From: Pegea sp. RAD2-039
Taxonomy: Eukaryota; Chordata; Thaliacea; Salpida; Salpidae
DNA: 64,000 nucleotides
Direction: 5' to 3'
Assembly (NCBI GenBank): GCA_034620365.1
Contig: JAQGEQ010000048.1
Span: forward strand, 868,001-932,000
The notes beneath the pieces are model-generated. The model saw only the letters and a program-made list of their open reading frames with translations, did no database searches and was not told the DNA's origin. The position numbers and the translations under genes are program-made. Shown here piece after piece: positions 1 through 64,000 of the stretch; the stretch's first letter is position 1; each line of letters begins with the position of its first letter.

Positions 1-1896
1 GACAGTAAATGATTACTGAGGAATTTGACAAACCTTAACTTCAAAGTAAAAGAAAGTTTTGAATTTAATAAGAGCATTTTCTTTGCAAGTATCGCATAAT
101 TTCTTTGGTTTATTAGTTGGTGGAAGGTATATATAGAAGCCTAAGACGTCTCCTTGACTGTAAGGTTCTCCGTAATGTTTACCTTTACTCTGGTGGAATC
201 TACAATAACATTCAAGTACAGTTTACAAGAAATATGTATAATGAGAGAATATCTTTCAACCTGGTTCCTTTTTTGCTTCTCCAAGAATAACCAAATTTGT
301 CATAACCTAAAGGTGCTTGTAAATTGCCCAGATTTTGCGACCAGCCGATTCTTGCAGCGGATTTGACTGGTAGGTCTGTGACAGTTGCTTCATAGTACCA
401 TCCTCCTTCAGTAACATAATGAGATGCCCTCACCATCGCATATCCTTTCTCGCCAATAACTGAAAGTCTATCTTCAGACATTTTCATAATGGATGCCCTT
501 AATTAAGAAAAATAAAACATTAGAAAGCTTGATGTATTTTATAAACCAATTTTATAGTTATCAGACTAAAACCACTTTGAATGAGAAAAATTGATCACTC
601 ATGCTCTAATCTGTTTCAAATAATTGCCGTGCACAACTTAGTTTTAAAAAATCTAATAAGTTTAAAATAAATAAGAAACATTTGACTTTCTCAAACTTGT
701 ATACAAGTATTTGTTCAAAAAACAACAAAGAAATTCAATGAAAATAGTCAACGAGTGAACCCTAAAACTTGTTGAACTGTTCTCAATATGAAATATAATT
801 TGGGTACTGGCAAACTCATAGTTTTCTGTGGAATTCAGGGGTTGAAAAAAGAATTATTTTTGATTAGTTGAAACAGTTTTATTAGAAAGGAATTTGCTGA
901 CTTTGTTTGATAGAGATGTCTCTACACACATCAAGACAATTACGTTGATGTGATATAATTGTTGACCCATTTTTAAAATTCAGATATTTTACAAACATAA
1001 TTTTAAGAACGTTAAAAATAAATCACAAAATATAAAGCTAAGTTAGAATCGATGGTTACAAGAGTGAATCTAAGACTTGATCAAATTAGCAGATTAAATT
1101 CTAAAGTGAAATTGGGCAGCTGAACTTTGCTTAAAACTTTTTCTTGTAGGCAACGTTGAAACTTTTAATATAAGAAAATAAATCCATAACAGTGATTTGT
1201 GATATTTTCTATCAGATGAAAAATCATTTAGTAACTGCTTCAGACTAACCTATCATGTAAAGCTAGTAGGACTTTTCCAGGCAACCATCTTCTGTATTGT
1301 TTAGATGGTATTGCATAGCAAGGTTTTGCTGCTATATCTGTTTCAGGCTCAGTATCAGGAATATAAGGATCAGGTTCAGCTAGGACATATCTATACCCAT
1401 CTTTATTAAATGGATGTTCTAAAGGATAACCATGAGAAGGCAAACGCTGAAAAAATTCAATAAAGATAGTGTTTAAGCTAGAATGACCAATTTTATTTAC
1501 AGCATCAATACATTGCATGGTTTCTATTTATGATAAATCTATAATTATAACTTCTTATAAACATAAATATTAAATATTAGTAGTAAAATAAGATTTATCA
1601 ACTTTTTGATAGTTGATAAAACAAAATCTAAACTTAAATTTGTCAACATTATTCTTATTCAAATCTTCAACTTAAAATCATTTTGCTAAAATAGATTATC
1701 CTTTAAACATAAAGATACAAACCTGTTTGTATGGAATTTCTACTTTATTTTTCTTATTGGTGCTTGAATTTATATTATCTTGATTTTTCTTTCTTTTTCG
1801 AGGGCCTCTTTTGGCCATATTTAAAGAATTATTTACCATGACAGGTGGTGGGGCATTATTAAATTGTGAATTCATTTTTCCAATACTTAACAACTT
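1..1896 (-). CDS. ASH2L: ASH2L-like COMPASS/MLL methyltransferase subunit, SPRY part (partial, runs off the window)
   Basis: Four exons fit on the minus strand: 1723-1896, 1250-1446, 261-497 and 34-199, with phases 0, 2 and 2 matching at the junctions. The protein starts with a basic linker (KRGPRKRKK) and continues into the ASH2L SPRY domain: [67 protein letters not shown]. These are near-identical to animal ASH2L, which acts with WDR5, RBBP5 and DPY30 to stimulate H3K4 methylation in the nucleus. The SPRY C-terminus and the DPY30-binding helix lie beyond base 1. The first exon has a good acceptor just upstream (AG at 1897-1898) and an ATG at 1875-1873, yet no zinc-finger/winged-helix N-terminus is visible before the ARPC5 gene. 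Either the N-terminus is absent, or this acceptor receives a spliced leader. Family assignment is certain; the 5' end is not. Confidence 0.9.
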
Positions 1897-2291
1897 CTGG
1901 CGATTAGAAAGATTATAGTTAAAGTTATTAAGATAGAAAATACTTTAAACTCCAGTGTAAATATTCTAAAAGAAAAAAGATTTAAATTTTGTCATTATTT
2001 AAAGTCAAAAATAATTTAATGATTATTTGAAGAAATTTACTAAATTATCATCAAGTTGTTTAGATATTTAATCAATAAACAAATATATGCCGGCAAAAGT
2101 AGAAACTTGATAAAACTGAAAGAGTATTATTTTTCTTTTAACTAAAAATTGTTGCTGTTAATGATAAAAAATTATATAAATTGCATTTTTAATCACAACG
2201 CTTAGTATATACATGAAATGTTTCTGCATATGCTTCTAAAATAGAAAGAATTCAAGAAACGTTCAGTTTGCCAAAAAAGAAACTGAAGAAG
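1897..2291. other. Short spacer between ARPC5 and ASH2L
   Basis: About 395 bases, strongly AT-rich, with no reading frame that continues either neighbour. It is short enough to be an intercistronic spacer if the two minus-strand genes are co-transcribed. Confidence 0.5.
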
Positions 2292-2729
2292 TTATAATCG
2301 TTTCCGATCAGAAAGGACACGGACAATGCAGCCTTTACCACCCTTTTGAGTGACTTTTTCATGCCAGGTAAGGAGACAGCTACATTGTTGTCCATCAAGA
2401 CTCATGGAGAAACCTTTATAAATATATTTCATCAACGTATCAACATCTTCCATCTCCAAGCTGTTAATAGCTCCTTGCATAGATTTTATAGAGCTTAACA
2501 CTCTTAGCACCAACATAACTGATTTTTCTTTCATCATATCATTTTTTGTTCTAACTGGTGGATTTTGTAGACAAATCTTCAAGGCTTTACTGGCCTGACC
2601 ACTACCTAGTAAGTTGTTGACTTCCTGTTCATCAGGACCAAGATCATTTTGATCAACTTGATCTTCTTTAAACTTTTCTTCGTCATATTGATCAACATCA
2701 ATTCTTCTGAATGCAATATTTTTAGACAT
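2292..2729 (-). CDS. ARPC5: Actin-related protein 2/3 complex subunit 5 (p16-Arc), single exon
   Basis: An uninterrupted 145-residue frame covers the whole ARPC5 family length (about 151 in vertebrates). Recognisable blocks are RRIDVDQYDEEKF at the N-terminus, GPDEQEV, KALKICLQNPP, the core VDTLMKYIYKGF, and the C-terminal LTWHEKV...GKGCIVRVL. ARPC5 is the smallest Arp2/3 subunit; it tethers ARPC4/ARPC1 and supports branched actin nucleation in the cytoplasm. The start is the first ATG of the frame and matches the family start (MSKN). The absence of introns contrasts with every other gene in the window and may reflect retroposition or intron loss. The frame is intact and the residues are well conserved, so it is probably functional. 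It lies upstream of ASH2L on the same strand. Confidence 0.93.
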   Translation of the reverse strand: MSKNIAFRRIDVDQYDEEKFKEDQVDQNDLGPDEQEVNNLLGSGQASKALKICLQNPPVRTKNDMMKEKSVMLVLRVLSSIKSMQGAINSLEMEDVDTLMKYIYKGFSMSLDGQQCSCLLTWHEKVTQKGGKGCIVRVLSDRKRL

Positions 2730-5511
2730 TGTGATGTTTTGATGAAAAATATAATCTAAATATTCCTAAGACAAAATATTATGAAAATCTTTAGAATAAA
2801 CTCAAATAATAATTTGAATATTCATATTAAATATCCAAGCTCAGAAACTTTAAGTTTCATAAAAACATAATTTGCTTAAGGTTAGTTTTAAGTTAAGTTT
2901 ATTTAAAAAAATCTTGAATTTAGAAAATATTTATTAGAGTTTGAACATGAAAGCTGTATAGCAAAAACATCAAAAAATAATAAGAACAAATATATGAATA
3001 TACATTATCAAACAAACTAAAGTTGTTAGTAAATTCAATTGATAAAGTTCAATAAAAAATTCATTTTCATCAAAATATTCAAATTATATTTGGTTGAAAG
3101 TATTTCTTTAACTTTTGTGATAAAATTTTTAAAAGATTTTTATTTTAATCAGAAATCTAAACTATATATATTTCATATTCATATTATTTTTACAATTTCA
3201 TTTTGATAAGTAAAAATACAAATCTAAATGCTAATTAAGCTAAAAACATAATTATTACTACAGAAATATAACTAACATATACTATACAATATTTAATTTA
3301 TATTTATGTCAAGAAAAGCTTTTTTTTAAACAAGATATATATTTTATATTAATACATATTAATACTAAGAAATGTTCAACTATAGTAAAATTTTATTACA
3401 ATTAATAACAACTTATAACAATATTACAAACAAAATTAGATATAAGAATACTAACATAAAAATGATTATGGATATATTAAAAGAACTCAGAATTGTTAGC
3501 AAAAAATTTTTTAAGTTGTTAACAAATTTCGAAATATTTCAGATTACAAATTGAAAGAAATAAAAATAGTAAAAAATCAACAATACAAATATTTTGTCCG
3601 GCGGATATAAGGAAGCTTCCTGGTATAAATATCAAAGTTAACGCCTTAATTGTTGTAGCTCCATTTTTGTACAAAAGAAAGCTTGACGCCAAAACTAATT
3701 GTTAATACTTCTCGAACTTATAGTCCTAGATTCTGATTTCAAAACTCAGCAAAATATTCCTAAAATTTTTGAAACAAAGTTGATGTATTTAAATTAAGAA
3801 TTAGCTTTCACACTGATCAAAACTGCTTTGCGGCAACTTGAAACATCGTTGAAACTAGGCTTTGCACTTATAAATAAAAGTTACTATAAGAGTTTAAAAT
3901 AAGCTATTCAAAAGACGTTTATTGTATTGGACTTTTTTATCTTGAAAAACCAATGCTTTTCACTTATTTTGTTTTGATTTAGTTTATCATCATTGATCAT
4001 AACTGTAGGAAAACGTTTTTTGGAAAAGTACAAAAAAGATTTAATTACTTCTTAGAAGCTCCTTTAAAGATTTTAGATAGATTGTAATGATAAATAAAAT
4101 GAAATAAATTAAATCCAATCAAAAATGCAAATTGTTCCTAAAGCACCAATAAATTTAATCAAAAAATTAATTTGAATTCCACTAAATCAAAAATGCTTAG
4201 TCTTAAACTACTTATTCAAAACTGTTTAATATCGCCTAATCAAAAACTTTAGCTCGTATTTTACTCAAAATAGATATTATTTTCAATTAAAATAAGCTGG
4301 TAAATTTAATCGATGATGTAACTGAAAGAATCTAGCAAAGGAGATAAGAGGTATGCAAATTAAAATAATTTCCAACTTAACTTTATACTTGTTCACAATC
4401 TATATATGTAGATCGAACACTACAATATACAAGAGAATTATTAGTAGTTTTTTGAATAATACTTTGATGATAAAAAATTTAGGCGGCTGTAAATTATGTT
4501 TTCTAATTAATAATTAGTTGGCCTTAGATAATTAAAGAAAGCATAAGATTTAATGATAACATGTTTTTGAGTGAAATATATTTAGTTATTCAACAAACAT
4601 TTTAAGTTTGGTTAAATTGTCAAATAAGTTGAGTTATGTTGTTTATATTTTTAGTAGATTAAAAAAATTAAAAGAAGCAATATCTCGTTTCAATAAACAA
4701 ACTCTTGTAGGGAATAGTTTTTATTTACATTTTGGTAAATTAATATCATATAATTGTTTTTTTTTAATTTTTTCTTATAAATCGACCTTATTTTCAATAT
4801 AAGATATATTTATATACTCGATAAACCTGTTTGATTCTTTAATTTGTTGAGACAACTTGGCCTTAAGCTTAAGTGATGTTATAGAACTTAAAATTAAAAT
4901 GCGTTTTCGAAATTTCTAAAATAATATTGATTAATAAACATTTGATTATAAAATGTTACCGAATCAAAAATTTAGTTTTATAGATGGAAGATTAAATTTG
5001 ATTTTTTTTATCAGTTGTTTTTTTTAATGATATTTATCAAAATTTTATTTTTAAATAACTTGTAATTAGTAATAGAATAATAATAGGTTTAGTTTGATTA
5101 TTTTTTCATTTCAAATTGTTAGAAACTTGTACAAAAAAAGTTTTCCCTAAAATAGAATATTTCTATCAAAAGTTCTTGTTTGGAACAATTTTTTTTTGAA
5201 AACAATAATAAAAAAAAATTGATGTATTGTTTATTATGTACATTTATGATATTTCAGTTTATGAAAAGTGTTTTTCGTTTTAACATGTTATTTTGCTCAT
5301 TGTAATTATGTTAACTGCTTACAATTTATTTTGAAACAAACATTTTTGGCATTATTATGTCAACAATTGTTGAACAAAATATTTAATCATGTTATACTTG
5401 TATTTTTTGTAGATATAAGATTTATCATTTTTGCAATATTTTCCTTATAACTTTTTCAATAATTCCTAAATATCTACTAATAAACAATTGTTGTTATAAA
5501 ATATTTTTCAG
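2730..5511. other. Intergenic AT-rich DNA between ARPC5 and ARNT
   Basis: The stretch holds only short open frames of low-complexity AT composition. A less AT-rich patch at about 3597-3700 includes a TATAAATA at roughly 3624 and an open hydrophobic minus-strand frame of about 50 codons. I cannot assign it. The shared upstream region of the divergent ARPC5 (minus) and ARNT (plus) genes lies here. Confidence 0.5.
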
Positions 5512-5520
5512 GTATTTGCA

Positions 5521-8500
5521 ATGGAACAAGAGTAAGTGATTTTCTGTTTTTGTTATCTTAACTATTATTCAATATTTTATTAAACAATTATTTTTGTCAT
5601 AGGAAATCAATTGAAGACATGTCACAAAAAGAAAAAGAAAAATTTGCTCGTGAAAATCATTCAGAGATTGAAAGAAGGCGAAGAAACAAAATGACTGCTT
5701 ATATAACAGAGCTATCAGATATGGTCCCAACGTGTAGTGCTCTTGCTAGGTTATAAATGATTTGTTTTTTGATGAAAATAAAGATAAAAGTATCATTAAT
5801 TTGATAAAATCTAGAGGGTAATTTAAAAGACTTTTATAATTATAAATTAAATAAGTTTCTATTTTTAGTTGAACTACTAAAAAATAATCATTTTTCAATT
5901 CTTTGATCTTTTGATTAACATTAGATAATCACTAACATTTTCCATGTAGCTAGTAAAGGTTTCTGAGATGATATTTTTGATGACAAGTTCTTTCTAATTA
6001 AAAAATCCTACTAGACTAATCATTTAAATAAATTACAATTAAAAATTGATTTGATTATTTAATAATTTTGGCCTAACAACTTATCACTCTAATAAATTTA
6101 ACAGAAAACCTGACAAGTTGACAATTCTTCGAATGGCAGTGTCCCATATGAAGCAACTCCGTGGCAGCACTGGCGTGGACAACAACTATAAACCATCTTT
6201 TCTTACTGACCAGGTCTTTGTAATTTTGTTTCTTAATTCGTTTGGCTTACTGTTTACCAGAATTTGAATATTTAAATATTTGCCAGGAATTAAAGCATTT
6301 GGTTCTAGAAGCAGCTGATGGTTTTCTCTTCGTGACCTCTTGTGAAACTGGTCAGATACTTTATGTTTCAGACACAATTTCACCCATATTAAGTCAGGTA
6401 TCAATTTGTTGTCGTCATTTGTGTTTACAACTGGCATCTTTTATAAATCTTACTTGTTATTTTAGTCGGTTTCTGACTGGAACGGGCGTATATTATATGA
6501 ATTAGTACATGCTGATGATATTGTCAAAGTCCGCGAGCAATTATGTTTGAATGAATCTCAAAACCCATGTAACATTTTCAACAATATTTGTTTAAACTTT
6601 AAAGAAAAATATACATTTTCAGGCCGTGTTCTTGATATGAAGACAGGAACAGTAAAAAAAGAGGGTCAACAAAACTCTATGAGAGCTTGTATGGGTTCTA
6701 GAAGAGCATTTCTTTGTAGGATGAAATGTGGGAAGCTTCATCTGACATCTAACATTCAACCTCGATATTTACGTGGCAGGTTTGTACTGCCTGATACTAG
6801 TTGTTCTTTGATACAACACCAATTATTTTGAAAAAGCATCTTAACTCTTCTAACTACATGAGATCTTATAAATTTAAGGATCAACTCTGTTGTTATGGAA
6901 GTGAATTAGAAATTTGATGAACACGATTATATTTATATTTAGTTTAACTTGTAGCTTGTTCTTTATATTTCATTTATTTATTACAATAAGTGCGAAGGAG
7001 GGTGCCTGAAGAGAGCACCTCTCGCTAACACTTATCTCACAAATAATATTTATTATATATAAGTTGTTTGTTATATATAAGTTAGAAATATAGAAGGCAA
7101 AAGACACATGACATTTTGGTAGTCCTCAAAGCATATAACAGTGAACAATTACATAGAATGTTAATAATATAAAAAAGGGAAAAAAACACAGTTTAGAAAT
7201 GGCAGTATTGGCAATATTATAACAGTTCAACTTCTGCTTGAACAACGCGAGTGATTCTGACAACAATGTCTGATAACAGGTGGTTCCAAGTACTAATTCT
7301 GCAGTATGACAAAAAATTTGCTCTGATTAACGTACCAGGTGATATGGGCTTATTAAGGTGTAATATGTGTTGTCTGAGTTGATATAACTTGAGGGAAGTA
7401 CCAATGGAAAAGAAAGGTTTGAATTTAAGATCAATTTGATTGTGGATAATTTTGAAAATAAGAATTAAATCGTATTTAATCCGTCGAATTTCCAAAGTAT
7501 CTAAATTGAAGAAGCTGAGACGATGTTTATAACTATCATATTTAATATTAAGTTTCCTGCATACCAATCTTATAATTATTTAAAGTTCAAGAAATGATTT
7601 GATCTTTTATTGATTTGAAGATCTTTAATATTACAAGATTACAATTTATTTTCAACATTCATGATTTCAATAATTTGATTTTGTCTTCATTTATAAATCA
7701 CAAATTGATTTGTCAGAAATTCACAAGAGGAGCAAGATGCAAACGAGAACTACGCTGTCATGCACATCACTGGTTTCATCCGCTCTTGGCCTCCTGCAGG
7801 TTATGGTAGTGATTCTGAAGCTATGGAAGACCTGACTGCTAATCACGGAATATCTAATTATGCATTAGTAGCAGTAGCTCGCTTACAAGTCAATTCTTCT
7901 CAATCATATTTATCAGTCATCTAATGATCTCAATCTTTGTAGATCCCTCCTCAATTACCATCACATGATCTTCAACAATCTGATGAAGATTCTGAATTCA
8001 TTTCTCGACATACTATTGAAGGCATTTTTACTTTTGTAGATATGAGGTCGGTCAATATCGTAGGATATCAACCAAAAGTAAGATGGTTGAATCACATTGA
8101 ATCGATTATTGAAATGTTTTGATTAAAACAGGAATTGTTAAATAAGCCTTCTTATGACTTTTATCATCCTGAAGATATAGAAAGCGTCAAAAGTAACTTC
8201 TTACAAGCAGCCAACATGAAAGGACAAGTCAGTTACTTGCTATCCAATTATACTCAGTTTTCTATTTACTTTTTCTATAAACAAATAAACAAGTTGATTA
8301 AATGTTCAACCTTCTTCAACACGATTTACTTGTATCTGATAATGAGAGATTAATATAGTTGACATCTTTAAGTTATTTCTAAGAAGCTCTTCTTACAAAA
8401 GGATTCTTTTAATTTTTCCTGAAATATTCTCATTTAATTTCAGGTATTAACGGCAGTTTTTCGATTTCGGAATAAAAGTGGTGAATATGTTTTGTTGAAA

Positions 8501-9595
8501 ACCTGTTGCTTTGCTTTTCAAAATCCCTACAACAATGAAGTTGAATATGTGATTTGTAGTAACTCAATAGTCAAGTAAGATAAATATTATCGTTTTGAAT
8601 TTCAACAAAATCAACATTACTTAATTTTTAGGCCTCAAGTCACTGAGCAAGCTATCGATCATATAAATCCTGCTACACAAGAGTTAAAAGGAAACAATAT
8701 GTACAATAATACAGAACTTCAAGCAGTTCAACAACAATTTCCAATCCAACAACGTCAGTTTTGTAGTAACAAATCTAATTTGTAAAAATCTATCATCTTC
8801 TTTTATACCGAAGCAGATAAACATGATATGATGTAAAAAATAATTAGTTCAGAACTTAATTTAACAAATTATTTTGGTATTTAAGCTTTATTTTTTTTTA
8901 GAAGTTGTCAAATCATCACCAGCAGACGTGCACTACCCTTCCCACCACCACCAAGTAAGTTACAACACAAGTACCAATTGGTAATTTGTTGTGACCAGTC
9001 GCAGTATACCCCACAACCATGGAACCACCATCATCATCCACCAATAGTCACAGCGGCTTCACACTACCAACAACCTCAAAACGTAGATCGATATGCTGCT
9101 GTTAACATTGGTAAAAACTTTGACAGATTTTCGTTTAATTTGAAGCTTTTAGTGAATAGAGGAAATCATCTGCACGACTTTTGCTACGTTTATATTTTAG
9201 TTGAGAAACTAATTTTGTTATTTTTCAATACATTCAATTATTTTGCCAGCACAACATTCCAGTGGTTATAATCCTACTAACTATCATCCATCTATACCAG
9301 TTTCACATCCATCATCAACCATGTACACACAACCACCGGTGCAACCGTCTTCTCACCTACGTGATACGTACCCACCAGTTAGTTGTTTGTGAAAACTTGA
9401 AATTATGTTTTGTTAACCAAACTGACTTTTAAATGTCATTAATGGTTCCTTTCTAGCTGCTAACATGTTTTAAGTTATCAGAAAATTTTTCAATCAAACA
9501 TTTTTTTATAGTCTCAAATACAAGATCAGATCTCTACATCTTATACAAGCAATGACTACAATGGAGCAATGTATCCTTCATATACTCAATCATGA
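5521..9595 (+). CDS. ARNT: Aryl hydrocarbon receptor nuclear translocator (bHLH-PAS transcription factor)
   Basis: Fifteen exons join in phase: 5521-5531, 5603-5749, 6105-6213, 6287-6397, 6466-6568, 6623-6779, 7717-7888, 7943-8077, 8132-8227, 8444-8574, 8632-8753, 8902-8954, 8999-9110, 9250-9377 and 9512-9595, giving about 556 residues. The bHLH (about residues 20-75) has the ARNT basic region [13 protein letters not shown] followed by [24 protein letters not shown] starts near residue 90 ([18 protein letters not shown], then [14 protein letters not shown]). PAS-B starts near 283 ([11 protein letters not shown], then FYHPEDIE and [11 protein letters not shown]). The tail is rich in Gln, His, Pro and Tyr. 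ARNT is the class II partner of AHR, HIF and SIM proteins, and its homodimer binds CACGTG. The N-terminus is short, about 20 residues before the basic region. A splice acceptor lies only 9 bases before the ATG (AG at 5510-5511), so a 5' non-coding exon or a trans-spliced leader is expected. The ARNT rather than BMAL identity is clear from the basic region and PAS-A. Confidence 0.94.
6972..7570 (-). mobile_element. 3' fragment of a non-LTR retrotransposon (LINE) inside ARNT intron 6
   Basis: A minus-strand open frame of 116 residues (7217-7567) has the pattern of the C-terminal end of a LINE reverse-transcriptase [14 protein letters not shown], then [13 protein letters not shown], then [11 protein letters not shown], similar to the 'WN.LP..IV' end of CR1/Jockey-type elements. 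Downstream on the minus strand comes a 3' UTR with an imperfect hairpin at about 6994-7025 and an ATTT-type tail. The same sequence recurs at 37.06, 47.09 and 48.24 kb. It is 5'-truncated and lies antisense to ARNT. Confidence 0.75.
8955..8998 (+). other. 44-nt intron in ARNT
   Basis: The GTAAGT donor and the ACCAG acceptor are required to keep the His/Pro/Gln-rich C-terminal frame open between exons 12 and 13. Its size matches two other minimal introns found at 15427-15471 and 15977-16020. Confidence 0.7.
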
Positions 9596-10047
9596 ACTTA
9601 ATATTATCATTACTCATCATTTATTAAATCTGTGGTAATATTTTGAACTGTAAATATAAACTCTTTTAAATGACGCTACACTCAACTTTCAGTTTTAATG
9701 GATTAAAAGTTAAATCATGTTATCAATAATGAAGCAGTTCAATATGATGCCATGTTGTTGTTTTTTTTAAATCGTGAATTTGAACTAAAATAAAAATGTA
9801 AAAGATTTGATGAAATCTCACCAGTTCAATTAGAGGCAGAAAGCTAGCTAGAAAGTTGTCAAAATAAATGTTAATAAAAAGTATGAACAAATAAAAACTG
9901 TTCAAAACTAACTTCCGTTTTCAGTATATTTATCAGAGATCTGAAATCTATAAAAAAGTCTTCAAGAAAATTATCATTGAAATAATTGTTAAATGAAAAC
10001 AGATAAGAATACTGAAGAACATAACTCTTCTAAATTAAAGATCAGAG
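9596..10047. other. Convergent spacer between ARNT and the giant polycystin-like gene
   Basis: About 450 bases separate the two stop codons. A possible variant poly(A) signal (AATATA) lies near 9653 for ARNT. No coding or structural feature is seen otherwise. Confidence 0.5.
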
Positions 10048-12429
10048 TTAAAGAGCTTTATCATCAGAATGATGTTGGGTAGATGTAGAAGCTTCATCAG
10101 ATGATTTGATCTTGCCACATGAAACGATCTTATCATCATCCAATTGATAACATTTACTCTCGAATCGATCTTCAAGTTGCGAATTTTTCGATTCTTTTTT
10201 AACAACTTTTTTCTCCGCCATCTTTTTTGTGTAACTTTTAGGAGTTGGTAAACGAGATTTGAAAGATGTTGGAAGAGTAGCTTTAGACTTGTGATGAGCT
10301 TTATTGAGATCAGACGGCTGACTTGATGGTAATTTATTCTTCCAAACAATATTGAGTCTTTTACATTCATCGGATTTGTAGTGACTCCGATAATTGGAAG
10401 GTTGAAGTAAAATGCTTCGTGTTTGTTGTTCATCTATGAATGTTGAATCACTCGTAGATTCCATTTCAGCCACTGACTGTAAATTAGAAGAAAACTTTCT
10501 AAAACAATCATCAGTAACATCAAGATTAGATCGAAGAAAAGTTGTAGCGATTGAAGAAGACTGCAGTGAGCTTTGAGATGAATTCTCTTGAAAACTATCC
10601 TCATCTTTCCAACCAGTAGTTTCAGCTTGTGTCTTTTCAACAGTATATGTTTTATTCAGCAAGTTGTCACTCATATCTTCAGTACTGATTGATTGATCAA
10701 GTGAACCCCTGTTACAAGTTGTTGTATCATCACTAACATCTTCTGATTTATCAAATCTTTTATCGGATATCAACTCTCTACTGCTGCATGCGGTTGATTC
10801 ATCAAGAGTAGTTTCAGTGGCAAACGGAGTCCAAAGACTTGATTGAATCCAAGATGACTGAGAAGTTGAAGATGAAAAAGGATTCTGCTCAAAATCTGCT
10901 GATGAATAAATCGGATTCATGCCTTGCTCAATTTGTAAGATCAAATCCGACATTTCATCGGAAGTAAAACAATCCAAGGAAGCTTCAGATTTACACGAAA
11001 GATCAGCTTGTGGAGGTTGAGAGGAGACTGCAGTAAAGTATTCTGTTGAGGCATCATGTTCCATCATCTCTTTCGAAGACTTTTCTAATGATTCTTCTTG
11101 ATCCCAATTTGTTTGTTGAGACGCATCATGTGAAGTAGGTCCTGAGATGACGGATTCTTCGATTAGATTTGAGCTTAATTCAATCTTATTTTGATCATCA
11201 CACACTTCTGATGTCTCTTCAGCAGATACTTCAACTGATGTAAGGACTTTTGTTGATGTAGATGCGTCAGTTGTGATCTTGCCAACAACTTTTGGTAGCT
11301 GATAACCACAAGATTGTGTCGGTAAATTGGGATTGGATTTATTGGAGCTGTCATCAAATAATTTGCAACTATTTTCATATGAAGATAGAAATTCTGGTTG
11401 CTGTTGCATAGTTGATCGAAACTGGTTGGAGTTGGAATCATACAAAGCATCTAACGAAGAGTTCATCAACACGCCACTATAATCTGTGTAATAATCATCA
11501 TTCAACAGATCTTCATCATTTTTCTCTTCATGGACTCTAGTTGATGTTGAAATATTTTTATAAAAACCTTCTTGGTTACTATCATCAAATCGAGTTTTCG
11601 TCTCGTTGCTACAACACCCATCTTTCTTCTCCTGAAATTCATTTTCTTCTGTATCTTCAAAATTGCTCTTTTTGTTTTTGGTAAACAATTTTTGGAAAAA
11701 ATTAAATTTCTTTTTCATCTCAGCTTGAGCAGATGGTCTTAGATATTCATCGGATTCTGTTGATTCTGAGTTTTCTTCTGATTCAGATGAATCCAAGCTT
11801 TGATGAGATGTTAGTCTTCGTTGTGAGAATTCTCTTGAAGTTTCTTGTTTCATGCATTCTTCTGAACTAGATTGTTGGCAACATTGATGTGATGCTGGTT
11901 CTTGTAAGCAACCATCTGATGCTGGTTCCTGTAAGCAACCATCTGATGCTGGTTCTTGTAAGCAACCATCTGATGCTGGTTCTTGTAAGCAACCATCTGA
12001 TGCTGGTTCCTGTAAGCAACCATCTGATGCTGGTTCTTGTAAGCAACCATCTGATGCTGGTTCTTGTAAGCAACCATCTGATGATGGTTCTTGTAAGCAA
12101 TCATCTGACGATGGTTCTTGTAAGCAACAATCCGATGCTGGTTCTTGTAAACAACCATCTGATGATGGTTCTTGTAAGCAGCAATCTGATGATGGAAGAT
12201 GGTGCAAACATTCATTCGCAATTGTTTGATGTTGTAAGTATTGTTCTTCGACAGTTGGTTCAACAAATTCTGCTGATAATCGATTATTTTCCAAATTTTC
12301 ATTTACATCATCATCAAGTCGAACTTTAATGGCTTCTTTAACATCTTTCAAACGTCTTTTGTACTCCATCTTCTTTTCAATCCGATGTCTTCGCTGGTCA
12401 ATATCAAATTGATGGTAGAAATCGTCGAC
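10048..12429 (-). other. Terminal exon of the giant gene: coiled basic stub plus ~790-residue acidic Ser/Glu/Asp-rich cytoplasmic tail
   Basis: The exon opens in phase 0 directly after TM5 with a charged segment (FDIDQRRHRIEKKMEYKRRL) like the linker that precedes TM6 in polycystin-1, but no further membrane segment follows. The rest is low-complexity: a CLQEP repeat block, SSESEENSESTESDEY, many Ser/Thr/Asp/Glu/Gln-rich stretches, then a basic C-terminal region with LPTPKSYTKKMAEKKVVKK and a terminal DDKAL. It looks intrinsically disordered and phosphorylatable. No known domain is recognised. The frame is open over 2.3 kb, which AT-rich non-coding DNA would not sustain. Confidence 0.75.
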
Positions 12430-15400
12430 CTAGAAATAAAAATCAACTCTCAAAACCAAATTAGCAAAAATTTGAAAGGTTTTATCAAAAAACGTTAAAA
12501 TAATATTATGAGAAAAAGTATGAGTCACGTCACTCACTAGTGGTTTGTATTTAGAGGTACTAACAAATGATAAGTCGACCAGCAACATCACAAGAAACGC
12601 CTCAAATAAAGGTGCAAACAACAAAGCGACAAAAAATGAAATAATTGTTGACCGAATGAGATATCTAGAATAGCAAAAGTTCAAACTGATCACAACTACC
12701 CACTACACGTATTTACATGGCTTGAATTCCGTATCTGTTGGTGTCAATGATTCCAAAACAAGCAAATCCAATCAAGATGTTGTAAACGCAAAGAGCCACG
12801 TATAAGTTGACCAACACACGAGAATAAATTCCCTGAAATTGGGACATAAATGGCTCTTCAACGATCCCATACGCTAGAGGTGTGGTTGGAGCAGCCTGTT
12901 AGATGAGATGTTTGTTTGAAAACTGAAAATAACTGACAAGTTCCTATAACCTGGTTACAAGGTTCTAAAAAGAGATTTGCGCTGATATTATCAAAACTGT
13001 AATTGTCAGATGGAGCTTGCGATATAGAAGAAAATGAGGATTTAGTGTTTGTGATGGAATCAGAAATTGTAAACGAATCATCATCGTAATCAATCAAGAA
13101 GGGATCCACTTTAGATGGTCCTCCGACTTCGATCCCGTGACTATATTTGGCTTTTGAACGATAAATTTTTGCCTTTGAAGAAGGTTCGGGAATTTCTGAA
13201 CAAATTTCAGATAATTACTGAAATGTAAATTATCTCAAATTTTTTACGAGGTTTAGAAGTTGAAGGAGCTTCTACAGGATCTTCACAAACTCCTCGACTA
13301 AAACCAGGGATTTTTTCATCTTCATCGCAATATGGATCAATTTTTGGTTTATAAGTAGCTGGTTCGCTTAATGTCGTCCGCAACCAATTCCAATTTTTCA
13401 AACGGTCATTTGTCCAAGTTATCTTCACAAACAATCACAAGATAAAAATGATTTTAAACAAATGATACTTACCAAATCAGTAAAGCGAGGAAAAATATTG
13501 ATGTTAGCAGGAGCTTTACATTCAACTTTATCTAAAAAGTCTCGATTACAAACTGACAAATTTCTAACTAAATAAATTACCTCTAGAACCTTTAACAAGC
13601 AGCTGATACAAACGCATGGGTACACGATGCCTCATCAATTTAAACCCCTAATCATGAAAGACATCATCAACAACAACATCTATTCATACTTGAACAACTA
13701 CCTGATGTTCACGACGTTCTACGACTTTTCTATTTATTCTCACAAACAGTAACCTCCAAAGGAAGATTGTGAGAGATCCAATCAAAGTTGCTACAAAGAT
13801 ACAGACATTCGAACGATCTGTTGTGTGTCTACTCAATGTAACAACTGGGTCTCCATTCTTATCAGACCAAGCAACCACCATGATGTGTAGACAGGCCGTG
13901 AAAAACATTGTAGTGTTGCAAGCTGCAACTAAGATAAGGAAGCGTTGGACACAAGTAAGATGATTGTGAGAGTCTGCAGAAGATGTTTGTTAGATGATGT
14001 AGATGAAGATGAACTTACATTTGATGTATTTTGGATGAGCAAAAGATGTGATGATTGTGAGGATCAATGAAGAGATCACTGGATGCTACAAAAGTGAAGA
14101 TTAAATCTGATCTTGATGGAGTGAGTCTCTTACCGCTGTGGGAAAAGATCGAAGTTGATGCTTGATGCGAAGAGCAAATGTAGATCGTTTGAGGAACATG
14201 AAAGGATCAGGAAGAGATGGTTTACGTGCATCCCAAACCCTTCCAGATAACAATGTTTCAACTTTCAGTACATCCCTGATAAAGAAGAGTTTCAAATGAT
14301 GAATGGATGTTGAGAACAAACCATTTGTAGAGTAACGGAGGTGTATCAATCAGATCAAACTTGTGTATTTGGCCACTAGTTGGCGCCACAGCACACTGAA
14401 TCGTGATCTCAGATTTAGGCTCTTTGAGGAGCGGGACTCCAATCAAGACTCGTTTGCGAGATTTCAAAAAAGGTAGACAATGGCTTCTCAACCAGATCAG
14501 GGGTCCCAGTTCCTCTCCATCTGACATGATTCTGATCAGAACGTCCATCGGCATACTAGGAACAAATGAGATGATGTAAATGATCAGAGGAAGACACACT
14601 AACATAGGATATGATCCAGTAGTAAGCTTGATTAAGCAAGGGACCCCAGATTTCTTGGGTCCTACCCAATGTATAATTTCTTCCTGTGATGAAGATGTTA
14701 GTGAGGATCAAATGATGATTCAGAGATGACCTTGAAGCGTTTGTGATCAGTTAAGATCACAAATGGGAGGAAGAATGATGAAGTGATGACGAAGATCAGT
14801 AACAAGTAGTTGAAGAGTCGTGATGAGTAAACCTACAAGTAGAAGATGATCTTAGTGATGAGGGATCACTGAGATGTGAACCTTCATCCAGGAAGCTTTT
14901 GCGGCATAAATCTCAACTTCATAGATAATCGGAGGAGAGTTGAAGACGAAGAGGAGGATTGTAACAGGTTTAGCTGAAGACCAAGTGATGAACATATTAT
15001 TGATCCTTCGGATAACACTTGAATCAATCACAACACTTGCATCCGGAGGTCGGATCTGTAAGATCACTTATAAGATCTCAAATCATGATCATGTGACTAA
15101 AACAGACCACAGATAAGCTAGAGTCGAAGTACCCCAGGTTGATGGGTTCAAGGGTCTTATCATGTGACGTCGCGACAATACTAAACTCAACTTTAGGACT
15201 TATGATCAATCTGATCTGCTTCAACAAATGATGTCTTCCTAGATGAAGTTCAAACTACAAGCACAAGTGAGTGACGTCATCGGAATCGCGAACACGTGAC
15301 TCACTTTCCAGTACATAGCTAAAGGATCAGGTTTCCAAGCAGTAGCTTCAAGTCCATCAAACATCAGATGAAGTTCAGATGAAGTTCGACCGCTCCTAAT

Positions 15401-18400
15401 CTTCCTGAAGAACTTCTCATGCTCTCCTACATCACTAAACTCATATTTCAATCTTCATTTTCATCACCTACTTTTATTGAATGATGTAGTGACGTCACGA
15501 AGAGTCTCGCTAAATGAAAAGTTCGAGTTGTTTTCGACGAATGAGACACGTTCGATGAAGTGATTGATGGAAATCGCGCCGCCGACGCCGTAATGTTGAT
15601 ACAATTCACATTGACGTCGTAATTTGATATACTTTAAATACTGGTCGCTATGGGCCACTTTACTAGTGATATATGGTCCATGAAAGTGGCTAGTGTCCAC
15701 TAAATACGATTGGTGACGAATGGGCAGATACTTGCAGTCGAGACGTTCAAGTAATTTTCGTAAAGTTCGTTTCAACACGATACTAAATCGTGAGTCGAGA
15801 AGCGCGTGTGACAATTCTAACCCAAAATCTTCTGATTTGTTTTGTTTGCTGTCCAGGGCACTTTCCACCCAGTTTTCAAGTTCCAATCCTTTTCCAGGAC
15901 CACCCACATTGTATCTTGTCAAATCCAGTTGCAGTCGATGCGGCGTTTCGAGCGCTATTAACTCCTCAGCGCCACCCTGCGGTAGTTTTGTTAAAAGGGA
16001 TTCAGGAACAAGCTACTCACTTGAGTGGATCGAAGAAAAGCGTTTCGAGATTCGAGATCTTTCGCAAAAACATCACTACATCGAAACTGACTGATGTCAC
16101 GTGACCACCGACCCAGCTTACTGCACGTGATGGTGACGTCACGTGATGTAGTGACAAGCCACTTGTTTTGTGATTGGACGAAACTAGAAATCCAACGAAG
16201 CGGATCACATTCAAACCGAATCCTAGAATTATCAGCCAATTAGACGAGGGCCTCATTAATTGGACAGATTTACTTAGAATTGACCAGTAGAGGCGGTCCA
16301 ATATACACTTGTTTGGCAAAATGGACTCGGCCAGGATCTTGGCATTGAGCAGGGACACATGTGATCAGATGAAGAGGAGGATAAAAAAAAGAAGAAGATG
16401 AACATCTCGTGATTACTTTGCTTCTTTCGCTGTTCATCCAGTGACCCTGGTACAAGTGGTCATGAGTCAATCAGACATGCCCACCTCTGTTTGTGGCACT
16501 CTTACTGGTTTGCAAGATACTTTGACCATCTCCCCATGGGTGTAAAGTGACCCAGAAGTCCCATTCAACGGAGTGATGTGGCTGTTCAGGGGCATTTTGT
16601 CAAAACGACATTTTAGAGTGACACACTACGAGCGAAGAAGATGAGTGGGGCGCGCGTGGTTACCATGACAACCTCACTTTAATGTCGCGCAGTTGATGTG
16701 ACCACGTGGCATCTTCTTGACACTTCAACGTCATCTTTGTCATTCCAATCGCGATCATGTAGCCGCGAGCGCACTCAAGCGTCACGGAATCATTGAAACG
16801 GAACGTTGAGTTTCCGGTCAGCTGTAGCAGTTGAAGAGGAAAGGTCAGGGGATAGTGGTCAGCAGATGACGTACTTGTGCGTGAGGTGGCGGGGCTCCTA
16901 ACGATGGACAGATGATCGGGAGGCATTTGATCGTATCGAGAGGTGGTTGCCAGTTGCCATGGCTACGACAAATCGCGTTGGGAGTCTTACTGATCAGTTG
17001 GAAGCCTGGTGAGCAAGTGAAGGTGATGGTGGTGGTTATCGGGAATCGAATTCCAGGATAAGCGGAAGTGATTGAGAGCACGATCGCAATCGCGTCATCT
17101 ATTTCCGGTTCAGGACATCGCGCGGGAAGACACTGCAAAAGCAGAAGTTGGAATCGAGTGAGACGAGGTTGATGAGGTGACCTTGACTTCCGGAACCCAA
17201 TGACCGTCCTGGTCACAAACTTGTATGACGGAAGTGTCCGGGAACCCAATATAGTAAGAAGGAAGACAGGTGAACTGATGATAAGAAGATGAGGAGCAGT
17301 TGATCATGAGAGATGAGATGTCACCTGTGCAGTGGAACCCATGTTGACTGTTGATTAATGAGTCCAGATAGCGTTGGAGTGGTCATAAGTTGATGGACAG
17401 GTGGTTGGAACGCAATTGAGTGATTTTGATGGATATGTCCATCTTCCATCTTCGTCACATCTACAAAAGAGCCGTGAAAGTGATGATGAGGAAAAGAGGG
17501 GCAAGGAGACCTGGAAACCACTTTTCTTCGATTGTAGGTCGAAATAAAGGTTCCAAGAGGACATTCGTAGGTGACAGTGGAATTGTAAAGTGGTTGGGAC
17601 AATGGATGAGACCTCTGGACACTTGCCCCGCTATTGTACAAGTTGTCGAAGTCAGGAAAAACCTCACATGTCACTGGTACACATTTAAGTTGAAATGGGG
17701 ACGGGTCCCAACCATCTGGACGACAAACTAGTTGCTTCTGTCGACTCTATGGATGTGGAAGGTTTAGTGATTTGAAAAGAATGGTTGATGAGATGGTTAC
17801 TTTGATGGTTCCTTCATTAAACCAGCTTCCTGGTTGGCATTTGTAAGTAAGAATTTGAACAAAATATGAATTGAGTTGGTCATCAACAAGTATAGTGTTT
17901 GGAATGGTTGGTGGTGGTCCACAATACACTGGTACACACTGGTCAGTTGGTTCACTATACTTGCCATCATGAGTACATTGAATAGTGAAAATATTTGAAC
18001 CAGTACTTGTGAAGAAACCTGAAAACACGCGATTAACCATCCATCTATATTCAGCAAATATTTTCTAATTCACCTCTTTCACATTCATATATCCAATCTT
18101 GATGGTATTGTAAACTTCCATACTCAGCAGTGACATGTTTGTAATCTGGTGAAGGATTCCCACTACAAGTGATATTTACACAACGAACCACATTTTCAGG
18201 CATTGGTGACCAAAAAGAGTTTTCCTGGACCAACCATTAGTGACCAAATAACGCGAGAAACATCAACTAACCATACAATCGATGTATACTTCAGTGGTGA
18301 TGTCAACACCATCAGAATCTAATCGTTTGCCTCGTACACATGTATACTTGGCCCTAGCCCCAAAAGTTGTGGACTCATAGGCCACAATTGACCCTTTCGA

Positions 18401-21400
18401 CTTTGGTGGAATTCCACAATCGACTTCTATAAAAGAAGAAGTGGAAAAGAAGTGGAAAGAGGAAGTGGAAAGGGATGTTACCTGTACAAGTGAAATCATA
18501 TAAAGGATTTGGTTCCCAAACTCCATCAACATCACATCTCGCTATCGCCTCCCACTTGCCACTAAACCTGATGAATAGAGATTAGTTGAAAGTGGAAACA
18601 TTGATGAGATGAACAAACCAGAAGCCTGGCTTGCAGATGTATTTGGCCAGGGAACCATACAATGTAGATATAAATGTGAGAGACGCATGCCGGATGTTCG
18701 GGGGGATTCCACAATCTCGTAAACTACAACTAGTCACCTGTGGGGCCGGCCAACTGCCCGACCGAAAGTATTTTGATGACGTCATTGATGATGTCATCAA
18801 CACACTCACTTGCCATCAATGCATTTGAGAGTAAAAGTGTCCTCGCCCATGATTGGGGCAGACTGGACCTGATGACCAGGATCACATTTGTATTCAGCTA
18901 CTGGGACCCCTAATCGACTAAAGACCTGGACAGAAGACTTGGCCACCTAAAGAAAGAAGCTGGTCATTAACTTTCCTGAACCACAATCTGTGGGACTGAC
19001 TAGTGGTAGAGGTGGACAAGGAACTGGTTTGCAGATGATATTCAATGGGCTAGGTACAAAGTCTCCTGATGACGTACAAGTCGCGCGAATTTCTTTCTCG
19101 CCATTTTCAAACCAGTAGTTGGCAGAGCAAGTGAAAATGATGATGGTGCTGATGACAAGATAGTTAGTCCCATGTCATTGTGGGACAAGTGGTACCCTGA
19201 CTGCCACGAAACTTCAATTTGAGGACCGATGTCAATACTGTCAAGCTGGGCCACAAGTCCATCGCCTAAAAGACCAATACCAGGGTTAGGACAAGATATG
19301 TGATTACAAAATAGTGTTAAGGGGTCTGGACGCCATGTGTCGTATCGGTCACATCTGATAATTACTTCGATGACACCAGGACTAAACCAGTAACCTGCAA
19401 AAATGGTTTGTACACTAGATGGTAGCAGATACCCACAAATCACCTTCGTTACACTTGTAAGTCACTTCTTCACCTACAATGTAACGTTTAGGAAGTTTGC
19501 GGTGTGAATTGAGAGGTTGAAAAGGTTCATCACAAGTCATTTCAGCATCATTAACACATTGTACATCAGTTGGTTGCCATTTCAGATCATTTGAACATGT
19601 AGATATCCACGTTTTCACACCTCTTCGTTTACTCTTACCCTGTTGAGTTGTTGATTCAACGTGACAGTTACAGATAGATTTCAGCAACCTTCTGACAATG
19701 ATAAGTGATTGTGGAACCAACTGAAGTTGTTAAATCATCTTTCACAATCGCTCCTCTTATGTAAGGAGCCTCATCACATTCTCTTTTGCCACAAATACCA
19801 TCTTGAAACACTTGATGAGTGAGATACAGATGAAGATCAAACTCACCGATTCGCGACGGTTCCCACTTTGCATCAGAGCCACATGTGAGGAAGATCAGTT
19901 TTTGAGGAGTTTTATCCGACTTGCAAGTGACCTCTACACGTGACTTGTAGCTTCGTTTATTAGAACTGATTTGTAAATATCTTGGAATAGTAGGGCAGGT
20001 AAGAGGGACACATTTTAACTGCAAGTTTTCAAACAATTTGGATGGAAAATTGTTCTTTTTAAAAGATTTACTTTTAAAGGATTAGGATTCCATCGGCTAG
20101 TGACGTCACATCGAAGTATGAACTGGGTGGCGTTGAAATGTTCAAACCATAAACCTTTCAAGCATTTGTACTTCAACTAAGAAATAGATATGAGATCACG
20201 TGATATAAATCGGGGGACTGGGGACTCACTGCAGATCCAGGGACGTGAATTCCGTTGCTGTCATTAATAAACCCAACAACTTTAGCAAATTTGATTTGGG
20301 GCAAAACAGGGCAACTGATCGCTTTACAGGGTCTTAATGAGCTGATCTTAGGATACCATCTTCCGTTAGAGAGACATTTTACAACTTGCTGAAAATCGAT
20401 AACAACGAAATTTATTTTCAAATCAATATTCAAACTTTGTCACCTGATTATCATCTATTTGAACGGTTCTATATCCTTTTTTACAGGAATATTTGATACT
20501 ACTTCCAATTAGCCACGAATTATTGACATTAGTTCCAGACAGAACAGTTTGAATTGTATTTGAAAGACTAGCAGGATATAAACAGGAGATACTTGAACAC
20601 ATGAAGTTTGATGGATTTGGTTGAAATTTGCCTGAAGCTTTACATTTTAGAAAAACTTTCAACAGATTTGATGATAGTTTAAATCCTTTTTTGCAAGATA
20701 AAGTAGCTTCTTCACCAACATTTGAAAAATCTATCAAATGAAAATTGAAGAAGATCAACTGATAGATATTTCATCAACTAACTTCTCGTGGAAGCGCTAA
20801 ACACGATCATTGCATTTGAATCTAAAGAAGGAGATGAACAAGTGATTTGTTTACAAAAAATATCGTAAGGTGACGGACTCCATGTTGCGTTCACATTACA
20901 TTCGATATAAGATGGTCCGATCAAGTGGTAGCCAGGATTACAAGTGTACTTGGCCCGTGAACCATAAGAATACCTGTAGAACATCAGACGTGGTCACAGG
21001 CTTTTTGGTCCAGACAATCTCACCCATTAGTTGTCATGATTGCATTTGAAACGCTTGGTGGCGCTCCAGGACAGTGGACAAGTCGACATATAGTTGCGGA
21101 TAAGTCTGGATACCACTGATTGTCACGTGCACATGTACAAGTGGTATTTGTTGAACCATCGCTCATCACGTGACCAGCTAAACACGTGACTTGTACAATT
21201 GAACCAGGGTAGGTAGAAGAACCTAACAAAAGTTTAGCTACAAATTCAACTTCTCATCATTTATTACCTGATATCACTGCATTTGGGTTTTTAGTTGCAA
21301 ATGTACCTAAACTTGAACATTCTGTCAATATACAAGCTTTAGTGTGAGGGTTAGGTGTCCAAGACCCATCTGGTCCACAAGTTATAAGTAGATTGGACAT

Positions 21401-24400
21401 TTGAGTGCCTGATATTACACGGTTGAATGAGCATTGAAATAAAATCTAATGAAGAAATGAGATCAATTTGAAGATGAAGTTGATCTTTATCATCTTACGC
21501 GGCTCCCAACAGGGAACAGATCATGTGAGGGTTTGTTGACGATATGAGCGAATCTGATCTCGACTCGAGGCTTCTTACAATAAACAGAAACACAATTTGG
21601 TCGTGGTTTCCAAATTCCTTCCTTTCCACATGAAATTGTCATTCTCCACTGTTTGTATCCAAACCAAAAGTTCTCGGCACACTTGAGGGCTCTCTGTCAA
21701 ATCAGTCGGGTCACAACCACCTCACCGGACCACACAAGACCACTACCTTAGCGCCATAATGACTCCTGATGTGGCTCCCAACGTATGAAACTGATCTAGG
21801 GAGGACAGGATCTTTTTGACAAGTCACAGGTCCACACTTCATGTCGTTTACTGATAATGACCAATTCCCTGATTTAGTACAATAGATGGTCTTCACCATT
21901 TGCTGGTCACTAAACCAGCTACCATCCTTACATTTAATGGTTGTTGATGACATATAAACACGTTTTGAATCTACAAATAATTCATCAGAAATGAACCAAC
22001 CAATCAGCATCAACCTTCAATAATCTTTGCATTTGTTAATCGACGAAGCCAAGGACATCGTATTTGAGAACATTGAAAAGAATTCAAATTTGGTTCCCAG
22101 AAACCAGACGACAAACATTTAAGTAGTTTAGGAAAAGTCTTCGGAGTTGGTAAAGTTCCAATTCTACATTTGACTTGAAATGTGGAATCGATTGTTTGTT
22201 CGATTAACCATTTATCAATTGGAATATGACCTACAAATCAAATACATCATCATCTACATCAATTAAATCCATCTAATTCTTACTTCCATTTCCAAACCGA
22301 CCACCAAAGAATTGCAAACCACTTGAGTTTGTGAGAGGTGGACAGAATATTTGGTGGCAAGCAAGTAGACTAGAAGGAGGGTACCAATGACCAGTTGGTG
22401 AGCAAGTCCTCGATACGGTGGTAATGTGAAGTTGATGTGAACAAATCTCTGCAAACAATTTAATCCACAATTGTTCCCACCTCATTACAAACTCACTTGT
22501 CCCCCCTTCCACATTCCATTCTGATAAATGGTTTTGATGATAAACTGATAAAACTGGTCTCATATTAAATGGATCGAAAGTCAACACAGGAAACTTAGAT
22601 AAGATGTTAGCTGTATTCAAGCTAACTAACAACGAAGCTGAGTGGCTTCCAACACATTCCCATATCTATCATAGACTTTCAGATGTTTGATGGTTTCATG
22701 GAAAGCACCAACCTGTCTCTTGTTTGTATCTACAACTGAACAAAACTTCATCCCGACTTCTACTGGTGAAGTTGAACGGATTACATCTTCTACATCAAAG
22801 CTGGACGTCAGGCAGTTCCCATCTTCTATATTTTGCAACAAGCGAGTGTTCTTTGGATGCCAACGCCACAGAATTCGAGATGTTTTTGTTCCTTGGCAAC
22901 GATCTCCATTAGATACAAAGATCACGTGTGCAAGTGGATCAACTTCAAGACACTTTTGACTTCCCGCCACAAAAATCCTGAACAAACTGAAGTGAGAAGA
23001 GAAGATGACAGAAGAAGATGAAGTACTTGAAGAAGGGAGTCGTGTGAAAGCCAAGTGGACATGTGGTCTCGACCACCGCTGTCACAAAAGCAGTGCTGGT
23101 ATCAGACAGCTTGGACGGATGTCTGTTTTCCATTTTGTATGAAGTAGATTGAGCGAGATGAGGAAGAGGACATGCTTTGAGGGCACAAGTGATTGTTGAT
23201 ACATCCGGATGCCATCTACAATTAATTTTGTGGAATCAATTCCAACGAGAGATCGAACAAACCTTCCTGATCTGGTACAAACGGCGCTGATTGGTTGACT
23301 GATAATTTCACTTCTGTTCATCAACGTTTCATTTTGCTCACATCCAATCAAAATCACTTGTTGTAATCTGCGGGGGAAAGTGAGACGAAAATATCTTGAA
23401 GATGATTCTTACCCGATGCCAGTAGAAGAGATGATGTTGGGGACTAATGGGCAATGTTGATCGATGCATCGAAGAGGGGTTAGGGGAGGAAACCAAAAAG
23501 CGTGCGAGTTGCAAACATGAACACTTCTGCTGAAGATTCCATTTCGATTTTGAATCTTCAGTCCATTCAAGCATCTAGATCAGCGGTAATCACGTGATTG
23601 GAATCTTTGTGAAGAGATTCAGACCTGTATGTGATTCGGTTACCGATCCGGAAGATGTTCCCCATCAGCATCAAGTTATCGCCCACTGAAGGGGCTGGGC
23701 ACGAAGCAATTTGGCAGTGGGCCACAGGTGGTTGCCAACCCTTGGTCGTGCATACACTCTGTTGTGATTTCATCTTCAGTTTGATCTCATCTCATAACCT
23801 TGGAAGCAATGGACGTGGATCAGGGTTCCAAGCTCAACTTCGGTGGAATTCTGAATCAACAAAAGTTTAGTTTGAGAGAAGTTAATCTGACAAGTCGGAT
23901 ACCGAAGGTAGTTGGAAGGGTTCAGCGTAAATAGGATCTAAAGGTCGGTGACATGAGCTTGATGAACATCGAAGATATCTGAATAAAGATCAAGATGGAT
24001 TAAATCTTCATCCAATCATTTAAGATCTACTTGGGATTAGTGCTCCATTCTCCATTAAGCTGACAGAAATTTTTAATTGATGTTGCTCCACCAGCGACAT
24101 GGAATCCGAAATCACATCGATAAGTTACTGATGATCCAACCTCGTATAAGAAGTTAGATGAAGATTCTGATACTGAAAACTGATGAAGAAGGATGAAGGA
24201 TCAGATGATCGAAAAATTGGAAGAACAAACTTGATAAGGTGGGGAGGATGTGGTCTTCAAACCAGCCCTTGGTCGTTCTAATTGACCATTTTCAATTTGT
24301 TCTGGGACAGAGGGACACGATATAAGAGCCAATTTGGCGCACACTAGCTGATTAGAGACTTGATTACAAGGAGATTCTAAAACTGTTTGATGGGATCGAA

Positions 24401-27400
24401 GTTAGATGATGATGTAGAAATGAAGAAGATTAACCTTCACTTGTAGATGTAGTCGAGTTGAAAGATTTCTTCATGAAAACGATACAACGAGATTCATTAA
24501 AATGTGATGGTCTTAGTAAAGAATGACAAATATCATCACCAGTAAAAAGGGATTCCTTTTCTGATAAATAGAAATATTTGATGAAAGAATCAGAGGAATT
24601 ATTGAAATACGAACTATAAAATTTGGTTGTGTGCAATTTGGAAGCATTTGAAGTTGTTATAGGAGCTAGTCCTGTGGAAGGTGGTGAAAATGCAAGATAA
24701 CCAAGAGTAGGAGAGATTAACGAGTGATTATAACAATCCCATTTTTGTAGATCTTCATCAAGATCACAATCTTCCACCTGAAGATGTCCTTCTGGATTTG
24801 CTGAAAGATTTTTGAATTGAATTTTCACTGAATTAGATGAAGATGAAACCTTGCAAACACTTGTGATTAGAAACATGTAAAATATGATTAGGAGTAATCC
24901 ATCGAAAGAGAAAGTCATCATTAAATTCATTCCCTTGACAGTTTTGTACCTTTAAAAGTGATTTGATGAAACTATCAGTAATTTAGAAGATGAATTAATA
25001 CTTACAATTGGTTTATTAGATAGAACAGAAAGGCAGTAAATAAAGCCAAGTTTTGAAATATGAAAATTTGCAGATTTATAGTGAAAATCTGGAATTAATA
25101 GATTTCCGCTTATCATAGATCTAAGAACAAATCATTTCATCCATGTGATAAGAAACCACAAATATTTCTACCGATATTTAGTTCCTTGTTTACTGAAATC
25201 TAAAAAGTGCTGATCACGTGACTTCAACCAAACGTCAGCTACATTCAGACGGAAGTTCGAAATATTTACTTCATGCATCATTGACCTGACATCAGGCAAC
25301 AAAGTGTCTTCTACAGGGAACAGATCATATCCAAGAGGACATCTTGGTGATGTGTCTTGGATAATCTGCAAAGATGTTGATCACAAACTTGATCTTTGTT
25401 GAGAAGATGTGATCTTACAGCTAAACACCACTGAGTGACTTCTGAATATAGAATCGATGAGTCACGTGATCTTTCACATGAAGGTTGACAGGAAATTTCA
25501 CTCAAATTTCGAATTTGATTCTTATTCATGTTCATATATTGACTTGGAAGCCAATCAGTAGACCAGACATCAACACCTACACAAGTAAAATCGATTTCTC
25601 TTCTTCCTAACCCGAAATAATATCCTGATCCACATCTAAACACTTTTTCTGATGGTTTGTTCATCAATGAATCATCACTCACTAACCTGTACGTTACACT
25701 TCTATTAAATTCGATAAAATGAAGGAAAGAAGAATGTTTAGCGTTTTGAACTGAAGAACCATCAAGACCACAAACAATTGGGTCACAAGTTGGATGTTTA
25801 CCAGTCCAATGACCCTTTGTATGAACAAAAAGAGTTTCAAGTTGATATTTTGCAAACTAATCAACTGATTATCTTACATTTAAACATTTCAAATCGAAAT
25901 CTTTCAACGGAGATGATCTAACACTTCCAAAAGAGCAATCATATTCTACTTCACAACCATGTGAGAAACCTCCAGTTGCTACTGAGTGACGAACACTCAC
26001 AATTGACCCTCTAAAAATTAAAAATTAAAAGTTACAGAAGAGATTTAGAACTAATCGGGGTCACTTGTATATTTCAGGAGGTTTTGAGCAGAATGTTGGA
26101 CAACTTCTGATGTGGCTACAATATTCTTTTTTATTTAACTTCACCCAGCACCATGCTCCGTTGACGTCAGAGTTTGGATTACGACAGTAACTGTTGTTAG
26201 GTGAGGAAGTCCCAATTCTTACAAAACAGTTTAAAGGAAATTTGTGGCAACTTCTAAGTAAAAACTGGTCAAATACTGACCTGGTCAAGTGGACAGTGAT
26301 GTCCCTATACAGCCAGTTCAAACATGATTCACCTGTCCAAGCATTTGAAACTGTCCCATTATAATCTAGTCCAATTCCATGTACACATTCAATAGGAGCC
26401 TCACATATGTAAGGTCTTTGGACAAGACCACCTGTTAGTACCCATCCAGTTTGGACTTGTAAATATGTACCAGCGTTTTCAGCACATGCTGGTATATGAC
26501 ATGTGTCTGTTTGGTTCAAATGGTCCATGACAAAACACCATGGTTGTCCAGGACTGCTTCGCCAACTAAATGGGTTTCTGGAAAAACTTACTTCAGAAAA
26601 AGCAACAAATTCAACAACAATAAAATCTGACCGACAAAAAGGTCCTTCATTAGATGGATGTAGATGAGGATGAGGATATTGAGATCTCCATGCTTGACAT
26701 TGAAAACCTTTTGATGTATATGATCTCAATCCTTCATAACTTTTCTGATTCTTCTTCCAACAATCACTGATGGTTGAAATGAGTCCAAATCCCCCTAAAA
26801 ACCAGTTGTTTCATCAAAACTGAAATATTTCTGACATAAAATCCTCACCTGCATCATTTAAAGCTCTCCATCGTGAATATTGTGTCTTTATCATTCCAAC
26901 TACATTTTTACGAGCTCTTAAACTAACAAATCCTTCATTCAACTCAAAAGCTGAGATTCCAACATAATCCAAACCAATCATCAAGCTACTGTCCAGGGCA
27001 CTTATAATTTTAGTGGCAAATTGTCCATTCTTTAATCTAAACATCTGATTTCTACAACAAATTTGAATTGAAATATTTCCAGAGTTGCAACTAACTGAAA
27101 ATCACTCGACCTTTGATTTCCACGACAAGTATCTGACACTAATCGACCACCAACAACAGACAGACAACATGTAACTGGTCCTGAACCTACAACTTGTAAG
27201 GTGGTACCTTGTCCATCCCAACTGAACCAAGTTAAACCTTCGTGGTCACATTGAGAGATAGTGACCTCTTGTCTGTGGCATTTCATTCCTGCAGATAATT
27301 AGAAGATGTCTGAAAGAAGAGGAGGGCATCTGGTACTGACCAATCACAGTAAGACACAAGTCACTTAAAGCATAGTTGACAATTTGAAACATTTTTTTAT

Positions 27401-30400
27401 GATCGTTCAAACGGACAAGATTGTGGACCACCAGTGTCGTGTTGCTGTCCTCAACCACACAAACCCCTACCATGTCTGAAACCAACAGTTGAAGATATTA
27501 ACTTAAAAGCCTGGTCACTTACCAGAAGCCAAATGGTTACTAGGACACAAGTTGTGGGTCAGGCGTAACCATGGAAACAATACTGGTGAGTAAGTATGAG
27601 ATTGGACTCCATTTAGTTCTAAAATAATTGATTCTGATAATGATTGAAGAACAGGAAAGGATCTGACCGATGCGGACCGCGTTCCACTTTTGTCGGTCAT
27701 TTATTGCGTCACAATCTCGCAACACGATCCTTTCATATTCCGTGGAAGATCTTAAAGTGATGTTGATCTCCAAACAACAAATAAACTCTCGATTGAGAAG
27801 ATGTGAGGTCCACAATTGACTCCAACGCTGAGATGGTTTGTCCACATCACATGGCAGCAATGTGGGAGAGAACCTGCCCAACTACAACCGCTACTTGTGG
27901 GTCTATTTCAACTTTGACAAGTCCAAACAGACCTTCTCCTCTTGATACACGTCAAGACATATGTCCGACTCGACATCTCGTAGTTGGAACCATAAACCAC
28001 TTTCATCTCTCCACTTATTTAATTGCATCTTACCAATATAATGAGATTGAGCAAACCACTCTAGCAAGGAAGCGTCTCGAAGCGACGCGTCTACATCTGT
28101 CACTGTCAGTTCCATTCCGCTATCAACTGTAATTCAATTGCTTCAAAATCGAATCACATGACAGCGTTGAACTGACTCGAAGTAATCGATTCGTCTCCTA
28201 GCAACCATTTCATAGATGTCTTCTTAAGATCACAAGCTTCACTTTTTACTGATCTCATAATCCCGCTGAATTTATTTAATATTTTATATTAAATTTGAAA
28301 ATTGTTGAAATTAAACTGAGAAGAATCAGTAGAAGTCCTTACACTGAAGTTTTTCGAGTTTCAACATTTAAACATTTTCTACTTTCAACATTCATTAACA
28401 TAGAAGCTGAAAATATCCACAGATTACTTCGTCTACTTGAATGAATCTCACAAGAAGACAGGATCAAGTTCTACAAGTTATTTCTTGTTATTAACTTTTC
28501 ACAACTTTTCAATTTAACAACAAAAATACAGAAAATTGTCAAAACGTTTTTTAGAAAAATATAAAAAGTTTTACATTTGATGTAGTCAAAAGATGAAGAC
28601 ACTTTCTTCCATCGATGCTTTGAATACGCATTTGTGACAAGGTGCCTTGTGGCCATCCTGTTTGAAGTTGATCAATAGTTTTATGAAAGAAACAGATCAA
28701 CAAATCACCTCTTGCTAAATCAGTCGAAATATTATGCCAGATTCTTAATTGTAAGTTTCCAACAGAAGAGTTGTCAATTTCAAACTTTAAAGAGTTCATA
28801 TCTCCATTAATTATCTGTTCATTTCATCAACTTGTTGTTAGTTACAATAAAATGACGAAAAAACTTACATCAAAACCAACTCCAATATAAGCATTACTGA
28901 GACCAGCAGAAATTATCATATCTGTCAGAATCTGATGAGTTGAAGCAGTTTTATCTGATGCTAAAGTCGCTCCGATCAAATTATCGTGATCTTTCAATGA
29001 GTGACATCTACTGCGAGCCTCAGATAATGTTTGAACAGTTTTGAAGAGCTTGTAACAGGTCCAAGCTACAAGTGTAAGGTAGAAAGTGTGAAGTAGGATT
29101 AGTTTGTTGAGTTGGGATGATTTACCTCCAGATAAAGTTGTTGCATCAAAACCTGGAGGACATAAAGGAAGGCAAAGAGCAGAAGAGCATTTTTGAATCT
29201 CTTCTTCATTCCCATCACATGATCCTTGTCCGACAGAGCCATTTAAACAAGATCTTCTTCGCTTGCTGATTCCAAATCCAGGTGATTTACAAGTTAAAGA
29301 ACATGAAGACCATTTTCCTACATTTGAAGCTCAGTTGACAATTTTCAAATTTTTAACTATTTGTAGAAAAAAGAAGTTGGATTGAAATAAAAACAAACCC
29401 CAGTTGCTCCACCGAGCTATTTGCTGCGCAAGAGACTGCTTCGACTCATAAGTTTGCCAATGATACGTCTCCTTCTGTTGAAGATTCAAAATTCCAGAGA
29501 CAAAGTCAATTGAAACGTATCTAAATCAAAATTTATCAGAAAGATTAAGAAAAAAATCAGTTTAATTTCGACAACTTTTTCACTAATGATTGATGATGCA
29601 ATGATCGCAGTCCTCCTGAAGATGTGACTTCCCAAAACTGCTCAGAGTTACTAATATTACATGCTTTCAAACCAATCGCTGCATTCTGCTGCTGTAGATT
29701 TATTTGCAGAAAATTATTGGAAAGTTTTTTTTAAGATTAATTAATTTTGTAAAATTTTCTTTAATATTTTAAAGTAAAGAAACAAGAAATAAATCACAAA
29801 AATTTCTGTATCAGCAACTTTAGTTAAAAAACAAAACATTTAAACACGAAATCATCGCACCTTATTTTCAATGATTAATGAGAGGCATGCTGAAGAAGCA
29901 ATATTGACTAAATTGTATTTTCCTAACCATTTCCAGAAAAAATTTTCATTAAAAGGAACATCAGTAGAAGCACAATGCCACGTTAGATAGACTTGGCCAT
30001 TAGAATGAGAATACCAACAATTGCCATTACTTGTGTTTGTCAAAGAAATTTGAAACACTAAAAAGAAAGAAATAGATTTTCAACAAATTGTAAATATTAT
30101 TTAAAAAAAATTAAACATTTTACAAAACCCATAAAATTCAGATTAAAAAAGGTTCTAACAGTTCTATTTGATTAGAAACTTAATCTTTTATTTTGCACTT
30201 AAGTATTTAGCTTGAAGCAAAAATCTTTCAAAATTGTCAAAACTTGATAAAACTTAATCTACCACCGAAATTTCATGAAAAATTTGTTTTAAAAAGTCCT
30301 CAACTGATTAAAAATATGTTACGGTAAAGACATGCGTGAATAAATGCTAATTATTTTGATTATAACTTGAGGGTCTATCTTATAAATATTTATCACTAGT

Positions 30401-31564
30401 TTAATTCACAACATACTAAAAACTTAACATTAAAAAGTTGTTATAAAAAGACTTTCTTAAAAACTGAGAAATCGTTGAATAGAAAGTAATTGTAAAATTA
30501 TGGCTTAAAGTTTCAATCTCTACTAAAATTAGATCAATAAAAGTCGAAATATTTTTGGTTGTCTGCAGGGAAAAATTCCTGACAGAAACTAGTTTACCAA
30601 CCGTTTGTTGGACCTCCGCCAAGTTTACAATTCAATTCGTCCATAAAATCTGGACAATCTGCAAAACCATCACAAATTTTGCTTCTATCCATACAGTGTT
30701 GTGGATTTGGTCCTATACCAGGACATTGAAATTTGTTTTGGGGACAGTTTCTCTGTCAAGGTTTGTCACAAAACATTTAATTTTTTTTTACTTTTTCTAT
30801 AAAGCTAATTTAAAGTCGTTTTTGGTTGTAAAAGAAAATATTTGAAATTGTAAAATTTGATTTAATTGTTTTATTGACGTATGTTTCATAAGCTCAAATT
30901 ATGTCCAAGTATTAAATTAAAAAAATTATTTACATGTTGAAGTTCAAGTGGATTGCACATCGTTTTAATGCAATTTTGAGAACTTGTAGATAGTCCAGGA
31001 CACCCTTCTTCATTGAGACACAAACGCATTCTAACTCTTCTACCTGGAGTACCACATTTAGGAACAATACAACTACTCCAACCACTCCACTTTCCCCAGC
31101 CAACATCTACAATTATTGTTTTCAAAATTTTCAAATTAATATTTTTTCCACTAAAAACGGTAAAATTTAATTTGTAGTTAATACTTAGAACTAAATAATT
31201 ATTTCAAAATGTCAATTGTTTAGTAGTACTAATACAAAATTTCAAAACATTTTATTACTTTGAATAATAACTTTATTGCAAAAAAAAAAATACAAACATA
31301 CCGCATAATTTACAAGATTTTTTACAATTATAAGACGCAGTTAGAGATATATTGCATAAACCATTTGCCACAATTGCGGTGCAATCATGTTCTTTGTCCT
31401 TACATAAATTGGCTGAAAAGTTTCGTTATCATGTTGTTATTTTATATGTAGTATATGGAATAAATAATATTTAAATTTTAATAAAAGTTTGAAAAATGTT
31501 GAGTAATTTCACCTGAAATTGGTGAAACTATTGACAAGAGTAGATATACTACAAATGAAATCAT
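10048..31564 (-). CDS. Giant mosaic receptor of the polycystin-1 family: lectin/kringle/sushi ectodomain + PLAT + membrane segments, no channel module
   Basis: I read this as one gene. Resolved N-terminal exons: 31513-31564, 31302-31412, 30934-31106, 30602-30752. Resolved C-terminal exons: 16021-16222, 15472-15976, 15305-15426, 15111-15254, 14882-15055, 14731-14832, 14604-14683, 14361-14555, 14134-14275, 14019-14085, 13702-13973, 13581-13647, 13473-13552, 13248-13422, 12951-13195, 12717-12895, 12538-12664, 10048-12429. All of these join in phase. Order encoded: signal peptide, ShK-type, TSP1, LDLa, CysR/ricin repeats, TSP1, C-type lectin-like, more CysR repeats, two kringles, sushi domains interrupted by CysR repeats, juxtamembrane region, TM1, PLAT, TM2-TM5, long acidic tail. 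TM1-PLAT-TM2 in this order is specific to polycystin-1 relatives, which are surface receptors, often ciliary. The usual C-terminal six-pass cation-channel module is missing. The many middle exons (16.2-30.6 kb) were identified by domain, not fully joined. An annotation pipeline may split it into several models. Confidence 0.7.
11885..12195 (-). repeat. 27-bp coding minisatellite, 11 units of CLQEP(A/S)SDG
   Basis: Eleven head-to-tail 27-nt units encode a nine-residue Cys-Leu-Gln-Glu-Pro repeat; six consecutive units are identical in protein sequence. Because the unit is a multiple of three, other frames on both strands stay open too and produce spurious repetitive ORFs. The outer units (SSDC, ASDC, SSDD) are diverged and the inner ones homogeneous, as expected from recent expansion by slippage or unequal exchange. 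Each unit contributes one cysteine within an otherwise cytoplasmic-looking tail. Confidence 0.9.
12538..14832 (-). other. Polycystin-1-type membrane module: TM1, PLAT, TM2-TM5
   Basis: TM1 is in 14731-14832 (LFNYLLLIFVITSSFFLPFV). PLAT runs over 14604-14683, 14361-14555 and 14134-14275: CLIKLTTGSYPIMPMDVLI, DGEELGPLIWL, SEITIQCAVAPTSG, DVLKVETLLSGRVWDARK. These line up without gaps with the PLAT pattern TG...DADV.I.L.G..GESGPL...L.I......W.L..V.V.D...G. A linker (KYIKYSHNHLTCVQRFLI) corresponds to polycystin-1 SRFTRVQRATCC, then TM2 and TM3 lie in 13702-13973. A large acidic cytosolic loop follows (12951-13647), then TM4 in 12717-12895 (VLVNLYVALCVYNILIGFAC) and TM5 in 12538-12664 (STIISFFVALLFAPLFEAFL). 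This matches TM1-TM5 of polycystin-1. No GPS cleavage motif of standard form is evident; the nearest (TSLTCACSLNF, 15240-15280) falls in an intron by my model. Confidence 0.75.
14882..15976 (-). other. Juxtamembrane region of the giant gene (GAIN-like position, family unclear)
   Basis: Four exons (15472-15976, 15305-15426, 15111-15254, 14882-15055) encode about 315 residues between the last sushi domain and TM1. In polycystins and adhesion GPCRs this position holds the GAIN domain. Recognisable fragments are YNVGGPGKGLELENWVESAL, FSIVLKRTLRKLLERLDCKY and KPVTILLFVFNSPPIIYEVE. Amphipathic helices come first and beta-like hydrophobic strands later, as in GAIN, but I see no conserved Cys-W-Cys GPS triad. 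The low 3' border of 15111-15254 is uncertain by a few bases. Confidence 0.45.
15427..15471 (-). other. 45-nt intron in the giant gene
   Basis: The donor GTAGGT follows the codon block ending FNK, and the acceptor GATGTAG precedes GAGAGCATGAG. Removing these 45 bases eliminates three in-frame TGA codons and restores a single frame on both sides. Confidence 0.65.
15977..16020 (-). other. 44-nt intron in the giant gene, between the last sushi domain and the juxtamembrane region
   Basis: The donor CAA|GTGAGT and the acceptor CCGCAG|GGT are both phase 0. This junction is what links the sushi array to the polycystin-type membrane part, so it is the key splice for the one-gene model. Confidence 0.65.
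16021..24400 (-). other. Sushi/CCP domain array of the giant gene (about 20-25 modules)
   Basis: A long series of short exons carries the CCP signature (Tyr/Phe-x-Cys-x-x-Gly-Tyr/Phe ... Gly-x-Trp ... Cys). Clear examples: 24025-24165 (SVTYRCDFGFHV, NGEWSTN), 21020-21229 (VQVTCLAGHVM, DNQWYPD), 20778-20984 (AKYTCNPGYHLIGPSYIEC, ATWSPSP), 20423-20758 (ATLSCKKGFKL, GKFQPNP), 19668-20036 (VEVTCKSDKTP, AKWEPS), 18340-18535 (AKYTCVRGKRL), 17460-17674 (VTYECPLGTF, DGRWTYPSKSLNC), 16900-17110 (ITFTCSPGFQL, GNWQPP), 16021-16222 (VTITCSKLGRWSRD). Each module is commonly split by an intron near its middle. Such arrays serve adhesion or complement-type binding outside the cell. Individual exon borders were not all fixed. 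Confidence 0.8.
22626..23054 (-). other. Ricin/CysR-type lectin module inside the sushi array
   Basis: The frame contains QKCLEVDPLAHVIFVSNGDRC, an ILWRWHPKNTRLL block and EDGNCLTSS. This is the CL...C...W.W..L....CL spacing of mannose-receptor-type cysteine-rich (ricin-like) domains. It is set between sushi modules on both sides, so lectin and sushi modules are interleaved rather than in separate blocks. Confidence 0.55.
24430..25110 (-). other. CysR/ricin-type lectin module linking the kringle and sushi blocks
   Basis: Reading through two introns gives FHISKLGFIYCLSVLSNKP (25015-25080), then QNCQGNEFNDDFLFRWITP and ILHVSNHKCLQ (about 24850-24960), then ANPEGHLQVEDCDLDEDLQK (from about 24800) with WDCYN. 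The pattern F.I......CL.V......C......F.W.....L......CLQ......L..C.....QKW is that of the macrophage mannose receptor N-terminal domain. The module is continuous, which argues against a gene boundary here. Confidence 0.65.
25120..26040 (-). other. Sushi-like and unassigned cysteine-rich exons between kringles and CysR module
   Basis: One module (GCEVEYDCSFGSV ... GHWTGKHPTC, 25760-26010) is sushi-like, with a second partial one in 25600-25760. The frame at 25311-25682 (VFRCGSGYYFGLGRREIDF, then SCQPSCERSRDSS and QVCDQHLC) and the one at 25168-25371 (CPLGYDLFPVEDT ... VADVWLKSRDQHFLDFSKQG) are cysteine-containing and secreted in type. I cannot name their family; a C-type lectin-like fold is possible. 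Confidence 0.45.
26060..26770 (-). other. Two kringle domains of the giant gene
   Basis: Kringle 1 (about 26505-26765) reads CWKKNQKSYEGLRSYTSKGF, CQAWRSQYPHPH, then FCR|NP across an intron, then PWCFVMD and CHIPAC. Kringle 2 (about 26085-26400) reads CVHGIGLDYNGTVSNAWTG, SCLNW, YCRNPNSDVNGAWCWV and EYCSHIRSC. Both show the C..G..Y.G..S.T..G..C..W ... CRNP......WC ... C..I..C layout of plasminogen/HGF-type kringles. Kringles usually bind lysine-rich or lipid ligands. I know of no polycystin-family protein with kringles. Confidence 0.8.
26800..28870 (-). other. Run of ricin/CysR-type lectin modules in the giant gene
   Basis: Several frames show the QxW/CL pattern: 28560-28799 (LQLRIWHN ... 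GRKCLHLLTTSN), 27903-28115 (GKMQLNKWRDESGLWFQLRD, then CLDVYQEEKVCLDL), 27540-27881 (LPCDVDKPSQRWSQLW, CCLEI, IVLRDCDAINDRQKWN), 27246-27485 (VCVVEDSNTT, LSDLCLTVIG) and 27040-27286 (ISQCDHEGLTWFSWDGQGT, CCLSVVGGRLVSDTC). The exon at 26814-27044 (MFRLKNGQFATKII ... KTQYSRWRALNDAG) is less clear and may belong to a C-type lectin-like fold. These modules suggest carbohydrate binding outside the cell. Confidence 0.6.
28870..29390 (-). other. Second TSP1 domain followed by a C-type lectin-like domain
   Basis: The TSP1 (about 29180-29330) reads GKWSSCSLTCKSPGFG ... KRRRSC ... GQGSC ... IQKCSSALC. It is directly followed by LCPPGFDATTLSG, and then by AWTCYKLFKTVQTLSEARSR, CHSLKDHDN and GATLASDKTA ... 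YIGVGFD (28885-29070). That is the start of a C-type lectin domain (CYK, EA...C, ATL.S, IG). Polycystin-1 itself also carries a C-type lectin domain, though in a different order. Confidence 0.6.
29400..30066 (-). other. Ricin/CysR-type module between LDLa and the second TSP1
   Basis: The exon at about 29866-30058 encodes VFQISLTNTSNGNCWYSHSN, GQVYLTWHCAS, NFFWKWLGKYN and ACLSLIIENK. After an intron it continues as GLKACNISNSEQFWEVTSSG (29590-29700) and ILNLQQKETYHWQ (29400-29520). The spacing of C, CL and W.W is that of CysR lectins. Confidence 0.5.
30602..31564 (-). other. N-terminal exons of the giant gene: signal peptide, ShK-type domain, TSP1, LDLa
   Basis: 31513-31564 begins with ATG and a hydrophobic leader (MISFVVYLLLSIVSPIS). 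31302-31412 encodes a six-cysteine ShK-type module (CKDKEHDC ... GLCNISL ... CKKSCKLC); ShK-type modules are common in secreted animal proteins and do not by themselves imply a toxin. 30934-31106 is a TSP1 repeat (GKWSGWSSCIVPKCGTPGRR ... EEGCPG ... QNC). 30602-30752 is an LDL-receptor class A repeat (CPQNKFQCPG ... CMDRSKICDGFADCPDFMDE). All four exons join in phase (1, 1, 0). The window shows no upstream minus-strand exon, so this is taken as the gene start. Confidence 0.75.
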
Positions 31565-34500
31565 CGGACAATTATTGAAAAGAACTTTGAAAACTAGATC
31601 TTATTATAGCAAAAAATGGATAATTTGATATAGACTTTCTAAAATTGGATAAAATATTTTTTTATTATTCTGAAGTAACTATTTTGCAAGTTAATTTGTT
31701 TATGACCACAAGTTGAAAAAATAAAAACAGCTGTTATTTGGTAATCGTAATAATAATTAATAATATAACATTAATTATATTAATTAGTATTACATTAATT
31801 AAAAATATTAATAAATAAATAAAAATCTGATTTAATTTAACATAAAAATAAATAAAATATAAACTCAAGGTCATGTTAAATTAGTGTTTTCTTTAACTAT
31901 CCTTAAGTCTAATTAAAAAATTATTACTAAATGTATTCATAAAACGGAAATTAATATCTGACATTTAAACTAGTTTGTAATGTTTTAAACTTGTGTTTTA
32001 CTTAAAAGTTTACTTTTTACGTGAGAAAAAATCAAGAAAAAAATTCATATCTAGTCTAATTAGTATTCAACTGTAAAAATTTGCAACATCGTTTGGTATT
32101 TTGATTTTTTTACAATACATTACTAATAGAGCATGACAATAATGATACCTAGAAAAATTAGAACGTGTTTGATGACCGCTTTTAATAAAAGTATAAACAA
32201 ACGCTAAATAATTTTACGCATGAGTAATTATCTAATGACATTTTGTTCTCTATTTATGACAATTTTAAATAAATCAACATGATTTAAATTCTATTAAAAA
32301 TTCTGTCAACCAGATTATTAAATTCTGTTCCAATTTTTTACAATAGTAAATAGGTTCATTTTGTAATTTTTAATGATTAATTATCAAGTTGACTTAAATA
32401 TAAATAGATTTTAAAACAAGAAATTGATTAATAGTAAGGTCAAGTTTTTTTAACTCTAACAACGCCTTTATTAAATATACTATTAGAAAAATATCAACAA
32501 GCTGTTTTAAAATATATTTATGAGTAGTGCTTTAGTTTACAAGTAATTATCATTGAACGAAACATAATCTGACTTTTATATTACACAAACGGAAACTCAA
32601 TTCAACAATATTCTTATAGTGAGAATCTACTTAACTTAATAAAAATGTTGAACTTGACATTTTAAGTTAATGATGTGACTATTTTATTAACAAAACTTTT
32701 ACCGCTGATTTTAGTAATTGACGCAGTCTATTTAATTATGAATTTAGCTTTACTTGATATCAATTTTTATAAATTTGTGAGCCAATACATTCAATGAGAT
32801 AATATTTTAATCATAAAGACATGAAAACTGTTGCAATTCATTTAACTAAATCTAAAAATTGTTCCCTTAGGGCATTTTAGAAAAAACTGATAACTGAAAA
32901 TTTACCAGTTTTTTTCATATGCTCTGTATCAAGCATTTGAAGAGCTTATAATAAAAGTTGTTTTCAAGTTCATTACTTTTAGAAAGAAGCTCAATTTTTT
33001 CAAACAGTAAAGTTTTAATTAAGAATAAATATGAATAAAACTAGAGGCTAGACTTATTATTTATAACTAAAGGTGATTTCTTTTTTGGAATGACTTTTTT
33101 AAGATAGAATTTGTAAAAATAAATTAATTGTAAGTAAAAAGCTCTTTACTTACTTTAATTTTCTCAGTGCAGTTGAATTTCCATATACTTTAGGAGAAAA
33201 AAAATTGATAACTTTCTTAATCTTTTATTTTAAATATCAGTTTTTGTGTGACCAGTATTTTAAATGATTTTCAATTTGAGTTCCTACTTAATTTTCACAT
33301 TCAATTATTTATCAGTTTACACTAAAGGCTGTTAGTAAACTAACAGCTTATAGACAAGATTTGGTCATCATATTACAATTGAATTAAGCGTTTAGCTTAA
33401 GGGTTCGTTCTTAATACGTTTCTACAGTAAATGTTGTCAGGCAGTTAATTAAAAATGAATCATTCACTTTTTTATATAAACAATTTCGACATTTCAATAA
33501 AGCTAATATAATTTAAATTCTATCTTTAATATACAATTATTTGAAGCCATTGGCAAAACCATTTTTGATCCAGTAGTAAATTTTTGTTTTATGTTGATAA
33601 ATTATCAAATTTGTAATTTCAAAACTAATTTTCAATACATTTCGGGTTTCTGAAACGAGTCCGAATAATTAAAATTGAAAATACAATGACTAAAAGAGGT
33701 ACTTTGTTTCATAAACTTAAACTTTTCACTGCATACCTAAAGATACCCACAAAAATCAATAAATCTTGTGATATTCTTAAAAAGCCGTTTGACAACTTTC
33801 AAAGATATTTTTACTAGATTTCATAAAGCAAATCAGATAATATTTACAGCTAATAAAAACTTTTTGATATTTTTAAGGCTTTATTTTTCGTTAAATTTGG
33901 AAGAGACTTTTTTGTACGAATCAGCTTTGACAGGTTTACTAAACGTTTTGCAAAGTGGTTTATCTTAATGATTAGTTTTTGCATGCTGCATATATATAAT
34001 TTAGATTAATAAAAGATAAAATAGCTTAAAATCTCTCCACAGCAGTCTTTTTTCTATTGTAACATTAGAGTTTTTTCTTGAAAAAACTTTATAGTAAGCT
34101 TAGTTAAGAGCCAAATCTTTGAGCAACGACTCTTATTTACTTTATATATTAAGACTTATAAAACTGTTTATTTGTGTTTTGAATGTGATATTTTAGTTTG
34201 AGAAATGTACAAATTTGACAACTTTAATAAGTACACTTAATTTAAAATTTGAAACGAAAGTAGTTGGTTCGAATTATATATTTAATAGACAACTAATAAT
34301 TCAATTAAAATATTGATTTAAATTTTAGTTAAGGTTTTCTAAAAAGCTTTAAAATATTTTGGATTTTTTACTAGTCTACTCGCTTATTTAGCATCATCAT
34401 TTACTTATTGTTAAGAATTCAACATCAGTAAATAAAGATAAATAAAGAGCTCACACATCTTATGTATAAATTAATTTCTTTCTTTATAATGTTTTGGTTT

Positions 34501-34943
34501 TATAGCATTTCTTTAAAAATTTGGTATACATTTCTTACCTCAAATTTCATTCTTACTTTAGATTTATTTTATACAGACACTGCTGATTAAACTTTGTATA
34601 CAATTTTTTGGTAAAACTTGAATTGAAGTTCATTTAAAACTATTTGATATAATATGTAATACTTATTATCATTTTTTAAAAGTATATTTGTTGATTAAAA
34701 GTTGAATTTTACTTTATTTTCGCTTATATTAGTTCTTTGGAAATATTTTCAAGAAAATTTTATGGCTGTAAAAAAGGCCAGTCTTATCAACTGGTTTATC
34801 TCAATTTTACAGGTGTGTGATTATTTATTCAGATACTCAGTTTACAAATGTTATAATCATACTTGTATTTTTAATCAAAGCCTTCATTTCTGTAACCAAT
34901 GCTATACTGTAGACCTTTCTTGCGTTGTAGAAAAATATTTCAA
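31565..34943. other. Intergenic AT-rich DNA between two divergent genes
   Basis: About 3.4 kb upstream of both the giant gene (minus) and the fucosyltransferase-like gene (plus). Only short AT-biased frames are present. No repeat family or coding signature was recognised. Promoters for both genes must lie here, but no specific site can be named with confidence. Confidence 0.5.
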
Positions 34944-37900
34944 ATGGATAAAAAGCAAAGATGGTGGATTCGACTAATAACTATAATAATGATAGCTGTT
35001 TTTCTTAGTTTGATAAGCACTCAAAGAAAAAATTATACTCACCCAATGCCTGCTCTACTAGAATCTAAATCTAGCAGCAATATATTGAACAAATTGGAGA
35101 ACTTTATTGACAAATATGAACGACTTATGCCTCAGCCTACTAGTGAATATGATCCTGATAAAAATGAATTAGACGCTTTAGAATCAAATGTTAAAAATCA
35201 GTTTGATTATCAAAAAAGCAAAGAGCTCAGGGAAGCTCTTTCAGCAGAGTCAAAAATGTCATCACACAAGAAAATTCCACCCCCCAAATTTATCAATAAA
35301 ATTCCAAGCAAAAATGAAAAAGCAAGTTTGTCTACTACCACAGCAGTTGAAACAACAAAGTTACCTAAAACTAAACCTCTTAAAATCGAAATAAAAGAAG
35401 ATCAGAACAAAAAGCTATGTCCAATCAGTTACAATAAAGATGTCAAAACTGATATCATTCCAATGATAAACTTACGTCCTGACTATTTTATTTATCCAAT
35501 ACTCAGCAATGGACCAAATAACCAGTTGATGAGTTTACGAGAAACTATCTTCCTTGCGATAAAACTAAATCGAACGGTCGTAATTCCAAATTTTAAGAAG
35601 CACAGAGTGCATACGTAAGTTGATTTGTTCTATTTATTTATAAAATTAGTAAATAGAAACTAAAAGAATAACCTTGATTAACTATTTAAATGCTTGATTG
35701 ATTAAATACACAAAAATAATTTTGTAATTGTTCAGACCAATTAACCAATCACTATCTATTGATGAAACACATCGGGTAGATTTGAACTCTATTCGTAAGC
35801 TTGTTCCGCTTAGTACTAGAGAGAAATATGGTGAATCTTGTAACTCGACGTATGATGCTGTCTTTCGAGCAGAAGGCCTTACGCCGAAGATGTATTGGAG
35901 ACTTGAAACAACAACAAATCTAAAGTTTTATTTAGAGCAAACAGAAGCAAATCTTAAAGTCAGTCTGAGATATAAGATTCTATATCTTCTTTCCTATTTC
36001 TTCTAAAGATGCAGAATTATTGTTTTAGTTTATTACAATAAGCAAATCTGAAATTAAGTTTTTATGTGAAAAATATCAAAGTATTTGTTTCATTATTTCT
36101 AAGTTATGTTATAACAAAACTTACTTTTTGAGCTTTGTTAGACAATATATAAAGCTGAAAGCTACGCTAAAGATAACAAACTTATTTAGGTAATAAAGTA
36201 ATATATGTTTTGAAGTTAAATTCGATAAACTTATTTGTTTAGTAATTAATATTTCAACCCAGTATGTGAATTTAAAACGTTCACATTTTTCTTGTAATAT
36301 TTTAAATGTTTAATTTAGTCCGACCAAATGTTTTTTTTTTTTTTATTTAGCTTTTTTCCTTTATATATCTTCTACTCATTATTTTGGGTAAAATAAAAAG
36401 ATATTGTGTGGTGTATAAGATTCAAAATATAAAGCATTGATGCAACAATACTAAGTAAAAACGTGATACTCATGATTAGCAATTCTAAATCACTAATAAA
36501 ATATTTAAAATAAAAGTAAACCTACTAGCTAACTTTTTTATTTTCATTTTTTAATTTGTTCAACAGAAAAGTGAATACCCACTCGGTAGGACATTAAACA
36601 AATCTGAAAGTATCAAATTCAACTCTTCCTTAATAAAACCTCTATTTAAATCAGAGGTGAGTAAATAAACTTTGCAAATATTCATAGTAGACTCAGTATA
36701 GATTTGTACTTTTTTGTAAATTTATATCATGTGTAATAAGTATTTGGTTTTGTGCTAAAACTTACTTTTTATGTATGCTTTAAAGTAACAATAAAGTTTA
36801 CAATCTTTTTTACTCAGAAAAGATGTGCTATTTATGCCTGGCCATACAAAACCTTGAGAATCAAAAGAGTTTCAGCAAAAACACCGAAGCCTAAATCTAT
36901 AGGTAGTAGATTGTTATTATCATTTAAATCGAAGCTTAAATAACATTTGAAAGATGATGTTATAACTTTTCTATACTTTGTAAAATTGAATTGTATATAA
37001 CAAAGCTCTGAAAGAAATTGTTTTAGATAGTATTTGTGGTATACATAGTTTCTAATGCGTTTATTTATTTTATTTATTTATTACAATAAATGCGAAGGAG
37101 AGTGCATGAAGAGAGCACCTCTCGCTAACACACATTCTCACAAATAACATCTATTTAGTCAAAAATATAGAAAGTAAAAGATGTAACACATGGTATTCCA
37201 GTAGTCCTCATAGCATATGACAGTGAACAATTACATATAATTATAACAATATTTAAAAAAAAGTAAAAAATTCACAGTTTAGAAATGGCAGTGTTGGCAA
37301 TGTTATAACGGTTCAACTTCTTCTTGAACAACGGTTTAAGGTTTAGATTTCATAATTTAAGTAATAAAGCAATGGTGTGGAAGAAAATATTTAAAATGTA
37401 ACCATGTACTATTTTTCACTATGTACTACTTAAGCACCAAAAGTATACAACATTTTTAATAATCTAGTCTTTTTTTAGTATTCAATCATTGTAATACTTT
37501 CAGATTCATTTTTTTTAAACTGTTATGTTAAGTTTGAGACAGTCCCTAATCAAGAAACTCACACAAAGTATTCAATTAAGTTTGCAATGAAGATAAAAAC
37601 AATAATGTTAGAGTCTGCTAGCTGTAAAAAGTACAAATTATTATACTCTCACAAATTACTTTATTTGATTTAAAATATCGATACTAATTTTGTAGAACTA
37701 TAAAAAGCAATAGAAAGTTTATTGCTTTCAAAGTAATATTTCATATTTTTTTATTTATTAGCTTTCAAAATAGTTCAATTGTTAAAACAAGATCTGATTG
37801 TTAACAAGAATATAAATTAATATTCGATTCATTAAGTTTCGGTTTATCAACTATTTTATCAAACAAACTGCCTGAATTTAAATACTTTACAGATTTGAAA

Positions 37901-40032
37901 AAAATTTCGGACGTCGAATTATTTTCTGAAATAATCCGTTTTTGTCGCTCACCACCACATGTATACGAATTAGCTGACGACTTTATTAAACATAAGATAG
38001 GAAGCTATCGTTTCATGTCAGTTCATTGGAGGTTTGACAAAAATGATTGGTTTAAGAAGTTAGTATACAAAACTCAAATGCAACCAAAATTTACTTTTAA
38101 ATAACAACTTTGATAAATATTTATTAAATTATGCAATTATCTAAACTAACAAATAATTTAGAGTTGCATATGGCTAATATAATTATTTCTACCTGATGAG
38201 CTATTTCTGTGGTTTAGATGTCGGGCACCCATTAGATCCTCGTCAGAGTCAAGACATCATTTGTGCGATACAGTAGAAGGCTTCAAGGATGAGGATTTAG
38301 CTGCAGCAATTGATCAAAAAGCTCAAAGAATTCCAATGTTGAAACTCAGAAAAATATCAGTTTATATTGCTACACCTCCAGCAGAACAATTACGAATTGA
38401 CCGTGTTGCAAGGATTTTAAGAAAACAAGTAAGTAGAGATTAAAGATTATTTTGATGTCGATTTTTTGCTACAGCTTTTTGAATTTTAATAAGTAGCTAA
38501 GCAAACTGGTTTTTAAAACAATTTGTGAAACTTAAAAAAGAGTTTTATAGAATATTTTTTGTGAAAAAATACTTATAGAAATATTGAATTTACATTTTTA
38601 ATTTTTCTTAAAGTTTTGATAATGTTGATTATATCATTCCAATTTTTACATAGTTGTCAGATTACATAATTTTGCGTTTAAAATTGTTGTCGATAAACAA
38701 ATATCATCTTAACATATTCTAAGTTTGAATCAGCTTAAATATATTTTTTCTAATTAATCTTTTTAGACTGAATTTGTGAAAATAAATCTTTTTTCAATTT
38801 CCCATTTATACTTTTTAATTATCATAACACTCATTTTAAAACCAACCATTAAAACCATTTTGTTTTAGAACAAACTGTATATTTGAATATGATTGATAGA
38901 GCATAATAAAGTTTAATATTATATATTATAGGTGTTAGACAAAGATAAAATGATGACAACAGATGTTTATTTCATTAATATATTATGAAATTGTAATCAC
39001 AAAATTTGTCAAACCTTCATTAGTAATTATATAAAAACTATCTGATTATATGTTAAAATATAATAACAGAAACTGTATAATATACTAACTTCAGTTAATA
39101 TAATATGAAACGACAATAAGTGTTTCAATAATTATATATCACAATATATTTATGTAAGTATGTAAAAGTTGGTATAAAACAAGAACTTTAGGGCTATCGT
39201 ATCTTCACTGGCGATAGCCTAAGAGAATATTGGAAGACCACTTACGAAGAATGTGATTGGATATGGCCTGACTTTGAAGACCTACTGTCAAGCACAGAAA
39301 TGATCGTTTGCCAAAAAGCTTTAATTTTTGCCGGGTAAGTACTTTATAGTAGTTAAGAAAATGATAAACAACTCTTGTTGGTTGCAACTGAATTACTTTG
39401 CAAGATATCTTTTGATTTCTAAACATTTTAGTAAAAGTGTGACTAATTCGTACTTTAAAAAGTAATTTTCTACAAACAATACTTCAATTTTAAACCTGAT
39501 CATTTCTGAAATAACATAATTTAATTAAAATCTTGTCGAACATCGTTTTCAGATTTATAAAACAGGTCGTACAGGTTCTTATTGACAGAGTTTTATATTA
39601 AAAAAAAACTATAAAGCTCAACATTTTTAGAAAGACCATATCTTAAATTTTTCAGACTTAATTTATGATGGAAAGATTTTATTTTCTTAATCGTTTGTAT
39701 AAGTCAGCTTATGAAAAATTTTTACTTGACTTTTAATATACAATTAAATACCTATCATTAAAATAATATTAAATAAGTTCTAAAAACTGCTCAAAACATT
39801 TTTAGTAATAAGCCGATTTTGCATCAAGCCAAATACAACTATTAATCTTGCAAAGATATTTCAATCAAAAACTGTTTTTAGTTCCATCACTTCATCCTGG
39901 ACAACTAATGTCCAGCTTTTCCGAACGGAAGAGACGATTGCAAAAAAGTTTCTAGATCTTGATGATAACATTTTCCACTTAGTTCGTAATGAGTTTATCA
40001 AAAGAACAAATACCACTCCATCATGGGGCTGA
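34944..40032 (+). CDS. Type II membrane GDP-fucose O-fucosyltransferase-like protein
   Basis: Eight exons join in phase: 34944-35614, 35736-35958, 36567-36656, 36818-36902, 37893-38058, 38218-38428, 39192-39334 and 39882-40032 (about 579 residues). A short basic N-terminus (MDKKQRWW) is followed by one membrane span (RLITIIMIAVFLSLIS), a 140-residue Lys/Ser/Pro-rich stem, then the O-FucT fold. Its first motif is YFIYPILSNGPNNQLMSLRE with LNRTVVIPNF, which is the GDP-fucose-fold loop 'GGxNNQ...' variant. A second is FMSVHWRFDKNDWF, the H.R.D motif whose Arg contacts GDP-fucose. IYIATPP appears here as VYIATPP. The last exon has SSITSSW, close to the family's 'GSSFS...' motif. It is probably a Golgi or ER enzyme. 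The alternative start at 34899 adds 15 residues in frame. It resembles nematode O-FucT-like proteins more than POFUT1/2; the acceptor is unknown. Confidence 0.8.
37061..37334 (-). mobile_element. LINE 3'-end fragment in an intron of the fucosyltransferase-like gene
   Basis: This copy is nearly identical to the start of the copies at 6972 and 48237: ATTT-type tail, GCGAAGGAGAGTGC ... GAGCACCTCTCG imperfect hairpin, and the same following 200 bases. It is short and contains none of the coding part. It is antisense to the host gene. Confidence 0.7.
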
Positions 40033-41736
40033 AAGTATTTTTGTGGTTTTTCAAGATTAATTTATTTAATAAAAAGTTATTTATGATAAAGTTTTATTTT
40101 TATATTAATTGGTTCAATTCTATTAACGTCATTTAGCCAACATTAAAATCACATCGTTTTCTGATTGAACGTATAATAAAAAGATTTTAATGAAGATTGT
40201 TGTCTAATGTATTTTGCAAAAGTCTATCAAATTACAAATATGGTTCTAGTTGCTATATTTTTAGTTTATAAAATGAATGTATTTTTAAGATAGTTTAATT
40301 TAGTTAATCAAGTTGATTAAATTGATAAAAGTCGCAACAAAACTTTTGCTTGTGAGAACTGAAAATTAATAGATTCATGTTTAGTAATACTGAAAACTTA
40401 ATTTTTCATTTTCGACATAATTTAAAGCAATTATTTTAAGTATATTTGTAGGATAAACAACCAATCCATCACACAATCAAATAAAAATCATCTTTTATCT
40501 AGTTGTTACATAGTTAAATATGATAAATTAATCTTGTCAGATATAACATAAGAAATTTGAATGATTGAATTTTTATAAAGCATTTTTTAGTCAGAAAAAC
40601 ATTATAGCTGTTGACTTATTTTTAGTTTAAAGCAATAATTGAAATAATTGCATTATTTTAAATGAATATTTAATTTTTTAAATTATATGTCATCACAAAA
40701 ATAAACACATCAGCCTACAATTTAACTAGGGACTTTTAAATAATCGCCTAGACTAGATGGGACATGATGGAAGTTACTAAACAACAAATTATTCGAAGAA
40801 TAGTTTGAAAACTATCAAAAAATCAGAACATTTAAAGCTTTTAACCACAAACGAGTATTTTTAAAGATGTAATGGAGAAATTTGAAACTATTTAATGAGT
40901 TTAAGTTACTGAAGTTTTTTAAGATACAACAAAGATTTATTTTCAAAGCATATATCGATTAGCCGTATACTCAAATTAAAAAAAAACTTTTTCTTCAATT
41001 TTTCTAACTACATCTTAAATAAATGCATCAAAAAAATGTGTTAAATTTTCATAGGATGAACGATTGAATAATTTTGGCTCTTTTTTTAAAAATAGGACTA
41101 TTATCAAAGTAGGAGATGTAGACAAGGTAGGAAGCCTCTGGGCGATCAATTTCTTTAAAGCTTGAAAGTATTTTTTAATTGCTTGACTGCTTAAAAACAA
41201 ATTGATTTTTAATCAACATTTATGAATAAAAAATAAATTAATCATTCAAAATTAGACATCATTTTGAAAGTTATAAAACAAATTGGTAGCTATTAGAAAA
41301 ATTATCAAACCACAATATATACAAACTGTTTAGGAGTAAATAAATAAAACTAGATGCTTCATCTTTATAGATTGTTATAAAATTAAAAACTTGATATTAT
41401 AACTACTTACATCTTGACAAGTTCTTTTATATTTATACAATGCTTGCCTTTATATTGATTGACAGATTTGGAATAGGTAATAGTTTGTTTCAAATAAGTT
41501 TTGAAGAAACCAGCAAAAGATCTGTATTTATACTGTAATTAAGTTTTAAATCATTTTTTAATTTGTATAGCGCCTTTTTCTGTACAGCTTTGATAAAACA
41601 ATATTTCATAGAGATGTTGAAGTGAATTTATTGCGATTTAAGTTTTCAAACAAGTTTGCAGTTTCTTTTATGAAATGGATAAACCTTTTTTATGACAGTG
41701 ATGTGTTTTAAAAGTTATATTTTAGAATTTTCAATT
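40033..41736. other. Convergent intergenic region after the fucosyltransferase-like gene
   Basis: About 1.7 kb of AT-rich DNA between two converging genes. Apart from the poly(A) signal noted separately, nothing recognisable is present. Confidence 0.5.
40068..40073 (+). terminator. Polyadenylation signal AATAAA of the fucosyltransferase-like gene
   Basis: A canonical hexamer lies 36 bases after the stop codon. AT-richness makes chance hits common, so only its position supports it. Confidence 0.4.
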
Positions 41737-44700
41737 CTATTTCTTTTTGTTCTTTTTGCCTTTTTTATTCGCTTTACCGCTTTTATTTTTACCACCTTTT
41801 TTGCCTTTTCTTTTATGAGAAAGTAACCAAGAGAACTTTCCCAGACCTTTTCTCACCATTACCCCCCTCCACCAAGCTTCAATCTGCTCAAAAAACATCA
41901 AAAACTTTGTTATAAACGAGATACAGGAACAAAAGTCGTACATCAATTTTTTGTGGTGAGCAAGTAATAAACAAATTTAATTAGAAACAAACAAATTTGA
42001 TTTATCTTAGCGTAGATGGCATTGTAAACAAACAAATATTTTGATAAGCCTAAACAACCTTAGTTGCAGATTTTTGAACAGATTTCCAAGCACAAAGATA
42101 TTCAAACAAGCTGTCAACTCCCTTATTACAAACACGTTGTGGAGGTTGCTTCAAATTGTTGTTTTCTAAATTTAGTTCTTCTAAGTTACCAAGCTCATCA
42201 ATTTTAGGGTCCAACATATTCAAATCATTGTTTGCAAGCTTCAGCTTTTTTAAGTCTGTAGAATACAATGTTTTAGAGATTTTTTTACAATAGTTAAATA
42301 ATAACCACTTAAAAGTATTATCAGCGAACTTACCTCAAATTGTTTCTTTTAGTTATACTTTAAATATTTTAGCAAATTTTTATGATGGTTTCTATAAATT
42401 TTATGAAAAATTTTACTGACTTATTCCATTTAATTTATAATACATTACGAAAATTTTCATGTTAAGAATATTCAAAAATGATATTTAAATCTAAATAATT
42501 CAAGCTTTAGAATAAATGATGATTTATGCGAGCACAACAAACCATAAGATATCAATCAATACTTTATGAATATTTTTAAAAAAATTAAATTTTCTACACA
42601 TTTTTCTACTGAATGATATTTGATCAATTTCAATTTGATTAAACTCGGATTGCAACTTACTTTTCAGTTCAAACAAAGTATTCGGTAAACTAGTGAGACG
42701 ATTGCTTGTGCAATCCAAAACCTCTAATTGCACTAAATGTCTAATAGAACTTGGAATAGATATCAGAGAGTTATTTTCGATGTATAACTCTTTTAAACTT
42801 TGCATGAAACTTATCTAGAAAGTTGTAAATAAAAAGTAAATAGAAACATTTTTCTTTTCTTTACTCTACCTGGTCAGGAAGCTTTTTAATCGAGTTTCCG
42901 TGATCTTGTCCTATGTACAGCCGTTGTAGTGACGTCAACATACAAACTTGAATGGGAAAGTTTGCAAACTAAAGAAATAACTGACAAGCTTGATACAATT
43001 CAGATTTATTTAAAATAACTGAAGCTAAGTTAAAAACGAATTATTTAATTACTAGTAGTTCCTTACAAGCTTAGAATACTTGTTACTATTTCTAAACAAA
43101 CTTTATACAAATCAGCAGAATTCTTACATTATTTCCTGACAGCCCGAGAACTTGAAGTTTACTCAAGTTTCCAAAGTGGGATGGTAATTCAGTCAATCGG
43201 TTGTCATCTAATGCCAACATTTGAAGCTCTTCTAATGCACAAATATTCATCGGAAGTTTACTCAGCCTTCAACAAACACATCAAGCTGACAGATCTTGAA
43301 ACATCTTTACAATTTACTCACCTGTTGCCACTGACATCAAAAAACTTTAACTTTTTATGTCTAGAGATTCTTTTCGGCAGAATCTCGATGCAGTTGTTTC
43401 GGATATGAAGAACTTCTAGGTTTTTTAGCCAGTAAAAGGAGTCAGGGAGTTCAGTTATCGAGTTATTGTTTGCTCCCAGCTCACGAAGTGATGTCATCCT
43501 CTTGATAGCGTCAGGAAGACTCTTAATCAGATTGTTGCTAATATCAAAAGATTGTAAATTTTGAAGTCTCAAAATGGAATCAGGAAGTGAAGATAAAGAG
43601 TTGTGGGAAATTCCTAAGCGTTGAAGTTGGTTTAGTGCCGATATTTCGTCAGGAATATCCACCAAATTATTTCCATCGAATTCTAGTATCTGAAAAATAT
43701 TGAAGATTAGTAGTTGGATCATCAAGAGAGTTTAGATCCTCACTTTTAATCTATTTAAGGAACAAATACTCAGCTGCATCCGTGAAATCTCATTTTCACT
43801 ACATCTCAACTCTTCTAATCGACGCAATCGATTTATTTCGACTGGTAACTCTGACAGTTGATTCTTCGAAAGATTAAGAGTTCTCAAATGCAACATGTTC
43901 CGACAGAAATCGACTGGCAACCTCTGCATTCCAACTTTACATAAATGAAGTTCAGTGAGATATATAAGTGATTTGAGGGCAGGAAGTGGACATTCTAGAG
44001 GGTTGTAACTTAGATTGAGGTATGTGAGAGTTGTTAGGTGAGAAATATTATCAGAAACTCGAACAATTTCGTTGTGCTGACAATGTAGAGATCTGTTGAA
44101 AAAAAGAATTAAAAATTTCGCGCTTTATGGTCGTCATCCATTTGATGAAAAATAAAACAAACTTGATATTCGAAAAATATTTGATTTCATCTGGGATTCT
44201 TGAAATGCTGTTATTTTCAAGATGTAGTTCTTCTATTTCAACAAAACCAAATAAAGCACTTGGTATTTCTTCAAGATTCTTTCTTTGTAGATCAATATAT
44301 CTAGATTATAACAAATTAAGTAAGAACTCCGGGTAGCTGGTTGAAATTCAGGTTACTTTTTACGAGGTCGAAGTACTTTTTCAGCAGTCGGCAACCCTTC
44401 TCGATGAAGTGGAAAATCAAGAATCTCAGTTAGAAATCGTAAGCCAAACCCGCTTGACGACAAAATGTCACTTTTTTTGTTACGTTGATAGTTGTCACCC
44501 TGATTGAATTGCATGCTTGAAGCTTCAGATAACTTCCCATTTCTGAGTCTTTGTCGATTTTGCTGGATTACATTGTTTATAGCAAAAGTAGTAATATCAA
44601 GTTGTTTCATATTTGATGTATTCTGTTGATAATATTAATTCAAATTTAAAGTTGTTGATGAATTGTTTTATTACGTTAGAGATCCGACTTTTGCTCGCAG

Positions 44701-45334
44701 ATGATGACTTCTTTGATCCTGAAGACACAATCGGTATATGTATATCAAAAGTATCTTTGTCAAAAGTTTGATGAGACTTGTCAAAACTTATTTCTTTGTT
44801 ACAATTTTTCAGACATTTTTTTGGATACTTTTGTTCAGTTTTACTGAAATGTAAAAATAAAAATGCATTTCTAAGAATATAGGAAAAATATTTAAACTTT
44901 CAGGAAGGTTATAGGCAATGCTGTAAACAGTTTTATTGCCAAACATGAAAATAAAACGAACTTAAATTCTTTGATAATTTAAGAGATTGAAAATATTTGC
45001 AAATATAAACACTAGAGTTGAAGTAACAGCCTGATATCTTTTAAATCTGAATATAGAAATTCTAAAAATCTTTTCGATGACTTTATTAAATATCAGATAA
45101 AAATACTACTTTTAAACTTTTTTCACTTTTTCAGTTAAAATGAAAATAAAAATCAATCAAAATCAAGTTTGCTTTCAGCTTGTATAACTGATAAGAGAAA
45201 TTCAATAAGAGCTTCAACTTAAATAACAAAAACTGAAATAAAAACCTGAAATTTTTTACTGGCGGTCTTTCAAAGCCATCCCAAAATCTTACAGTCTTCT
45301 TTTTTTTAGTTGAGCTTAATTGGTTGTTTTTCAT
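41737..45334 (-). CDS. Leucine-rich repeat protein with C-terminal IQ-like motif (LRRIQ4-like)
   Basis: Eleven exons join in phase: 45246-45334, 44675-44843, 44357-44622, 44163-44300, 43744-44092, 43322-43689, 43128-43266, 42870-42968, 42661-42814, 42059-42255 and 41737-41883 (about 704 residues). An N-terminal 175-residue polar region precedes some 17 LRRs of the SHOC2-like 23-residue type (LxxLxxLxLxxNxLxxLPxxI). The last exon is IEAWWRGVMVRKGLGKF plus a Lys/Gly tail ending KKNKKK, as in ciliary IQ proteins. Joining that exon requires a GTTGTT donor at 42058. If it is not used, a TAG four codons beyond the LRRs ends a 658-residue form. LRRIQ4 is a poorly known animal LRR protein; a flagellar or ciliary role is inference. 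Confidence 0.75.
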
Positions 45335-47093
45335 TATTATTTTAACTACAAACTTAACATTATATGCTGTTGCATTTATGGCTGGTTTCTTAAATATTAA
45401 TTTCCATAAATCTTCATCATATATAAAAATGTATTCTTATGACGTCATAGGAGTTTTTGTTTAGCTTAATGTTATTCATCGTCTGTTGTTGGTTGTAAAT
45501 CATCGGTCCTATTCAGCAAACAAAGTTTTTAAAATTGGAATTTTGAGATATTGTAGCAACAGATTAACTTTTTCTAAGGTTTTTTTGAAAATAGGCTTTA
45601 TAAAGAGTCTAATAACTAGTCGCGGACATTTTGAAGAGCTTTCTTTTAATATCATTTAAATAAACTGTTTCGAATTTTGTATACAAATCTTTTGTACGGT
45701 TCAGACTTTTCAGCTTTTTAAAACTCAAATTAAATTCAACTTTTTAAGATTTCGCCAAAAAATAAACTTTTTATGTAAAAAAAAAAATGCATTTGACTCA
45801 AAACTATTAGCATGCCAAGAAACAAATTTCATAAAAAAATCAACAAATTGTCCTTGAAACAAAAAAGCTTTTCAATAATAAAAGAATGAAACCAAATAAT
45901 CACTTTTACATTCGATATTCAGGTCGAAGTAGTTTGTTTAACCTTAGATATGTAGAATAGAATAAATGTTTTTTTAAACTGTAGTTAAAGTTTGAGCTTA
46001 CAATAGAATAAAACAAATTATGTAAACATTGGAAAGATTGAAATAACTTTAAACTTGATTGAACATCATATAAACCTAACTTGATAATATTTGCTAACTT
46101 GATATCGTGAATGTAAAATAAAGGAGTTCTTATTGTCATAATATTGAGATTGTGAGGTTATGTTGATTATCTAAAATGATTGGCATCTTTTAATTTATCT
46201 TCAACTGATTGTCAAGACTTGTTCAGAATTTAAATGTATTTTTTCCACGGTTGGCTTAGATTTTTTCAGTATGTAAACATTAGCTGCTATGCAATGTGTT
46301 ATCTACAAATACCGTACTTTTACAAAGTCAGTCAAAAAAATTAGTTTTTAAATGCTACTATATAAAAAAATGATAGTCTAACTTGCCTTTTAAATTTCTG
46401 ATTATTCTTAAATAAGATCATAAACTTTTCTTTAAAGATGTATTATAATAAACTCACAAAACTTTACTTTATACCTATCACCAATTTTATTCTATTTCTT
46501 ATTTCAATAATCTAATTTTTCAAATCGCCTAACATTCTAAGTTAACAAATTTTTTATCTTCAAATCTTTTGATAAACTTTCTAAGCCTTGAATGGTTAAT
46601 ACACAATAGAGTTTTATGAAAGTGTTTGTTAGGTTTACACCTGTAACCACTCGCGCGTATCAAACAAATCTACCGTCGCCATGCGATAGAAGTTCCACTT
46701 TAGGGAATTTTATATTTAGTAGTTTTTTATTTTCTACTTTATAAGCGTTTAAACTAAATTAGAAAAACACGATTAGTTTTTAAGTTTAGACTATAAAATA
46801 TTATTTAAAAAAACATCGATTATAAATATTTTTCTTCAATTTAATCAAAAAATTAATTAATAAATAAATTTTTTTCTAACGAAAAAAGGCCTTTGATAAT
46901 TTTTAAGGACATTTATAGTTTATATTTTTTTTAACTTGTAAATTATAACATAAACAAAACATGGAAGAGTTATAATGAGAAAAAAATCTATGATTACAGT
47001 TTAAAATCTACAAATACAGGCAAAAAAGCAATCAAGCTCATTATTTGCAGAAAAAAAAAATTATCAAAAAAGCTTTGATGTAAGAACTAATAA

Positions 47094-47790
47094 TTTTATT
47101 TATTCATTTATTATAATAAATACAAAGGAGAGTGCTTGAAGATAGCACCTCTCGCTAACACAAATTCTCACAAATAAAACTTATTAAGTTAGAAATATAG
47201 AAAGCAAAAGAAGTAACACATGACATTTCATTAGTCCTCTAAGTATATACCAGTGAACAATTACATAGAATGTTAATAATATAAGAAAAGGAAAAATTAC
47301 AGTTTAGAGATGACAGTGTAGCAATATTATAACGGTTCAACTTCTTTTTGAACAACGCAAGCGACTCCGACATGACTCGGTTCCAGCTGGTTCCAGGTTA
47401 TTATTGTGAGGAATGAAAAAAAATTTGCTCTGATTAACGTACCAGGTGATATGGGCTTATTAAGATGTAATGTGCGTCGTCTGAGTTGATATAACTTCAG
47501 GGAAGGACTAATGGAAAAGAAATCATCAAATTTGAGGTCAATTAAATTGTGGATAATTTTAAAAATAAGAATTAAGTCGTATTTAACTTGTCAAATTTCT
47601 AGAGTATCTAAATTGAAGAAGCTGAGACGATGTCTATATTTATCGTATTTAATATTAAGTTTTCTGCATACCAATCTCGTAAATTTTGCCTGAACAGATT
47701 CGATTTTGTTGATATAACCAACTTGATATGGCATCTATGCACTGACATTGTATTCAAGAATTGGACGTACGTACAATTTAAAAAGATTGA
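47094..47790 (-). mobile_element. LINE 3' fragment, longest of the four related copies
   Basis: It shares the ATTT tail, the hairpin and the terminal RT-ORF region with the copy at 6972, but extends about 130 bases further 5' on the minus strand. Internal stops and base changes show it is decayed. The plus-strand frames at 47511-47887 are its reverse-strand shadows. Confidence 0.7.
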
Positions 47791-48236
47791 TAAAAAAGTA
47801 TGGACCCTTAGAATTAAAGGTGTTTATAAAAAGGTAGAACAATACAATACAAAAAAAATGACAGTTATTTACAATTTATTATATTAATTTGTATATAATG
47901 ACTTGTATGTAAACTAATGACAGGCTGGTTAAAACGTACAATCTAACAAAACTTGAAAAATGCTTTTACATTAAATCTATTTTTATAAGCCAAAATAACA
48001 ACACTATAGATAAAATAATTTAAAATGAAATATAATGTAGTTAATCAATACCAGTTATTTAATACTTATTTAAAGTAGTTGATTAATAGTAAAAGTTAGT
48101 GTATAAACATATTCTAGTATACAAAACAGTAACAAAACTTAAAAAAAAGATGCTGAAAGCCGTATGATATATGGCGTGGCGGAGATGTTAGCCAAAATCA
48201 TAACAAGCAGGACTAAAATTGGACTTCCCTGTACAA

Positions 48237-48612
48237 CTTTATTTATTTATTTATTTGTTACAATAAATGCGAAGGAGAGTGCATGAAGAGAGCACCTCTC
48301 GCTAACACACATTCTCACAAATAACATCTATTTAGTCAAAAATATAGAAAGTAAAAGATGTAACACATGGTATCTCAGTATATATAGTATATTTTTCATG
48401 TATATAGAAGGCAAAAGACACATGGAATTTCAGTAGTCCTCAAAGCATATGACAGTGAACAATTACAAAGAATTTAAAAAATATTTAAAAAAGAGAAAAA
48501 ATCATAGCTTAGAAATGACAATGTTGGCAATATTATAACGGTTCAAATTCTTTTTGAACAACGCGAGAGACTCCGAGATGACAATGTCTGATGGCAGCTG
48601 GTTCCAAGTACT
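48237..48612 (-). mobile_element. LINE 3' fragment
   Basis: It opens with four ATTT units, then the GCGAAGGAGAGTGC hairpin and about 330 bases of the same 3' end. An internal stretch at about 48375-48415 is a duplicated or inserted segment relative to the copy at 37061. Orientation is the same as in the other three copies. Confidence 0.7.
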
Positions 48613-50890
48613 TTAAAAGTTTCAAATCAATAAATTAGGCTATTGTATATTATAAGAAGTAAAAGACTATTATTTAGTATAATAAATGTTGTTATAAATA
48701 TCAGCAACTTTTTTAGACAATTTAATATGTACCATTAAAGTTTATGCTTTGTTTTACTTAACGGATATCTACTATTTTTCTTAAACCATTATAAAAGAAA
48801 TCAGCATTTTAATTTCTGATGGCTCATTAACATTTCAGGAAAGATAGACTTATATATTTGTATCTATATGCTTCTAAATTTTTCAGAAATTTTAAATTGG
48901 TTATTTAAATTCTGGTGCTTCAGATAAAATGTAGGTTCATGAATTTGATAAATAATTATCTGCGAAATTAGTTAACTGTATTATCGCTAGATACTATTTG
49001 CTATCTTATTCAGGTATTTTAATTAACTAAGTTCTGTAAAAAACTGAATGTAGAACATTTAAAAAGCTTAAATTTTCTTAGTATCTTAAAAATTATTTAT
49101 ACTTTTAGAAGATATTTTTGCAGCTTAGGTATTTTTGAATTATGTGAGTATACTTCAAATAATTGGCGACAACTTACCTAGTCAGCTTAATGTGGAAAAC
49201 GAAGGTTTGTGAATAATCAATTTGGTCTTAATTTTTAACATAGGTGCGTATTTTATTGAAGCTGTTCTTTATATATGTTACCTTTTGTATTTTTATTAGT
49301 TAAAATGCTTTTAGCGTAATAATAAGTTGATCTTAATCTTTTTCTGAATATGTAAATACATTTAAACACTTAAAAATATTTTATAATCAAATTTTAACCA
49401 GGATATGAGAGGTCAATTAGATTATTTAAATTTTTTGTGGTGTGACGGTAAAAAGACAGTAATTTTTTATTTTTAAAACTAGTTTTGTAAATTTTATATA
49501 TAGATATTATTATATATTTTTATTACTTATTTGTTTAAAAATCATTGTTAACAAACCCCTGATAGAATATTATATCTATGTGTTAACAATATGACAGCAC
49601 CTAAAAAAGTAATTAAATAAATGAAAATAATTCGATATTATCTCATTTTTTATGTAGGCTAGTAATTGTTTTCAAATTTTTTTTCTAGCTAAGATGATAG
49701 CAACAATAAAAGGCTTTGTTATGTTTTTCAAACAATTTTTTTTCAAGAGACCACTAATCTCAATTGAAAATTCGTTATTGAAGAATTAAAAGTTTTCCTT
49801 ATATGAGCCAACAAGCTAAAATAGATTTTCAAAGATTTTTTTGGAATTGGAAAACTTATTTTTGGATAAAAATGATTTTGTTATATTATCAAACCTATTT
49901 GTACCTTCAATTGTTGCTACAAAACAATTTTTAAGTATTGTGTTTAGATATATTTGTTTCAAAATACAAAGATCAATCTTATCTATTGGAGTAAAATAAA
50001 AAAAATCAGTTTTCTGATTACACAACTGCAATACTTAATGTATTGATATAAGTCTAAGCTTCTGCTAGTTATAAACATGTTTCTACTATTTAATGAAATA
50101 TTTTTCTCTTAACTCACAATTTGCACCTTCATTTAAAGTCATTTATTCTCAACTTTTCGTGTATTTTCTTTGCATAGATTCAAAAATGATCTCAATATTT
50201 TTTGATTTTGTAGAAATAAACTTACAAATGCAAACTTATTCATTTTTTCTCACTACAATATCTTTAGCATCTTTTTCACCTATTACTTTCATCTGTTGAA
50301 TAATATTTTGAGTTAATAGTATGCTATTGACGGAATTAGTTATCTCAATTTTTAGCCAGTTACCGTTGTCAGATTTGATGGGAATTGGAAGTGTTTGACC
50401 TGTTGCTGGAATGTAACTTCCGTTTTCAGCATTTTTAAAGTCTATTTAGGTGACTTGACCAACACTTGGCACAAACCTTGTGACATTAGGAAGAATATAA
50501 AGCCGCAAAGTTGCTTTTCGAGCTTTTTCTTTTTGTCATCAGGCAATTTCATCACTACCTCCAATCTTTTTGTTTGGAACTGAAACCAATATGTCTTTAA
50601 AGATATTAAAAAAAAATTGATTGTTTGGTGGATCTAAGAAATATTTTTGTAAAAAAATAAAGACTAGAAAATTTGTCATTTGGATCAAAACAACATTTAA
50701 AACAGATATTAAAACTGATAACTTTTATAGTTGTTTAACCAAATAAAAGTAAATGTTTTTGTGTTTACTATTTTCATGGAGTGTACATCTGTATTTTTAA
50801 TATGTTCAAATTTTTAAGGTTTTTGTATTTGTTTTAATTTATAAACTTACAACATAGTATAAGTTAATCTGAGATTATTGGAACGCTTTG

Positions 50891-51965
50891 ATGTCATCAA
50901 ACAATTTAAAAAAACAGTTTTTCAATTTATCTTTTGGATTAACTGCTCAAGATCAACTTGATTATTTCGATTCTTTGGTAAGTGCAGGAAGTTAAAAACT
51001 TTGTTCAGAATTTTTTTTACAATTTTTATAATTTACTTGTTTGTAAACAATCATTTTAACTTATTAGTTTTTTATCTAAACAAATTATTCCAAATCATTT
51101 GTTATAAAATTCAGTTTACAACAAATATTTATAAACAATTTTTTAAGATAAAGACTACTATTAACTAATTATTATTTTAGAGAACTTAATCATAATCAAT
51201 AATTAAAAATCATTAATAGTTCATCAATAATATTTTTACAAAAAATTAATTGTTGCTAATTATAGAAAGAAGATTCTGAAAAAAAACTTACCAAGCTGCG
51301 TTCAAAACATTCTCAAGTAGAAAAATGTTTGTTTCTTAAAACTGTAAGCATCAACTAAGTTTGTTTACTAAATATTTTGTAAAAATAAAGCTTATCTGCA
51401 GACTTCAAGTATAAATGAAGCTTTAAATGAAGAGAAACAAAATTCTTTTAAATTGATGGAAACCACTTTTTCTTGTTCAATTTGTTTTAATCTATTCATA
51501 GAAACAACAGTATTAAATTGTTCTCATATGTTTTGTAAAGTGTGTTTAGTTACCACTACTTTAAATTTTAAAAATTGATTTAGTTTTGTATTGATAGTTG
51601 GATAAAAAAAAAACAAATACAAACATGTCCTTTGTGTGTTGAAGAAATCAAGTCAAACACTCTAGCTCCAGCCATTGATCAGTTTATTGAGAGTTTTTTG
51701 GAAAATTTTGAAACAAGTGTTTTAGAAAACCACAAAAAAGTTGTTGAAGAACGAATTGAAGCAGGTGAATTATGAGATTCGTTATTAAAGTTCTTTTTTA
51801 TTTAAATATATTTTTTAATAATCTTATATATTTTTTGCATTTATTAATTTATTCAAATTTGCACGACCTTACCAAGTATCATTGATGATTTTCTGATTTT
51901 ATCTACTTTTATCATAAGATTTATTTTCAGTGAAATATTTCGATAATGATGAAGAAGCGAAATAA
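50891..51965 (+). CDS. Small RING-finger protein resembling the RNF8 C-terminus (putative E3 ubiquitin ligase)
   Basis: Five exons join in phase: 50891-50977, 51266-51343, 51402-51548, 51584-51764 and 51931-51965 (about 175 residues). A helical N-terminal region (about residues 20-75, with KEDSEKKLTKLRSKHSQVEK) precedes a C3HC4 RING: CSICFNLFIETTVLNCSHMF, then CKVC, then CPLCVEEIKS. The order 'F.E....NC.H.FC..C...W...K....CP.C...I' followed by a short helix is closest to RNF8, which ubiquitylates histones at DNA breaks. The FHA domain of RNF8 is missing, so recruitment through phospho-MDC1 is not expected. The splice after CKVC adds two residues (Leu-Phe) compared with RNF8; a different donor might be used. 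It could equally be a CHFR- or TRAIP-like RING. Confidence 0.75.
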
Positions 51966-52024
51966 GTTCCATCATTTTAAGATATTTTAGTTGTAAATTG
52001 AGTTTCAAAATGTTGTTTTATATT

Positions 52025-52030
52025 AATAAA
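52025..52030 (+). terminator. Polyadenylation signal AATAAA of the RING gene
   Basis: A canonical hexamer 60 bases after the stop codon. Support is positional only. Confidence 0.35.
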
Positions 52031-52419
52031 TAATATTCAAGAAATTATTTGTTCATTTAATACACAAATTAAAACTTATAATTAAAAGATAAATCACCTT
52101 GATAAAGTTTTTAAATGTTCTTGATAAGATTGTTCATTATAATAAATAACTCAGTTATAGTAATCTAAAACTTAATTCGAAAAATGAGTTCAGATCAAAA
52201 TATTTAATCACAACTCAAAATGTTTTGAATAAACCAAAAAGAAAGATTTAATATTTGTATTTTATAACAATTAGAACCATAAGGATACTTTGCCTATCTT
52301 AACTTCTACAGATCCAACTTGAAAAAGATTAACTTCTATCATTCTCTGACTGGAAATGCATAATTGATAAAGAGTTATCCTTACAGTCATTCTATAATAA
52401 TTTCATACAAGTTCTGAGC

Positions 52420-54380
52420 AATTGTATTCAAATGTTTGTCCTAAAAGCTCCTTTTTATTCCATTTGTGTTAAAATTCGGCCACACACTAAACGCTTGCTC
52501 AATGAAAAGCATCTCTTATACAGAAACTCTAAAGTAAAAAGCTCATTCAAAACAAAATACAAGTTCAAGTGTAAGGAACATGAAAATGAAGTTAATTAAC
52601 GGCACCACTATAGGGAAAGTAAAATTTGACAACGGCTCATCACATAAATTCTATGAGTTTGTTAGATAAGAAGTAAATTCTAGATCATCCATATTTATGA
52701 AAACACAAATTTGAATCTCAGTCGTTTTAAAAGCTGAACTTTTAAACTAAATCATTTAGAAAATCGTCACCAACGACTATAAAGAATTATTTTTAAATCG
52801 AAGAAATCTAACCTTATGGATGACTCTTGTCACTAAATTTGACATTTTCACTGCCGTCTACAACATCAATGACAAATTAATTCGTACACCTAAACAAATT
52901 CTTTCTACTTTTTCAAAAGATCTATTTATTATATAAATAAAACCTATATTACATGCCTTTAATTAATTACTATCCTCCAGTTTGTACCTTCACAATATAA
53001 GAGCTCCATCATTATTCCAGTTCATAAAAAGGGAGATAGAAAAAAAAATCACTAAATTACTGACCAATTTCTCTCACTAGTAGCTCCTGCCGAGTCTTTA
53101 AATTGATCATTTCACAGAAAAATTCTGAATTACCTTCTCAAAAACAATTTGCTGTCTGATTATCAATTTGGAATCCTTCCTTAAAAGGATCAGCTACTGT
53201 CCTATCTCCACCGGTGGTTATATACTTCAGCAAATAATTTAACAACTAACATCATTCATACAAACATTCACAAAGCCTTTGACTCAGTTTCACATCCCAT
53301 ATTAGTATAAAGTTTCAAACAGCCTAATTAATCCCATTCTTTTCTCTTAGATTGAAAAATTGTTTAAAGATTGACAACAAGTCATAATTAATTACACTTC
53401 TTCAAGTTTTCTTGAGTTTTCTAGTAGTGTTTAATTAGCCCTTTACTTTTCAAAATTAATGTCACGATTTTACATCACAAATGGTGCTGGAAATTTAATG
53501 CTTTTTGCCGACGATGTCAAATTCTTTGGCACTAAATCAGTTCCTCTTAAATCTTCTTTAGAAGCCGAAAATAATCTATGACCTCAATCGAGACAACCCT
53601 AGCCCGCCACTTATCAATGTTTTCATCCTTCAATCAATAAAAGCTCAACATCAATTAACTTGATTTGGACAAAAATAGAATTTCCCTATATCAGGTCATT
53701 ACAGATCTGGGAATCTTCTTCTCTCAAGACTTAAAATGAACTCACCAGACAAATAATTTATTCGAAATTTTTTCATTAGCTTCATACCGAATTCTTAAAT
53801 TTTCGGGCATTATTCAAGCTTTTTACCACATACATCTATCCTAAATTAAAGATCAACTTCTCCGTATGGAGCCCTCATCTTTAAAAGGGCATTACAAAGC
53901 TTGAATCTGTTCAAAAATCATTCATCAGGAAACCTTTTTGTAGATGGGGCATATAGTTTTTCTCATACGAAGACCGTCACTAAAAGATATCCTTGCATAT
54001 ATCGACACTTTTTTCTGACCATGTACTACTATTTAGAATTATTAATGGTTTTGTTAATTTTATAGAATATTTAAAAGTTTACAATCTCCTATACGTCCTC
54101 AGAGGCCCTTCATTGAAAACTAAACCGTTCAACAACTTTCATAACACCCAGTAGAGCAATAGCTCTTAAATTGGGTAACCAAGCCTTTGAAATCCCTTCC
54201 AGACTCCATCAACATCTATCGCATCTTTTAAAATTTTGTTAAAAAGGTCGGATTTAACTAGTTTCTTTATCAAATGATATTTAACACTGCCAATTTTCTC
54301 ACGTTCTTCTTCTAGTTTATAATATCAAACTTTTGATTTATAATTTACGTTTTACCTATGTCTTTAGTGATTTTATTCTT
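52420..54380 (+). mobile_element. Decayed non-LTR retrotransposon (endonuclease/RT type) on the plus strand
   Basis: The region is less AT-rich than its flanks. Its broken frames carry reverse-transcriptase signatures: about 53010-53060 resembles 'IIPVHKKGD', 53070-53090 'ITDQFLSL' (RT 'NYRPISL'), 53130-53170 'NNLLSDYQFG', 53250-53300 'IHTNIHKAFDSVSHP' (catalytic D of motif A), and 53485-53525 'NLMLFADDVKFF' (catalytic ADD of motif C). Later frames contain the LINE C-terminal 'R..NFF..R' region. Many frameshifts and stops make it inactive. The architecture fits Jockey/CR1/RTE-like elements. It may be a different family from the four 3' fragments, since no overlap was recognised. Confidence 0.75.
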
Positions 54381-55074
54381 TTTGTATTAATCTTAAATTG
54401 TGATACCTAAAACCTTTCAATCTCTCTACTCGTAGTATTTGCTTTTATACAAACACATTTCATTAATCACATGATGGTTTCTTCAAGTATTTACATATTT
54501 TATTTATTCATTTTTATTCAGATGTCTTATTCATCGAACGAAATAAATTGTTAGAAAGAAATTTTATGCAAAAAACATAATTTTTTTGAAAATGATTCAT
54601 AATTTGATTTACATGACAAACATTTATATGATAGAAAGCACTTACTGATTCACCGTAGAAACTCATTCAATTTGTTCATCATCTATTTCATGACATCGTC
54701 AGAAAATTAAAACATGTAAGTTTATCAATAAAACATTTGCTTGAATTGTACGTATAAGTAGTAAAATAGATTAGTAACAAATGAGGCAAATATCTAAGTT
54801 GTAAGGAACCCAAACAAAATTCTTCTTTTTATCAAAAAAAAGTAGATTAATACACAAATTTATACCATAAAACTGAAAGAATCGTTTAATTCCAACTACA
54901 AAACTTGTTAATGTTCAAAAACTCAATGATTTTATCAGATGAAGTCGTGAGTTTTTATACCAACCAAATAATTCAAATAATTTTGACCAGCGCTTCATAC
55001 AACAAAATAAATGTTAGTAGTAAAAAGCAAATCTATCTTACATGTTCACATGAACAAAAAACTATTTCAGCAGC
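54381..55074. other. Intergenic AT-rich DNA
   Basis: Between the retrotransposon remnant and the claudin stop codon. Nothing was recognised apart from the claudin 3' UTR, which must lie at its right end. Confidence 0.5.
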
Positions 55075-56969
55075 TTAAACATATTCCTGAGAATTAACAT
55101 TTGAAGTTTTAATTGGTGGTGGACGATAAATATAGCCACGAGTTTGGTTGAAGTCATCATCATCTGAATTACTACATGACGTACAAAGAGCACAACAACC
55201 ACCAACAAAAGAGAGAATGGAAGCTGCCCAACCAATAAACAAAGCTTCACCAAAAATGGCTCTATAAATAAAGTAATTAACTTTATTATTAAAGTACTTT
55301 AGAAAGTATGGTGGATATGATAACAACTTAATTTAAACCTTACAGTTGTTTAGCAATTCATCTTTTACCTGTTACTTGTAAAACTGTTATTGATACTATT
55401 CGAGAGTTGATTATGCTCAATTCTGATGTCGTTAGCAAACCAAGAGGTAATCGCCATTAGTAACCCTCCTCCTAAAATCGTTAAACAGCCGCCGACTAGT
55501 CGCAACTTCGACTGCAAAACATATTGTAGCAATTATTTGATAAGCTTTAAAATAAAAAGTATATTTCTTAAAAGAATTGAATATTTTTGAGAATGAAAGA
55601 AACATTATTGTGATATAGACAATAACAGTAAAGAGACATTAGCAAATTGATTTATGTATCGTTCCAAATATCATTTTGTTTTCTATGAATTCTTTTTGGC
55701 TGTAAGGTTCTAGTATATTTAGTTATTGCAAAATTTAACTAACTGTTAATTAAAAATCAATTTAAAACTAATCAAAAAATCATTTTTATCTTCAAAAATG
55801 GAAAAGATTTTATGTAATAATATTAGAAATAGAATAAAGATATATACAAGAAGATTTTCCTGATGAATTCTTTTTTGCTTTATATCTGTAGTATAAAAAA
55901 TTGTCTTTTATACCATACAAAAAATAGTTTTTAATTAATTTCTAAAATTAAGGTATAAAGAAATGTAAGACCAACTTTTAAAGGTCGTTCTCCACCAACA
56001 GGAACGCAGTTCATTCCAAAAACCGTTAAAACGAATCCAAGAAACCCAAAAAAGATTGAGCTCACACCAATTACACGACCTTCATAAAATAAAACAAATG
56101 ATTGGACAATTTTTCCTGCACTCTCTACAAGCATTAGTGAATTAGGAACTTTTTGTAAATTTCAGTCTATAAATCGCTGAATACAAAAAACATATACTTA
56201 AAGATTTCCAGTAAAAAGAAACTTTATGTTGCAGATAATATTGTACAAAGAAATGGCAATTTGAAAATTGAAACTAAGCACAATAAAGATAAGTTTTTCA
56301 GGTTGTACAAAATTATTCAGAAAATAAAATTTTTGCGAATTGTTAAATTAAAAGAAAATGGCTTAGCATTTTGAAGACATTCATAACAATTTGAAAATAT
56401 GTAAAGATTTAATTAACTTGAAAATACAGAATAACCGATCGTTTTACAAACCAGTATACACAAATACTAAAACGATTTTTTGCTAATAAACCTTATAAAT
56501 TAATAATATCTAAAAGCCATTTTCGGACGATAGAATCACCTGCTTGCAGTCGTGCAGGAAGTCCCAGAATAAAACGATCATAGTCATCACAGTCCCAATT
56601 ACCAGTTTTATACAATGTACATTTAATCCATAAACCGTTAATCTATAAAAAAACGATTTTGTTTAATTTGTAAGACTTCTGCTAATAAACTTATTTAACA
56701 TTTTTTTGATAGCATTATTTTTTGTTAATTAACTTCTCATTGGAATGTTATTGAAATATTTTAGAATTCATAAATAAATATTAAGTTATCGGGTGAACAA
56801 TTAATTTTAAAATACCTTCTATGAGAATAAGATTACTCACTTTAAGATTGTTATCGTTGATAGTATCAAAAGGATCGTTTTTCATCCAGCGCGGCATCAC
56901 AACAGCTGTGATAGTCAACAAAAGACCAAGCATTGTTATTATAGCGGATAAGCCTTGCATTGCAGCCAT
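55075..56969 (-). CDS. Claudin-like tetraspan junction protein, copy A
   Basis: Five exons: 56841-56969, 56540-56642, 55976-56079, 55369-55511 and 55075-55261 (about 221 residues, normal for claudins). TM1 is LSAIITMLGLLLTITAVVM, then PRW. The first extracellular loop carries the claudin signature NGLWIKC ... WDC and ends LPARLQAG. TM2 (VIGVSSIFFGFLGFVLTVFG), TM3 (RLVGGCLTILGGGLLMAITS) and TM4 (ALFIGWAASILSFVGGCCAL) follow. The cytoplasmic tail ends QEYV, a PDZ-binding form typical of claudins. The exon 3 start was set at GAAG|GT (56079) because it gives canonical spacing between the first loop and TM2 and is conserved in copy B. It likely seals or scaffolds cell-cell contacts. Exon borders are shared exactly with the next two copies. 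Confidence 0.85.
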
Positions 56970-59172
56970 TTCAAACAAATTAGATTTTAAAAGAAATTAA
57001 AAAAAGTATTAAACCTATAAGAAAGTTAATGTATTAATGAGCTCAGTGTTAGGAGCAAATAAAGAAAAATTAAATTAGTAACAATCATTTAGAAAATGCA
57101 CCTGATGTTTAAAAAAGTTTATACTTTTTAAACAAATTTTAATTGGTACATGGAAATTGCTTTTTTTTTAAATCAACATGTCTGAAAAACTTACTGATGG
57201 TTATATCACCGCAATTTTAAAATTAAAGTAATACAAGCAAGTTGTTATCAGGTGAGAATAGTACTTTGAATATAATCATAAAAACTTTACCGAAATTTAC
57301 ATTGATCAAAATTAAATCATGGAAGATAAAGTAGATAGCGTAGTAGTAGTAAAGTATAAGTTTAATTTAAAAACCATCTGTAAGTTTTGGATGTAATATC
57401 CTGAAATTTGATCAAGTTAAACTTAAGAAGAAACCAAAATTCAATTCAGGTCAATAAATGAGTTAAAAAATTTTACTTTATAATTAATTTATAAGTTATT
57501 TATCAAGAGGTTATTAAGAGTTATTACATCAAATCAAAATTGTATACTGTATACTAAAATAACTTTTTGTCTCACATTATTGTTATCTAAAAACTAAAAA
57601 TAATATATTTTTAGCAACTTTATCATTTTTACTATATAATATTAAAAAGCCACCCTGCGCTTAGCATTTTAATTATCAAAGTTAATAAAAGCAAGTTGAT
57701 ATTTTTCACCATTGATAATATAGTAGTAACAAACCGCTGCACCAAGCTATCAAAGAAACATTTTTTCACTTACATTACCTTTACTCCAAGAAGGTTGTTG
57801 AATCATAACAGTTTGATAAAGATGCTTGATAAAGAAGTTATCATTAGAATAGATGAAATGTTGAAATACAGATATCTACTTTGTTGAAAGTAAAGTTTTA
57901 TGAAATATAAAGTAAACCTCTATATTAGTATTCTATCCAATTGTTTTATTAGTTTTCTAAATTTCTATTAAATAAAAGTGCCTTAAAATAAGGAAAATAA
58001 GACTCAGCCACAACGCTTACATATAAATGGTAGAAATAATTACATTTCTACATAATTTCAACTGTATTTTAGTAACCTCTTTAACAGTTTTTGTACTTAA
58101 GGTTTACATTTTATAAGCAGTGAAACTAGACAAGGAGAAAAACTACACAAGGACTAAAAGTAAATATAAAACTATCAACATGCATTAACAATTCTAATTG
58201 ATTTACAATTATAAGCACTAACAGTTCTAGGTTGAAAGTTATTATATTTTTGATTATCATTATATATTCATTATATCAAAAGAAACAAAAATAGTAAAAA
58301 ACTAATCAAATAAGTTAAAGATTAAAGATGTGCTTGCTTGTAACCATCTAGATAGTAGTTTCAAATAAAAAACATATTTTTATTCTTTATTTCTAGCATT
58401 AACATAACAACTTATTTTAGTAAAGGTAGGTGAACATTTCAATTAATGTCATTATAAAACTTCTTCCAGTTAATGACCTGATTCTAGTGAAGATGTTTTA
58501 ATTTCATGATAACCATTCAATGCCACAAATAAAATGTTTTAATAAATTTTTTTATGTTGAATATAATGTCATCGATAAGAAACTGTTAAAAGGTAATGAA
58601 CTAATCATTAAAGTCTTAGAAGAAAATCACCCAAATAAAAAAACGGAGTTTTTACAAAAGAAACAACACTCAAACTGGATTTTAAACAAGATGTAGGACT
58701 GTAAGAACTATAACAATTATATCTAAATTAGGATAAAATCTGTTATCTTAAGAACGTTAATTTCAGAAGGCGAAAAAATGATAAGTTTTCAATAAAATGA
58801 ATTATTCAGATACTGTTAATTTCTAAAGGCAAAATCTATTCTACAAAACAGTGCTAAACTACATCTAAGTTTTGTTAGATGAGAAAAACTACTTCTAAAT
58901 TTAATCTCATTATTTAGTGGATTGAAAATTGTGATTCTTTCAGTGAATTCAAATAAAAAAGTTGTTTGTTACAGAATGAAAATGAGAGTTAAGGTAAAAT
59001 ATTATAAAAAGATAAAATAAAAAAATTATGCTTTGCTATAAAATTATTTGAAAACAATTTGTTCAAGTAGTTTTGGGCAACGCTTCATGAAACAAAATTA
59101 TTAGGATTCAAGGGATTGATCTGCAAATCTATCTTACATGTTTATATGAACAAAAAAATGTTACTGAGAAAC
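56970..59172. other. Spacer between claudin A and claudin B with the first copy of a tandem duplication
   Basis: The spacer contains the non-coding unit 57640-58560 and the 3' flank of claudin B from 58715, both repeated near 62.2 and 63.3 kb. No independent gene is supported. Confidence 0.55.
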
Positions 59173-59360
59173 TTAAACATATTCCTGAACGTTAATATTT
59201 GGACTTTTAGCTGGCGGTGGGCGGTAAGTGTAACCACGAGGTTGGTTGAAGTCATCATCATCTGAATCACCACATGACGAAAAAAAAGCGCAACAACCAC
59301 CAATAAAAGAGAGAATGGAAGCTGCCCAAGCAATAAACAAAGCTTCACCAAAAATTGTTC
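57640..59360. repeat. Tandem duplication, left copy (downstream flank and last exon of claudin B)
   Basis: 57640-58560 matches 62188-63110, and 58715-59360 matches 63270-63940, both at very high identity, with a diverged stretch between the two blocks. The offset is about 4.55-4.58 kb. Even non-coding bases are conserved, so the event is recent. The duplicated unit includes the terminal exon of a claudin, so the duplication is how copy C arose or was homogenised. Confidence 0.85.
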
Positions 59361-60469
59361 TACAGAAATTAAGGTAAAAGATATAAGTTAACCAATATAA
59401 ATATTTAAACTTTTTTTTATTGCAATTATTTAATCAAATTTATATTTACCGATTATTATTTATTCTGTTTATTGCGTTTGAAATCAGGTTATGCTGAATT
59501 GCAATATCGTTTGCAAACCAAGAAGATATTGCTATTAGCATGCCTCCACCAAGAATAGTTAAACAACCGCCGACTACCCGAAATTTAGACTACAAAATAT
59601 ATACCAGTACAATATAAAGAATTTATTCAACAAATTTGAATTATTTGTTTAGATTAAACTAATTATAATTTTTTTGAGCAAGTAATTGATATTCAGAAGC
59701 CCGTTATAAAAACTTTTTCAAATGTATAAATTAAAGTTTTGACCACTTAGATTTATGATCGACTTAATTAGCTTAAAATAACCTTTACAGATCGTTCCCC
59801 ACCAACAGGAATGCAATCCGCTCCTAAAGTAGTCATAAAAAATCCTAGTAACCCAAAGACAATTGATCCAGCACCTAGTATACGACCTTCACGAAAGAAG
59901 TCAAACATATTGGTTAGATTATTGTTAATTAACATAATGTTCAACAAATTTCATGGAATGCTGATTTTATTTTGATTTAAAACTTTTTGTTAAATTAAAT
60001 CTGATACTAATAAGCATTAGAATTATTTAAAAGTCATTTTCGGACATTAGAATCACCTGCTTGTAATCTTGCAGGAAGACCAAGTATTATACGATCATAA
60101 TCATCACAATCCCAATTACCGGTTAAAAACATCGTACATTTGATCCATAAACCCATTACCTATAGAATAACACAATATAAGACCATTAAAATCATTTTAA
60201 ACTTGTCCTTAGTCCTTGCTCTGTTTTTTTCTATAAAATTTTATTTTTATATGGTTTGAGAAACTCATTTGATAATTGATTACCTTTTTTATAGATTCTA
60301 ACTTATTATATGTTAGTTAAGAATTTTAGTAATTATTTACTTTACGAGTGTTGTCGTTGATAGTGTCAAAAGGATCATTTTTTTCCCATCGTGGAATTAC
60401 CACAGCAGTGATAGTCAACACAAGAGCCAGTAATGTTATTGAGCTCGACAAGGTTTGCAATGTAGTCAT
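59173..60469 (-). CDS. Claudin-like tetraspan junction protein, copy B
   Basis: Five exons: 60341-60469, 60057-60159, 59789-59886, 59450-59589 and 59173-59359 (about 218 residues). Signature parts: ITLLALVLTITAVVIPRW (TM1), MGLWIKC ... NWDC (loop 1), LPARLQAG, ILGAGSIVFGLLGFFMTTLG (TM2), VVGGCLTILGGGMLIAISSW (TM3), ALFIAWAASILSFIGGCC (TM4), and a tail with DDDDFNQPRGYTYRPPP and terminal QEYV. It differs from copy A at many positions in TM1 and TM2 but keeps identical exon phases. Copy C is its closest relative at the 3' end. Confidence 0.85.
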
Positions 60470-63400
60470 TTCAAACAAAATAAAAAAAAATGAAAGTCAA
60501 AATAAAATTATTAAACCTATAAAAAAAATTATGAATTAATGAACTTACTAGTGACAACTGAATTAAGTTTACTCAAAATGAGAGATAAATGATAAATAAA
60601 AAATAAATTACAAATTAAACATAGAAAATTGTCTTTATTGAATTTTATTTTTGAATATAATTAACTAGATTTTATTTTTAAAGTAAAATATTCTAACAAA
60701 TTAAATAAGATAACTTATACAAAAGATAAAAAGAAATCTACAAAAAGGTTATTAATTTGTCAAGCTTCAAATCAAATTCAATTAGTTGCAAAAAAACTCA
60801 ATCTATTCGAAAGCTTATTTAATATTTCCGTATTAAGCAGGAAGAAAAATCAACTCGCTTGGTATGGTCTAATTTCTATAGTATTTTGGTAACTTTTTTA
60901 ATCATTTATTGTTCTTGAAGTAGATGAGATGATAGGTGGCTAATCTAATACGCTCGTGGCAGACTTCCTTGCTGTCGAAGATACGTTGTAATGCATCACG
61001 TAAAGCCAACTATCGAAAACAGAAAACATCTCTCTCAACTACAGCCCTGTAGTTGCTTTGGTAAAAACAAAAGCTGTTGGAGTAAGCTTAGACCGAAACA
61101 GACCACCCTTAACCTCGATGTCATTACTTCAGGTAACTGGACCGGGTCGCCAAACATAGGACCAATGGAGTGGTAGTAGTTTATGACACGCTAATCTTCA
61201 AAATAATCAAATTGCATATGCATGAAGGAAGAAAGTTTCCTTTCATGTACTGCTTCAACAATTTTCAACTTGTCAAACATAATCTTTTATATAAACGTTT
61301 TTGCAGAAACTAAAATACAATTTTATGAAAAATAATGTTGGGCTGGTTTAAACAACTTCATCATTTTTTTTTAATACAAACTAATTTTAGTATTAGTAGA
61401 AGTAACATTGATTGTTTACATATTTTCCATTTGGTTCTTTTTCTTTATGCTATTAGCTGCAAGCTAGCTTTGGTTTTTACTTTTCACATATTTAAAGTTT
61501 ATTAGAAAAATGAGATACAGTCTATAAGTTTATGAGATTTAAAGACCTTATACTTAAGGAAATAAAAAAGGTTAATTAAGGAATAAAATAAAAACCATTT
61601 ATAAAAACATATCACCACTTTAATGGTTTTATTTAAAATAAGTTTTCATGAAGATTTATACATTTTTTTGGCATTTAAGTTTCTTGGTAATATTTAAACA
61701 ATATTCTGGGGCAAAAATATTCAATCAGATTTCCAGAATTTGGTAATAGCTCTTACTATGCAAAATAGATTAAATATGAAGTAAGTATTTTTTGAAAAAA
61801 ATTCATAATGAAAATAAACTAATTAACATAGATGAATGAAAGAAAAAGTAAGCGAAGTTTACTATAAAAATTTTGGTCAATAATTAACGGTAGAGATGAA
61901 TTACACTTTTCTTGCTTGACTAAATCATTTAAAGAATTAAATTGCTTTATTCACGGGAAAGATACAAATAAGGTCTCAGATAAGATCAATTCATCAGGGT
62001 TGAGGCCAATAAATTAGTAGAATAATCTTACTTTAAAACTCATTTCTACTATACATCTTTTTCTGAAAATACGTACAAAACGTATCGATATATAAAATCA
62101 AAAACACTAACTGTATAGCAAAACTGAATTCACTTTTCATAAGAATGTCAAAAATAAAAAATAAAACTGTTCATCTGAAAAAGCAATGATATTAAAAAGC
62201 CATCCTGCATTCTGAAATGAAAAGCTAGCATTTTAATTATCAAGGTTAATAAAAGCAAGTTGATATTTTTCACCATTGATAATATAGTAGTAACAAACCG
62301 CTGCACCAAGCTATCAAAGAAACATTTTTTCACTTACATTACCTTTACTCCAAGAAGGTTGTTGAATCATAACAGTTTGATAAAGATGCTTGATAAAGAA
62401 GTTATCATTAGAATAGATGAAATGTTGAAATACAGATATCTACTTTGTTGAAAGTAAAGTTTGGTGAAATATAAAGTAAACTTCTATATTAGTATTCTAT
62501 TCAATTGTTCTATTAGTTTTCTAAATTTCTATTAAATAAAAGTGCTTTAAAATAAGGAAAATAAAACTCAGTCACAACGCTTACATATAAATGGTGGAAA
62601 TAATTACATTTCTACATAATTTCAACTATATTTTAGTAACCTCTTTAACAGTTTTTGTACTTAAGGTTTACATTTTATAAGCAGTGAAACTAAACAAGGA
62701 GAAAACTACACAAGGACTAAAAGTAAATATAAAACTATCAACATGCATTAACAATTCTAATTGATTTACAATTATAAGCACTAACAGTTCTAGGTTGAAA
62801 GTTATTATATTTTTGATTATCATTATATATTCATTATATCAAAAGAAACAAAAATAGTAAAAAAATAATCAAATAAGTTAAAGATTAAAGATTTTCTTGC
62901 TTGTAGCCATCTAGATAGTAGTTTCAAATAAAAAACATATTTTTATTCTTTATTTCTAGCATTAACATAACAACTTATTTTAGTAAAGGTAGGTGAACAT
63001 TTCAATTAATATCATTATAAAACTTCTTCCAGTTAATGACCTGATTCTAGTGAAGATGTTTTAATTTCATGATAACCATTCAATGCCACGAATGAAATGT
63101 TTTAATAAAATGTGTTAATGCCGAATATAGAATAGTAGAGTCAAAATTGATAGAGATTATTAAATTAGAGTTCAAAGTCTTTAAATAAGCAAAATGATAC
63201 AAACAAACATCAAGCGAAACAAAACCTCAGAATTTGAACCAAAGATTAGGATTGTTAGTGAAAACTATAAAGAAATAAGTCTAAATTAAAATGTAAAAAT
63301 GATGAATTTTGAATAAAATCTGTTATCTTAAGAGCGTTAATTTCAGAAGGCGAAAAAATGATAAGTTTTCAATAAAATGAATTGTTCAGATACTGTTAAT

Positions 63401-63751
63401 TTCTAAAGGCAAAATCTATTCTACAAAACAGTGCTAAACTACATCTAAGTTTTGTTAGATGAGAAAAACTACTTCTAAATTTAATCTCATTATTTAGTGG
63501 ATTGAAAATTGTGATTCTTTCAGTGAGTTCAAATAAAAAAGTTATTTGTTACAGAATGAAAATGAGAGTTAAGGTAAAATATTTTAAATAAAATAATGAA
63601 ATTATATTTGATATAATAAATATTAATAATAAAAAATATAACCAAGTAGTTTTTGGCAACGCTTCATGAAACAAAATTATTAGGATTCAAGGGATTGATC
63701 TGCAAATCTATCTTACATGTTTATATGAACAAAAAAATGTAACTGAGAAAC
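60470..63751. other. Spacer between claudin B and claudin C
   Basis: The spacer contains the right copy of the tandem duplication from 62188 and a GC-richer island at 60940-61200, both listed separately. The rest is AT-rich without recognisable features. Confidence 0.5.
60940..61200. other. GC-richer island of unknown nature, probable transposon remnant
   Basis: About 260 bases have clearly more G+C than the surrounding DNA. A plus-strand frame of 61 codons (60991-61176) ends with a Trp-Thr-Gly-Ser-Pro-type stretch. No family is recognised. Sharp compositional borders and its position inside the duplicated claudin spacer suggest an insertion older than or independent of the tandem duplication. 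It could also be a non-coding RNA gene. Confidence 0.35.
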
Positions 63752-63940
63752 TTAAACATATTCCTGAGAATTAACATTTGACATTTTAGTTGGCGGTGGG
63801 CGGTAAATGTAGCCACGAGTTTGGTTAAAGTCATCATCATCTGAATCACCACATGACGAGCAAAGAGCACAACAACCACCAACAAAAGAGAGAATGGAAG
63901 CTGCCCAAGCCACAAACAAAGCCTCTCCAAAAATTACTCT
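62188..63940. repeat. Tandem duplication, right copy (downstream flank and last exon of claudin C)
   Basis: This is the counterpart of 57640-59360. Its leftmost border carries about 14 extra bases compared with the left copy, and the segment 63110-63270 does not match 58560-58715, so small replacements followed the duplication. Confidence 0.85.
63752..63938 (-). CDS. Claudin-like protein, copy C (last exon only; gene runs off the window)
   Basis: The exon starts after TTCTCTAG with the same phase (2) and the same 187-base length as the last exons of copies A and B. It encodes the end of TM4 (IFGEALFVAWAASILSFVGG, then CCALCSSCG), the DSDDDDFNQTRGYIYRPP tail and the QEYV PDZ-binding end. The remaining four exons lie beyond base 64000. 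The tail mixes features of A (Thr-Arg, Tyr-Ile-Tyr) and B (Gly-Asp-Ser), which suggests gene conversion between neighbours. Confidence 0.85.
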
Positions 63941-64000
63941 AGAGAATTATTCTTATGAGATTTTAAGTTAACTAATGAAAATACTTTAACTGTTTTTATT

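Follow-up and report, generated by a model that had tools for sequence, protein, structure and literature searches.

A salp locus that appears to encode a giant lectin, kringle and sushi surface protein with polycystin-1-like spacing of its membrane segments

Can a single animal gene join an ectodomain of lectins, kringles and sushi modules to the first membrane helices of a polycystin-1-type receptor? The question is raised by a minus-strand locus in the window (i.e., the whole 64-kb stretch of Pegea sp. RAD2-039 DNA analysed here), and it was addressed within the window and across the genome, 105.7 Mb in 387 contigs. The apparent product of the locus is a giant protein of the cell surface, with lectins, kringles and many sushi modules outside the cell and a polycystin-1 TM1-5-like spacing in the membrane. 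In proteins that have both the channel and the first five polycystin-1 helices, it is difficult to tell whether these helices have a role of their own. If the reading given here is correct, a pore-less five-helix scaffold with another kind of adhesive ectodomain would set the role of the helices apart from that of the channel, and would offer a natural test of polycystin TM1-5 function without the pore. A paralog without a recognised core would point to an event, either fusion or loss, involving a family of adhesive proteins and the membrane core.

Gene model and frame continuity

A simple splice-aware gene finder (a custom program, not curated software) modelled a single gene on the minus strand from 31564 to 10048, with 76 exons that total 5,108 codons including the stop, and 46 of the 75 introns in this model were 40-60 nt long. 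The exons, which start with a hydrophobic leader at 31564 and finish with the stop at 10048, were mostly in frame. Outside the gene, GC content was 25-29% (64-kb window, 4-kb steps). When an intron-length prior was added, the gene finder returned two genes meeting at 23882/23773, inside a sushi module; this split point is neither of the two junctions singled out by the sequence-only reading that preceded this analysis. As a control, the gene finder was applied to other loci, where it recovered L039 and L040 as polycystin-1-like genes with PLAT, a polycystin domain and a channel; its errors in these controls were a missed PLAT exon in L044 and a split of L040.

The two junctions singled out earlier, at 16.0-16.3 kb and 24.8-25.1 kb, had been expected to be continuous in frame, and the gene parses do run through both. 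None of the gene-finder parses contained a break at 16.0-16.3 kb, and the last sushi exon (16222-16021) was stop-free into the next exon. Forced breaks cost about 19-24 log-score units at 16.3-16.0 kb, about 4 at 15.4 kb and about 2 at 14.8 kb. With cheap starts allowed between 18600 and 9800, the best parse fell into four pieces, one of which (17342-13667) links sushi to TM3. This frame evidence favours continuity at 16.0-16.3 kb and is weak just before TM1.

Two apparent lesions were seen in the frame: a break near 23.78 kb and, when the reading that preserves the sushi modules is followed, an in-frame TAA near 17.36 kb. The alternative introns of the one-gene parse bypass both lesions but break sushi modules. 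The lesions could stem from an error in the assembly, from introns placed wrongly or from real decay, in view of which a single intact gene is treated as a candidate.

Ectodomain modules and a collinear paralog

Within the first piece of the translation, Pfam matched Ricin_B_lectin (9.8e-22, six stretches), Kringle (2e-18, two stretches), CysR_MRC2_N (1.7e-12, four stretches), TSP_1 (1.1e-9, two stretches) and Sushi (1.4e-5, one stretch). The second piece matched Sushi (1.8e-77) in 16 stretches, giving a Pfam total of 17 (Table 1). The lectin, TSP1, kringle and sushi ectodomain proposed from the sequence was thus borne out by matches above cut-off, and the HMM search suggested at that time, with kringle (PF00051) and sushi, recovered both. 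The proposed twenty or more sushi modules were reached by a self-trained profile, which listed 29 stretches (28 at iE<1e-3, several partial); that profile was trained on the array itself, and the independent count is Pfam's 17. Among the smaller modules that had been proposed, ShK passed its cut-off when its region was searched alone and LDLa fell just short, while the C-type lectin-like module found no counterpart in Pfam Lectin_C at E<=1.

Table 1. Features of the candidate gene in window coordinates, listed from N-terminus to C-terminus
Feature	Coordinates	Strand	Evidence
First exon, hydrophobic N-terminus, signal-peptide-like, MISFVVYLLLSIVSPIS	31513..31564	-	Gene parse, sequence
ShK-like module	31302..31412	-	Pfam ShK 1.2e-4, above cut-off, region alone; 0.0047, below cut-off, in long piece
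TSP1-like module 1	30934..31106	-	Weak; TSP1_CFP_C 0.0057, below cut-off
LDLa-like module	30602..30752	-	Pfam Ldl_recept_a 9.5e-5, 23.0 bits against 24.1-bit cut-off, just below
CysR/ricin-B lectin 1	29399..30057	-	CysR_MRC2_N 1.7e-12, best stretch residues 200-297
TSP1 module 2	29126..29317	-	TSP_1 1.1e-9, best stretch residues 305-356
C-type-lectin-like stretch	28575..29065	-	By eye only; no Lectin_C match at E<=1
Ricin-B/CysR lectin modules in series	26849..28470	-	Ricin_B_lectin 9.8e-22; CysR_MRC2_N (counts are for the whole piece)
Kringle 1	26484..26762	-	PF00051 1.2e-8, 41.6 bits, above cut-off (genome search)
Kringle 2	26100..26387	-	PF00051 5.8e-7, 36.2 bits, above cut-off (genome search)
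First post-kringle sushi modules	25419..26090	-	Self-trained profile 5.4e-13 for 26090-25803; second by eye
Ricin-B-like lectin inserted between sushi modules	24435..25365	-	Ricin_B_lectin 1.6e-5, 25.5 bits, below 29-bit cut-off
Sushi modules up to frame break (~23.78 kb)	23779..24376	-	Pfam Sushi 1.4e-5
CysR-like insertion within sushi array	22629..22977	-	CysR_MRC2_N 0.0025, below cut-off
Main sushi array	16078..23773	-	Pfam Sushi 1.8e-77, 16 stretches; self-trained profile 27, of which 26 at iE<1e-3
Junction exon: end of last sushi module, stop-free toward membrane-proximal region	16021..16222	-	Gene parse, sushi profile, codon usage
Membrane-proximal region, ~320 aa, without a match to a known domain or GPS	14882..15976	-	Pfam; coding frame supported by codon usage
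TM1 exon	14731..14832	-	Hydropathy 2.5
TM1-TM2 loop at PLAT position, PLAT unrecognisable	14134..14683	-	Pfam, own-genome profile, splicing tests
LTCVQRF motif, TM2 and TM3	13702..14085	-	Hydropathy, motif scan
TM3-TM4 loop, putatively cytoplasmic	12951..13647	-	Gene parse, hydropathy, codon usage
TM4 and TM5 exons	12538..12895	-	Hydropathy
Last exon, tail ~790 aa, putatively cytoplasmic	10048..12429	-	No further TM; no Pfam domain above cut-off
27-bp tandem repeat in tail, 11.3 copies, coding 9-residue (S/A)SDGCLQEP-type units	11890..12195	-	Repeat analysis

A paralog was found on contig C8 at 1118556-1126834 (loci L054/L055, C8:1118500-1138499). Ricin-B lectins, two kringles, sushi, a lectin and a sushi array follow one another collinearly in both genes, and this is the order by which the lectin-kringle-sushi family is recognised here. 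Residues 922-1478 of the gene studied aligned with residues 154-729 of the paralog, and residues 1672-2849 with residues 1012-2214 (23% identity, 3.3e-49, the best alignment). The paralog carried Sushi, Kringle and Ricin_B_lectin matches, and the counterpart of the C-type-lectin-like stretch reached 0.016 with Lectin_C, below the cut-off. The kringle-to-sushi order that had been read from the window is repeated elsewhere in the genome. This collinearity marks the kringle-sushi-lectin series as a real unit and supports the junction at 24.8-25.1 kb, where the kringles lead on to sushi and lectin. The paralog model ends after a sushi module; the next modelled gene lies about 7.8 kb further on, and the five-TM core had no match in the 11.7 kb downstream. 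Alongside the shared order, the paralog differs from the gene studied in having fewer sushi stretches (17) and no core match downstream.

Among 12 kringle loci scanned (~3.2 kb each), sushi was found in the gene studied (L036), in the C8 paralog (L037) and, weakly, in L032. Outside this genome, the gene studied resembles the mannose-receptor-type CysR lectin receptors in its CysR_MRC2_N-like modules and in the possible C-type-lectin-like stretch. Those receptors are single-pass proteins with tandem C-type lectins, whereas the gene studied has kringles, sushi and five TM segments. In the open-access literature, no report was found that brings together kringle, sushi and the PLAT domain, or polycystin-1, the PLAT domain and kringle, and no relevant report was found of a sushi/kringle/lectin combination.

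DNA fragments of the window between 17.8 and 15.4 kb occurred in at least 24 other contigs, among 60 matches scored, at 65-79% identity; these contigs include C43, C322, C281, C317, C276, C297, C296 and C74. The fragments comprise the last sushi exons and the membrane-proximal region, introns included, and none among the matches listed reached TM1 or beyond. At the protein level, the membrane-proximal query returned three self matches and two degenerate fragments, both of which contain stops, and codon positions in four fragment copies showed no consistent bias, a pattern that speaks neither for nor against the exon model. These scattered sequences look like satellite-like or pseudogene pieces of the gene studied. 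A query covering TM1 and everything after it as far as the tail returned 10 matches in the genome, every one at its own locus.

The membrane core and its kinship with polycystin-1

At a hydropathy threshold of 1.5, five TM segments were predicted, with none in the ~790-residue tail; this count is threshold-dependent because two additional weak segments, shortly before TM1 and shortly before TM2, appear at 1.3. In all 17 exons from 16222 to 12538, the frame chosen was the one preferred by codon usage derived from four further loci of this genome, in a test that is partly circular since stop codons were excluded by construction. The arrangement described by the sequence-only reading (TM1, an interval of ~190 residues, a VQR linker before TM2, and TM2-TM5) was found to be present by hydropathy and motif scan.

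Gaps between TM segments were reckoned from segment positions, with the best window taken where two overlapped. For TM1-2, TM2-3, TM3-4 and TM4-5 respectively, they were 192, 25, 229 and 20 residues in the gene studied; 188, 19, 241 and 24 in L040; 192, 26, 82 and 28 in L039; and 237, 11, 261 and 19 in L041. The TM3-TM4 gap ranges from 82 to 261 across the compared genes and is weak evidence. An FTxxQR-type motif before TM2, which was presumed to be a polycystin-1 feature and then checked on the polycystins of this genome, also recurred: LTCVQRF begins 7 residues before the TM2 window in the gene studied, FTRAQR, FTRMQR and LTRWQR begin 6, 6 and 9 residues before it in the L040, L039 and L041 set, and L044 carries FTRFQR. 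In 20,000 block shuffles, [FL]TxxQR fell within 8 residues of that place 30 times and anywhere 125 times, counts that refer to a motif picked after being seen in the gene. Compared with these three genes, the TM1-TM5 spacing and the FTxxQR-type motif before TM2 were both of the polycystin-1 kind.

The strong PLAT match claimed earlier for the TM1-TM2 loop was not recovered. Pfam found no PLAT there at an E threshold of 10, whether or not the intron was spliced out (HMMER filters discard most matches above 0.1, even at this threshold). A PLAT profile built from 15 sequences of the same genome, one of them (LX6) badly cut, scored -1.8 bits, a value reached by 229 of 1000 shuffles. The same searches recognised PLAT in the controls: Pfam gave 3.3e-13 for L039 and 4.5e-20 for L040, and L041 reached 1.8e-7 in the genome search and 50.7 bits in a leave-one-out run with the own-genome profile. 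A PLAT score below threshold had been named beforehand as evidence against the sequence-only reading, and such a score is what was obtained.

Alternative splicing of the TM1-TM2 stretch was tried as a route to a PLAT domain and rejected, the best score being only -0.8 bits. The three stretches tried gave 541, 290 and 760 chains, all stop-free and with at most four GT-AG introns of 40-60 nt. By the same route the divergent PLAT of L041 scored 49.7 bits with L041 omitted from the profile, and among 54 control stretches the top ten reached 2.5 to 8.6 bits, more than the loop did. A single-sequence AlphaFold (AF2) model of the loop was all-beta except for a short helix, at low confidence (pLDDT 46.5); its input was one contiguous exon stretch that includes ~16 probably intronic residues and lacks the last strand region. 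Compared with the PDB, this model had no match at E<=0.001, the best being RbmA and PI3K chains, and it is given no weight on the question of fold.

Profiles of polycystin TM1-3 (from three genes) and TM4-5 (from four genes) did not match the core better than block shuffles of it, which reached the score in 171 and 357 of 500 cases with hmmsearch and in 36 and 52 of 60 with hhalign, respectively. No GPS was matched by Pfam in the 937-aa core; among the controls, the GPS of L040 scored above the cut-off (3.5e-5) and that of L039 below it (0.021). Neither a REJ domain nor PKD repeats had a Pfam match at E<=1 in the three pieces scanned, and neither a polycystin domain nor the TM6-11 channel had one in the core or tail. 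Inspection by eye of the gene models below 10 kb revealed nothing channel-like, and a PDB sequence search gave no match at E<=10.

Polycystin ancestry of the core accordingly rests on geometry and on [FL]TxxQR before TM2. These are the polycystin-1 features that the core showed; PLAT was not recovered, and neither GPS, REJ nor TM6-11 was found. Judged by the two features, the core is likely to stem from a PKD1-type protein, a derivation that the author's own judgement puts as reasonably probable. Because GPS, REJ and TM6-11 were not found and PLAT is unsupported, membership of the polycystin-1 family is not established by sequence, and the gene is described as probably encoding a channel-less, PLAT-eroded polycystin-1-like receptor, without assignment to the family.

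The gene studied shares with the polycystin-1 (PKD1) family, including the SpREJ proteins and L039, L040, L041 and L044, a large ectodomain of varied make-up, which in some members includes lectins, TM1 followed by a loop of ~190 residues, the TM2-TM5 gaps and [FL]TxxQR before TM2. It differs in having no recognisable PLAT, GPS, REJ, polycystin domain or channel, and in adding kringle and sushi. The lack of REJ or of a channel has precedents in the family: the sea urchin report describes SpREJ proteins with 0, 1, 2, 6 or 11 TM segments, some of which lack the polycystin domain or channel, and notes that hPKD1L3 is likewise without REJ (PMC1934368). The modules given there for SpREJ proteins are C-type lectin, EGF, SUEL, WSC, PKD and REJ, and the words "kringle" and "sushi" do not occur in its main text (PMC1934368). 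Two open-access reports that name both polycystin and sushi domains do not describe a fusion of the two.

Proposed receptor, competing readings and neighboring loci

The favoured explanation, for which the case is evenly balanced, is a single animal gene encoding a multi-pass receptor of ~5,100-5,400 aa with a PKD1-type TM1-5 core and no pore. The ectodomain, with its ricin-type lectins, kringles and more than 20 sushi modules, would bind glycans or proteins, whether in the matrix or on other cells. The core would be a PKD1-type TM1-5 unit that had lost the pore (TM6-11) and GPS and whose PLAT had diverged past recognition. With the pore and GPS lost and PLAT diverged, the receptor would not itself conduct ions; its cytoplasmic loops and tail would pass on a signal set off by adhesion or force, or it would signal as the partner of a channel. 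More tentatively, and at somewhat less than even probability, it may be a polycystin-1-derived receptor that keeps only the TM1-TM5 scaffold and that gained its lectin-kringle-sushi ectodomain by fusion from a second family of the same genome.

That one gene was read correctly but its five-TM core is unrelated to polycystin-1, with spacing and motif matching by chance, is rather doubtful. Such a core would account for the lack of profile similarity to PLAT, TM1-3 or TM4-5 of the polycystin-1-like genes of this genome, and for the GPS, REJ, polycystin and channel domains that were not found, but it leaves to coincidence a TM1-TM2, TM2-TM3 and TM4-TM5 spacing and a placed [FL]TxxQR that agree with those same genes. 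A boundary between two adjacent genes of the same strand, a secreted C8-like lectin-kringle-sushi protein followed by a five-TM protein, is unlikely and would make the short in-frame introns between them a coincidence of the kind that compact genes allow. The cheap forced breaks at 14.8-15.4 kb would suit such a boundary, as would the C8 paralog, which has the same kringle-sushi-lectin-sushi order, ends after sushi and has no core in the 11.7 kb downstream. Against it, the last sushi exon continues stop-free, breaks at 16.0-16.3 kb are costly, and even the cheap-start parse joins sushi to TM3 in 17342-13667.

Decay of the gene, with both the frame break at ~23.78 kb and the TAA at ~17.36 kb (in the sushi-preserving reading) being real and no full protein made, is improbable. 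The neutral-looking fragments of part of the gene that are scattered over many contigs would fit a decaying sequence, yet the frame is otherwise open over ~5,000 codons in ~76 exons, the one-gene parse offers an alternative splicing that is open throughout, and one or two lesions could equally be assembly errors or mis-placed introns.

Elsewhere in the window, gene models presumed from their resemblance include an ARPC5-like gene (2729-2292, minus strand), a PAS/BMAL-type protein (7760-9392, plus strand), two fucosyltransferase-like models (35127-40032, plus strand), a leucine-rich-repeat protein (44610-42050, minus strand) and two claudin-like models (56933-55075 and 60469-59173, minus strand). 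In the rest of the genome, L041 (C1:5925000-5934999), which is polycystin-1-like but strongly diverged and has PLAT, is a useful intermediate; its second gene piece contains further hydrophobic stretches. L045 (C42:340500-350499) contains PLAT domains in a tandem array, which is taken to resemble LOXHD1. Five kringle matches at L027, L028, L030 and L031 (C264:373890-376610) fall in a single 1,709-aa open frame that has no introns, unlike the intron-rich gene studied.
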